Of a stretch of DNA of 64,000 bases, positions 1-64,000 are shown piece by piece; the first letter of the stretch is position 1; every line of letters starts with the position of its first letter. The stretch is from Quillaja saponaria. Lineage: Eukaryota > Streptophyta > Magnoliopsida > Fabales > Quillajaceae. Under the pieces are notes generated by a model. It worked only from the letters and a program-made list of their open reading frames with translations, searched no databases and had not been told where the DNA came from. The position numbers and the translations under genes are program-made. The stretch covers positions 22,876,350 through 22,940,349 of the forward strand of contig CM055608.1 in the NCBI GenBank assembly GCA_029379385.1, given 5' to 3'.

Positions 1-939
1 CCTTTAGGGGCTAGATTCGTATATATGATTATATGTTTATTTGAATATGTATGATATATGGAAAGTAAGCTAGTGGAGTATTTCAATAATTTGTTTGAAT
101 AATGTTTTCTTGATATTGGTTATTGTGTTGACATTGTTTGTGTTTGATAAGGGCCAACTCGTGAATATTTTTGAAAAAATGATTTTCATTTCTAAAATTA
201 AAAGTCCAGGTGCACCTAGGATACTCTGATTTAAAAATTGTAAGAAATCTTGATTCTGATATATATTTTAAAAATTGAGTGCTCAGCCCCGGTAGGATGG
301 ATTGTGTACGGGAAATTAATTTGGTGTGCGGGCCCGTACATGCCCGGCAGGGGGTGATACTGTTGTGCAGGGCTGAGTTACTCGTTGGCCCTTTGGTTGC
401 TTTGTTTGATATTATTTTTCTGATCGATTTGTGATAGTGTGGATCATGTAAATTGTGACTTTATGTGATTACAATATATACGTGTAAGGTGAGTTAATAT
501 ATGAACAATGTTACATGAATTTAATATATTATATGATTGTGTGGGGTGATGCTAGTACCCTTTGGGTACGATTTTTCACTCACGGAGTCTATAAGACTCA
601 TCCCTCTCGTGGAATTCTTTTTTTTCAGGAATCCAAATATGGTGTCATGGAGCTTGTTAACCTGCCAACAAAGTACGGCAAGGTATTTTTTTCCAGGATT
701 TCAGACTTGAAGTCAAGGATGAAGGTTTGCAGTCACACTAAAATGGTGGAAATGTCTAATTTTGTATACTGTGATAGTCTATATATTTGTTCTCGTGTAG
801 TCGTGTAGAATTAGGAACACATAGGTTGTATTTCATGGTGTGTTATATAAATTTTCAACAAGTGTCATGATTGTTACTTTGTTGTGAAGTCAAGGTTACG
901 GAGGTATGGTTATCCAACCCTCCGGCCAGTCATGTCTCC
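1..939. other. Non-coding stretch, possibly an LTR fragment
   Basis: I see no convincing gene here. The short open frame at 515-808 has no recognisable motif and no family-like composition. The stretch runs directly into a retrotransposon integrase remnant. It has a short T-rich tract followed by CAG near 610-630 and GC-rich patches near 300-370, of the kind seen in LTRs, so a fragment of another LTR element is possible. No LTR ends or target duplication can be defined. This is a weak inference. Confidence 0.25.
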
Positions 940-1570
940 GTGAGGGACATGACAGTTACCAACCATGGAAGGCAGTTTGATTGCCGACCTACTAAGTCCT
1001 GGTGCTCAGAACTGGGTATTGACTTACATTTTTCGTCGGTAGCCTACCCTCAGGCCAACGGCCAGGCAAAGGCTGTTAACAAGGTACTCCTGGAAGGACT
1101 AAAGAAAAAGGTAAATCGGAATAAATTAGACTGGGAAGAGCACTTGCAGTAGGTTTTATGGTCATACCGCACCACATGGAAGATCGCCACTGCAGAAACG
1201 CCTTTCAACCTGACCTACAAAATGGAAGCGGTTATACCAGGAGAGCAATGAGGCTGAAATAAGATCAAACCTCGATTTGCTTGAGGAGGCTAGGGAGAAA
1301 GCTCGCCTTCATCAGATTGTTCATCAACAGACCATAGCCCGACACTTTAACGATAAGTTGAAACTGAGACCTCTACAAGTGGGAGATCTTGTTCTAAGAC
1401 TGAACCAATTCAAGAATGGAAGCTCGGAAGGAAAACTCAGGGAATCGTGGGAAGGTCCGTACCAAATTTCTAACATTGTGAATCCGGGGGCCTACAAAAT
1501 CAGAACAGAATGGGGAAAAGTTCTCCCGAACAGCTTCAATGCGAGACATTTGAAAAAGCATTATCATTAA
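940..1570 (+). pseudogene. Retrotransposon integrase C-terminal remnant
   Basis: The first segment begins in the integrase core with NHGRQFDC (family: DNGxQFD) and continues with AYPQANGQAKAVNKVLLEGL, then a TAG stop at about 1150. Past the stop, [13 protein letters not shown] and EAVIP are still readable; these are the end of the core domain. A further frame at 1277-1570 has LLEEAREKAR, then the GDLVLR and WEGPYQI motifs and NARHLKKHY, which match the integrase C-terminal domain of Tat elements. The first catalytic Asp and everything upstream are missing, and in-frame stops and a frame change break the rest. It is a dead gene. Confidence 0.85.
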
Positions 1571-1710
1571 TGCAGGTCGTCTTGTTCTGCAAGTATTTTT
1601 GTCCTTCTTGTTCTGCTTGTAAAAATTAATGAAGATGGTTTTGTTTTGTTCATTTCAATGTTGGTGCAAGTCTAAATCTTTTTTCATGCGACAAGTATTA
1701 ACCCCAAGTT

Positions 1711-2356
1711 CAAGATCTCCAAAACCCGGGGGCAAAAACGGCCTAGGTTCTCCTGGTTGATCCAACGACCCTGACAGGAAACCTGACCTGCCAATGCTCG
1801 CGGTCATAGCACGCGAAGCTGCCAAGTTTCCATCCTGCAATCCGAGCCTCCGCCGAGTTCGTTCAAGATCTCCAAAACCCGGGGGCAAAAACAGTCGAGG
1901 TTCTCCTGGCCAATCCAACGACCCTAACAGGAAACCCAACCTCCCGATGCTCGCGGTCATGGCACGCGAGGTGGCTAGGTTTCCATCATGCGATCCGAGC
2001 CTCTGCCGAGTTCGTTTAAGATCTCCAAAACCCAGGGGCAAAAACGACCGAGGTTCTCCTGGTCAATCCAACAACCCTGACAAGAAACCCAACCTCTCGG
2101 TGCTCACCGTCATGGCACGCGAGGCCGCCATGTTTCAATCCTGCGATCCGAGCCTCCACCGAGTTCGTTCAAGATCTCCAAAATCAGGGGACAAAAACGG
2201 TCGAGGTTCTCCTGGTCGATCCAAAGACCCTGACAGGAAACCCAACCTCCCGGTGCTCGCGGTCATGGCACGCGAGGCAGCCAAGTTTCCATCATGCGGT
2301 CCAAGCCTCCGCCGAGTTCGTTCAAAATCTCCAAAACTCGGGGGCAAAAACGGTCG
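1711..2356. repeat. 153-bp tandem repeat, about 4.2 copies
   Basis: The motif CAAGATCTCCAAAAC recurs with small changes at 1711, 1864, 2017, 2170 and 2323, an exact spacing of 153 bp each time. Because 153 is a multiple of three, frames stay open on both strands (for example 1794-2372 on plus and 1655-2041 on minus). Their repeating composition shows these are by-products of the array and not genes. Tandem repeats in the 3' untranslated part are a known feature of Tat-lineage retrotransposons. Confidence 0.9.
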
Positions 2357-2563
2357 AGCCTTATTAAGGTAGATTGCCTGTTTGTTATAAGTTCATTATT
2401 CAGACTTCTAATTTGAAATTTACCAAACCATAATCATAAAATGGGTCAAATGCTCAAATAAAAACATATATAATAATAAATCATTTCAATTCAATATTCA
2501 TTACAAAAGTCAAATAAAAAAATTACAAAGTATCCTAGAACTGCCGATTGCCCGCATCAGGTT
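2357..2563. other. Short non-coding linker in the retrotransposon
   Basis: AT-rich sequence between the tandem array and the end of the antisense ORF. No motif is seen. Confidence 0.5.
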
Positions 2564-4809
2564 CTACGGCCTTGTCCTCCTCGCCCGCAACACTCTCGTC
2601 GCCCTCGCTCTCCTATCCCTCCTCCTGGTTAGCCTCAGCTTCGGCGAGCATCTTCGCCAGCCTCTCCTCCTCTTCGGCCTCTTCCTCGCCAGGCCACTTC
2701 GCCTCAGAAATGTCCAAAGAGTGGTTACCCGACAGCCGACCGACCTATTCGCGTATAGGCGACTGTCGTGATCATAGATAATTCTTCGACAGTCGTCAGA
2801 ATTTTTGAAATTTTCTACAGCTGTCCGGGCCTCCTCTTTGGATACCTCCAGTTCGGTCCTCAGCCTGGCGATCTCATCATCTTTCTCTTCCCTTAATCTG
2901 GCCTCCTCTGATTCAAATGCTCTGTACCGTTCAATTTCTTTTCTAAGGAGATCTGCGCCCTCGTTCAGCTCACGGCACTTCTTGAGCCACCCTTCCACCT
3001 CAGCCCCCAAACACAAGACTTCGGCTTGCAACGACTCAAAGTGTTCGGTAGCAGCTCGCCCTTCCGCCTCGACCTTCTCCGCTTGGATTAATCAAGCCGT
3101 TAAATTCTCATTTTCTTGAATAGTACCGAGCAGTTTGTCCGTTGAATATTCAGCGTCCTCCTGGGCTTTCTTCAACTTAGGATGCCTGATATTAGATGGA
3201 CTGCAATCAAACAACATCACATTAATAACGTTACGCAAACAGGGCACAAACATTACAAGTAATAAAGGTCGGCCATACCTGCACGCCAGCAAATAGCCTG
3301 GTAATGAATGCACTCTCTAGAGGAAGATCGTCTATCATAGCTACGTCCGTGGGCAAGGTACTCCCTCTTGCTATGGCATAGGCCACACCGGGGATGTCGC
3401 TGATGTAGGCATCCTCCGGGATAACCAGAAAAATGTGCGCAGGAACCTTGGCTAGAGAAAAGCCTTCTGGTCCAGTCTGCTCCTTCAAGGAGGGCTCCAC
3501 CCTTGCCTTCTTTAAGACGAGGTGGCATCCCTTGGCGGTCTTCTGTTGGGATCGTAGTCAAGGGCAGCACGCCCTCAGTTAACTCTATCTGGGACTCTTC
3601 CCGAGCCCGGGAAACGGAGGACACTTCGGCCATGTCCCGTTGGGAGGCTGAGCTTGCTCTTGACTGTTTGGGCGCTCTCCTACCCTCTTTAATCTGCCTT
3701 TTTCCTTTGTTAGAAGCTTTTTCAGCTCTCTCTTTTAAGGCCCCGAGACGCCTCCTAGTCGCTGCCCTGACTTTCGCGGCCTCCTGTTCTTGTGGCAAAC
3801 CCATGTCTGCAAAGCAAGAAATCAAAAGATCAATTAACAATAGATGACTAATCAATAATATCATTCAATAAAAACGTTGCGCAGTGCGAACCAAAATCCA
3901 GCTCCGATAAACCCGTCGTGTCTAAAAGCCCATCCCTTTGATACTTCTTGTACGTAACAATTTTACAATACTTCTTGTACTGTACTGGGCTCATCTTTTG
4001 AGGTTTCCTGGGCGTCCAGGTTCGTAAAATCTCTCATTTGTGCAACAAACCTGTGGGGTGAGGAGCCTCTACGAAGAAGTACTGGGGTTTCCACTCCTTG
4101 TTGTTATCGAGTTGTCCTCGGTACATGTCGAACTTGGCAGAAAAATACACCCCCCCCCCGACGTGTTCTTAATTTGATGAAGATGCCTGAACACCGTCAA
4201 GGACGGACGAATCTGCAAAGTGTGACAGACACCGATGAAGGTTATCAGAAATCCCCATCCGTTAAGAGCGATCTGAGCTATACAGATACCGAGGGCGTTC
4301 AACACTTTGACTATGAAAGGGTGGAAAGGATAGCGAACCCCGGCCTTCAGGTATTCCTCATAAAAGCATAAAGTGTTCGGAAGAGATTGATGCGGGCGAT
4401 CTCCATAAGGACTGACCTTGTAAATTTTGGCCCCAACTGGTTCAAAATACCGCCTACGCACCACCTCAAACTTTTGGTCACTCATGACGTTCTCTATGGT
4501 GTTTACAGCGGAAATGTTGGTTTGAGGCCAGAAGATCGCCACATCATCGTCAGATTCTTCATCCTCTTCCCATTTGGGTGAGAAACGAGCCATGGCAGTG
4601 GCCTCGTCTTCACCCTCAAAGCTCTCATACTCGGTGTTTTCTGAGCTGGAGGACGTGGTCGGATGGTAAGCTAGGGAAGGCGGGAGAACCTTTCCCTTCC
4701 CCAATCGATATTTAGGCTCCTCGCCTATCGGCATTATGGTGCCATCTGCCAAGCGGACATCCGACGTTTTGAAGGGAGGGGCTGATGGAGAATCTCCCTC
4801 ACTAGACAT
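2564..4809 (-). pseudogene. Antisense extra ORF of the Tat element (Transposase_28-like)
   Basis: Reading on the minus strand from an ATG at 4809, the first 246-codon frame has an acidic Ser-rich N-terminus and then AGVRYPFHPFIVKVLNALGI, resembling the conserved core of the 'putative gypsy type transposon' family (Pfam Transposase_28), which is known from antisense accessory ORFs of Tat retrotransposons. Downstream pieces in shifting frames (3864-3253, 3500-3231, 3313-3092, 3031-2564) encode Lys/Arg/Glu-rich helical sequence, including a coiled-coil-like stretch around 3030-2780 (LRTELEVSKEEARTAVENF). Frame changes and stops make it non-functional. The family's function is unknown. The domain name is from memory of the family. 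Confidence 0.7.
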
Positions 4810-5270
4810 TTTAAACTGAATAATGAAACGAAAACTTGAACAATGGAATGGATGAAAAGTTTCAAGTTTAGAAGCTCGTACCTAGCAAGGAAGGATGGCT
4901 TGCAAAAAGTTTTATCTCCCGAGTGGTCGAGCTGGTTGGACGCAAATTGGCAGAGCTTCGCTACAGAAATCTCAAAGTTGGGCACAAATGTGGGGTTTGT
5001 GGAGCCTTATATAGGCCCCGAAGATTAGCCTCGCACTCCGTGCCCACACACCACACCGCCATGTGCCATTGCCTTTATCTCATCCAATCACAATGCAAGC
5101 CCCGACCCGGCATTCGAAGAGTCATGATACGAACAAACAGTGTCAAAAAGTTGAAGACAGACCTGCTGGATCTACCTCGGGTTTCCATGTGGCTGCCGAT
5201 GACTTGGTAGCCTTTGTTTCTTGCTATCGTACACGCCAGGTAATGTTCAATCCTTTAGGGCGACCTTGAT

Positions 5271-5757
5271 GGTCGCCCTGTTGTGTTTTGATCGGGCCTC
5301 TTTTTCATGGGACTAGTGTTAATATAGTAATGTGACCTCCAATGAGAGCGTGCCACATGGTGTTTTCCTTACACCTGCTAACTTGAACAGTTCCGGTGGC
5401 CTGTGCTACAGCTCTCCTACTCTATATATACATGCCATGTTCCTCAAGAGAGGAATAAGAACAAAAAAGGTAAAAAGTCTCTTTCAAGTTACCATCCCCT
5501 TCTTACCATTTGCTAAGCTCTCCCCCTTTCTGACTTACTCATCGGAGGATCTTGGGAGTTCAACCCGGACTCGGCTCCCGTCCTCTATTTTGCAGGACAT
5601 AAGAACGCTAGGAAGCCAGGTCTCCAGATCGCCAGGTCGCCATTATCCCGTGCGACACTACAGCCACAGAAGGTCATCTAGAGTCTACCCCGAGATCGTT
5701 CATTCTCGTAACCAGTGCAGGTTCATTTCAACATTAACAACGTTTTATACATTTTAG
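5271..5757 (+). repeat. LTR-like segment with TATA box
   Basis: This segment has a TATA box (TCTATATATA at 5421-5430), a purine-rich tract just after it, and then a motif around 5530-5550 (TGACTTACTCATCGGAGGA) that resembles a sequence downstream of the transcription start in many Tat-lineage LTRs. It lies where the 3' LTR should be. Exact TG..CA ends and the second LTR are not visible, so the limits are approximate. Confidence 0.5.
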
Positions 5758-5759
5758 TT

Positions 5760-7140
5760 CCCTGTTAGGCTCGTTGAGATAGGGCCATTGCGAAAGATTT
5801 GTAGCCTTATCCTTGATTTCTGAAGAAAAATTGGGCCATGACAGAACTTGTTTCACCCACGACTCCTAGTAGGACCTCAAAGTCTCCTAAGTGAAGCTCT
5901 TATAAGCTGAAATAGCCTCCTCAAGGCCCTGTTTCATCTATTCACGCTCGTTGACGGAATAGAGATCACGAGTTGAGAACTGCGGGCACTTGTAGGGTGG
6001 TAGTGCCATGAGGTGAATCGTGAGATTAAAGAAGTTTACTGAATGGCCAGTGCTATGTAAGTAGAAAAGCATAAAGCTTTATATTGTGCGAGGTGATCAG
6101 GACGTTACTATACTATTACAACGCACACGTGGGGGGTTGACTAAGTTTTGCCTTTAGTGACATAAGGAGCATTGGAAGGGTAAGGACAGACCACATGTTT
6201 CCAGGGCTATTCAAAAAAGGTTGCACGCCATTCGCGGATATAGCAACTTAGTTGGTGGACACATCAACGCTAGCTTTTCAAGTCTACTCCATTCCATACC
6301 GGCAAGGAGCTGGATGCTTCTATTCATGATTATCTTAAAGGGTGCCTGATTGCAACTTCTTGCTCTTCTTTTGGCATGCACTTTCATTACACATTGAATC
6401 CTTCTACCATTTCGCTTTCTCCAAGACAGCAACTAGCCCCACATGTCCCTCAATCGAAGTAGACGTCGCAAGGCCCCTACCGCTGGTAGGCCAGTAAAAC
6501 AAACTTAAGATGACGGGCCTTGGTATTGCTGCCGATGATGTAGGCAACACATATTCGATCGATCTCTCTTGTCAAAAATATCTAGTGTGGCTTTGGAGAC
6601 CTTCGATGGAAGGGTGAGCCCAATAGCCTACCAAGTGTCGATAATTGTGGTTTGATCCTTACAAATAAATTTCACCTCGTGTAAATTCGCTACAAAGACA
6701 ATTTAGGATAATGACATAGCCTTGTATAATATTCAGAAGCGCATAGACCAGTTAATAATGCATGGGATATTCATAATGAGGATATAATATTGCACTAGAT
6801 AAATATAACTTTATGAGCCGAAGGCCAAAAATCTATCGACGATTACACAAAATATAAGTTAGAAGCATCATCATTATACATAACGTTATTCTTACTGAGA
6901 ACTTTCCAAAGACATAAAAACATGCACTTCCACTTCAATAAGAATAAGCATTGTGACTACAACCAAGGCGTTGCCTTGCAACAGCCTGCACGCATTTGCG
7001 GTACCTTTGGGAAATTGTCACCTATTGTCTCACTCGGGTGTCAGGCGATTCAGGAAATCATCGCGACTGCGATTGATGTCGTATTTGAGAAGATGATTCA
7101 TCATTGCTAAAGATGTTTCCTACAGCGCGAGAGCCACGAG
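5760..7140 (-). pseudogene. Decayed coding-like region, probably old T-DNA
   Basis: No intact gene is present, but the minus strand keeps stretches that read like protein between stops. One starts at an ATG near 6012 (MALPPYKCPQFSTRDLYSV) and reads through three stops to about 5760. A 73-codon frame occupies 6432-6211. A third possible N-terminus lies near 7160-7020 (MSSGLELVALAL then a stop). The base composition (more GC than the surroundings) and the position next to the T-DNA repeats suggest degraded T-DNA genes, perhaps opine-type or plast genes. I cannot assign a family, and the frames may belong to one or to several genes. The region is broken throughout. Confidence 0.35.
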
Positions 7141-7429
7141 CTCCAAACCGCTCGACATAATTGATTTTTGATTGTAAACATCTCTTATATTAAAATAATA
7201 ATATTCTTCCACTATTAAATGAGCATATTTTTTTGTTATTGTTATTGCCAAATAGATCAGATTTGAAAATTGATACACTTACTTCCTATTGTGCCGAGCA
7301 TTTTAGCAACAGTTATTAGCACTAGCTAGACGTTAACATCATGCACATAAGTGGTAGTAATTTATCTTCGAGCGTGCTGGGAAACGTACATGTCGAACAC
7401 TACCGTATTGTATTGTATTCCTGCGCTAT
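7141..7429. other. AT-rich non-coding stretch
   Basis: No gene or repeat recognised. It lies between decayed coding-like sequence and the third copy of the T-DNA intergenic segment. Confidence 0.4.
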
Positions 7430-7985
7430 GATTGGATCAATTTTAATATTATTACAGCTACGTCTTCAATATATATACCATTCATTATTTACATATATTA
7501 TACAATTGCAAATCCCGTGCAAAGATATATCTAATGTAACTTTCATGCTCCCATGCTCAAAATAACATTTATGTTGAGTGCGGAGGCAACAACCTGGTTC
7601 TCGGCTAAGAAAGGTAACCTTGATCGTACTTAGCTTTATTGGCATCTCTGCGATAAAGAGATTCGCGCCACTCAGGTCAATCAATCTCTATACGACCTAT
7701 GCTAGCTGTTTATTTTTAGAAATCGATACTTTTCCCGTGTGTGATCTGTCAACCTCTTTTGTATCTTTTTTAATTTAGTCATGTTCAAAGCACTTAGTAA
7801 AGTGAAGGCACCACACATATATCTTTGATTATTTTTCATGAGATGCTTGACCCGATATTATTTACTCCCTCTATAATAATTGCGGCATTACTGTATTGCT
7901 ATCATGTCCACTTATATGCTTGCGGATGTGGATTCTCCATGTCCAAACTGAAAATGACATGCCGCAATTAAGTTAGCTATTTGCG
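7430..7985 (+). repeat. Third, diverged copy of the T-DNA iaaM/plast intergenic segment
   Basis: The sequence from about 7440 parallels 9716-10235 of the left arm in the same orientation, with shared blocks such as AATATTATTnCAGCTACGTC, ATAACATTTATGTTGAGTGC and AATGACATGCC in the same order. By eye the first 150 bp are roughly 85-90% identical, clearly less than the match between the two main arms. It contains no gene in the arms and none here. It shows that at least three partial T-DNA copies, or one rearranged extra copy, were present. A short ORF at 7578-7778 is not conserved in the other copies. Confidence 0.8.
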
Positions 7986-8461
7986 GTTCATAATTTCAAT
8001 CAACAATTCGCCATCCCTAAAAGAGCTTATCGACTGAAAGGAATCTTTGAAAGGTTATTACAGGGTAAGCGGGGACGAAGGCCATTTTCTCGCATGGACA
8101 TGAGTGCTCTATCATCGAAAATTTGAATCACATGAGCAGTAATTGGAATAAAAGGACGGCCAAGCCGCTACAAAATTCACAATGGAATAATAGTGAAAAG
8201 ACAACAGGATATAGAATTTAAATTATAATATGTTTCCTTTGGAATACGTTTAATTATTTCCAGCACAGTTGATCCGTTGAATACATTTATTTTTTTGATG
8301 ATAAACGCGACGAACCATTTTAGCACCTTGCTACAACACAATACCAAGAATAAAAGAGAATTTGTTACCAATAAATTTAGTTTTAAAATTTTTGAACAAA
8401 AAAGGAGACATTAATTGGACACGTTTGAGATCTTTAACATGAAATCACAGACATTTACAAT
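7986..8461. other. Non-coding stretch between T-DNA copies
   Basis: No recognisable gene. The sequence is single-copy within the window and has no counterpart at the outer edge of the right arm, so it is either rearranged T-DNA or plant filler DNA. The short ORF on the minus strand at 8371-8177 has no recognisable features. Confidence 0.4.
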
Positions 8462-8541
8462 AGCAATTTTAAATATTAGACATAAGTTGCAATTCGCTGC
8501 CGCTGATTGAATGCTACCGGCTGACCAAGTAGATTGTTATT

Positions 8542-9086
8542 CTATCGACGATCGATAGGAAAGGGCTTGGTGCCATCTAGATAATAAAACAGCGCCCTTC
8601 CTACCAGTAGCAGGTCATAAAGTATGAACTTTTTTGCCCGCCGCCTCCAAAATTCATAAGCCATCATATTTCTGTCTTTATTAGTCGTTATGTGCTTAAC
8701 AAGCTTGCTAAATGAATCGCTGATAAGAATGGCCGCAAAAAACTTAATGGCGGATGTTTTCTCATAGCACCCAGGTGAAGCATAATTGTGAACCTGCCTA
8801 ACTTCCTCCAATAAGAATTTATAATTGTCAGGTTGAATATTGGTGGCAAGGGCAATTTTATCACTGGGGATAGCGGTACAACAGTGATAAAACAAATTCC
8901 TCATTTGCTTTATAGAAAAGTAAATATATGCGATAGTGCTTGAGCTTCTACAACAGAGTTAAGTCCTTTGAGCAGATCTAGTTTTTCTAGACATGGAGGA
9001 TGTAGACATGGTCAGCGGTAGAACTGCTCAGCTCTTTTTAATGCAATCAAAACACAGTCGAGATGCTCTTTCACCAGTTGCCCCAT
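8542..9086 (-). pseudogene. RolB/plast-family gene, left-arm copy (broken)
   Basis: This is the mirror copy of the gene at 13888-14451. Read on the minus strand from the ATG at 9086, it begins MGQLVKEH and stays alignable, but a TGG codon of the right-arm copy is TGA here and small indels follow, including the stretch before the conserved KQMRNLFYH segment. From 8904 to the stop at 8542 the frame is open and ends PIDRR, like PIDRP in the right copy. The last 120 codons are therefore readable but the gene as a whole is not. The plast family comprises T-DNA proteins such as RolB, RolC, 6b, C and ORF13, which alter plant growth. Confidence 0.8.
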
Positions 9087-10615
9087 TTCAACTGATATGG
9101 CATCAATTGAGTTTTGATAAACTCCAAGTATTCTAAGAGAATAAAACAGATTGCTTTTCTTAATATAACTATGTTGGTTTTGCGTATATCTATGAAATTA
9201 AATGCAGAACGTTCAGGATAGAAAGGGGTTGCCATAAATAACTGATGGTGAGAAAATTAGATATGATCTGCTTCTGGCCAACGCCAAGTTACTTATAAAG
9301 AATTGGCAAACATACTAGATGCATTTAATAATATAGAAATTGTCATATTTTAACGTATTTCATGACGTCAGAAGGGCAACTTTCAATTAATTAAAGGGGT
9401 CCACACTGAAATAATGACCCGTTAATAATTATTGACCTGCGTTTTTAGGAAGTGGGAGTCGAAAATGTGGGTGGCTATAAACCTGTAGCCTAGGCACCTT
9501 TTACATTAGGACACCGCTATTGACAATGCATCCGAGCTATTTTAAAGCGCTCTAACTTCCAACCTTCAGCTGACATTTGTATGTTGTGCATTAGCCTATC
9601 TCTGATGGTTGTCCTTTCAGTGATCGCCCTTGGCCATGGAACCAGTTTTGCCTTTCAAGGAAGCCAGGCCCCAAACCTTAGATGAATAATTAATATTAAT
9701 ATGGTTGGATCTTTTTAATATTATTGCAGCTACGTCTCCAATATATATACCATACATTGATTATATATTATACAATTACAAATCATGTGCAAAGATATAG
9801 GTGATGTAATGTTCATGCCCCCATGCTCACAATAACATTTATGTTGAGTGCAGAGGTAACAAACCGGTTCTTGGGTAACCTGTCTCTAGGCTGGAAAACA
9901 TAACTTTGATCGTACTTAGCTTTATTGATATCTTTGCGATAAAGAGATTCGCGCCCTCGGGTCAATCAATCTCTGTAAGAACTAAGCTGGCTGTTTGTTT
10001 TTGGGAATCGTTGTTTTTCCCATGTGTGATCTGTAAGCCTCCTTCGCATCTTTTTTAGTTTAATCTTTTCCAGAGCACTTCGTAAAGTGGAGGCACTACA
10101 CATATATCTTGGATTATTTTTTACGAGATGCTACACCCGAAATTATTTGTTCTCGCTGTCACATCCACTTTTATGTTTGCGGCGTGGATTCTGCGAGCCT
10201 AAATCGAAAATGACATGCCATAATTAAGTTAGGCAGATTGGAACTAATGCTATTACTGTCACCTAATATATATTTTTGGCATTGTTGGCGATTACGATAC
10301 CACCATATATTCTTAGGCTATTATTTTATTGTTATGCACCATGTGACAAATGGTCATGGTTTTACTCAATGTTTGTTGTGTCTTTGCCCCTTTTCATTTT
10401 TTCTTATGAATCTTAGGCTTTTGCGCAAGCCACTTCTCCATGTATAGCAATTTATGACTTCTAAGATAACGACCTGTACCAAACCATCTACACATTGGGT
10501 CCCATCAAACACTCTCCTGCAAGACATTTACTGCACTTTGAATCTTGTAGTTTATTTTTAAAAATGAATTGTTGTTTACACATTTCATGTGAGTTTCCTT
10601 TATTTGCTTGATATT
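9087..10615. promoter_or_regulatory. Divergent intergenic region, left arm
   Basis: About 1.5 kb without a gene separates the start of the plast gene (reading left) from the start of the iaaM-like gene (reading right). It must hold both promoters, placed back to back. It is repeated at 12450-13887 (inverted) and in part at 7430-7985. Plausible core elements are AT-rich ATATATA stretches (for example 9740-9750). I cannot fix transcription starts. The short ORF at 10238-10447 is not conserved in the other arm. Confidence 0.6.
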
Positions 10616-11494
10616 ATGGCTCTCCAACTATACCTTTGCCCTTGTTTCAATCCTCATGATCTCACCTCCCTCCGAAACCCAGAAGAGTTACTTCAAGGCC
10701 TCTTTTACGCTTTATATGATTATACTCAATTGCTCAGCCAAAAGCTGATACCATTCCAGAAAAAATGGGCTAAGGCAGTATTCAAGTCCAATACTCACAA
10801 TTTGAGCTCCCTAGCCCTTAAGAGTGTCGCAACAATAGCATCCTCCAAGATATGCTTCCATTCTCCGATACTCGGCCAATTAGACGTAGCTCTCAATTTT
10901 AATATGCCAGCGTTCATCTATACATCTTTCCAAAGCTTGCAGTGGCTTTTCCTCCATCGTTGTATCCCTGAACCAGTCATAGGGGCTATGCTCGCTACCA
11001 CCATGCTGCCTTATCGTGATGATCTCTCACTCCAAGAGATAAGTCGATTGCACAATCTTGCTTTACCAAGTAGACATGTGAACAAATCTGATATGGAATG
11101 GTTCGTTGTTATCTTGCCTAGCTCGTTGTTCTATGAGAGCTGCACACATAAGGCAATTACTCGAAATGGTGAAGAGCTACGTTGCCCTTTCCTTTACAAA
11201 CCGGCAACCGCTCCTATCCCATACAACATCGTGGCTATCGGGCAGACACTATTTTATGACGAGCCAACCACGATACCCGTTCCTGGAAATTTGTCATCTT
11301 GCCTTGATTTGCTCTATGATTATCAGGTTTTTTTGCAGGAGAGGGAGACCTATGGTAGCATCAGACATTATCCTGAAAACACTTTACTGCCCAAAGTAAC
11401 GATTATGGGGGCTAGCTTGGCTGGCCTTATAGCAGCGACCAAACTTTTGCGTGCTGGCGTTAAAGATATTACTCTTTTCGAGCCACGTGATTAG
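10616..11494 (+). pseudogene. iaaM-like: iaaM/ORF8-like tryptophan monooxygenase, N-terminal part (left arm)
   Basis: An open frame of 292 codons starts at the ATG at 10616. Residues 1-260 align with the plast protein encoded at 13888-14451 (for example LSLQEISRLHN against LSLEEVRRVHN, and GQTLFYDEPTTIPVPG against GRVLFYHQDGTKPLPID). This fits the known RolB-like N-terminal domain of agrobacterial IaaM/ORF8 proteins. Residues 259-292 are the start of the FAD-binding fold (PKVTIMGASLAGLIAATKLL, then TLFEPRD), the opening of tryptophan 2-monooxygenase, which makes indole-3-acetamide for auxin synthesis. The family is about 750 residues; here the rest is lost. Codon 293 is TAG where the right arm has CAG, 10 bp before the repeat junction. 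The dinucleotide motif reads GASLAG instead of GxGxxG, with Ser267 in the second glycine position. It cannot be an active enzyme. The family assignment is firm; whether it is iaaM or ORF8 is open. Confidence 0.82.
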
Positions 11495-11504
11495 ATCAAG
11501 GATG

Positions 11505-11574
11505 AGATAGGGTTTAATCCTGTATATCCATGCCGCTTTGCTGAGATGCACGCGATGCGATTTCCCACCAGCAC
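11505..11574. other. Spacer at the centre of the inverted repeat
   Basis: About 70 bp are found once, between the last matching base of the left arm (...GATCAAGG) and the first of the right arm (CGATCTGATCACGTGG). The minus-strand reading of the right-arm iaaM-like gene runs into this spacer and stops at 11514. It is either the next bit of iaaM kept by one arm only or filler made when two T-DNAs were joined. Confidence 0.7.
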
Positions 11575-12449
11575 TCGATCTGATCACGTGGCTCGAAAAG
11601 AGTAATATCTTTGGCTCCAGCACGCAGAAGTTCGGTTGCTGCTATAAGGCCAGCCCCCATAATCGCGACTTTGGGTAGTAAAGTGTTTTCAGGATAATGT
11701 TCGATGCTACTATAGGTCTCGCTCTCCTGCATAAAGACCTGATAATCATAGAGCAAATCAACGCAGGACGACAAATTTCCAGGAACGGGTACTGTGGTAG
11801 GCTCATCATAAAACAGTGTCTGCCCGATAGCCACGATGTCGTATGGGATAGAAGCGGTTGCCAGTCTGTAAAGGAAAGGGCAAGGTAGCTTTTCACCATT
11901 TCGAGTAATCGCCTTATGTGTGCAGCTCTCATAGAACAACGAGCTAGGCACGATAACGACGAACCATTCCATATCAGATTTGTTCACATGTCTGCTTGGT
12001 AAAGTAAGATTATGTAACCGGCTCATCTCTTGGAGCGAGAGATCATCACGGTAAGGCAGCATAGTGGTAGCGGGTACAACCCCCATGCCTGGTTCAAGGA
12101 TACAACGATGGAGAAAAAGCCACTGCAAGCTTTAGAAAGATGTATAGATGAACGCTGGCATATTAAAATCGAGAGCTACGTCTAATTGGCCAAGTATAGG
12201 AGAATGGAAGCATGCCTTGGAGGATGCTACCGTTGCGACACTCTTAAGGGCTAGGGAGCTCAAATTATAAGTATTGGACTTGAATACTGCCTTAGCCCAC
12301 ATTTTCTGGAATGGCATCAACTTTTAGCTGAGGAATTGAGTATAATCATAGAAAGCGTAAAAGAGGCCTTGAAGCAACTCTTCTGGGTTTCAGAGGGAGG
12401 TGAGATCGTGAGGATTGAAACAAGGGTGAAGGTACGGTTAGAGAGCCAT
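11514..12449 (-). pseudogene. iaaM-like: iaaM/ORF8-like gene, N-terminal part (right arm, broken)
   Basis: Mirror copy of 10616-11494, read from the ATG at 12449. It has four in-frame stops compared with the left arm: codon 4 (TAA, 12438-12440), codon 20 (TGA, 12390-12392), codon 42 (TAA, 12324-12326) and codon 106 (TAA, 12132-12134). Each is a C-to-T change of CAA or CGA in the coding strand. A 9-bp deletion removes three residues in the FAD motif (GAGLIAA instead of GxSLAGLIAA). After the point where the left arm stops, this copy has CAG and continues into the central spacer to 11514. The gene is dead, but it preserves the second glycine of the FAD motif that the left arm lost. Confidence 0.82.
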
Positions 12450-13887
12450 AATATCAAGCAAATAAAGGAAACTCACCTGAAATATGTAAACAACAATTCA
12501 TTTTTAAAAACAAACTATAAGATTCGAAGTGCAGTGAATCTCTTGAGGGAGAGTGTTTGATGGGACCCAATGTGCAGATGGTTTGGTACAGGTAATTATC
12601 TTAGAAGTCATAAATTTCTATACATGGAGAAGGGGCTTGCACAAAAGCCTAAGATTCATAAGAGAAAATGAAGAGGGGCAAAGACACAGCAAATATTGAG
12701 TAAAGCCATGACCATTTGTCATATGGTGCATAATAATAAAATAATAGCCGAAGAATATATGGTGGTATCGTGATCACCAACAATGCCAATAATAGATATT
12801 GGGTGACATAATAGCATCAGTTCCAATCTGCCTAACTTAATTAAGACATGTCATTTTCGGTTTAGACATGGAGAATCTAAGTCCGCAAACATAAAAGTGG
12901 ATGTGCAGCGAGAACAAATAATATCGGGTGTAGCATCTCATAAAAAAAAAATCCAAGATATATGTGTAGTGCCCCCACTTTATGAAGTCCTCTGGAGAGG
13001 ATTAAACTAAAAAAGATGCGAATGAGGCTTACAGATCACACACGAAAAAGCAGCGATTCTCAAAAACAGCCAGCCTAGTTCTTACAGAGATTGATTGACC
13101 CGAGTGGCACGAATCTCTTTATCGCAAAGATGTCAATAAAGCTAGAGACAGGTTACCTGAGAACCAGTTTGTTGCCTCTGCACTCAACATGAATGTTATT
13201 TTGAGCATGGGGGCATGAACATTACATCACATATATCTTTGCACATGATTTGCAATTGTATAATATATAATCAATGAATGATATATATATTGGAGATGTA
13301 GCTGCAATAATATTAAAAAGATCCAACAATATTAATATTAATTATTTATCTAAGGTTTGGGGCCTGGCTTCCTTGAAAGGTAAAACTAGTTCCATGGTCA
13401 AGGGCGATCGCTGAAAGGATAACCATCAGAGATAGGCTAATGCATAATATACATATGTCAGCTGGAGATTGGAAGTCAGAGCGCTTTAAAATAGCTTGGA
13501 TGCACCTTCAGTAGCGGTGTCCTAATGTAAAAGGTGCCTAGGGGTTTATAGCCTCCCACATTTTCGACTCCTACTTCCTAAAAACACGGGTTAACAATTA
13601 TTAACGGACCATTATTTCAGTGTTGACCCCTTTAATTCATTGAAAGTTACCCCTCTGACGTCACGAAATATGACAATTTCTATATTATTAAATGCATCTA
13701 GTATATTTGCTAATTCTTTATAAGTAACTTAGCATTGGCTCCATCAGCTATTTATGGTAACCCCTTTCTATCTTGAATGTCCTGCATTTAATACCATAGA
13801 TATACGCAAAACCAACAGCATAGTTATATTGAAAAAACAATCCACTTTGTTCTCTCAGAATACTTGGAGTTTATCAAAACTCAACTG
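12450..13887. promoter_or_regulatory. Divergent intergenic region, right arm
   Basis: About 1.4 kb without a gene, the inverted copy of 9087-10615. It separates the iaaM-like start (minus strand) from the plast gene start (plus strand) and should carry both promoters. The blocks around 13080-13400 (complement of 9716-10010) are well conserved. Because the plast gene on this side is the only open one, this copy is the one of functional interest. Confidence 0.6.
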
Positions 13888-14451
13888 ATGCCATATCAGT
13901 TGAAAATGGGGCAACTGGTGAAAGAGCATCCCGATTGTGTTTTGATTGCATTAAAAAGAGCTAAGCAATTCTGCCACTGGCCATGTCTACATCCTCCACG
14001 TCTAGAAAAACTAGATCTGCTCAAAGGACTTAACTTTGTTGTAGCAAGCTCAAGCACTATCGGACATATTTATGTTTCTGCAAAGCAAATGAGAAATTTG
14101 TTTTATCATTATTGTATCGCTACCCCCAGCGATAAAATTTCCCTCGCCACCAATATTCGACCTGACAATTGTAAACTCTCCTTGGAGGAAGTTAGGCGGG
14201 TTCACAATTGTGCTTCACCTGGGCATTACGAGAAAACATCCGCCGTCAAGTTTTTTACGGCCATTCTCATCAGCAATTCATTTAGCAAGCCTGTTAAGCA
14301 CACAACGACTAATAAAGACGGAAATATGACGGCTTATGAATTCTGGCAGTGGCGGGCAGAAAATTTCATACCCTATGACCTGCTACTGGTAGGAAGGGTG
14401 TTGTTCTATCATCAAGATGGCACTAAGCCTCTTCCTATTGATCGTCCATAG
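13888..14451 (+). CDS. RolB/plast-family T-DNA protein, open right-arm copy
   Basis: An open frame of 187 codons starts at the ATG at 13888 (MPYQLKMGQLV). The left arm has one A fewer just before the second ATG and is in frame only from MGQLV, so the ancestral start may be at 13906. Plast-like features: FCHWPCLHPPRLEKLDLLKG near the N-terminus, KQMRNLFYHYC in the middle, and a C-terminus of the form PYDLLLVGRVLFYHQDGTKP followed by LPIDRP, the region most typical of RolB-like proteins. The N-terminal domain of the neighbouring iaaM-like gene is visibly related. The length is close to that of short plast proteins (about 180-230). Plast proteins change plant cell growth and differentiation by poorly understood means. 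In the sweet potato T-DNA IbT-DNA1, iaaM lies near a C-protein gene, so a C-protein relative is a reasonable guess, but I cannot fix the subfamily. There are no introns, and it lies in the less decayed part of the T-DNA. Confidence 0.78.
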   Translation: MPYQLKMGQLVKEHPDCVLIALKRAKQFCHWPCLHPPRLEKLDLLKGLNFVVASSSTIGHIYVSAKQMRNLFYHYCIATPSDKISLATNIRPDNCKLSLEEVRRVHNCASPGHYEKTSAVKFFTAILISNSFSKPVKHTTTNKDGNMTAYEFWQWRAENFIPYDLLLVGRVLFYHQDGTKPLPIDRP

Positions 14452-14539
14452 AATAACAGTCTACTCGGTCAGCCGGTAGCATTCAATCAGCGGCAGCGAA
14501 TTACAACTTATGTCTAATATTTAAAATTGCTATTGTAGA

Positions 14540-15271
14540 TTGCTTCTGAGGCGACTCGCTGAAAAATTCAGCTGCGCAAGCAAGACTGGCAATCATTCGA
14601 TTTTTGTTGTGGTCGATTTCGGCAAAAACAGACCTTGCCACTCCAGGATAGAGGAAGCGAAGAGCTTTATCCGTGGCATTACTGGCCTCAGTAGTGTCGA
14701 AATGAGACGCTTGAACATCTCGTTTCCAAGAAAAAGGAAAAGTGTCACCAAGGAGCAAAATATGGCTGCAATGATGGCGAGGGTTGGCAACTTGGATAAT
14801 GAGACCGAGAAGCGCCTGACATTGAGTTTCGCAAAGACTTGGGAATTGTTGCTAGCAAATGAGTTTAGGCCACCTTACAAGAACTACCTGATAATCGACC
14901 AGCAAGTATTTACCACCAAGAAGGTAGAAGCTCCTATGCACTGGAGCGCTCGGGCGGTGAGGTTAGGTGAAAGCAGGACGAAGATCGAAGATCTGTGGTC
15001 TTCAGAACTCGCTCTCAACGACCGAGCCGACTAGGGGTTAGAACCAGATCCTGTCATTGGCTGTGCGAAAGCTAGCCCTGGCACAATTTTGATCAAGGAT
15101 GTGAATCTAGGGTTATCTGCAACGCGCATGCTAGGTAGCTATGTTATACCCGTTGAAGATGCTGAGGCTGCGATAAGGGCAATGAAAAACATAAGCCTCA
15201 TCTCGCGACAGTGGCCATCAAAGTATCTCACTGAAGATCCCAATCGCCTGTATTATGTTCTCTGGCTATAA
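14540..15271 (+). pseudogene. Unidentified T-DNA reading frame, truncated and broken
   Basis: The frame is open from the outer edge of the right arm (about 14538) to a TAG at 15034, then continues in the same frame to a TAA at 15271 with protein-like composition (for example LGSYVIPVEDAEAAIRAMKN). Another stretch reads SFAKTWELLLANEFRPPYKN. The first ATG after the edge is at 14702, then 14763, so the true N-terminus is probably lost at the repeat breakpoint. I do not recognise the family. Its place next to plast and opine-type genes suggests a T-DNA gene; agrocinopine synthase follows the C-protein gene in IbT-DNA1 and should be tested, but I see no motif that proves it. A minus-strand frame at 14758-14501 is an alternative but is shorter. 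Confidence 0.45.
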
Positions 15272-15969
15272 GCACAAGCCAAACCGCTCGGCACTTCCGT
15301 CACAAGAAAGATGGATCAAGCGATCAAGGTGTGGACAATTGGCTTGAGATACTAGCTTAGAGGACTATGAACGGTTCAACAACGGCTTGAGATACTAGCT
15401 TAGAGGGCCGGGGAACCTGGATGATTTGCGTGATTGCAAGTTCGTTAGGCCATTCGAGCTAGTACAGAAATCAAAAGAGGCACTAGTCTGAGCCTCAGAA
15501 ATTTGTGCCGGTCTAGAGGCCGGCTTGCAAGATTGCTGAAATAGCTTGCAAAGTTAGGCAGGAGAAGCTGCTGTTAAACCGAGTTTTCAGAAAGCTATAT
15601 CTTTAATTTGTGTGTTGCTTATTTGCTTTGAGTGGATACTGCTAAACCTACAGTAGTTGTATAGGTATATCAGTCTATTTTATTATAGGCTTCATTATTG
15701 TTTTATCGCGTGTTACCTTTGTATGTAGAAAATTTTGGATTTGCAACGTGAGTGAGAAATTATTCAAAATGAAGGATAAAAGTAATAACATAGAGAGATA
15801 ATACAACATTAACCAAATATAACTGACAATTACAAGTGATATTATTATCACTGCTAATAGAACATGACAGAGAAACAAGGTAGGTGACGTTAATGAGCCA
15901 ATTGAGTGACTTGCCAAGGTTTGACTGGGTAGGTTCCTCGTAAAAGAGGCCCGTCTTGGCGCTACATTC
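15272..15969. other. T-DNA non-coding stretch, 3' side of two convergent genes
   Basis: The plus-strand frame above and the minus-strand OCD-like gene converge here. A near-perfect short duplication is visible at 15341-15360 and 15381-15400 (GGCTTGAGATACTAGCTTAG). A possible poly(A) signal for the minus-strand gene (TTTATT on plus, AATAAA on minus) is at about 15678-15683. There is no gene. Confidence 0.5.
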
Positions 15970-16989
15970 TCAGTCGGTATTAGAGAGTTTCGCAGCAAGA
16001 GTTTCGTAGATATGGCCAGCCACCGCAATGTCGAGGCTGGCGAGACCGACGGGACTGAAATTTGCAGGCCTATCCCATGTCTCAAGTCTTTTCGTGAGGG
16101 TTCGATCGGCAAGGACTTCGGTGTAGTTTTTAACCCCATCACCCCTTCCATGTTACATCATCTTCAAACCACGCCTCGAGCATTAAAGCTCTAGGAAATC
16201 GATGTTACACGACTCCATCGCTACCATATCGTCAGCAACAATATGGCCACGTGCTGTCAAAAGCCGCTCGATGTAGTCGGTTGGCAAATCGTTGATACCA
16301 AGGGACAGAGTTACAGCATCGGGCACTATCTCATTCGTCTCAAACACGGGCTTGCTTGCATTCGTTGCCGTTATCACAAATTTGGCCTTGGGCAGAAGCT
16401 TCTGATCATCAACAGCATCGAGCCTGAATTGCACCTTCGATCGGAGCTTATCGACTAGATCTTGATTGGACTTTCTACCGCGGCTAAGCACTAAGATGCA
16501 TTTAATTCCGGTGGTGGCACCATCATTGAGGGAAAGGATGACAGCCTCAGCGTCTTTTCCCGTCTTGAACAAGAAGACATTGATGTCATGTTTGCCTTGC
16601 AAGAGAAGGTTTACGCATGCGAGCGCAAACCAACCAATTCTTCCATTTGAAATCGTTGCGCCTTCAAGTGACATGAGACATTCGCCGTTGACTTTATCCC
16701 GAAGAAAGATTTCAACATGTTGGAGCGGTTTTCCAATCTCGGAGTTGGTAGGCGCGAAATAAATATCTTTGACGCCGGAATATTTGCCGAAGAAACCAAT
16801 GAGTGCTCCCACTGTCCAACTGGGAGCGTCTTTGATAAATGGGACGTATTTGATGTGGCCGACGAGGTTGTTAGCAAAAGACTCCCAATAACCCGTGAGA
16901 GCCTCATTGACGAGCGTTGGAGGGATGGGCACTCCAAGTGTCACTAGATCAGTTTCAGACCAATGCATCTGTGACAATTGGCCAGTCAT
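15970..16989 (-). pseudogene. Ornithine cyclodeaminase / mu-crystallin family gene with two stops
   Basis: From the ATG at 16989, 268 codons are open. After a TAA at about 16183-16185 and a second TAA about 30 bases on, the same frame continues to a TGA at 15970-15972, giving about 339 codons, the usual family length. The dinucleotide-binding region reads SNGRIGWFALACVNLLL, a changed form of the family's GxGxQA motif. Then come FVITATNASKPVF and PDAVTLSLGINDLPTDYIE, and past the stops SPVGLASLDIAVAGHIYETL, which matches the family end (DSxGxAxxDxAxAxxVYE). Family members make proline from ornithine or reduce imines of amino acids, a chemistry close to opine metabolism. It sits in the T-DNA block, has no introns and has its own promoter. 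A shortened 268-residue product remains possible. Family call strong; substrate unknown. Confidence 0.82.
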
Positions 16990-17060
16990 CTTCGTGAATG
17001 ATGATCAATAGATTTACGACGCTTCTTTAAACAAGTTGTATGTGATTTGGAGGCAAGGAG

Positions 17061-17143
17061 GTGTATTTAATATCTTCATTTTCAAGTTTAGGTGTGGTAG
17101 CTAAGGTTCAGCCTGGCAGCCTAACTATTTTTGTCGCCATTGG
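17061..17143 (-). promoter_or_regulatory. Promoter of the OCD-like gene (TATA and CCAAT)
   Basis: On the minus strand, GATATTAAATACAC (complement of 17061-17074) is a TATA-like box about 75-80 bp before the ATG at 16989. CCAATGG (complement of 17137-17143) lies about 70 bp further upstream. This is the normal spacing for a plant-type promoter, as T-DNA opine genes have. It was identified by eye only. Confidence 0.5.
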
Positions 17144-17149
17144 CTCATC

Positions 17150-19025
17150 GTGATATACATGTACTCAAGGAGGGACGTTATCAACACGCGGGTGGCTAGT
17201 AGTGTGTCGGCAGGTTGAATCATATCTATTCGAATAATTTCAATCTCTCATTCCTATTAAGGGAATTTGTTGATTGTGGTTGAGCAGGCTGGAAATTGTG
17301 CCTTTTATTGGGCTCTTAATGACCCACGTCATGCTCCACTGTATTGCTGGTTAGGTCAAACTCCATAACTTTTGGGTCTCACATAGTGTTTGTCTTCTTT
17401 CGATTGCAAGTGTCAATCCACTGAAAAGTTGTCATCCTTGGATGTCTCCTCTCTTGTGAGTCACGCAAAGCATCACCACCATGGCACACTACTATGCCGG
17501 TGGGAGGAGCATCCGACGCATCAGTGGTAAGTGAGTATGTCACCCATCTGCTCATTGATGCAGCAAATGGTGTGTGCAAATTACAGCTCCTTTGCCTAAT
17601 TTTGCCTTTGTCATTGATATTCTTTTTGTTAAATAATACATTATATTGAGTTGATATTTTTTTGTTAAGTAATATGTTTTATTGAATATTAACCAAGTAC
17701 AGAGAGGATATAATAGATATCTTATTTAACATAAAGGAAATTTGAGAAAATGTTTTAGAAAAAAAATGGAATACTGTTCAAAACACCTGAATGACATTGC
17801 ACATAGAAATATAGACTACAGGAAAATTGCTTCCAGGTCTAATAAAGAGGCTCCACTCATTCAAGTGACGTCTGTTCTCCCCAAAATGGTCCATATAATA
17901 AGTAGAATACCTATAAATCTATTTTGTTCCATTTATTTATGTAATGTGATGGTTCTAATAACAATATATTACTTAAATGCCAAAAATGTGATGACAATAA
18001 ACCTAGTTCAAACACAGTTTTAGTCTGACTTCCCTCACAACCCTCACCTGTGATCTCTCCCAACCCCCATGGCTACTAGACCAATTATGTAGTGTGGGCC
18101 TTGCATCAGCTATATAGTGAGGACCGGTTTTGTATGCTTCTAATACTAGAAAGGAAGAATATAATACAAGTATGAGATAATATGAATGAGCATTTTTCTT
18201 CTGGAATCTGTTCAGATTTGCATTACATTGGATTTTCTGAATTTCTTATTAAAATTAAAAAAAATATCTGTTTTCGCATATCTTTGCATTTAATACTCAA
18301 CTACTCATCCTACTTGTACGTATGTATGAAAAACTCCCTTTGTGAAATATGAAATAAATATATTTGTTTTCAATTCAAAACATAGATAATTTGCATGTGA
18401 AGCGAATTCTGTATGACTCACGCATTTAGTAACTTATTTTTTTTAATTTCTTTTCAAATCAAATGTGTAGTTGCTTTGTATGACTATTGATTCTGATATT
18501 ATCAGAAATACTCAATGCTGTTATTTATTTTATTATGTGATGGGAATTAATCAGTTGGTGTTTCTAGGATGTTTTAATTGCCAACCAAGTGCTCGTCGGG
18601 CATCATTCAAGATACCCATAAAGTATATGTTTATTAACATACTTAATGGGGAATTCTACCTGCACGGACACTTATGCAGGAAAAATGGGTCCCAGCCTCT
18701 TATCCAAGTGGGGTTCCGTGCTCGGTGCATGTTTCACCCTCCCATTTAGAATCACAAACGTATTAAAATCCTTGTTATTTGTCCTGTGCATTTTGAGAGA
18801 AGCAACAAAGTGTTCATTTACATATTTTGAAATGTATAAACAATATTGATAGGTTGAGTGATGATGATTTTCTAGTTTGAATTATAAAAGCTCTGAACTG
18901 GATTTAGAATTTTGATGCATCCTGCTTTTCAAGAAATGGAACTTTTGAGCTGACGAGAAACACAATTTCTTTTGGTGAAATTTTCTGTTCTTTATTTATT
19001 GATTGATATGTAACTTCTTGTACAG
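17150..19025. other. Junction region between T-DNA block and plant DNA, no gene
   Basis: Somewhere between about 17150 and 17600 the composition shifts from T-DNA-like to AT-rich plant intergenic or intronic sequence. I could not find a 25-bp T-DNA border. Short ORFs here (17742-18023, 18471-18749, 19155 onwards) have no recognisable features until the RRP6L2 exon. The part before 19026 ends in a good splice acceptor (TTGTACAG), so its right end is probably an intron of the RRP6L2 gene. Confidence 0.5.
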
Positions 19026-20521
19026 GCATCTCAAGAAATACTGGTTAATGATGGCATTGAATCCTCAGTATCTGACTCGCCGAATATAATAGCTGCAAAT
19101 GCCAGTAGGGAAAATATTGGTGTTCGCAGTATAACCAATAGTGATGTCTCAAGAATGGCACGTGCTTCTCATGAGCTTAAAGAGGAGTCTTTAGAGATTG
19201 GATGCGGTGCTTCTTACGTTTTTGAGCGCTGTGATAAAAATGAGAAAATAAAGAATGAATCCAACAACTACAATACAGAATTTCCCAAGGAGAATCTTAC
19301 TGTTTCTGTGCAGAGCAGAGATGCAAATATTGGTTCGGGCACTATTGCAGAGGCTGTAAGTTATTTTTTCTTTTCTTTTTGGAATTTACAATTTTTGGCT
19401 TCTTACACAAAGGAATATCAGCCTAATTATTGCCAATTTGTTGATAGGATACTGGAGTAACTGTTCAGGTGCGAAAGAAGCCTACTGGTGCTTTTGGGGC
19501 ACTGCTAGGTAATTCATCTGGAAAGAGGAAGCTTGGTATTGATAAAAAAGTGAGTATCCTACTCCATATAAATGTCTTTTGTGTTCCTTCCACTTGGTGT
19601 ATGCCCTTTTGACCATGTTCTCTTCTGTTAGCTTGTTTGTTCTTTTTCGTTCATTTTTCCAACTTCGCTGGTCCTTTCAATGATAAACTGGTTTTGGTTA
19701 GATTCAACCTAGCATTCATTTTATTTGGTGTTTGACTGATGAGACAAGTAGCTCCTGATAAATTATTAGGGACTCGTACTGGCTACCTCTTTTCTCCCTG
19801 GTTCCCATTTGGTTTTTCCTCTTTTTGGCAGATTTTTCTATATCTAATAATTTGGTTGTTTCTTCTGGGAATTCTCTTTCCATGAAACTGGACACTAGGA
19901 CAAGGAAGAGACCAAGGTGGGCAGATTAGATCTTCAGTTAGCTTTCCCTTCCAATCTTTTCTGGGGAGCAGTGAAAAGTTGAAACCGGTTGTAGAAACTC
20001 CTAATAGAGCAACCTTGGAGGAGAAGTCGAATCTTCTGGTACCTTTTACAGAGGAAGCTGCAACCTCCACTGCAGATGATATTATAATGTTAGAAGATAA
20101 TTCAGATGTGGAATTGTCACATGGTAACTCGGGCAGTGCAGATGAGAATAGGGAGTATAATTCTGCAATTTCTAGTTCGGAAACAAAGAAGGAAGAGGAG
20201 CCAATGTCTCCTTCAGACTTGTCCTCAAACTTCCAAAAATGCTTTCAGTCAGTTAACCAAAATAGGAGAGCCAGACACATCAAAAAAGCTGAAGAATCTG
20301 GTGGCTTGCAGCTGAAGCCATTTGATTATGAAGCAGCAAGGAAGCAAGTTAGGTTTGGAGAAGAAGCAGAGGATGTTAGGCATCCACTCAATTCTGGAAT
20401 TAAGAAAAAAAGTTCAGACATAGCACAGGGTCAATCAAATGATTTGAGGAACGATTTATTGCAAGGTAAAAGACGTCAAGCTTTTCCGGCTACTGGGAAT
20501 CGTAGTGCAACTTTTTGCTGA
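19026..20521 (+). pseudogene. RRP6L2: RRP6-like 2 exosome exonuclease, 3' exons only, frameshifted
   Basis: Three exons can be read. The first, 19026-19355 (approximate), opens after an acceptor with ASQEILVNDGIESS and ends before GTAAGT. The second, 19448-19549, gives VRKKPTGAFGALLGNSSGKR. The third, 19899-20521, starts DKEETKV and continues QIRSSVSFPFQSFLG, then KPFDYEAARKQVRFGE and, near the stop, GKRRQAFPATGNRSATF. These match my memory of the C-terminal region of plant RRP6-like 2, the nuclear exosome 3'-5' exonuclease. The catalytic DEDD and HRDC domains are upstream and not in the window. In the third exon one base is missing near 19920: the expected GTGGAGCAG (V-E-Q) reads GTGGGCAG, so the frame shifts and soon meets a stop. 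The copy is thus 5'-truncated or displaced, and frameshifted, unless the base is a sequencing error. Confidence 0.72.
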
Positions 20522-21756
20522 TCAATTGAACAGATTTTGCTATGTAAAACTTGCAAGAAATTATGGCATTGTCTGGTATTTTGTCAGAAGGAATCAAATT
20601 TAAGTTAAATGAGAATTATAAAAATCCCTTTATTAGTTCTACAGTTTTAACCTAATAGACCTGGATTTTGGATCATTTTGTTCTTTTGCAACAATAATCA
20701 ATGAATGAAGTTTCCTTTAATGACTGTGTTTGGTCATCAATGATTTTGCAATTGGATATGATTCTGAGTTTATAATCTTTTGATAACTAGGGTGATTTAC
20801 TAGGACGAACCTATTTCAAGTTTGCTATAGAAGAGATAATTCTCTCCAATTTTTTCTTTTTTTCATTTTGCTTAAGGGATAATTTGAAAGAATTGAGATG
20901 TTTCTTAAGAACATTTTGTAAGACAATAAACTTGATGACGATGAATTTGAATCCTCTCTTGTACCAAAGAGAATTTTGTTCCCATTCAATGGTTTTCAAT
21001 TACTTCTCTTAGAATGTATTTATTATAAAATAAATTATTCTTTTTAGTCTAGAACTTTTTTTTCTTTTTTTGTTCTTACAAAAATATGAGAGAATTCGGA
21101 TCCAATGACAAGGTTTTTATTAGTAATTTCTTATATCTTTGTTTGAAATGTAGGAAGCAGAAATTACTTGCGAAAATTGAAAATGACCATTTGTTTGAAA
21201 TTCATTGTGATGTTATTGACAATTTAAAAAAGAACAAAAATCATTCTGATGTTATTCACAATATAAAATAAGATAATTTTAGGAAAAGCAAAGTAGCTGC
21301 TTCTTTTCTTTTAGAAACTTTGGAGGCAAGTTTTACTTTATACACTTGTTATTTTTATCTTATTTGTTTTCTTTTCTAATTTGTTCTTTTTGAGTTATCA
21401 AAATGTTGACATGGTATTTATTAATATTCTCATTTTTGTTATTAACGAAAAAAAACTTGAAGAGCATGTTTTGTCTAATTTTCACATTAATTTTTTTATA
21501 ATGTGAACTTCAATTATGATATTAGTCTTTTTTATGCATGAAAGATGTGTATCTTATTCAACTTAAATTAATATTAAAATGAAAATAACAATTAAGACAC
21601 TGATAACAAATTTTGAAGTTATCTCAAGGATCTGGATTCGAATTTTGTTTTTATAGACTAGAGTGAAATTTTAAGAAAAAAGAAAGTTATATTTCATTAC
21701 TCAATTTAATTAGCCTCTTACAGAAGAAGGAAAAAAAGATAAAAACAAAAAACAAA
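20522..21756. other. AT-rich intergenic stretch
   Basis: The first part is probably the 3' untranslated region and downstream flank of the RRP6L2 fragment. No gene, RNA or repeat is recognised in the rest. Confidence 0.5.
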
Positions 21757-22150
21757 AAAGGCTTAACTATTATTTTAGTCCCTCAGGATTGCCTTAGTTG
21801 TTAATTTAGTCTTTCATAAATATTTTCGGTCAATTTCATTCTCTAAGATTTAGAATTTTTCAATCAAGTTATATTCTCTCTTACTCATGTTATGTATAAA
21901 TAACGTAATTATGCATAATTTAATGATAAAATAACCAAAAAAGTTTTGCAAAATATAAAAAATAACTTATATATGTTATTATATTTATGTCAACTATGGT
22001 TATTTCGTTAACTCATAACATGTAACAGAAGAATGAAACTTGATTGAGAAATTTTGAATATTAGAGAATAAAATTGACTAAAAAAATTTTTAGAAGACCA
22101 AACTGAAAACTAAGATAATCCTGAAAGATCAAAACAGTAGATAAGGTAAA
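21757..22150. mobile_element. Foldback MITE, about 395 bp
   Basis: The two halves are inverted copies. The left end GGCTTAACTATTATTTTAGT corresponds to the complement of the right end (CCTTATCTACTGTTTTGATC), followed on both sides by CAGGATTnnCTTAGTT, TCAATTTnATTCTCTAA and TCAATCAAGTT. The arms are about 130 bp each with a short middle. There is no coding sequence. It is a non-autonomous DNA transposon of undefined superfamily. Confidence 0.75.
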
Positions 22151-22287
22151 GAAAAATACATGCTGAAATCGAGTCAAGATTCACTTATAATAAAATTAAG
22201 AAAATTGAGCAAATTATAAATTATAAGATTTAAATGTAATAGATGTGCCATTTACATAAGTTTTTTGTTATTATTATTATTTTTTTA

Positions 22288-22647
22288 GGAAATCATCTCA
22301 TATATTACTTGAAAAATCAAAAGTCCTTCTATGCTGAACTACAAAGGAGTTACATGTTTGGCCATCGTAGTATTTTACACTAGCCCATTTACACAAAAAG
22401 TGAGCTACCATATTACAAGTTCTAGGAATCCAAGTACAAGTGAAAGTAGAATTCTTTTATAAAAATAATTTCCAAATTTGAAACAAATGAGGAGACCTCC
22501 CAAGAAAATCTACACACCGAAAATACTTAATCTGTGGAGGAACGGGAGGATGACATATTTGAAGTTGACTATGTATTTGGAGCAATATTTACGCACCCAA
22601 AATACTTCCAAAACTCTTCAAATTTGACATTAGTATCTTGTATTACT
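22288..22647 (-). mobile_element. LINE 3' end fragment (RNase H part), unit 1, left piece
   Basis: Parallels 30009-30600, 31270-31830 and 32650-33240, with shared blocks such as TGCTGAACTnCAAnGnGAGTT, CTAGCCCATTTACACAAAAAG and GACATTAGTATCTTGTATTA. It codes on the minus strand for the RNase H-like region (compare 32721-32960). A T-rich tract at 22261-22287 is the minus-strand poly(A)-like end. The unit is cut at about 22647 by the CACTA element and resumes at 29214. Confidence 0.8.
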
Positions 22648-25600
22648 TCAACAAGTATTGTCGCTGAAACTTATTAGAGATGAAAAATTTCCATCTTCCG
22701 TCTCTGATAATTAATGTTTTCAGAGACGGAAAAACACAGTCTTTAATAAGTATTAGTTATTTTAAAATGCTTCCATCTCTAATAGCCACTGCCACGTGGC
22801 AACAATATCAGAGACAACATGGTCGTCTCAATTGTGAAAGATATTCTTCTCTAAAAGATAATCTTTTGAGATGGAGCTTTGTCTCAAAAACTATAAGAGT
22901 AGACTCTCTGATGCTATTATCAGAGACGAAATCATTTCGTCTCTGATAATAATATTTGATCTCTGTTACATTTATTTCAATATTTCTAGCTGGTATTATT
23001 TTGTTACTAATTAAACTTTTAAAAATCATACATTTTACAAACTAAAATTTCTACAAACATATAATATTGGCCCAAAACTCAAAATTCACAATATTATTAA
23101 AAACATCTCATTAGCATTGATCAAATATAGAAATATCACAACAATATCCAAAACATCTCCTAACATAAAATTAAGTTTCAAAACATAATCAAAGTTAAAG
23201 TACAAAACAAGAAGTTAATTCTTCAACTTTCAACAATCATGGCTCACTGAAATTGGTGTCATTTTGATCAGGATTAGATTCATTTTGCCGGCTAGCCGAT
23301 GTAGATACATGTTCTTGAAATTAAAGAAAAAAACTAACATCATATATAACCATTATAAAATACAAGAACATACACCAACCATTATTATCATAATTCAATC
23401 ATACAAATGGTATACTTGTGTCGCTTGTGTCGCCAACACAGATGGTTCATTTGAGTTTAGTCTCGATTTGTGTTTAATTTCTACTATCCTATGTTCTAAA
23501 TCAACTTTTAAACTATTTTTTGTAGAGTCACACCAATAGCATTTGAATAAGATCACAACATTGTTTATTCTCATATACCTTAACTCTATGATTTCGTTAA
23601 CATGTCATAAAAATCAAGATCACATTCCCCATAAATACTCCCTTTGACACAAATTCCACTATTCATGATTTTCTTATGTTTCTCATATTTATGCGTGTGA
23701 AATCTAAAGCCATTAACATTGCATGCATTATAACAATTGACATGTGAATTTGGACCAAACAATAAATCTCTTATACGTGGATTGATGTTGCACTCACGTA
23801 AGACTTAATCAAGAAATTTACTATATAAGAATATATTAATACAAATCATGATTATCTAATATTAAAATATCATCATACATGTGTTGACTTACAAGATTTT
23901 TGAGCCATTTGGTAAACATAGTTATGCTCATTTTCTCAAGTTCTTCGTCCGTAATCATAGGATTACCTTGCATCATCATTTCATATTTGTCCACGACCAA
24001 GAATTAGTAATAAAAGTTACAAATATGAATATTGCAATTGCATAATTTCATTCATATAATTTATCAAAAGACTTACTCTATGTATGGTTCAATCTCTAGA
24101 CTACTCCAAAGAATGTATATCTTGGACGCCTTTTTTTCATCATATGTTAGTTCTTTTGAACAATCATTAGCAAATGCACGAGATGGATAATGAAAGATTG
24201 AAAGTCGACCGTTTGGATCATCACCCCTTCCATCATAGTTGTAGGATACCTTATTCAACCTAGTTTCAACACTTGGCTTGAAATATTGAGTTCAAAAATT
24301 TGATACTTCTATAATATATGCCTCAACATTTGAACCTTCGATAGAGCTTTGTTCCTAGCCTTTCTCTTTAGCCATTGCATGCATCTAATTTAAATAAACA
24401 GAGCATGCACTGTTACATATAACAATTTTTTTAATTTTGACAAAGGAAAAATATAACAATGTACCTTTCAAATGGGTACATCCATCAAAAATGCACTGGG
24501 CCACCAACCATGGCTTCGTATGGTAAGTGAATCGTCAAATGCTCCATTGAGTCGAAAAAGCCAGAAATTAAACTCTTTTCCATCTTGCATAGAGTAACTG
24601 TTATGCTATCTTGAAGCATATTCATATGCTTAGCATTTATTTCTATCGCACATATATCCCGAAAGAAAGTACTGAACTCTGCTATTGGACCCCTCACATA
24701 CTTAGGTATTGAGTCACAAAAGGCCAAAGGTATAAATTGTTCCATGAATACGCGACAATCATGACTCTTCATACCATGAAACTTGCACTGATTAACTTTC
24801 ACGCATCGAGATATATTTGACACGTACCCATATGAAAATCTCAGTTGCTTCACCTACATGCATACCTCTTTGATATGAGGTTTAGTAAGTGTATATGCGG
24901 CCTTCGGCTTTAATATCTTCTCATTTATCTTTTGAAACTCCAACTTCGGGCGCTTACACAACTTCTCCATATCAAGTCAAGCATTTGGGTTATCCTTTGT
25001 CTTTCCCTTCATAACCATGACAGTATTGAAAATGTTATCAAACACATTTTTCTCAGCATGCATCACATCCAAATTATGACAAATCAAATTTGCTCCTAAA
25101 AAATACTTATTTTCAACCAATTATGCACTTGCCCAAATCCATTTATGTCTTGTTTTACGCAATCTCTCCCAAAAGTAATCTTTGGTAATCGTGACACTCT
25201 TGCTAATATATCATCTCCAGACAACCTAGGTGGCAATAAATCATTTTCTATTTTACCACGACAGAAGCTATCTTACTGCTTTCTAAAAGGATGGTCAATA
25301 GGTAAGAATTATCAATGATAATCAAACCAACGTGGCTTTCTTTTATGTTCGAGTTGGAATAACTTGGTCCTTTCCATAAAATAAGGACACGCCAATTTTC
25401 CATGCATACTCCATCCACATAGCATACCATAGATCGGAAAATCACTAATAGTCCACATTAGTGCGACCCTCATGATGAAGTTTTGTTTCCGAAATGCATC
25501 ATAAGTGATAACTCTATTCTCCCATATCAACTTAAGCTTGTCTATCAAAGGCCGCAAGTATATATCTATGTTCTTTCCGGGTTGTTCAGGACTCGGAAAG

Positions 25601-28600
25601 ATTAGAGAAAGAAATAATTTATCATCCTTTAGGCACATCCTAGGAGAAAGATTGTATGGTGTTACAAATACTGGCCAACACAAGTATGAAGCTACAGAAT
25701 GACCAAAAGGAGTAAAGCCATTAGTTGATAATGCAAGCCTAACATTTCATGCTTCGTAGGAGAAATTTAAGTGCTTGGCATCAAACTGCATCCATGCCTC
25801 TCCATCAAAAGGGTGTATCATTACACTAGACTTTTGGTATACACCATCTTTATGTCAAGTCATGTGATAAGATGTATTTTTAGATATGTAAAGCTTTTGA
25901 AGTCTAGGGATGAGTGGAAGATGAAAAAGCACTTTAAAAGGCACATCTTTTTGCCTTTTTTTTTTTTTTTTTGTTTCTTGTATGGTTTTATACCGTGGAT
26001 GACCACAAGTAACACAATTTTTCAACTCTTCGCAATTATCATAGTATAATATGCAGTCATTTAAGCATGCTTGTATAGATCTATACCCAAGTCCTAATTC
26101 TCTCAACATTTTCTTTGCCTCGTAAAAATCTTTAGCCAACTTCTCACTTTCTGGCAACATACTCTTAACTATTGTCATCAATCAATCAAACAATTTAACG
26201 AGCATGTTGAAATCTGATTTGCAATTTAGGAATTTTGTGACTGCTGATAGTTCCGTATGTTGCATACAACCAATCCACAAAGATTCATCTGCATCTTTCA
26301 GTAGATTGTAGAAATAGGAGGCATTAGCATTCGGGGTCTTATTTGCATCCCAATCAAATTCAGGTCTCGTTCATCCATTATTATTTCTGTCATCCGATTT
26401 GTTTCACCAAAACTCTCTATTGTTGCATTACATTCACCAATCACTCTTGTTTCCCATATAAAGTCCACCTTTTGTAATGAGTAACAAATCCTTTCTTGTA
26501 TAGGTGCACTGTCACTTTATCTCTAATGAGGAACTTAGAGTTGTTACGATCACGACAAGGACATCGAATAGTTCCTGTGTAAACATATGCGTAATTTGAA
26601 TACGCAAAATTAAGAAATATTTCAACTTCGTGCTAGAATTCATACGTTAAGTTATAGTTCACAACTCAACGTTCCATCCAACTACGATCCTCATTCATTA
26701 TTGAAATTCACCTAATAATCACAATATCTTGAGGATTATGCTATTTAAAAACAAATTAGTTCAAAACAGTTGTAAATAAATGCAAAGAGAATGAAGTACT
26801 AACATTGATCATATATTACATTATTTTGTCCAATACCAATAGAAACATATGAAGAACAATTAATTAATAACAAGAAAAACTAAAATTTAGTAATTAAGAA
26901 AGAAAAGATTTTATTATAATAAACTCACATTAAGGCTCTTATTCTAGCACTAATGAACTCACAATGAGGCTCAATTTCACAATTTTCATAAATGAATGGC
27001 TATCTCATTGATCAACAATTTATGCATTAAAATAATCCACTTAGTTTTAGATCAAATAACCATAATCATAAAATGCATTAGCACACCAAGTTACATGAGA
27101 TACAAGTTTCATGTTTGAAGACTATATCTTATTTCTCCCATATTAGTAAATAATAATTTGAAATTTTAAAACAAATAGAACTACTAGGATCAGACATACA
27201 ATTAAGCCAAGATGTCTTGTTTGACCAATAGGTTTAGCAAACTTTCAAGATTTGCAGCAGGAGAAAAAAAAAATTCACTTAAAAATTTTAGGAATTATGA
27301 TTATGATAATGAAAAAAAAATAAAAGAAAAAACATAGTCAATTGTCCTATTTGGTTTTATGGAAGATAAAAGGCATTTTAGAGATATGCAAATATCAACC
27401 TATAGATAAGGCTATACAAGTAAGAAAATGTGACTGATTGATGAAGCATATTTATGGGTCAAGAAAACATACTTTTTATTTATTGATGCCCATCATATTG
27501 GGCAAAATATAGTGGCTAACTGAATTCAAGAAATTGACTATAGAAACTTAATGGGCAACATATACAATAGCACGAATTTGGGATACAATGAACACTTCGT
27601 CAAATTAACTAAAATTAAACACAAAGAGAATAAAAAGTACCTTAGAATTAGATATCATTGGGAAAACAAGTAACAATTTCATAAACCAATAAACAAACAA
27701 GTATTAGAGAAAGAAATCATGATTAGTTATATTTATATTAAAATTATGATTGTGGGTATCCCGCCCAACAAAGAAAGGACCCTAACTTTATTAACATTGA
27801 GAATTAGAAATAGAGTCCCAACTCCCAATAACAAGGAGCTCAGATGCCACGTTTAAAAGAGGAAGGAAGAATTTGAAGAGGGCAACAAAGACTGAGCATG
27901 TAAACCTCCAAGAAGGGCAAACCATTATGCAAGTTCTAATCTCATTGAGGTACGTGTTCTATTTTTTTCCTGTGATTTATTTTAAACGAAGTAATTTTTT
28001 CTTAAAACAAATGAATGAACTTGTACATATGAACCACCAATCAGTTTTTTCTTTCTTAAAATCTCATCAAATTGCTAATAAGTTAAAAACCAATTCTCTT
28101 CCAACTGGACAAATCAACATGTTAGTAAATTTGCTTCATCCTCTTTTACATGTTTTAATATTATAAAACACATGTTCAAATTTTTAAACCACCGCCAATT
28201 TGTTAACTTACCCTTTTAAGTGCTACCTAAATTTTGCACCAAAAGAATATCTCTAGCAAAAGAGTGAATTGTCAATATGCTTGAAAAAGAAAAACATAAA
28301 AAGGAAACCTTATGCTTCTACACGCAACTCACGCAAACACACACAAGTGAATTATTTTCAGTAGGACCTAAAAAGTCTACTAATAATAAAGTATCTAGAT
28401 GTAGGAAGTAAAATCAAGGAGCCTACTAAAACAGAATTCATTAATCATCATTACTAAGAATAGTTAGGGTTTCAATTTTCATACTTCTACCGAATCCCAT
28501 TAACCAAAGTCCCTCCTCTTTTACATATTAAGAGACACCTATCAAACCCATAAGAACAAAATATGGAATAGAAAATATTTCAAAGTAAAAAATAATAATA

Positions 28601-29213
28601 ATAAACCAGCAAATTACATAATAAATTAATACCTAAGATGAGAGCAACACAACTGTGAAGAGTTTTTTGAACTCACGCCTCACTCACTTTTTCTCCAACA
28701 CCGAGTGGCAGCACCATTTATTAAAAATCAAAAAAAAAACCCAAGGAAAAAAAAAATAGGAAAACCAATCAACAACAAGCTAAACATGGAGCTAGAGAGA
28801 GAAGACTTATAAAGAGAGCAAGGGGAAAAAAAACGTTGAGAAGATAGAGTAGCCCAGCAAGAAAGGTTGAGCCGTGGAGAGATTTCAAAGAGAAGAGTGA
28901 ATGAGTAAAGTTAGCCGACAAAAAAGAAAAGAAAAAGGAAGGTACAGAGTTATAGGGTAGGAAATTTTAAAAAAACAATAATAATAATTTTTATTTTATT
29001 AGCATTAGAGACGGAAACATTATTAGAGATGGAGATAGATTATAAAGACAGATAGTAAAAAATTTTAGAGATGGAATTGCCGTCTCGGATACAAATTAAA
29101 ATTTTATTTACATTTTAGAAAATGAATGTACTTTCCGTCTCTCCTTTTGTCTCTGATAATGACTTTAAGAGACAAAACACCTACCGTCTCTAATCCCCTG
29201 TTTTCTCGTAGTG
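22648..29213 (-). mobile_element. CACTA (En/Spm) transposon, about 6.6 kb, degraded
   Basis: The right end (29195-29213, CCCCTGTTTTCTCGTAGTG) is, on the minus strand, CACTACGAGAAAACAGGGG, a typical CACTA terminal repeat. Subterminal GAGACGG/GTCTCT motifs are repeated at 22700-22960 and 29000-29195. The left end is decayed (TATTGTCGCTGAAACTTATTAGAGATG aligns loosely with CACTACGAGAAAAC...ATTAGAGACG). The TNP2 relic reads on the minus strand, so the 5' end is on the right. The inserted state is proved by the split LINE unit on either side. 26200-28950 inside the element has no recognisable gene; it is presumably the 5' part and subterminal DNA. Confidence 0.88.
24073..26181 (-). pseudogene. CACTA TNP2 transposase, broken
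   Basis: Minus-strand pieces follow the known order of plant TNP2 transposases. 26181-25855 has GLGYRSIQACLNDCILYYDN, CVTCGHPRYK and PLIPRLQKLYIS, the zinc-binding N-terminal part of the Transposase_21 domain. 25683-25312 has VTPYNLSPRMCLKDDKLFLS, PGKNIDIYLRPLIDKLK, ALMWTISDFPIYGMLCGWS and HGKLACP. 24853-24485 has MKSHDCRVFMEQFIPLA and FFDSMEHLTIHLPYEA, the DUF4218-like part. 24258-24073 belongs to the C-terminal region. Frames change and stops intervene, so no active transposase is made from here. TNP2 is the catalytic protein that excises and integrates CACTA elements. Confidence 0.88.
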
Positions 29214-30008
29214 TTTCTTGACAAGTAATAATTGCAACCCAATGTAAATTATTGTTGTTGTTCAACATTCTATCTAGGATTTACCACGGGATTCAACAAG
29301 AAAATAACCCACTTTTATATACTTTGAAACTTCAATTTATCAATCCTTAAATCTCATTTACTGGAATACCAAATCAATCTTACCAGTGAACATGCTAAAA
29401 AAATGTGATGAAGATTCTCCTTTGCTTGATTACAGAGCAAACAATTGATATCTCCAATATTGCAGTGTTAAGAGAGTCTTTCTCTTGTTGGGAGTATATC
29501 ACTAGCCATGCGCCATAGTAGTACCTTCTGCCTCATGGATTTTAGCTCTCCAAATACTCTGCCACAAATGCACTTTAGTTTGGTTTAATGTCTCCCTCTT
29601 AGCTTCCCAATATGCTAATTTAACAGAAAATTTTCCTTGATTGTCTGTTATCCACTTCATTTCATCTATATCATCAAAGTTTGAGAGTAGAATAGAAGAG
29701 ATAGATTTTACTGTCCCTAGAGTAAACAGTATGTTAAGTTGTACCATATCCCAACTTCTAATCCCTGTTAAAAACAAGTCGCTTACCTACCACTTTAAAT
29801 TTTGCATTGTACCTACTTTTGCTTGATGTTTGAATCTCGGTAGAGTAGGAATCCATGCATCCTTCCGAACTAAGATCTCATTCCTATCACCAACTATGAA
29901 ACAAGCACCTTTTTGAATAGTCTAATGTGAACTAGTGAATCTTCCATACAGCTGAAGAAAATTTTCTCTGTCAAATCATGACTACCAATGTTTTTCATGT
30001 ACTTATCA
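29214..30008 (-). mobile_element. LINE 3' part (zinc-finger RVT region), unit 1, right piece
   Basis: Resumes the LINE unit interrupted at 22647 (TTTCTTGACAAGTAATAATTGC corresponds to TTTCTTCACAAGTAATAATTGC near 31875). The minus-strand frame 29777-29502 includes SNFDDIDEMKWITDNQGKFS and VKLAYWEAKRE, the zf-RVT region seen after reverse transcriptase in plant LINEs. The unit ends at CATGTACTT, directly followed by the next unit's 3' end. Confidence 0.8.
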
Positions 30009-31269
30009 TATCATATATTACTTAATAAATCAAAAGTCTCCACATGCTGAACTGCAAGGGGAGTTACAACAAGTTCTGTTGGGCCATTATAGTAATTTAC
30101 ACTAGCCCAAATACATCAAGAGAGAGCTACTATGTTGCATATTCTAGGAATCCATGTGCAAGTGAAAGTAGAATTCTTTTCTAAAAAAGGATTTCCCCAT
30201 TTGAAACAAATGCAAAGACCTACCAGGAAAATCTGTCCCACTGTGCATCTGTCTAACTACTATTTCCACCACTATTATATTCCAGCCTTTTGGATAACCA
30301 ACTCCGTAGCCCATACAAGAGCTTCCACTTCAGCAATTAAGGCATCATTATACTCAATTTTCTTAGCCCAATTAGCTAAAATAATCCGCTTATAATTCCT
30401 TGCTATCTCACCTATCCATGATCCAGCTTGTCCAACAGTAGTATCAACATTAATTCAACTTAATATGTGGAGGAACAAGAGGTTGTCATAATTGAAATTG
30501 ACTATGTGTTTTTGCAGCAATATTTATAGGCCTAAAATACTTCCAAAATTCTTCAAAATCTGACATTAGTATCTTGTATTACTTCCTCTGGGTTCATTAT
30601 CACTTGGACATCAATGTGATAGCACTTATTTCTCCATTTTCATATTTATTCACAGGTAATAATTGCAAACTGTGTAAATTGTTGTTGTTGTTCAGCATTT
30701 CCACCTAAGATTTACCATGAGATTCAATAGGAAAATAACCCACTCCTGTATACTTTGAAACTTCAACTTATCAATCCTCAAACCCTATTTACTGGAATAC
30801 CAAATCAGTCTTACCAGTAGACATGCTAAAAAAATGTGATTTAAATTCTCCTTTGCTTGATTACAAAACAAACAATTGATATCTCCAATATTGCAGTGTT
30901 CAGAGAGTCTTTCTCGTGTTGGGAGTATATCACTAGCTATGTGCCATGGAAATACCTTATGCCTCTTATGATTTTAGTTCTCCAAATACTCTGCCAGAAA
31001 TGCTTATTGGTTTAGTTCAGTCTCCCTTTTAGCTTCCCCATATGCCAATTTAACAGAAAATTTTCCTTGATTGTCCACTATCCATATAATTTCATCAATA
31101 TCATCAAAGTTTGAGAGTGGAATAGAAGAGATAACTTTCACTTTCCCCGGAGTAAACAACATGTCAAGTTGTACCATATGCCAACTTCTCCCCCCTGTTA
31201 AAAACAAGTCACTTACCAACAACTTTTAATTTTGCATTGTACCTGCTTTTGATTGAGGTTTGAATATTG
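30009..31269 (-). mobile_element. LINE 3' part, tandem unit 2
   Basis: A repeat of the RNase H plus zf-RVT portion, with the same markers as unit 1 (TGCTGAACTGCAAGGGGAGT near 30051, AAGTAATAATTGC near 30655, zf-RVT frame 31222-31004). It is about 150-190 bp shorter than units 1 and 3 because its right end lacks the stretch between GTTTGAATATTGGTAGA and CATGTACTT. No intact gene. Confidence 0.8.
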
Positions 31270-32649
31270 GTAGAATGCTGAACTGCAAGGGGAGTTACAA
31301 CAAGTTCTATCGAGCCATCATAGCAATTTACACTAGCCCATTTACACAAAAAGTGAGCTACTATATTACAAGTTCTAGGAATCTAAGTACAAGAAAAAGT
31401 AGAATTCTTTTCTAACAAAGATCTCCTAATATGAAATAAATGTAGAGACCTTCCAGGCAAATCTATCCCACTGTACATCTATCTAACGGCTACCTGAGAG
31501 TCTCCTTCCATCACTATTGTTTTTCAGCCTTTTTGGATAGCTAACTCCATAGCCCATACGAGAGCTTCTACTTCAGCAATTGAGGCATTAATATACTCTT
31601 TTTTCTTATCCCACTTAGTCAAAATAATCTCCTAATTCGTTGCTATCAAACCTATCCATGATCCAGCTTGCCCAATAGTAACATCAACATTCAACTTAAT
31701 CTGTGGAGGAACAGGGGTTTCCATATTTGAAGTTGACTGTGTGTTTTTAGAGCAACATTTACGGGCCTAAAATACTTCCAAAATTCTTCAAATTTGACAT
31801 TAATATCTTGTATTACTTCCTCTATCTTTAATCACTAGGACATCACTATAGTAACATTTATTTCTCAATTTACAAATTTCTTCACAAGTAATAATTGCAA
31901 ACAAAGTAAATTGCTGTTGTTGTTCAACATTCCATATGAGATTTACCATGAGATTCAACAAGAAAATAACCCACTCCTGTATAGTTTGAAACTTCAATTC
32001 ATCAATCCTCAAACCCCATATACTAAAATACCAGATCAGTCTTACTAGTGGACTTGCTAAAAATGCGTTGAAGATTCTCCTTTACTTGATTACAGAACAA
32101 ACAATTGATATCTCTAATATTACAGTGTTTTAAGAGTTTTTCTCTTGTTGGGAGCAAATCACTAGCTATGCGCTATAGAAATACCTTATGCCTTTCATGG
32201 ATTTTAGTTCTCCAAATATTCTGCCACTAAAGCAAATTGATTTGGTTTAAATTCTCATTCTTAACTTCCCAATGTGTTGATTTAAAAAAAAATTTCCTTG
32301 ATTGTCCACTATCATTTCATTTCATCTATATCATCAAGTTTGAGAGTGGAATAGAAGAGATAGCTTTCATTGTCTCTAGAGTAAACAATATGTTAAGTTG
32401 TACCATATCCCAACTTATTCTCTCTGTAAAAAACAAGTAAATTTTACATTTGACCTACTTTTGATTCAGGTTTGAATCCCGGTGGAGTAGAATTCCACGC
32501 ATCCCTCCAAACTAAGATCTTATTCCCATCACCAACTAATGAAACAAACACCTTTTTGAATTGTTTAATGTGAACTAGTGATATCTTTCCACACACTTGA
32601 AGGAATTTTTTTCTTTGTCAGATCATAACTGTTAATGTTTTTCACGTAC
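31270..32649 (-). mobile_element. LINE 3' part, tandem unit 3
   Basis: Has the same order of markers (TGCTGAACTGCAAGGGGAGT at 31276, AAGTAATAATTGC near 31886, zf-RVT part near 32240-32420). It ends with CACGTACTT followed by TATAATCTCATATATTACTT, the junction type seen between units 1 and 2. Many stops. Confidence 0.8.
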
Positions 32650-35600
32650 TTATAATCTCATATATTACTTACCAATTCAAAATTCCTTGCATGCTGAACT
32701 ACAAGGTGAGTTAAAACAAGTTATGTTGCACCATCATAGCAATTTACACTAGCCCATTTACATAAAGAGTGAGCTACTACATCACAAGTTCTAGGAATCC
32801 AAGTACAAGTGAAAGTATAATTCTTTTCCGAAAAAGATCTCCCAATTTGAAATAAATACAGAGAACTCCAAGGCAAATATGTCTCACTGTGCATCTGTTT
32901 AACTACTAGTTGAGAGTCTCCTTCCACCACTATCGTTTTCCAGCCTTTTTGGATAGACAACTCCGTAGCCTATAAAAGAGCTTTTACTTCAGCAATTGAG
33001 GCATCATTATACTCAATTTTCTTAGCCTAATTAACCAAAATAATCCCCTTATAATTCCTTGCTATCACTTGTCCATGATCCAGCTTGTCCAATAGTAGCA
33101 TCAACTTTCAACTTAATCTGTGGAGGAACAATAAATTGTTATATTTAAAGTTGACTGTGTGTTTTTGAAGCAACATTTACGCGCAAAAAATACTTCCAAA
33201 ATTCTTTAAATCTGACATTAATACCTTGTATTACTTTCTTTGGCTTCATAATCACTTAGACATCACTATGATAACACTTATTTCTCCGTTTCTAAATTTC
33301 TTCACACGTAATAATTGCAAACTATGTAAATTGTTGTTGTTGTTGTTCAACATTGCATCTAGGATTTACCATGGGATTCAACAGGAAAATAACCCACCCC
33401 TGTATACTTTGAAACATCAATTCATCAATCCTCAAACCCCATATCACCAGCAGTGGACATGCTAAAAAAATGTGATGAAGATTCTCCTTTGCTTGATTAC
33501 AGAATAAACAGTAGATATCTCTAATATTGCAATGTTCAGAGAGTCTCTCTCTTGTTGGGAGTATATCACTCGCTATGTGCCATAGAAATGCCTTATGCCT
33601 CTCATGGATTTTAGCTCTCCAAAACTCTCTGCCAGAAATGCATATAGGTTTGGTTTAAAGTCTCACTTTTAGCTTCTCAATATGCTGATTTAATAGAAAA
33701 TTTTCCTTGATTGTCCATTATCCATTTCATTTCATCTATGTCATCAAAGTTTGAGACTGGAATAGAAGAGATAGCTTTCACTGTCTCTGGAGTAAACAAC
33801 ATGTCAAGTTGTACCATATCCTAACTTCTTCTCTTTATTAAAAACAAGTCACTTACCAACAACTTTAAATTTTGCACTGTACCTGCTTTTGATTGAGGTT
33901 TGAATCCGGGTAGAGTAGGACTCCATGCATCCCTCAAAACTAAGATCTTATTCCTTTCACCAACTATGAAACAAGCACCTTTTTGAATTGTCTAATAAAA
34001 ACTAGTGATATCTTTCCACACAGTCGAAGAAATTTTTTTTCTTTGTCAGATCATGACAATCAGTGTTTTTTCATGTACTTGGCTCTCATTGCTCGTACCC
34101 AAGGATGATCTACTTGTGCCACCACCATCCCTCCTAACTTGACAATCAAAGTATTATTTATAACAAAAAAACTTTCTGAATCCCTATCCACCACAACTCT
34201 TAGGTTGACATAATCTAACTCACGCTTTAAGAGCTAAAAATCGACCTTTATCAGAAGGAACATTCCACAAAAATCTCCTAGTGGTTTGATAAAGATTATT
34301 ATTACAAACTTTCTGAGGAACTATAAAGGATGCCATGGGACAAGTAGAAAGTGTCTGTACTACTATTTTAACAAGTGTTGTCCTACCTGCCCATTAAAGT
34401 AATTTACTTTTTCAGCCTGCTAGCCTCTGCTGCACTCGGTCTTTCAGAAATTAAAAATTCTTATTCCTTCTTTAACTTAGAAATAATGGATTACCCATAT
34501 ATTTTGCATCCTTAGTGAGCTTTTTCACTCCCAAAATGTTACAAAAATCTAATCTATGATGTGTAGGTGTTTTAGCTATGAAAAATGCACCTGATTTTCC
34601 ATTGTTGACTTTTTATCCTGACCAACTCTAATATTGCTGTAAGTTTAATTTGACTGCTTCAATCTCCTGCTTGTTAACTTTACAAAAAATCATTTAGACC
34701 ATCTGCAAAATATAAGATGGGTGCATGATTTTTCACTTCATGAGATTTTAATCCCGTGTAACAATTTATGTTCTTCTGCTCGTTAGATTAAGCGTGACAA
34801 CTTATGAGGAGATGATAAAAAGGTGCGGGGAGATAGAATCCCCTGCCTTATACATCGAGCCATATCGATCTTGCCATATGGATTGCCATTGATCAGAATC
34901 GAAAAAGAAACTGTAGAAAGGCATAGACTAATCCAGTTCCTGTAAATGCTATTGAAACCCAAAAGTTTTAAAACCTTAGGATGAAGGACCAGTTTAAATG
35001 ATCATACACTTTCATCATATCAATCTTTACTCAAGCTAAACCACCTCTGCCCCTTTTTCTTTTCTTTTTTTGAAAGAATGACTAATTTCTTGTGCCATAA
35101 GTGTCTTTTCTGTTATCCATCTCCTTGGAACAAATGCATATTCAAAAGGAGGCACAATCTTGTGAAGAAGTGGTATAATTCTGTGCTCTCTTTTATATGA
35201 CTTTATACACAACATTACATAAGGAGATATGACATAAATCTTTAAACATTTTAGCCCCTGGAACCTTCTAGATAAGCATAATAAAAGTATCATTGAAAGT
35301 TGCAGGCATAATACCTTCTTGAAAGAACTCTTGAACTGCTTCAGTCACTTGTTCTCCAACAATATACCAGTAATGTTCGTAAAAATCCCTAGACATTCCG
35401 TCTGGTTTTGGAGACTTCAGTGGGGTCATAGCAAAAAGTATATCAATAATTTCCTCCTTACTTGGTAAATGACACAAAGAAGCATTTTCTTCTGTTGAAA
35501 TACACTCTTCATTAATATGATCCAGTCATGCAAAATCACTTGATCTTTCCTCTTTGAAAGATTGTTCAAAATTTCAAACAAAATAGTCACTTGTTCTGTC

Positions 35601-37790
35601 TGAGATCCACTGACCCTCCTCATTTTTATAAGATTCATATGATTTGCTCTTCTTCTAATGATTGTCGATGTATGAAAATTTTTTGTATTTCTGTCACCTT
35701 AAAACATCCATAGCTCACGTGATTTCTACTTCCAAATGATTTCTTGTCTAGCAAGCTGTTCATTTAACTCTAACTACAACCTCACCAGAATCTCAGCATT
35801 AGAATCCGTAAACTTGAGCTTAGACTTCCTGTATTTGTTTTGGGATCACCCGAATTCACTCATTACAGCTTCTGAACTGAGTTTTGTTCTATTTTTCAGA
35901 GCATTCTTAGTAATTTTGAGCTTTCTAGACAATCTACTACTTTAGCATCCTGTAACATTCCTCTCCCATGCATTCTTGATAACTCCATGACTGGTTGAAT
36001 CTTTGGTCCATGCAGCCTCGAATCTAAATGGACGCGGATAATTGCCTTTTACAGAATAAAGTTAAGGATGATAGGTGAATGATTAGAGTTTATAGCAGAT
36101 CCAATGACTACACCTACTTTTGGAAAGATAATTCTCCAATTTCGATTACAAATGGCACGATCAATCCTTTCCTCGAATATTGGCAAAACCCAGTCTACGA
36201 TTGCTCCAAGTGAATTTATTACTTGAAAATCCTAAATCAATTGCCCCTGTTACAACCATGAAATCTTGTAAGTAATTGTGTCTATTATAGCTTGATTCAC
36301 CTTGACCAATTAGCTTGTTTCTTATCTCATCCTGCTACAATATCTTATTAAGATCACCAATAATAAGCCTAGGACACTGACATTTTGGACAGCATCAAGT
36401 AATTTCTTCCACATCTCCTCTTTTTATGTGTGATACGGAGTACCATAAGTTCAAAACATCATCCAATGATTTTTTTGTGGGATTAAACTTATTTAGTAGA
36501 CTCGTGAAATTTTGTGATTTTTCAATTACCAGTATATCCACACCCTTCCTCCACATGAAAGACAATCCACCTGATCTTCCAATAGTTAGGACAGTTGTAT
36601 GATTCTAGAATCCTATTCGATTACAAGCTCATTTCATGAGTACTGTAGGAGCATTTGTTTCATAAAGAAATACATAAATAAGGTTGAAATTATTGATATG
36701 GGCTTTCAACGCCCTTACTGTCGATAGTTCTAAGCTAGTGTCGTCATGGACCTGGTTGAGGCATTGTCTAGCCCACCTCCTCAGCCATTTTAGATTGATC
36801 TTATAAGTTAACCTTCGACACTCCCTTAGAGTTTCTATTGTGATACATACGTACTGGTTTCATCAATAATTTTCCAATTTTGTGTGAAGCTGCTTCTACT
36901 CTTACTTTGCCAGTTGTTACATTAAAGTCCACTTGACCGCTTGCATTTTTCATTAGAGCCCACTTGACAGTTTCTATTTCTCATATCCAGCAGTGTAACA
37001 AGGCTTGTGGCCCATTTAAGTTTTTTTCCCACTCCCACTCCCTCTACCTTTTAATATTTCATTGTCCCTAGCATATTTTCAGATATCTTTATTATAGGCC
37101 CAGTTCCCTGCAGTAGATTCATTTCCACTGATTCACTTTCCTCTATTTGGCTCAATTTAGTATCAACAAGAAGCATCGCATGAGATTGCATCATATCCCA
37201 AGTTGACTCTTCAGGCATCTTCTGTGTCTGAGAAATGCCGAGTTAGTCTAAAGGTTACACATTAACCTCAAAACTATTCCATCTGATTTCGTCTATCTCA
37301 TTTTTTTTCTTGTGGTGTCTTGCCACATGGCCCTTCATCTATGCTACCAGTGTCTCCTTCACTTATCACTTTATAACCAGTACCACGCGCTTGATTTTGC
37401 TGTATAGTTATAGCCCTTTCTTGATCCTTCTTCCTTGCCACCGCCATAGAGATCTCATTGTCGGTTCGAAGTGCATCTGGCTTCCTGATAAAAATGGAAA
37501 TTTTATTGACCTTTCCTGAAATTTTACCAAATAAATTAGACTCATCACGAGGCCACATACCATAAAATGCTGCCTTCTATGGAATTCCAACTAATCGGCC
37601 CTTGCAGATAATTAGAAAACTCATGTCCAATGATACCACAATAATAACAGAATTTAAGAAGTCTCTCGTATTCAAAGGAGATCCATTCCAAACCATGTTT
37701 TGTTCTTATAGCAGCACCTGCGTTATTGATTTCTGAAAATTGAGTTCTATTTTCACTACATATATGATGATCTGCCATGGGACCTTACCA
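32650..37790 (-). mobile_element. L1-type LINE, long copy, degraded
   Basis: This is the only copy that continues beyond the multiplied 3' part. From its 5' end (right) it shows a gag-like ORF1 end at 37778-37545 with a zinc knuckle (FCYYCGIIGHE), a poorly readable endonuclease part (about 37200-35650), reverse transcriptase (35477-35036, with SPKPDGMSRDFYEHYW and AFVPRRWITEKTLMAQE) and, at 32960-32721, an RNase H-like domain (VVEGDSQLVVKQM, WIPRTCDVVAHSLCKWA). The catalytic FADD motif reads FADG (minus strand, about 34705-34697). Stops and frameshifts are frequent, so it is inactive. Plant L1-type LINEs move through an RNA copy and often lose their 5' ends. Confidence 0.85.
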
Positions 37791-38244
37791 CCTATAACTT
37801 CTTAAGTAATAAATACAGACAAAAAAACTTGATTATCTCCTTATAAAACAGAACTGTGGGAGTTGTGTGACGATATATAATGATTTATTATGGTCTATAA
37901 TGGATACGTGTAAATATTGTGATTGAAGAAGCCAAGAAGACTTAGACAATTCTCATAAAGAGAGGGAGAAGATCTCAGTAAGACAGGGAATCTCTCAGTA
38001 AGAGAGAGAAACATAAGTTTTTGGTTATTGAAATTGATGTAGGTGGACACATTGATTATAGCAGAATTCTCATGCGGATAGTTTGATACTATTAAAATTA
38101 TAAGTGAATAAAGTGCATAATATTAAAGGTGATTGGTGATTAAATTGATATTATAAAAATTATAAGCAGATAAAGTGAAAATTAATCAAATCATAAATAT
38201 TTGTTTAAATTTTTTTAGAGTTGCCGGTTGAACCTTTGAACTAA
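37791..38244. other. Short AT-rich stretch, no gene
   Basis: A purine-rich patch at 37960-38010 contains direct repeats of TCTCAGTAAGA. Nothing else is recognised. Confidence 0.45.
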
Positions 38245-40025
38245 GTGTATATTTGGATGTGGGAAAATGGAGGGAGATAAAAAGAGAGAAAAGGGTATCA
38301 ATTACTTTCTTTCATTTGAGAATTTTTTATTTTTTATTTTTTAAAGAGGGAGAGAAAATAGAAATGTACATGTACCTATCCAAATTTCTCCAAAATCATT
38401 TTTTTTTTAATTTTTAATTCTTCTCTCATCTCTTTTCCTCTCAATTGTCAAACAAAAAATATATTTTATCATTTTCTCTTCTCTCACTTATTTTTTTAAA
38501 CTCTCAAATGAAACAAAAAAAAAAGTATCATTTTTTTCTCTACTTTCCTCTCAAGTGAGACAAAAAAATAAGTGTCAAATTGAGAGTTCTTCTTTAAAGG
38601 TCTATTTTGGAATTTGAAAGGAGAGGAGATGAGAGTAAATGGAATGAAAGGAGAGGCAAAAAGAGGAGAGTAGATAAAAAAAATGATATTTATCCATTCT
38701 CTCATTTCAGAGTTTAAAAAATAAAAGGATAACATACATTTCTTTTTTGGAAATTGAGGGGTAAGGAGATACCATAATATATTATTGCATAATTTTACGA
38801 TTATATCCTTAAAATGTTTTGTTTAGATATTAATAGGTTTTTAATATAAAGAATAAGGGTATATTAGTTACAAAATTCAAAAATTATAATATACCTTCCA
38901 TTTCCTTCCAAATCCTCCTAATTTGGAGGAATTAAAAAAAATAGACTTTGGGGGGATTTAGAGGGGTATATTTCCTAACCATCATTTTTATTATAAAAAG
39001 AGTAAAGTACAATTTACCCCCTTGTAGTTTGACTTATTTTTATAAATACATACACATTGTTTATTTTTTCCAAAAACACCCTCTAAAGTTTGGACCAAAG
39101 TGTTTTTGGGAAGCCATCCAAACTAACAGTTTTCTAACTAAATTACCAAAAAATTAAAACTAAACTTAATTTATAAATACATGCCATTAATTTCCTATTA
39201 TTTATTTCATTTTAGGTAAACAAGAACCCATTGAAACAACCATTTTTCGATTGAAGCCCATACTTCACTTAAGCTAAAAGAAAATGATTTGATTTATTCA
39301 TTGAGGTCCTCAATTGAATGTGAAAAGACCAACCAATCAAATCGCAGTTAAAGCTTCAATCCAAATTCTCACATATGCTTACAACACAAATCACCTCTTT
39401 TTAATGCTAGCTTAGCTTCTTCAACAATCAACTATTTTCATTTATTATCGAGCTTCTTCAATTTAAGACACAAATTTATAAAACTCATGTAATTCTAGCA
39501 CCCATTGCCTATTACTTATTTTTTCCATAATCCTCCCACTCTTTCAAGAATGGAAACACAAACAAATCTGGCTCTGTTCCACCATTTTCATCACTTTCCT
39601 ATTCTATATTATCTTTAAAGGAATTTCAATCAAGCACAATTTTATTTTTATTCTCGGTAACTAGGTATTAGATTTTGAAGTAAAATGGAGTTTTAATTTA
39701 TTCATATTAATAGAAAATAAAGAGATAATAGAAAATCAATGGCATGAATTTATAAATTAAAGGTGTAGTTTTGGTTTTTTGGTAATTTAGTTAGAAACTG
39801 TTAGTTTGGATGGATTCCGTCTAAAGACACTTTGATCCAAAGCTCAGGGGGGTGATTTTGGATAAAATAAACTACATGTATGTGTTTGAGAATAAATCAA
39901 ACTACAAGAGGGTAAAATATATTACTTTACTCTAAAAAAAAACTCTCAAATAAAAAAAAAATGATATGTACCTCTCCTCCTCTCCTCTCTCTCTCTCTCC
40001 ATTTTCCTTCATCCAAATTGACCAT
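38245..40025. mobile_element. Inverted-repeat element with AG/TC-rich ends
   Basis: The left end TTTGGATGTGGGAAAATGGA (near 38252) is matched by the complement of the right end TCCATTTTCCTTCATCCAAA (near 40000-40018). Long AG-rich (left) and TC-rich (right) tracts follow inside the ends. The interior carries a second inverted-repeat element (38999-39933). No coding sequence is seen. It is a non-autonomous DNA element or a stack of several; target duplications are not clear. Confidence 0.55.
38999..39933. mobile_element. Nested element with inverted repeats of about 220-270 bp
   Basis: The left arm from 38999 (AGAGTAAAGTACAATTTACC) is matched by the complement of the sequence ending at 39933 (AGAGTAAAGTAATATATTTT). 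Further shared blocks are CTTGTAGTTTGA, GTTTATTTTnTCCAAAA, CATCCAAACTAACAGTTT and CTAACTAAATTACCAAAAAA. The arms reach to about 39215 and from about 39660. The interior is about 450 bp without a gene. Long terminal inverted repeats suggest a Mutator-like non-autonomous element; the superfamily is a guess. Confidence 0.8.
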
Positions 40026-40029
40026 AAAA

Positions 40030-40468
40030 GAGAAAAAGCACATAGAGGACTAAATATATTCCTTCAAATCCCTCACAAGTTCACTTTTTAAATTTCTCCA
40101 AATTAAAAATTTAAAGAGAAAAGATAAATTATATTATAATTTTTGTCAATTATGACTAATATACCCTTATTTTTTATTAAATACTTATTAAAATCTAAAT
40201 AAAACATATTAGGAGTAAAAATAAAATTATAAAACTAACGACGTGCTGTATTAGTTCTGTTGGTTGATGTGGCCTACAACCCCAATAACGGTCCAACTAA
40301 CAAAGCTCGAAACGCGTCACTTGTAACTTAGAAATTAGAATTCGTGAAGACTCGAATCGAAAAGATTGAATTGTGTTTTTCTCTTTGGAATTCGTCATAG
40401 CCGATTATTCTTTCTTTCTATAATTCTGTCTTGACATTTTCTCCTTCAAGCTTTTGATTCCGACAGCC
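40030..40468 (+). promoter_or_regulatory. Upstream region and 5' UTR of the membrin gene
   Basis: This is the space between the inverted-repeat element and the membrin start codon. It is AT-rich to about 40240, then more balanced, as expected for a promoter and leader. No certain TATA box. Confidence 0.4.
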
Positions 40469-43400
40469 ATGGAAGGAGCTGGCGGAGGAGGAACCCTATC
40501 AGAGATATACCAGAGTGCGAAGAAGCTCCTACTCAGAAGTCGAGATGGCATCGAACGCCTTGAGCGACTCCAGTACTCAACCTCTAGTGGTACTGACTCC
40601 GATCTCTCATTTGCGATCAAGAAAGACATCAATCAGATCCAATCCCTATGCATGGAGATGGACAGGCTTTGGCGATCAATCGCCGCCAAGTCTCAACGGG
40701 ATCTCTGGAAAAGGTACTTCTGCATACGTTATCTTTGTCTTCTTTTCCACGTTATTTACTGAATTTGGATGTTTTATTTACTACCCTAAATTAATCTAAG
40801 GGTTTGATGAAAATTCTATTTGTACGCGCATCGCGTTAGAAGAGGTGGGGTTTATACTTCAACTGCATTTTACTTTGGTGAAAAATGTAATCCTTACCTC
40901 CCTTGAGGTTTAAGCATAGCTTGCAGTGAGCTGCATTTTACATTGTGTAAATGAATGAAGACTCTGTTTCTGTTGTCACTTGTAAAAGGTATTATGGTGT
41001 TGACGTGGATTTTTATTTGAGTTTCCTTTGCATTTTTTGTTTCCGACTAAGTTAAACTCGTTTGATCTATAATTTTTTAGTGGAAGAAGACACGCTTGTT
41101 TTTAGCTGTATATTTGTATCATACAGGATCTGCAGTTTTGTTAATTGATTTTTCTGTATTATGTTATAGTTGTGTGATGTCTTTGCTGGGATGAACTATG
41201 TTTTGACATGCAGAAAAGTGGAACAAGTAGCCGAAGAGGCTGAATCATTAAGAGCAAGTTTGGATAAGTATTTCTCAAGGAATCAGAAACGGATGAAGGA
41301 AGCCAAAGAGAGGGCTGATTTGCTAGGCAGAGCTGTAGGTGACTTTGTCAGATGCCTTACCTCACACTTGCCCACACTCACAAACGTGTCAGAGTTTATG
41401 AGCTTTCACTTATGTTGTGTGTCTTACCTTCTTTGGTGATTAACTGACTTTTATCTCTCTGTAATCATTCTATTATTTTCATGATCCAGAATGGAGACTC
41501 TGCTCATGTTTTGAGGATTTTTGACGAAGAAGCACAAGCAATGCATTCAGTTCGTAATTCTTCTCGGGAGTTGGCGAATTCTACTGCACTTGGGGAAGCC
41601 ATCCTTTCTTCATTATCAGGGCATAGGGAACGCCTAAAGGTACCTCCTTGCTTATTTGGCATCTGGAAACTTAACTCAGACTCCATGGTTCACTCATATT
41701 GAGCATATTATATAGTGAGTAGATATGAGTGTTGTTCAGTGAAGTTGTGCATGGTAGGATTTCAAAATGTTGCTACACAGGGAACTAAACTGATTTTGGT
41801 GCTGCAGTTTAATTTTCTTCTTTTTTCTCATTCTTTTTCTTTAGCATTATAGAGTTTGAATTTTGAAATGACTAGTTATATATATTTTTAGATTAGGGAG
41901 AATTATCTTTTAGTCACTACTTTATCATTTGGGTGCTAGTTGTTGCAGTTACTGTTGCTGCGGCATTTAACCTATATAGATGTTTTCGTGGAAACTCTTT
42001 CTCATCTTTCTGATCTGTGCTCAAAATTAGATGTGGTCCTTTGAAATAGTCTAACATTACTTTCTTATGTTGCGAAATCATCAATCTTCTATTAGTCCCA
42101 TCTAATATCTTCTAGTAGAATATGTTTTGGAATCTCTTGAAAGCATATTTTAGCTCTCTAAGATACTCTGTGGAGAATAAGAGAGATAGCTAAGAGACTT
42201 TAGCAGATATAATTCCCAAGTATAATCCCATTTCCTCCCTTAGTCTAGAAATTGAGTTTAATATGAGAGTCCACCATCCACAATTTTCCAGAAATCTAAT
42301 GTTCATTTTTTATATATCAGGAATCTCAACCGCCTTTCTTTTATTCTTGATATTTCATTTCTTTGCCTAAGATTGATTGAACCAAAAAGATCCATAAAAT
42401 ACTTCCAATGTGCTTCCGAAAATTTTTATTTTTGGCATTTCCAACTAAGTGATTGGGTTTTTCTTGGAAATGCTTTGACTTTAAAGTTTAAACTATATAT
42501 ACCGTCAAAGAGTAAGGAGGTGGTCTATTTTTTATTATGTGGTTTGAATTACTTATTTTTTTGCTAGGTATGATGTATAATTGAAAATTTAATAGTTCAA
42601 TTCTACAAAATCTTAAATCGCAAATTAGTTGGGGTTGGCTAAAGCCTAAATGAATTATTTTCACATTTACATCGATACAAGGCATCATTTTCAATGACGC
42701 TCAGAGCAATCATATCCTTCTGAAGGACTTTTTCCCATGTAATTATTAGTCCCCTTACTTGTCTAACTCTTTCTACCTACACCAAGTCATCTCTCCTAAC
42801 TATGGCGTTAGATATGTCAAAACCGCCATAAGCGGTTCTATCTCATTTTCTCTTCAATTGGTGCTACCACATCCTTATGTATCTCCTTATTTTGGAATTT
42901 AACTTTTCTTGTATGTTCTGCAATCCATCTCAACATTAGCATTTCAGCTACTCTCATCTTATACGAGTGTTCGTCTTATAACATTTTCTTTTCAACCTAT
43001 TTAAGGTTTTCAGTTCACATAAAACTTATGAGGCTATTTGTCACTTCATCAATCATGCTTTAATTTTATGGTTTACATTATACTCAATTGTGCCATCTTT
43101 TTGTAAGAAAGAACCTAGGTAATTAAAACAATTTTTTCGTTGGGAGTTCATGATAATCCAAAATCATTTTAGTCAAGCCTCCTCTAGTATGACTAAAGTT
43201 ACACTCTATATACTTATTTTTTGCCAACTTTATCGTAGACCTTTACATTGTAAAATAGTTCTCCATAATTCTAGCTTAGAATTTAGGTCCGTTCTAATCT
43301 CATCTATCAATACGATGTCATCGGCAAAGAGCATGAAAATTGAATGGTTCAATTATAATAAATTTAGGTTTTATTTCTGAGAATCTTTTGCTGAATGAGG

Positions 43401-44021
43401 ATAATTAGTTTGCCATTTAGACTTGAAAGAACTAGAAAGCTTGTGGCAGGCAAGTTGCAGCTTAGAGGTGAAATATTCTGATGAACTATATAACATGGAA
43501 CATACATACCGTGTCCTTTTTAAAATAAAGTTTCAAAATTTTATTCTGCAACTGGATTGTTTATAGACTATAGAGTGGTGGCTTTTGCTGACTCTCAACG
43601 GGGTTGGGGGGTCCTTTTTGACTTTCTGGATTCAGAAATTGGGGTAGATTGTAGAACTTTGTTTGCTCCCTACCCCTCATCATGTCAAGTGTTTGTGTGG
43701 TTTCATATGTTGCATGTTTTTTATATTCCAAAATGAGCTAGAATATGTTTTTCTTATTAAGAACTCTATCGATTGTTTGACAGATAGTGATTAATTATGC
43801 ATTGGCATAATTGTTGCAGTAGTTCCTGATTTACCTATTTTGACTTCTTCTTGGTACAGAGCGCGCAACGGAAAGCATTGGATGTCCTTAACACAGTGGG
43901 GTTATCAAACTCAGTGTTGAGATTGATTGAGAGACGGAACCGCGTCGACCAATGGATCAAATACATAGGCATACTTCTGACAGTAATCATCGTGCTTGTC
44001 ATTGTTTGGTGGAGACATTGA
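40469..44021 (+). CDS. MEMB11: Membrin, Golgi Qb-SNARE
   Basis: Four exons join in frame: 40469-40713, 41214-41334, 41490-41639 and 43860-44021, all with GT..AG introns, giving 225 residues, the same length as Arabidopsis membrin as I recall it. Residues 1-120 form the N-terminal helical domain ([37 protein letters not shown]). The SNARE helix follows and includes [20 protein letters not shown] and [15 protein letters not shown]. The last about 20 residues are a membrane anchor ([16 protein letters not shown]). Membrins act in vesicle fusion between the endoplasmic reticulum and the Golgi. The start is the first ATG of the frame. Intron 3 is 2.2 kb and holds a LINE relic. The gene appears intact. 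Confidence 0.95.
42720..43380 (-). mobile_element. RTE-type LINE fragment in membrin intron 3
   Basis: On the minus strand, 43360-43250 reads [20 protein letters not shown] and [15 protein letters not shown], the reverse transcriptase FADD motif and the sequence after it in plant RTE-type LINEs. Downstream (42990-42780) [20 protein letters not shown] and VAPIEEKMR match the 3' part of the same family. The fragment is short, 5'-truncated and has stops. It lies antisense to the host gene within the intron. Confidence 0.8.
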
Positions 44022-47000
44022 TTGGTCGGATGATTATGTGATTTTTGCTTCCTCTTATCCAAGACAACATAAACAAGAAGTGCAACAGGGCTCATATATT
44101 TCAGAAGACAGGCTGACTACAAGTGATTTTTTACAACAGAAAAAGCTTGTGAGAGTTGGATTGTATATGGCGGCAAACCGCTTCCCCCTTTTCTCTGATC
44201 ATGAACTGGTTACCCGGGTTTACAATGAACTTTTTGAGTCAGATCCGACCTAATAGTCTTCCATAAAGAGTTTTAATGGTGCGGGGTGAAAAGTTTGTCC
44301 TTTTCATAGCATACGACCATGTCGAGCTATGTAGCTTTTTATTGTATGTTTTGTCTGCATTTTCTTGTTTTTGTCGCCCAGCAACCAGTATAGAGTAGTG
44401 GTTTACCGTAGGAAGCAGCGTTGGTGTACTTTTTTTAAAAGCGAGGCCTTGGATGCCTCTCTAGGTAAAGCTGAGGTGTCTTAGTCTGAAATGAACATGT
44501 GGCATTGATCACTTTATATACCATATCACCACAAGCTCTATTATTTCTCACAACTTTCTGGCAACTGGTTTCACTCAAACGTGGGTTTATTATTATTTTA
44601 TCTACATGGTGGACTAGACATAAAGTGTCAAGTGCCTCATGTCCCATTAAGAGTTGGGACACCCCAAGCCTCAGTTTGCATTTGAGGCACTGTAGGGACT
44701 GCCTATTTTATATATTTGGTTTATAGGTATATGCAAAGATTTACTCTTCTTTTTAGAACAAGTTAACTAAAACGGGTATTAGCAAAGAAAATTGATGTAA
44801 TTGTATGTACAAATATTGCACTTCGATATTTGATATTTTTCTTGTTGTGCAACATTTTCCTGATTATAATGTATATACAAGTACAACCCATAAATGAAAT
44901 TCAAAAGAAATAATTCAAATTTGATTTAAAAAGTTGGATTGTTGATGAATAATTTAAAATAATATATATTTTATTAAAAAATTATTAAGTTTTTATTTCT
45001 TTAACATATTGTCTTTATAATTTTAAATTCAAATAGTATAATATTCCACTCCTGAGCAAGGATTAGTAACATCAAAATCCTCACCAACAAAAACTATTGG
45101 ATTTGAATTTAGTCCAGTCATTCATATTGGTATATTTTTTTCTTTTGGATAAGATGAGAGAGGCAGAAGTCAGATCTGGAAAGCTGGAAAAATAGAAAAA
45201 ATGTGTAAGTCACGAGTCACGAGTCACGAGTCATAGTCATGAGTAAGTGCAAGTAACGGTAGCATGCCGATAATCATACGAGTCAGAAATATTATGATTA
45301 GTCTGAATTTGGCAATCAATGATTCTGGTGGACAACCAGGATATGTCCCACGCCGTCGTTACTGGGTTAGACTTTTCAACCACAGTGTGGTGCCACGTGA
45401 AAGATGCAAATCCGATTGATAAAAAAAATTATTTAAATTTAAAAATCGTGCAATAAAAAATTACATCACATTAAAAATTATAAAATTGCAAGGGAAGAAA
45501 TTATAACTTTTTTTTTAACATAAATTATGTAGAAATATAATAATAAAACTGTTTTTTGATTTTTAAAGTAAAAAAATGAAGCCAGTGGTACACATATGTT
45601 CATCTCCATAAACTGCAAAGGAATAAGGAACATGAATCTCAATCTATGAATTGTGATTTTGTCACCACGAATTAACAAAGTCTAGAACTCGATCTAATGA
45701 AGTTATTATGTGACCAAATCATTACACGTGTCACTTTATTTTGATTTTTTATTCCCAATCTCTCAATTGTTAATTAAATATTATTTTATGGTACAATCAA
45801 CTTTATACTAACCCATTTATAGATAGTTGGAGGATATATAATAAAAAATAAATAAAAGCCGAATCTCATGTGTTTTTAGCAATAAATAAATAAATGTGTT
45901 AGTGATGTGATTTCCACTAATTAATTGACTACGTCAATATCATCAAGTCAGGTTAGTGTGAGAAAAAGTCTAGATATTTTTTTGGTTATACAAATTATTA
46001 ATTTAAATAGACTACTTTGGTCTCAAAGATCCTGGAATTATTGATTTTCTTATTTAATGTTCAATTTTATTAAATTAATTCTTAGAAGATTTTAAAATTA
46101 TCAATTTCATTCTTTTATGTTCAACTTATCCATTAAACTCATGAAAAAAATTTATATTATTAATTTTACTTCACAATGTTCAAGTTATTAATCAAATTTT
46201 GTATACCAAAAAAAAAAATTAATCAAATTTTTAAAAGATTCAAGATTATTAATTTGGTCTATATTTTGTAATATTAAAGCAAACGCATAACTATTTGTAA
46301 TATTAAATGTGCATGTTGCATTTAGAAAATAATGTTATAAAAATTTTCAAGGTAAATAAAAATATTTTCATTAACTTCATCCTAAATTTTTATTGTTTTC
46401 CTTGAGTTTAACATCATAGTATTTTTTTTCAAATAAAAATTTTGAAATAACATAAAATATAATATTTCTATCACGTGTGCTGAGTTGAAAATATAAAATT
46501 ATATTTATTATATATTTTATCCATAAAAAATATTTTTTTTATCAATTGTATTATTATATATTTTATCAATTTAATCCTAACATTTTTAGCAATCACACTT
46601 TCTCACTCTTCCCTTCAATATAAAGATTTTTAAAATATTAGCAACATGGTCAAGATTTTTGTTACTCATTCATAATTCATTAAGACAATGAAAACTAGAT
46701 CAATTTAGTCAATTTTTTAAAATGTCACAAAGCCTAATAGTATGACTCTTAATAATTAGAGGATAACAAATTAAAAGTGAGAGCAATAATACATGTAACA
46801 TGAGAACAATGAGAGAAAAATGGAAGATAATTTTTTTTTCCCAACTCAGCACATATGCGACAAAAATATTATATTTTGTATCACATCAAAAAATTTCATC
46901 CAAAATACCAATGTTTGTTAAAATTTAAGAACAAAATTGACCTAAGAAAATTTTTGAAGTCGAAAATATTATCAAGTGCGATACTTTGGAGATACTTTGG

Positions 47001-47399
47001 AGAAGTTAATATATTTGGTGATTCGAAATTCATATCCTTAACTTATTGTATAATCCTTAATTAAAACACTAAAATAAAAATATTAACTCAAAAAACATCA
47101 ATGAATTTGGAAACTAAGAATTTGAAATTCATTTAATACATAATGAGTTTTTTTTTTTTTTTCAAGATTAACATTACAATTTGGCATTGTTGTTTTCTTT
47201 AACACGCCATAGGTATATAATTATTAATTTTAATTAGTTAAATAAATAGAGGGACAAAATTGACAAAATTTTAAAAAAATATTATTTAATAAATTGATTT
47301 TTTTCAGAAATTTAATTGGTATGATTAATAATTCAAAGTAATAAAATAGTTTAGTATATTAATTCTGAAATGATTTAATCTTAACTTTCTAAAACAATG
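44022..47399. other. 3' UTR of membrin and AT-rich intergenic DNA
   Basis: The first few hundred bases are the membrin 3' flank. A 7-bp tandem repeat (GTCACGA, about three and a half copies) is at 45209-45233. Diverged direct repeats of the type ATTAATTTnATTCTnnnATGTTCAA occur at 46000-46270, probably remnants of small transposons. No gene, RNA or larger structure is seen. Confidence 0.5.
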
Positions 47400-48155
47400 G
47401 CTTGTGTTCCTTAATATGAAAAGTCGATACTTTCATGTACTATCTTCTTCTTTCCTCCAACGCTGACACATGTAGAAACCAGCAGGCTGCAGCTCATAAT
47501 AATAATATCTCAGAAAAACCGTCAAACCAAAGTGGCATTTTGGTAAAATTGCATTATATATCTTATCACCGCCTTAACCTACAAAACAGGGGTCGGTTTA
47601 ACCGCCAGTTTCAAAATAATCTATGGGGGCGGAGCTGTAAGCAAAAAAAATACTGCTTTTACTTTTCTTCTTTGCTTTCTTTGAACTTCCCACAACATTT
47701 TTCCAAACAAAGCACTATCCAAATTCCAACCAAATGGTAGCCCCTGGTTTTCTTCATTTCTCTAATTCTCTCTCTTAATAAATATCTACACCCTCTATTT
47801 ATCACCAAACAAAAAAATCTTACCCTTTAAGACCTGTTCTAAATTGGTACCTCAAGATCTTATTCCCCTCTTTAGTCAACACATTACCATTTGCATTGTA
47901 AATCTTGAAGAAAATTGTACCTTTTTGGGCTTTTGTTGATTTCTGTCTTCTGGGTATTTGTATTTATGCAGTGAAAGTATTGTTTTCAATCCAAAAATTG
48001 AAGAAGATTGAGTTCAATTGGCACCCAAGAAAAAGAATAATAATATGCTTCCAAGACAATGACTATCTAGTCGTTTTGTCTATGAAAGTTAGGATTTTGC
48101 AGTCGGATAAAGTTTGAGGAATTGGTTAAGAGAAATTGCTGGTTGTGTCTTGAAC
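47400..48155 (+). promoter_or_regulatory. Promoter and 5' UTR of the cysteine oxidase gene
   Basis: A possible TATA region (AATAAATATC) lies near 47780, followed by a leader of a few hundred bases. AAACCAGCAGGC at 47476-47487 resembles, with one mismatch in the core, the hypoxia-responsive promoter element as I recall it. This suggests, without proof, control by group VII ERF factors, which are themselves PCO substrates. Confidence 0.4.
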
Positions 48156-50415
48156 ATGGGAATGGAGGCAGGCTTGGTGGAGCAAGGGAGAGAAAAAGTG
48201 GGTTTTGCTAACAAGGTTGGTTATGTACACAAAATTATTAAGAAGAAGAAAAGCAGTAGGAGGATTAAGCGGACACTGCCGCTGGTTCCAAAGGCACTGC
48301 AGGAGCTTTTCGTTTCATGCCGAGACATATTCAAGGGTCCAAGCACAGTCCCTTTACCTCAGGATGTCAAAGAACTGTGCCACATTATTGGTATAATTTT
48401 TCTCTCTAGAATTGCTTTGATTTTAAATGGGAATGATATTAAATTGGTTACTTTTGTTCTTTAGTATTGTTGTATTGTCGTTTTACATGTTTTGGTTGTT
48501 GGGTGATGAGTAATAGAGTACCAGTAGTGGTTTTCGAATTAGATTTGGGAATGCTTTTTCTATGAAACTGTTTCATTTGTTACTTGGGAAAAATCAGAAT
48601 CACAATGTTTATGCATCAGAGAAAAGTTAAACTTTGCTTTATTCATTTTAGATCCTGAAGGGGGTTGGGTAGAACTAGGCAAAAGGCCTATGATTGATCA
48701 TTTGTATTTAGTTGTTGTTAACAAAAGCAAAAATGAGACAGTGGCCTGACGATGGCCCAGCGGCACCAGCACTTCAGCTATCCAGAGGTCGGAGGGTCGA
48801 CAATTCTGGAAGCCATGATTGTATTATTGTAGTATACTCAGAATAATAGGGAGGATATATAAATATTCTACTTTGAGTAGATTAAAGAGAATGTCTAGCA
48901 TTGCTTTGTGAGGATTCCATTTTACCATAGCATATAGATCCATCAACATCTCAATTGTATGTATAGGTGTCTTGCTACATTGCTACAAAATAATGAATAA
49001 ATAATACAGGAAGTTTCTTAATCATTCTTCTCGTACAAGAAACAACCACAGTGAACTGTTAGCACAGCGGAGTGGAGTCGAGATTTTTGCACTAAATATA
49101 GCTAGCTTCAGTTTTATAATTAATGGTTCATACCAAAAATGCTCTTTTCTTATAAGAGATTTTTGTAATGCTTTAGATAATATGAAGCCAGAAGATGTTG
49201 GACTAAGTCGAGATCTGCAGTTCTTCAAGCCAGGAAATACTATCAAAGGAAACCCAAGGGTCACATACACAACCATATACACATGTGATAATTTTTCGGT
49301 AAGCTCAAAAATTCTTGGTACTTGTTTTCTCTAGTAAAAATGATGCTTAAATTAATCTCAGCTGTTTAGATTGTTGATCTATTTTAGTTTATTGTTTCTT
49401 TTTCTTCCCTGCAGTTTTGCCTCTTTTTCCTTCCAGCAACAGGTGTCATACCTCTCCACAACCATCCAGGAATGACTGTTTTCAGTAAGCTTCTGCTGGG
49501 GACAATGCACATAAAATCTTATGATTGGGTTGATCATGATACTGACAACTTGGATAATTCAGTACCACCCTCTCGATGTGAGTATCGATCGACCTCTCCA
49601 TCCATAGCTAGAGTAATTCTTAGGTGTACGCGATCTTATAAGATCTAGCTTTTAGGTGCTGTGAAGTCAACATCATTACTCTGATAAACCATCCATACCT
49701 AAAAATGTTTGTGCTCTAGCAAATGAACTTTGCATGGGGGACTACTGGGAATTTTTTATTGATGGAATGTGAAACTATTTTGTGCAGTGAGATTGGCAAA
49801 ACTAAAAGCTGATGATATCTTCACAGCACCTTGTAACACATCGGTATTGTATCCAACAACTGGAGGCAACATCCATGCTTTCACCGCGGTTACCCCATGT
49901 GCAGTACTTGACGTGTTTGGGCCTCCTTATTCGAAGGAAGATGGCCGGGACTGCTCATACTACAAAGATCATCCCTACACTGCTTTCAAAAGTGAGTAAA
50001 CTGCACGAGGCTGTAGTTTTACTCGTTTTCTGAAACATACGTTTGTTATCATTATTTCCATTATAAATTAACTGCTAAACTATCATCTTTGCATGGTTTT
50101 GAATTTATGTTTACGGACGACGTAATTTATCATGATATCAAGAGTCTGATCTCGCTTTTGTAGTTGTCAAAGAAAATACATAGAAATTAGTTTAAGTACA
50201 TGAGACTTCAATGAGGGTAATGGCTTCTATTGTATCTTGGAGCAGCATGAATTTGCATATGTAATTTTGATCAATTTTGTTATGCAGATGGAGATATTCT
50301 AGCAGCTGAAGAGGAAAAAGAGCAATATGGATGGTTGGAAGAAATCGAGATGCCAGAAAACTCTAAAATGGATGGAATTGAGTATATGGGACCTCAAATT
50401 ATTGATACTTGTTAG
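48156..50415 (+). CDS. PCO: Plant cysteine oxidase (N-terminal Cys dioxygenase)
   Basis: Five exons join in frame: 48156-48390, 49177-49298, 49415-49577, 49788-49991 and 50288-50415, giving 283 residues. The enzyme oxidises the N-terminal cysteine of group VII ERF transcription factors and other Cys-starting proteins, marking them for the N-degron pathway, and so senses oxygen. The cupin core has [20 protein letters not shown] with the iron ligands His134 and His136, and GGNIHAF with the third ligand His203. HIKSYDW and [11 protein letters not shown] are further family marks, and the C-terminal YMGP matches the family end. The N-terminus is basic ([13 protein letters not shown]). The start chosen is the first ATG in frame. 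The gene appears intact. Its subtype (PCO1/2 or PCO3-like) is unclear from the sequence alone. Intron 1 carries a repeat copy (48690-49060). Confidence 0.95.
48690..49060 (+). repeat. Dispersed repeat, copy 1 (in PCO intron 1), SINE-like
   Basis: Shares a series of blocks in the same order and orientation with 59550-59935: GATCAnnTGTATTTAGT with an ACAAnAnCAAAAAT tract, later TAGATCCnTCnACATCTCAA and TTGTATnTATAG, then ACAAGAAnAAAC. The copy contains GTTAGCACAGCGG near 49058, like box A of a tRNA promoter, and TGGCCCAGCGGCA and GGGTCGACAATTC at 48750-48806, like boxes A and B. A tRNA-derived SINE family is likely but not proven. Confidence 0.5.
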
Positions 50416-53400
50416 CTTTAATGTAAACTGCTCTACGTGTACTCATCCCACAGGCACGTATAGGGATACGGATATGCTTTTGCGTTCACAAATCCTTTGT
50501 ATCTAGCTAAAGCTGTAATGTTTCTTTCTGCTGAATTTGCAAGTTGACTACACCAGCTACGCATATAATTCATTTATTTACCTTTTCCTCCTCTTCCTTT
50601 ATACAACAAGCTAAGATTATTGAGCAAACAACTACATGTGAAATGAAATGTAAAATGTATTTTCTCATATATATGTCTTCATGCAAGGACAATATAGCAC
50701 TTTGGGGCTTGAATTAAATATAAGACTAGTTGTCAACGAAGAGTTTGAAACTTAAAATAATTCACTTTTGAAAAGGAAAGACAAAAGCAAAACGACATAG
50801 TATGAATATGATTGATTGATAGACGATAATTAAGGTTACCAAAATTCTCACCTCTCATTATGACTAATTGATAAAACCCTCATCAATTCCATGGTGGGTT
50901 CCTGCTCTTGTTGCTTGATTGTGTCACTTCATTTGGGTGTGTCCTGTGGGCTGCGGGTCATGGTCAGCTACCAATTCCCAAACCTTATTGGCAGTAAAGT
51001 ATGCTTTTCCCATTCATTTAGGTTGCTGTGGGCCTGTTGACACAGTTTTCTTGGCCTATCACAGTTTCAGCTATCAAATAAATTATAAAAAATAAAGAAA
51101 TATTAGTTTTTTTTTCATCAAATATAACTTTGAAATATTTTCCGTTGGTATGAGGATCTAGTGGGCTTAATTAACATGTTTGAACTATCAAAATGTTACA
51201 GTTGGATTTGTAAAACAATGGGCCTTTTGAAAAGTTCATTGCTTGGTATGAGAATGTAAGTTATAAGAGAAATCTATATAAAAATAATTATGTTGTTTTG
51301 GGTTATAAATACAAAATAATAAAATTTAATTCAATTTAATATTTTTACAATTTTATCTTTTTCATTACCATTGTCCGCATGGCCTTTGTGCAAATCTGAG
51401 AGTAGGTTTTTGTCAATGGTTCAGGTGTTTATGACAGATAGAGAGAAAGAAACATTTGATGGTCAATGGTCAATTTTAGCAGATTGGCAGTGGGCAAAGA
51501 CCGTGGCAGCATTTACAAAGTCATAATATGGTTGTCCAAAAGTGTTATAACGATACAATTGAATAATTGAATTTTTTAACAAATCAGGCTAATTTTAATA
51601 AGAATTCAAAAATTATAAAAATTTATACAAATATGATTAGAATGAAATGAATTTATTGTATTATAAATTCTAAACACAAGAATTTAATTAAAAATTATTT
51701 AAATTTTTTAAATATTTTGATTCTAAACACACCCTTAAAGAATGAAATTGCAAAAGAAGTAAATTCTAGTAACCAAAACAAAATCCCAGAAAAGAACATG
51801 CTGCACCAGCTAAAGCAAGTAACAAAAATATATTTCGTTATTTAAGAAATTTCTTTTAATTTTAAATATCTATTGATTTGCAGTCATAAATACAGAACAT
51901 AAAGATGAAATCCTTATGTATTTGTGAAGATTCATAATTTGTATAAAATGTATAATTAAATAAAAGCATGAATAAATTACAAATCACTTTCGATAGGTGT
52001 TATATAAACGCTTCCACAAATTTTTTGAAATTGTAAACTGTCATTATAACAGTTTTTAATATTTAAATGATATGTTTTTATTTTGATCGATATAGAATAT
52101 CAATAAGATACTCAATTTTTAATTGCAGATCTACTTGTCAATGATAAAATTAACATTTTGAAGTATAATCCGTCAACTTGAAAACAAAAATATATGGAAT
52201 ATATGCGTTATAAAAGATTAAAACTATATAATATGTAATAACTATTTGATTTGTAATGTATATAATTATTGTTTGAAAAAACAAATGTTTATTTCTTTCA
52301 AACTTATGAAGTATACTATATTTTATATATAATTTAACTTCTATAATTTTTTGTCCATAGTGAAATATAAATATGTAAAAAACATTTTGACTAAATTTTA
52401 ATTAGAGATAACATAAAATAATTATTATATATCTATGCTATTATAAAAACTATAAGACCCTTGTGGTCTCCTGCTATATAATATACACATATTTAAATTA
52501 TTTAAAATATAAATTCAATTAACAAAATTCATCTAATCACTTACTAACTACTAAACAATAATCTCTCCATATCTTCCTACTCTTTCCCACCCTCTCACTC
52601 TCCTATTCTCTCTCATCATTTTTTGAGATAAAATATACACATAACATGTATGCAGGGCACTAAATAATTTTTTAACGGGAATTGTAAAGGTACATATTAA
52701 ATTGTAATAACTATGATTTTTTTCAAATTTGAAATTCTTCAAAAATAACCATTTATGTATTATATATCATCAAAATCATGATTAATTACCATAATAAATG
52801 CTATAAATTTTTTATTTATATACAAATTAACAATTGTACAAAAAAAAATATATTATTATATAGACTAAAAAATTTAATAAATAAATTATAAATATACTAA
52901 AAGACAAAAACAAAAAAAACTCCACCTAATTATTTTTATCACATAGATAGTGCAAATAGCACTATAAAAAAAACAAACCAATAAAGAAACCATTCCCCTT
53001 TAGTTTATGTTATCTAGATACATTCCCAACATGTCAAAATCTCATTAATTATTAGTTGTAGATGCACGAGTTTTACACTCGAAATGCGTAAAAGTAGTAG
53101 AATTACAAAGAGGGTACGCGGCAAAATAATAGCCCGTCAAAAAAATTAAAGTTTTGTATTATGTTTTCTTAAAAAAAAAAATTCTGTTATTTAATGCTAA
53201 CACTTGCATGGAAGCCGGTTGAGAAACCTTTAACTTGTTTTAATGAAGGTATTAACTTTTATGAATTTGGAAAACATGCCCCAATTTAATAAAACGAAAA
53301 ATTGCAAAACTATCCATTTATTTATTATTTGGTCCAAATGTGGTAGATGGGTCTACTGACAGTTTTATGTGAAAATGTTTAGAGATTGAGGCCCATTTAA

Positions 53401-53639
53401 TAATAAATATTGGGGTTTCATTAATGTGTCGGAATGCTTAGAATATGCCATACGCTTCTGGGAGCTACTTTAATTGTATTGTGTACACTTACACCATAAA
53501 CTATTTGAAAGGATGTGAAGCAAGGCCTATACGTGGTGTACCAGATCCTTAACCCAACACTGAACCAAGAAGTGGAGGTTCAACTTCAAGAATAATAAAA
53601 TTATTATTTTATGAGGTGGAAAAATACGTTTGTCCAGAG
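50416..53639. other. 3' UTR of PCO and AT-rich intergenic DNA
   Basis: Several hundred bases of 3' flank, then very AT-rich sequence (especially 51080-53160) with poly(A) and poly(T) runs. No gene, RNA or transposon ends recognised. Confidence 0.5.
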
Positions 53640-56470
53640 TTAAGAGCTGCACTGAATTATTGCAAAAATACGTTTCATTTATTTTAACAACTGTTACATT
53701 TGAAGAGCTGAAAACTTTAATAAATATTTGTATTAAACGAACAGTTTCAGAGAGCTGATCTTCAAGAGCTGAACTGAATTAGTATAAAAACTCAACGTTT
53801 CATTTATCTCAAAAACTGTTATATTTAAATAGCTGAAAACTTCAATGGCTGTTTGTATCAAACGAATTATTTCTTTAATCTAACAGTTGTACTATTTATC
53901 ATCACCATGCAAATCATGCTCTTACTTTTAGTTTTATGCATGCTTTAAAAACATGAAATTCAGAAGTTTAAGCTGACTGCCTAATATTGCTTGAAAAATA
54001 TTGCTTTGTAATTATCAATTTATAAAATTTTGGCAAAATAACAATCAAAATATAAGTTTTGTAAAATAATATAACTTAACAAAAACAAAACAAAATTGTT
54101 TAGGCCCAATTCTGCTAACTTAAATTTTTTTTTTTCTGCGGCCCAAAAATCTATATTATAATTGTATCCTACAGGGCCTAAGTCCAAATAATTACCATTT
54201 ACTCCCACCTCTACGAAAACAAAACTCTGCCTCAATTCACCTCCCCTTCGAACTCTCTTCTTCCCCTTTGGAGCTTTGCGACAAGTTTAATCAAAAGTTT
54301 TGAACTTTACCTTGACCCATTATTGGTTTGTAATTGTGTAACACCTTAAATCTCAAACAAGGGCAATTTTGCAAAATGAAAATTTCATAATATAGCAGAA
54401 GTTGAATTATTGAATATGTCCATTTGGTTAGGAGTTAAACTAAAAAATTTCCTTTGCTTCATTGATTCAGATTGCTTCAATTTAGAAAAAAAATCATCTA
54501 CTTGTTTAATAAAATACAGCTGAATGCTCAACAGTATTATTTATCATCACTATGTAAATCATGCCCTTACTTCTAGTTTTATGCATATTTTAGAAACATG
54601 AAATTCAGAAGTTTAACACAAGAAAACACAAGGCATCTAGTTTCGTAATGAATGAGCTGATATGTGTAATTTTTTAAAACATTTATCAAAATTTTGGTTT
54701 CACACTTTTATTTTTCTTTCTTCTTAATCACATTCATTTTGGTGTGATGGAGAAGAAAATAATGAAGGATCATAAGAGGTTTGTTGTGGAGAGGTAAGAG
54801 GAAATGAGAAGGAGAGAGGAGAGAGGAGATAGGAGAGAGGAGAGAGGAGATAGGAGATAGGAGAGAGGAGAGAGGAGAGAGGAGAGAGGAGAGAGGCGAT
54901 AGGAGATAGGAGATAGGAGATAGGAGATAGGAGATAGGAGATATGGATGAGAGCAGAGATAGGAAGATTAGTTGTTCTTTGGTGGAGGGCATATGAGCAA
55001 TTATAAAAACATCAATGCCAACGGGTAGCTAAGACATCAAAATTTAAAGTTCTTTATGGCACATTTCCTCAATTTTCAATTTACACGTGTCACTCACTGA
55101 AAGTGTCATGTCATTGATCTACTATGCCTTAAACTTTTCTTGTGCATAGAATGAGCTTCCAATTAAAAATAGTACAAGTTCACAATCATTCACGGTGAAT
55201 GATGAAATAGTATTTTTTCACCAAAGTACCTAATTTCAATATTTGTAGGCTATTTTTTTATGCCATGAACCCTTTTTGTGTACTCATAACTCGTCATTCT
55301 CTTACAATGTCCCTACAACGTTCAACCAGAAATCTTAGATCTCAGTTACTACACTCAAAATGGCCCATCAAACTTCAAGGTAGAGTGATCGAAATTGATG
55401 GTCAACTATGCTAACGGATTATGGGTGATCCTTACATTGTTCTGGAAAAATATACAAGAAACTGATGATGCATGGAAAAAGGTACACCCTAAATATTTGG
55501 TTGAAAGTTATCTAGATATGGATAGTCCAAATCTTGATTATAGTTTACAACTAATCACTCCCACTCTGATCTAGAATAGGATCCTCTTTGACTTGGAGAG
55601 AATCCAAATCCCAATGTGAAAAAATTGAACTTCTCGAGATTTTTTGGAGAAATATTGTAATTAACACAAGTCATATTTCATTGAACTGCTCGAGGTTATA
55701 AGAAGGAAGGCTTGTAATTAATGCAAGTCAGAATTTCTCCTTTTCTTGGTTACTAGTCTTGTTAAGCAAATTTGTGACCAAACAAATCCCACTTGATTTT
55801 GTTGTAACAAAATCCTACCCTATAGTGTTATCCTAACCAGGGTTCAGCGCTTTAAGAAATGCGTCGGTCGAATGAGCCCTTCAATATAATGAATCAACTG
55901 ATTGACGCATTAAGGAAACATGACATTTAGTAGTTTCAGCAGATTGAAATCAACAGCTAAATGGCAAATAAAGATCCACAGATGAACTTATTTCCAGAAC
56001 GCAGCATTTGATTAGCAACTGTCAAGAGTTGACATCTGAAGAGCTGAAGATTTCAATAGATGTTTGTGTCAAACACACCGTTTCATTAAACAAATAGCTG
56101 CTTCTTAAGAATTGAGAGATGATCTTTAAAAGCTGCATTGGATTATGCCCAAAACGCAAAGTTTCATTTATTACAAGTGATGAAGATTTTAACTGTTGTC
56201 TGTGTCAAAGACTCTAATTCATTAAAGAAACAATTGTCTATGTCAAAGACTCAGTTTCATTTAAAAAAAACTGCTCCTTAAAAACCGATAGCTGATCTTC
56301 AAGAGTTGCCATGGATTATATGAGTGTTGAATTACAAGAGCTGAATATTTCAACAGTTGTCTGTGACAAACACCCCATTGAGAGCTGAAGTCTCAAGAAC
56401 TAAAGTTTAAGCAGTTGATCCTTTTGAACTACTCTAGCATATATTCTTCAAAACTGTTGTTGCAGAGCAG
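53640..56470. repeat. Diverged repeats with AGAGCTGA / CAAACGnnnnTTTCATT motifs
   Basis: Two neighbouring units of about 122 bp start at 53645 and 53767 (GAGCTGnACTGAATTAnTnnA, then GTTTCATTTATnTnAA, ACTGTTAnATTTnAA, GCTGAAAACTT). Similar pieces recur at 56030-56400. A separate duplication pairs 53885-53975 with 54525-54620 (ATCATCACnATGnAAATCAT and ATGAAATTCAGAAGTTTAA). No gene. It looks like fragments of one non-autonomous transposon family. Confidence 0.55.
54797..54945. repeat. Purine-only minisatellite (GAGAGGAGATAG type)
   Basis: About 150 bp made of GAGAGGA and GATAGGA units in changing order, almost without pyrimidines other than T on this strand. The minus-strand frame 54992-54708 is its translation (Ser-Pro-Leu repeats) and not a gene. 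Confidence 0.85.
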
Positions 56471-56799
56471 TTAGTCTCAGTGGCAAAGTCAAAATTTTTT
56501 TTTTCAGTGTGGTCAAAAAAATTTCATACTAACTAAACTATCTTTTTCTTTTTTAAGAAAATATGCCCCTCGTTTTTTATTTTTCCAATCATTATGATTG
56601 TAGTCTTTTGCATGTTTGATTCTTGCTCAATCATTCAATAGTATTCTTGGATGAAATCTAAAGTTTTGTAGTTTTAGAACCAAATGAAGAATATTTAGAG
56701 TCTAAATATGATCTATTTTGAACATTTGATTTGAGATGATGGCTAGTCCCATGAAATATTTACATAAGATTCCACAAAAGAGAGTATTTTTAATGAAGT

Positions 56800-57330
56800 A
56801 CTTAGTGATTAATTTGATGACTAATTCAATTTTTTTTTTTTTAAATCATTATTCTCAATTTTTCTAATTGAGTACGATGACTATACACACATCACTAATA
56901 ATGCATATGTGATCTATCTCTAGTGATAATTAGATGCTTAGTTTAAATTTCGTTTTCAAAATAAATATTAATCATAATATTTTTCTAATTGATCAAGATG
57001 ATTGTTCTAATATTATAGTAATGCATAAATGACATATCATTAATGATCTGGTGATTAATTAAATATTTAATTCAAATTTATTTTGTAAATTAAAATTATT
57101 AATCTTAAATTTTTTCAAGTAGCACAATGGTGGTTCACAGATCATTAGTAGTGCACGTATGATTTATCACTAATGATCTAATGATTAATTATCGTCTCGA
57201 TTCTTATTTTCTTTTTAATTAAAATCATTTATAATAATTTATAGCAATTGAGCATAATGATTAATGATCAATCTAGTGATTAATTAGATATATAATTTTT
57301 TTTTTTAAATTAAAATTATTAACCCTCATT
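56800..57330. repeat. Degenerate tandem repeat, period about 115-130 bp
   Basis: The block nGTGATTAATTnnATnnnTnATT recurs near 56806, 56921, 57048, 57179 and 57273, each time preceded by a segment with AnTAATGCATATGTGAT-like sequence. Units are AT-rich and differ a lot. No coding potential. Confidence 0.6.
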
Positions 57331-57349
57331 CTTTTGATAGAATACTAAG

Positions 57350-59549
57350 GACTCGTTTGGTGCGTCGTATAAGTATAACAAGATAGTATAAGATTATCCA
57401 ACTGGCTCTTATACAGTATTTGGATACAACAGAATAATATAGACTTATATTGTTGACTCCGCCTTATACTATGCTTGACAGTAAAAATCTATATAGTGGC
57501 AATGAGAAGGATAAAACAATAATATGTTAAAAAATCTAATTAATTATGATTTATGCACCCCATTCCCAAGATCACTAATTACATGGTATAAGATCATTGT
57601 GTGTGATTTATTAGAAACATATTTTTGTTTGTAATAATATTTATCAGTATATGATTAGCACTCATTAGAGACAGAATATTTGTCTCCAATAATACTTATT
57701 AGAGACCAAATGTGTCCGATCAGTTTTTGATTATAAAAAAATTATCTCAGGTTAATTCCTAATAACTATTTGATTATTTTGAAAAAATAAAACCTATTCA
57801 AATATTTCACTCCAAACAAACAATTATGCAATCATAATTCCATTTTTCATTGAATTGTTAGTTAAATGTATAGTTAAAAAATATATATATACATAAACAA
57901 CTTTAAATCAATTAGCAATCTACCATCTCCTGCAAAATATTAAAAATGTTAGAAATATGACTAGAAGAAAAAAAGCAGCCATTGCATTTCAAGAAAAAAA
58001 AAATTTCTTCATATATTAGGAACATGACGTGTAAGAGTAGATTTCTCATCTAACAACATAATCACACTGATCAATGAGAATAAAAAGAAAATTGGGAATA
58101 TCAAATTGGGGTTTTTTTTATATTTTTTATTTCCCTCCAGACTCCATTGATTTGGGTGTGATGAAGAAGAAAAGAATTGTAACACGAAGGGGAGGAAAAT
58201 TGAATGTGAAAATAAGATCAAAATAGATCAATTTTGGATGGAGTGTTTATCAACAATTATGCAAAATTAAAGTGATATCGGAGGTTAAGATAGAAGGTTT
58301 CAAAAAAAATTGTGTCACTTTTACTTATACACATGTCTGTTTCTGAAAATGTCCACATCATTTGTCCACCATACCCTAAACTTGATTGGTGCGTTGAATG
58401 GGCTCCTCTTACTTTATATAATTATATTTAATTGTTTAATGCAATCCACCATGTAAATGAATAGTACATTTATTTACCTTAAATGAGAACACAATAAATA
58501 TATAACAATTGAAACAAATTCAATTATAAAATTGAATGACTAAATAAGCTTATCCAATGATTAATACTGTGAAACCTATCAATTACTAACCTCAATATAA
58601 TTAAAACTTAGTGGAGCTTTATTTTATATGTTCAATTGAATTAACTCTCCATTGCCTACCTCAAATCCTTAAACGCTGATTAACGTAACTTTTTTTTTGC
58701 AAATAACAAAACCAAGTTTAACGCGAATAAACGCCTTGTACACAGTGAATTAGATGCCAAAGTAACTGTGAATTAAACAATGTTTCGTTTTAAACAATCA
58801 GCTTAACTCATTTAAGATTAATAATTCATGAAAGTTAACAACTTCATTAAGAGTCCGGGTTCGATGTTTCAAAAAGCAAATCAACAGTTTGCTCTGAAAG
58901 TAAGTTCCAAAATCAATGTATCATTGGGTTACTTGTTAAATAGAAACGACCATTAGTATACCCTAAGAATCATTTTTATTCACAAATAGGTAATAATTAT
59001 AATTATATTTTAATAAATTGAATACAGCAGCCACATAAGCATTTTTATTTTTTATTTTTATTTTAGTTTACGAATGGACAAAAATGCTCTTGATGGCATT
59101 TTTAAGAGCATTTTTAAAAATTGAAGTATTTTTTCTTTTTGTTCACTGTTTTAATAATTTTATAATATTACTCATACATGTCTTCTGTAATTTATATACC
59201 AAACAAAAAAAAAAACATCATCACAAATCATGGTTGGCAATCACAGTTTTTAATACTACCCAAACAACAAACATATAGATTACAACCATATAACATCTCA
59301 AACCAATATCCCAAACACCAAAGGTTAAAACCATACTCACCTCAAGACAGTTAAAGATTTCTAAACCCATTTTCGTGTGCAATTGTAGCATTAATTAATG
59401 ACAGAATTTTTTAAAAAATATAATAAAAAACTGTGAGAATTTTCAAAGAGAATTTAAATCAGAGTAAGTAGAAATTCAGAGTGAAGAAGAAATTAAAGAT
59501 ATGGTGAATAATTAGGAAGAAAAAAAAAATTTGGGTTATCCCGTATGGT
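57350..59549. other. AT-rich intergenic DNA with transposon scraps
   Basis: CTCGTTTGGTGCGTCGTATA near 57352 looks like a MITE end, but no partner end is found. TTAGAGACAGAATATTTGTC at 57665-57684 resembles the subterminal repeats of the CACTA element. 58130-58400 is loosely similar to 54715-55150 (GGTGTGATGnAGAAGAAAA, ACACnTGTC, CTnAAACTT). No gene is supported; the ORF at 58221-58009 has no recognisable features. Confidence 0.4.
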
Positions 59550-59980
59550 GCTGATCACATGTATTTAGTAGTTATAAACAACAACAAAAATAGACAATAC
59601 AGATTTTACCTTCATAGAAAAGTACTTCCCTTACTTTAAGGAGGGGAAAGGTCTAAGTTAAGTTCCCTTACTGCAATTAATTTCTTTTGAGTAGGGAAGA
59701 TGCATAATTTCGCTTTGAGTAGTTGTGGGGGGAATGTTTAGCATGCATTCTTTTTGTAGAGACCATATTTCCATAACATTTAGATCCCTGCACATCTCAA
59801 TTGTATATATAGATATTTTCCTTCGAAGCAACAAAATAATAATACTATAGTGAAGTTTTTTTTGTATACTTCTTTCTTCAAGTACAAGAAGAAACGACTA
59901 CCATGGGAGGTTAGCTCAGAATTGGTATTCGAGCTTTAAGCTCATTCCTTTCCCTAATCTTAGGTTCAAATATGAGGAGT
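59550..59980 (+). repeat. Dispersed repeat, copy 2, with tRNA-like segment (SINE-like)
   Basis: Second copy of the repeat described at 48690-49060. Its right part, GGTTAGCTCAGAATTGG at 59908-59924 and GGTTCAAATAT about 45 bases later, resembles boxes A and B of a tRNA promoter, though no cloverleaf can be folded. This supports a tRNA-derived SINE; it is not a working tRNA gene. Confidence 0.5.
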
Positions 59981-60664
59981 CTCCCTCTATCTATCAGCAA
60001 CTATCCCTGCCTCCTCGACTACTTTGGCAGATCTAGAGCTAATCTGTTTCTTTTAAAGAAGAAATACTTTATGGCTAGCTTTCTGCATGCTGTCTTACAT
60101 CTAGTTTGCACTGTCTGAAGCCATACGAGAATTATGATCATGCAGGAAACTTACATCTGAATCATGATCAAAACGAAGATTGCCTTTCCTACGCACCCCT
60201 GATGATCTGTGAGATGGTCAACAAATAGTAAGATCCTACAATTAAACTGCCAATAGGAAGAAGAAAAAAATGCAGAAAAGAAGAGAGTTATTACCAGTTA
60301 CATTTTCGAAACCTGAGTAATCCAAGATAGTCTTTCCACTGATAAGATTTATCCGGAACGGCTGAAGCCATAGTTTACAGATATTTAACAGAAAACTACT
60401 GGCAGGGAGTTATTACAAACTCCTAAAACTAATCAATTTCAAATTGCTATTTCTCAACAAACTTAGTGTAGCAAGACTTTAGCCTGACTAATTGGATGCC
60501 AAAATTAATAGTTGGCATACTTTTTTTGCTGAGTAGTGAACATAATTATTTATCCACAACAGCATTTTAACACCTTGACACTTTAATTCTGCATATCTCC
60601 AACTCACAGCCAACTACTTGGGAGACCCATCCTACCCTATAGCAAGAAGCAGCAATATCTGAGA
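59981..60664. other. 3' flank of the SUVR3-type gene
   Basis: Downstream (minus-strand sense) of the stop codon at 60665. Likely 3' UTR and intergenic sequence. No other gene seen. Confidence 0.5.
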
Positions 60665-63600
60665 TTAAGTATCTTCAGAGGGCAACATTCCGAAACAAGA
60701 AGAGCTGCCACAAAAGCATTGCAAACCTTTCGACTTTTTCCTGATTTCACCATAGCTAAAAGTAAGCTCTTCACCTTCTTTTATGTCTCTTGAAGCAAAG
60801 AAGCAAAGGCGAGGAATTAAAGCTCCTGAGCTTCGCATCAGTGTCGTGGACAGATTACCCCCATCACATGAATGATTAATGAATCGTGCCACATTTCCAA
60901 TTCTTGTGGCGTCAATGTTTATTCTCAAGCATGCATTTCCAGATGGTAAATGCTCCCTTATGACCAAAAGAGCAGAAGGAGAATGACCGCTACATGCAAG
61001 TTCATCATAAAGTTGATGCTGCCTTCTTGCTTCCTTGGTGGTCAACAGTTCACCTTTAAAGTAGAATCCAGATTAATTGAAGTATAGATATCACACACAC
61101 ATACAAGCCAACAAAGACAAGCTTTCCACGAACGTTCACACAAGTAAAAAAGGCAAAGCATCTAACCCAAAAAAAGAAAAAAAAGAAAAAAAAAGAAAAA
61201 AAAAAGAAAAGGGAAATCATCATCACTGTAACATGTGCTAGGCAGCAGGAGAGCATCAATTATCAGATATTATCAAGAGAACTAAAGACAGCACACATAT
61301 ATCTACCCTCCCACCTTCAGGAGGCTAATAGAAATTTCTACACTTCTAGTTAGTCAAAAGTGCTCCATAGTTCAGTTTCCTCACATAAGAAACGGGTGAA
61401 CCAACCAATAAAGCATACTTCCACCATTCATATCACCACATCACTGCCATCACACCAACTGACTCTTCAGTGTCTTCATATAGTTTTCGGTTTCCTAAGA
61501 ACACAATCATTTTCTTCTTTTTTTCACTTGGACCTAAGAAAAAAAAATCATTTAATCAATCATTGCTAAGATCACATCGAGCCAGCCATTTTTGCCTGCA
61601 GTCAGTCAGCATCGGTAGCCACTATTAATACCCAACGATGTTAACATAAGCAGTGGAATTCTTTGACACATCAGTCCAGGAATTGGCCATCAATATCAGC
61701 AAAACCAAATCCAGAGTCAATAAACTGACAATATTTGTTGCAGAGGGGGAAAACCAGGAAAAGACTCAAGCCAAATGGCCCAGGTCTTACAGGCCCTCCT
61801 ATAATATCTGGAATACCGGGAAACAAATTCCAGAGACATCCAATTGGCTTAGTGGCTTTTGAAAAGAAAATATAGTGGTTAGTATTTAGTAGTCATTTTC
61901 TTTAATGAAGTTGGACATTTGAACGAAGGTCAACTAGTTGGTGTCTAGTACTTGATTTTCACCCAAGCCTCTGTGCTCCTTCATATATCTATCCATGTCA
62001 TTCTTTTCTTTTTCTCTTTATAGAAAAAGACTTCATCCAAATTTATTTTTTTAACTGACAAGATAATGCCAAAAATCTCACCTCATTCTCACACGATCTC
62101 AAACACTGATACTACTCCAAATCCATTGCTTTCATCACCATAAAACATTTTCGGGAAAACTAATAAGACCTCCTTTTTCCAGGACCAATTAAATCCAGTT
62201 ATTCCAAATCCTAATCAGTAGTTTTGAGTTTTGACTGCAAGAATTGATTAATCAAGATGCTAGTATCAATAAGAAAAGCTCAGCCTCGCATTCTCATCAT
62301 TTTAGATAAGAACCATATCATTCTATAATGATATATTTCATGAATTAGACAATTAGTGCAACCTCTGTTTTCCCTATCTTGTGTGGATAACAATGGCATT
62401 CACAAAACCCAGTATTTAGAAAATCAGTATATTAGGATTTAAGAAATGCATTTCAAGCACATCAAAATGCAAACATATCTTTCATCTCTATCAGAACTCA
62501 TGATAACAAATACAAATCCATACCATGAGACTTGCCTTTTTTTGGAAAAAGTTATGCTGCAGAATCGATAAAAGGATGCAGCACACTACAGAAACTCCTA
62601 GAAATCTAGTTCGGTGGCAACAGAAAGACAAAAGTTATATAGGACTCTTTCTTGATATTCAGGACTACATGTTTTAAATTGTTTCCAAAAGGAAAATAAG
62701 AAAAAGTTAGGCCCTCTTGAGTTGGTAATAACCGACTTCTCCAAGTATAAATAGGATAGTTGTTACATTGAAAGCCGCGCCAAAACTCCATAAGCCCAAT
62801 CATTGTATTCATCTCTAGAACTTACATAAAGCCTTCTCTATTAAGTTCCCAGTCTACCTGTCAATTTATTCATCACACCACAAACATAACATGCGCACAA
62901 GAAATTATACTTTAGAGTCTCACACACATCATACTAAAACGTCATGCTGTTATCCATGGGTTTTAATGAAAATATGAGGGAAGATAAATTATGAAATTGA
63001 TTTAATTCATTGATGCAAGAAATAGAAAGTACAAGAGAAACACATTGGTGCACCTCTCTCCACTATCAGTCTAGGGTCTTGTAGACTTTTGCCTTGCCTG
63101 TCCATTGTTGCTGCCGTTAATCCTATTTATACTCGGGGAGGAGGTCGGTTACGAACAACTCGAGAGGATCTAGATTCTAGATTTCCTATAAATAAAAAAT
63201 TCTTCGTTTTGTTTGCAATTTAACACATGTAACTCTATGTGTCAAAGAAATTAAAGAGACCTATATAACTTTGTTTATCTACTGCCACCAGAGTATTCTA
63301 GGAGGTGCTAATATTGGCAGCACCCTTAATGCAAAAAAGTGCATCAAGGAGCAGTGCCTGAAGGTGATAAGTGCTCCAAACCTTGTTGGAGAGAGCTGGT
63401 CCAACGTGTATCGTTATAAATAATTTTCATCACCCATTAGATGTATCATATTCATATTTGATTGGATTATACATGACCACATATCCAGTTTTTTTTTATA
63501 GTACATTTGACTCTAATCAGAAGATCGAATGAATAATAGCATAGACATCTTCTAGAAAAAGTAATCCATTGGAATAATCCTAAACATGCTGCTATGCACA

Positions 63601-64000
63601 ATAGTTTACCTGCATACTCGCATACGAATTGCCCTTTCTGAATCAACTGGTCAGAGTGCAAACCCCATCCTTTCCTCCTATCCCTCACAACCTTCAACCG
63701 AATTGTAATCCGCTTCTGACTCAACCGGTTTCCACACTCCAATCCGCATCGACAACTGGACCCACACTCGCGAACCACATCCAACCCATCCAAACTCGAA
63801 CAAGGACACCTGGTATCCCCATCACCCACTTCATTGCAACTCTCACAGTCACACCCAGATACATTCTCACCCAATTCATCCACCAAGCCAACCGATTCCA
63901 CACCGATTCGACTAAAATTCGAACCCCAAAATTGGCGTTGGAATTGTGAAGAAGAAGAAGAGGGTAAAATCAGGGAATGGGTATATATAAAGTAAGCATA
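60665..64000 (-). CDS. SUVR3: SUVR3-type SET-domain histone-lysine methyltransferase, 5' end outside window
   Basis: Two exon parts read on the minus strand: 64000-63610 and 61053-60665, joined across a 2.56-kb intron with GT..AG ends (split codon GCA G|GT). The frame stays open to the window edge (LYFIYTHSLILPSSSSSQFQ), which resembles the YFIYT segment found well inside Arabidopsis SUVR3, so the start lies outside and the ATG-like frame starting at 63901 is not the N-terminus. The pre-SET domain has the cysteine pattern CDCESC, CPC, ECGSSCRCGLECGNR. The SET domain has KGWGLHSDQLIQKGQFVCEY, INIDATRIGNVARFINHSCD (cofactor and catalytic core) and ELTFSYGE. The post-SET end is CFCGSSSCFG. The family methylates histone H3 lysine in the nucleus; substrate and level in plants are little known. 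The visible part appears intact. Confidence 0.95.
61166..61212. repeat. A/G low-complexity tract in SUVR3 intron
   Basis: Runs of A interrupted by single G, about 45 bp. The Phe-rich minus-strand frame across it is an artefact. Confidence 0.8.

Follow-up and report, generated by a model that had tools for sequence, protein, structure and literature searches.

The stretch of DNA analysed here (the window, 64,000 nucleotides of a 34-Mb contig of Quillaja saponaria, CM055608.1) raises the question whether this plant chromosome carries an inherited Agrobacterium T-DNA and, if so, how the insert is built and how it may have arisen. Matveeva and Otten are said to have reported in 2019 that the genus Quillaja is a natural transformant with T-DNA genes; we found no published description of the structure of the present insert in the literature. 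The initial annotation proposed a cellular T-DNA inherited from an Agrobacterium-transformed ancestor, an interpretation that is supported in kind, although several anatomical details had to be corrected. What the Quillaja saponaria chromosome carries is a cellular T-DNA: it holds genes otherwise confined to Agrobacterium T-DNA, many of them broken, it forms an imperfect inverted repeat of the sort typical of extended cellular T-DNAs, and it has plant DNA with exons on both sides in the 34-Mb contig. The range first given (5760-17200) is T-DNA, but not the whole of it: the T-DNA begins about 11.6 kb left of the window and ends near 17,530, resuming at 5740 on the right of a retroelement and continuing on the left of it (Table 1). 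Positions count from the first letter of the window (position 1), negative numbers lying left of it; C4 denotes the contig of the window and C2 a second contig, on which we found a related T-DNA locus.

Table 1. Features of the C4 insert and its surroundings, in window coordinates
Feature	Position	Strand	Remarks
Outer part of left arm	-11605..-8564		partner of 14542..17529
ORF13-like plast gene, C-terminal piece	-7543..-7214		beyond retroelement; PF02027 positions 82-187
LTRs of Ty3/gypsy element	5' -7196..-6773; 3' 5317-5739		5.7% different, 423 sites
Ty3/gypsy LTR retrotransposon, 3' portion	1..5739	+	12,936 bp in all; inserted in T-DNA
Target-site duplication ACGTT (5 bp), right copy	5740..5744	.	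T-DNA resumes at 5740
ORF13-like plast gene, N-terminal piece	5764..5988	-	PF02027 positions 3-65
Extra copy of ORF8 upstream region (9700-10232)	7427..7976	+	16% different
Left inner arm	8453..11500	+	8.75% different from right inner arm, 2959 aligned sites
plast2, left copy	8542..9197	-	pieces in different frames; PF02027 1.2e-10 on 8542-8955
ORF8 5' part, left	10616..11494	+	RolB-like part and first FAD-domain residues; PF02027 1.2e-26; ends at repeat centre
Palindrome centre	11501..11573	.	73 nt between arms
ORF8 5' part, right	11514..12440	-	PF02027 match with 3 internal stops
Right inner arm	11574..14540	-	partner of 8453..11500
plast2, right copy	13888..14451	+	open frame; PF02027 2.5e-16
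Gene X (likely gene)	14525..15271	+	169 open codons, a stop and 78 further codons in frame
Right-arm gap	14540..14542	.	4,080 bp of T-DNA missing relative to left arm
Outer part of right arm	14542..17529	-	partner of -11605..-8564
susL-type opine synthase, right copy	15973..17004	-	frame broken between 16152 and 16186
Outer (opine-synthase side) T-DNA end	17526..17590	.	shared end ...CATCAGTGG in the two C4 arms and three C2 copies
Exons downstream of insert	19026..20518	+	splice sites in matching phase

The RolB/plast genes named in the initial annotation are borne out by Pfam, with four of ten stop-free pieces matching PF02027 (RolB_RolC) above the cut-off (E 1e-10 to 1e-26). In the Quillaja genome PF02027 is matched at just two places (six matches on C4 and seven on C2), and it is matched in none of 14 control genomes; the search informs on plast-bearing loci alone and at its own sensitivity, and loci with susL but no plast gene may exist elsewhere. 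The supposed iaaM/ORF8 start with an FAD motif is nearer to ORF8 than to iaaM: the 10616-11491 product is 38-40% identical to ORF8-type genes in the eight best plasmid records (95-98% of the length, E 1e-47 to 1e-52), with matches that include the start of the FAD domain, versus 27.5% to the iaaM-type gene of pTiBo542. These plasmid records read FAD-dependent oxidoreductase, and we take them to be ORF8. The left copy is open over 292 codons; the matches of the right-hand pieces (11517-12131 and 12135-12323) are to ORF8 or to other plast genes. On C4, nothing of ORF8 remains beyond the RolB-like part and the first residues of the FAD domain. On C2 the amine-oxidase part is retained as well, in pieces (one of the two scanned is above the Pfam cut-off), and the gene has the ORF8 layout of a RolB-like N-terminal part followed by an amine-oxidase part. 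On plasmids, the right plast2 product is matched best by the RolB-like portion of ORF8-type genes (31-34%, nine records); the products of 13888-14451 and 10616-11494 do, in a plasmid comparison, resemble plast or ORF8-type proteins. Piece 9012-9194 of the left plast2 has nothing above the Pfam cut-off. The C-terminal piece of a further plast gene, split by the retroelement and presumably ORF13 judging by gene order, is 47% identical over 36 residues to a pRi1724 gene (22254-22850). Comparison of the plasmid matches of the C4 pieces picked out no separate rolC- or ORF14-like gene. One short ORF8 piece had rolB as its best match.

A gene of the ornithine-cyclodeaminase family is present as claimed, but its identity is that of a susL-type opine synthase: the product is 62% identical to that of a pRiA4 gene (99% of the length, E 9e-106) and 45.6% to that of a pTiBo542 gene. 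Among the matches listed (30 of 109), identity is 45-62% to T-DNA proteins over 98-99% of the length versus 33% to annotated ornithine cyclodeaminases, which places T-DNA proteins above bacterial ornithine cyclodeaminases as the nearest relatives. The plasmid genes, hypothetical in their records, are those we assume to be susL; a relative in nr, Sus [Ipomoea batatas], is 52% identical, and a tree of susL proteins is largely without resolution. None of the copies examined has an intact frame, the left C4 copy and the C2 copies being in several pieces. Decay is evident in susL as well as in the right ORF8 with its internal stops and the left plast2. In none of 1000 resampled sequences per region did open frames reach the lengths observed for ORF8, plast and susL.

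Gene X, which has a second, broken copy in the left arm, is a likely but not certain gene, because an open stretch of its length occurs in 37 of 2000 resamplings of its region. It has sub-cut-off matches only in Pfam and NCBIfam, no convincing match for four separate pieces by tblastn on plasmids, 39 pattern matches of which none was confirmed in a GTDB scan, and two matches among PDB sequences (best E 0.05). Its predicted fold (mean pLDDT 50.8) is too poor for a structure search. Nor was it matched by a profile of a hypothetical protein of the pRiA4, pTi C16/80 and pRi1724 T-DNAs, which was chosen from short matches with E above 1. A supposed resemblance of its end to an octopine-dehydrogenase protein is not supported by the Pfam, NCBIfam and plasmid searches.

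The large inverted repeat of the initial annotation is real. From the centre outward its arms carry ORF8 (cut at the centre), plast genes, gene X and, at the outer ends, the susL-type gene. Five insert ends coincide: three on C2, where three of four places were informative, and two on C4, some 0.5 kb upstream of the susL gene; the end adjoins the opine synthase gene, on the right-border side, and the exact junction with plant DNA is blurred over about 60 bp.

The plant retrotransposon that had been taken as the left flank must be rejected as such, because the T-DNA continues on its far side. It is a Ty3/gypsy element nested within the T-DNA, with TG...CA ends and ACGTT on either side, and it splits the ORF13-like gene. 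Left of the window it encodes gag and RNase-H-like domains above the Pfam cut-off and a reverse transcriptase below it; Transposase_28 ('putative gypsy type transposon') is found in 4072-4881(-). The LTRs are less different (5.7%) than the outer arms (13.1-13.8%), a coherent time order, and the element provides a second, independent clock within the same insert.

The true flanks lie further out. The insert is located between a GT at -12281 and an AG at 19025 (GTAAGT / ACAG, phases matching), and an exon upstream contains a PMC2NT domain. Exons with splice sites lie to the left and to the right of the insert; the two sides probably form one RRP6-type gene, and the insert seems to sit within an intron of it. 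Five of six flank pieces have no Pfam match above a family cut-off (PMC2NT is on the left only), and a short list of motifs revealed no catalytic exons of an RRP6-type gene.

Outside the T-DNA, a comparison of 55 kb and 60 kb revealed no matches between C4 and C2. Within the T-DNA they agree in the order of ORF8, ORF13-like gene and susL and in the outer end, and differ by 22.6% in susL and 30.6% in ORF8; no DNA match of plast2 and X of C4 was found on C2. Such clearly distinct T-DNAs could have been inserted separately, by two infections differing in age or strain, to which we give somewhat less than an even chance: the common gene order and end argue against it, as does the equal divergence within the loci (365/2751, 13.3%, for the C4 outer arms and 867/6764, 12.8%, for the C2 repeats; p = 0.57). 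pRiA4 has two susL-like paralogues, and a single strain could therefore supply two versions. One infection that brought both T-DNAs accords with these points. The ORF8 orientation common to C4 and C2 is absent from the three compared plasmids with ORF8, and the shared gene order is evidence for what may be a T-DNA type absent from the four plasmids compared. The suggestion of a new type is thus partly borne out, by this orientation and by one gene without a relative found.

Divergence along C4 is uneven. The outer arms differ by 13.1% (15347-17529, 2150 sites) and 13.8% (14542-15142, 601 sites), counts that leave out a short stretch at 15170-15340 (81.5% identity), and the inner arms by only 8.75% (versus 13.1%, Fisher p = 8e-7). 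This gap counts against a single origin of the arms, because it is not predicted without gene conversion, and the inner palindrome might instead be a younger, second rearrangement. We regard that as quite unlikely, since divergence along the inner arms changes without a clear step (5.6-10.7% in 300-bp bins) and both outer ends have the same end sequence. Contamination or an assembly artefact, for all that large palindromes are difficult to assemble, can be dismissed in view of the 34-Mb contig, the stop-ridden genes, the 13% arm divergence, the nested plant retroelement with its target duplication, and the PMC2NT exon with its splice sites.

At a conventional rate, the 12-14% of the C4 outer arms and C2 repeats would correspond to 10.5-12 My. 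The oldest date we noted in a 2025 review (PMC12568777) is that of Camellia (7.5 My, repeats up to 10%); the oldest N. tomentosiformis insert is dated there to 1 My. Judged by divergence, the Quillaja insert would be unusually old and lie beyond 7.5 My, and such an age would show how long a T-DNA remains recognisable in a plant; if the inner arms are the truer clock, the estimate falls to 7.3 My and there is no age record.

Differences between the arms in susL and plast2 (for the latter, as an unpolarised total only) have the synonymous share expected under neutral decay, with no synonymous excess. The susL differences are spread somewhat unevenly over the codon positions (47/26/40, p = 0.048), not quite as under pure neutrality, and between C4 and pRiA4 susL the differences fall strongly on third positions (73/52/163), the pattern expected of evolution before transfer. 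ORF8-N, one of three genes tested, has a weak synonymous excess (one-sided p 0.007-0.018, depending on the mutation model) on which we do not rely; after polarisation, the changes number 12 synonymous and 12 other in the open left copy and 9 synonymous, 16 other and one stop in the right copy, with no clear difference. That two different T-DNAs arrived in one infection more than 10 My ago, older than the transformations we found dated by their own repeats, with ORF8 cut by the joint of the repeat directly behind its separable RolB-like part and the truncated product under purifying selection for part of the time, is an unlikely combination.

Directly shown are the gene identities, the structure of the repeat, the nested element, the second locus and the divergence, whereas the course of infection, the dates in years, the earlier function and the intron position are inferred. 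We are highly confident of the general account: a cell of a forebear of Quillaja saponaria would have received T-DNA from an Agrobacterium resembling Rhizobium rhizogenes, and the plant that regenerated from this cell would have handed the insert to its offspring. On C4, two copies of one T-DNA were probably joined head on, opine-synthase ends outward and ORF8 cut at the joint, in the apparent intron of the RRP6-type gene; the related T-DNA on C2 would have been inserted at about the same time, and therefore one infection may account for both. Most genes presumably fell into decay later, about 4.1 kb went missing from the right arm, and the Ty3/gypsy element entered the left arm. When active, the genes may have directed synthesis of an opine (probably L,L-succinamopine-like) and of growth proteins of the hairy-root type. 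None of the susL copies seen is whole today, and no product could still be made beyond the RolB-like part of ORF8 and that of one plast frame. Quillaja thus joins the plants that were genetically transformed in nature, its insert since largely decayed. Because Quillaja yields the vaccine adjuvant QS-21 (according to published abstracts), its status as a natural transformant is of practical interest for regulation and breeding.

Several known systems resemble the insert in part. Plant-resident homologues of its opine synthase, Sus of Ipomoea batatas (52% identical) and susL of Parasponia andersonii (42%), belong to other hosts and other inserts. For Nicotiana tomentosiformis (TA) and Linaria, PMC5606197 records orf8 and orf13, and for N. 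glauca and N. tomentosiformis inverted repeats, as in Quillaja; the Nicotiana and Linaria T-DNAs listed there differ in having mikimopine synthase (mis). The T-DNA regions of pRiA4, pTi C16/80 and pRi1724 contain ORF8 and give the best susL and ORF8 matches, and in pRiA4 and pTi C16/80 a convergent susL gene comes after the plast genes, as in Quillaja; in these plasmids, however, ORF8 is oppositely oriented, X is extra in Quillaja, and DNA identity is only about 65-70%. CaTA of Camellia, as described in PMC9763466, likewise has susL, a plast-family rolB, an imperfect inverted repeat (90% identical) and inactive genes, but is 5.3 kb long as a whole, with the order acs-susL-rolB and a 1-kb repeat at its ends. 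An acs-type gene is the best match of none of the Quillaja pieces examined. The Quillaja arms measure about 10 kb (left, without the element) and 6 kb (right, by subtraction) and, unlike CaTA, carry ORF8, an ORF13-like gene and X, with an outer divergence of 13%.

Comparison of the 30 kb to the left of the window (negative coordinates) with the window itself showed that 14542-15142 is an inverted copy of -9166..-8564 and 15347-17529 an inverted copy of -11605..-9451 (the outer arms); the whole structure is therefore palindromic, running from roughly -11610 to roughly 17530 around a centre near 11537. Of the T-DNA in the left arm, 4,080 bp are absent from the right arm, with the break at 14540/14542. 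A Ty3/gypsy element of 12,936 bp (-7196 to 5739) has inserted into this T-DNA, within an ORF13-like gene: its termini are TGTTAA...TTAACA, a 5-bp duplication (ACGTT) flanks both sides, and its gag and RNase-H-like domains are above the Pfam cut-off (the reverse transcriptase is under it). The edge of this element, which the initial annotation had taken for the junction between T-DNA and plant DNA, is thus internal to the T-DNA. Of the RolB_RolC (PF02027) matches, the one starting at -7543 (profile positions 82-187) and the one at 5764-5988 (profile positions 3-65) are opposite ends of a single plast gene. A 153-bp tandem repeat (4.3 copies, 1708-2358) is also found within the element.

Searching the whole genome of the soapbark tree, Quillaja saponaria (351.8 Mb, 213 contigs), with the PF02027 profile gave 13 matches, all above the cut-off: six on C4, the contig on which the window occupies 22876350-22940349, and seven on one other contig (C2). 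The same search gave matches in none of 14 control genomes. Four out of 10 stop-free pieces of the window scanned with Pfam exceeded the cut-off for this family.

Coordinates of RolB_RolC pieces and of the LTRs of the Ty3/gypsy element
Feature	Position	Strand	Evidence
RolB_RolC (PF02027) piece	8542-8955	-	Pfam, over cut-off
RolB_RolC (PF02027) piece	10568-11491	+	Pfam, over cut-off
RolB_RolC (PF02027) piece	11517-12131	-	Pfam, over cut-off
RolB_RolC (PF02027) piece	13792-14448	+	Pfam, over cut-off
LTRs of Ty3/gypsy element	-7196..-6773 and 5317-5739		

The product of 10616-11491 shares 38-40% identity with ORF8-type genes across 95-98% of its length in the best eight of 162 matching plasmid records (11 have at least 80% query coverage; figures are from the best 30 of the 162). 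Its identity with ORF8 (39.7% for pRiA4, 38.6% for pRi1724 and 38.2% for pTi C16/80) exceeds that with the iaaM-type gene of pTiBo542 (27.5%). The plasmid genes that we take to be ORF8, iaaM, ORF13 and ORF14 are recorded as FAD-dependent oxidoreductase or RolB family protein. The product of 16186-17004(-) shares 62% identity across 99% with a pRiA4 gene, 45.6% with a pTiBo542 gene and 33% with annotated ornithine cyclodeaminases (best 30 of 109 matching records), and a protein search returned nine proteins, the window's own included, among them "Sus [Ipomoea batatas]" (52%) and a Parasponia andersonii protein (42%). These similarities identify it as an opine synthase of the susL type (L,L-succinamopine synthase), susL being our presumed name for the matching plasmid genes; PMC9763466 applies that name to a tea homologue. 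The reading frame of this right copy is interrupted between 16152 and 16186. Nearest among the nine proteins is a full-length susL protein (69% identity) on a 1,542-bp assembly contig (P0002). pRiA4 (L001) carries two adjacent susL-like paralogues, 22624-23658 and 24456-25505 (-), both annotated as hypothetical protein.

The related locus on C2 occupies ∼16.8-44.3 kb within the 60 kb starting at C2:12760001 and contains, in pieces, at least three susL copies, plast genes and two ORF8 copies, one of which has the amine-oxidase part. In the stretches of 55 kb and 60 kb that were aligned, DNA matches between C2 and C4 are confined to T-DNA, with differences of 22.6% for susL and 30.6% for ORF8. 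The two C4 arms and three C2 copies, five ends in all, share the outer end ...CATCAGTGG; one further place on C2 was aligned in the wrong orientation and is uninformative.

Raw divergence is 13.1% (2150 sites) and 13.8% (601 sites) for the C4 outer arms (leaving out the short stretch 15170-15340, 81.5% identity), 12.3-13.8% for five C2 repeat pairs, 8.75% (2959 sites) for the C4 inner arms (8453-11500 and 11574-14540) and 5.7% (423 sites) for the LTRs. Ages were computed with K2P at 6.5e-9 per site per year, the field's customary rate; a 2025 review (PMC12568777) gives 0.04-7.5 My, with repeats up to 10%, for Camellia cellular T-DNA. The estimates are 11-12 My for the outer arms, 10.5-12 My for the C2 repeats, 7.3 My for the inner arms and 4.6 My for the LTRs, a coherent order in which the Ty3/gypsy element is younger than the T-DNA. 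The age of the insert in years is uncertain. Rates of change in trees are often lower, in which case the insert would be older, while the inner arms taken by themselves point to 7.3 My. The outer arms and the C2 repeats (the C2 pairs being partly overlapping and not independent) are alike in divergence (365/2751 versus 867/6764 sites, p = 0.57), so that one co-transformation is a fair reading of the two loci. Divergence is significantly lower in the inner arms than in the outer ones (p = 8e-7), perhaps due to gene conversion across the close palindrome.

Synonymous differences between arms make up the share expected without selection for susL (40 out of 110) and for plast2, the plast gene of the inner arms (19 out of 60), the susL differences being mildly uneven by codon position (47/26/40, p = 0.048). 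For the RolB-like part of ORF8, 33 out of 71 are synonymous against 32-34% expected (p 0.007-0.018; 24/13/38 by codon position). This excess, in one of three genes tested, is suggestive only; it is noteworthy because the RolB-like part is reported to function once separated from the iaaM part (PMC5606197, section 13) and the gene is cut here, by the joint of the repeat, at almost that point. The changes between C4 susL and pRiA4 (73/52/163 by codon position), by contrast, reflect selection that acted in bacteria ahead of the transfer.

Among six flank pieces, one had a Pfam match over the cut-off, an exon at -18.1 kb that encodes a PMC2NT domain (PF08066, 6.8e-08); this domain is typical of RRP6/EXOSC10 proteins. 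Ahead of the insert the last exon ends ...ACT/GTAAGT at -12281; beyond the insert the next exon starts ACAG/GCATCT at 19026, in identical phase. We infer that an RRP6-type gene houses the insert in one of its introns, which now measures 31.3 kb; the right-hand exons are probably part of the same gene, in accord with the initial annotation. A quick, possibly too crude, motif look found no recognisable catalytic exons in the gene left of the insert (L014 2646-7548), and this copy may be damaged. Other features of the window are a Transposase_21 fragment of CACTA type (PF02992, E 1.5e-49; 25312-25746 (-)), a direct-repeat array of several kb (29214-34080; units 82-86% alike, with related pieces near 22292-22649) and a minisatellite of GA-rich 14/21-bp units (54806-54964).

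Cellular T-DNAs are a known kind, and Quillaja is reportedly among the natural transformants listed by Matveeva and Otten in 2019. Our literature search, which might have missed one, found no paper on T-DNA in Quillaja, nor, within the literature searched, the structure and age of this insert in print. Towards the susL end, C2 and C4 share the order ORF8(-), ORF13-like(+), susL(-), end, to which C4 adds plast2(+) and X(+), a probable gene (14525-15271, interrupted by one stop) for which the searches found no relative. In pRiA4, pTi C16/80 and pRi1724, ORF8 is reversed relative to the plast genes and the opine synthase; the pRi1724 gene in the opine-synthase place is not susL-like, and pTiBo542 has iaaM and another gene order.
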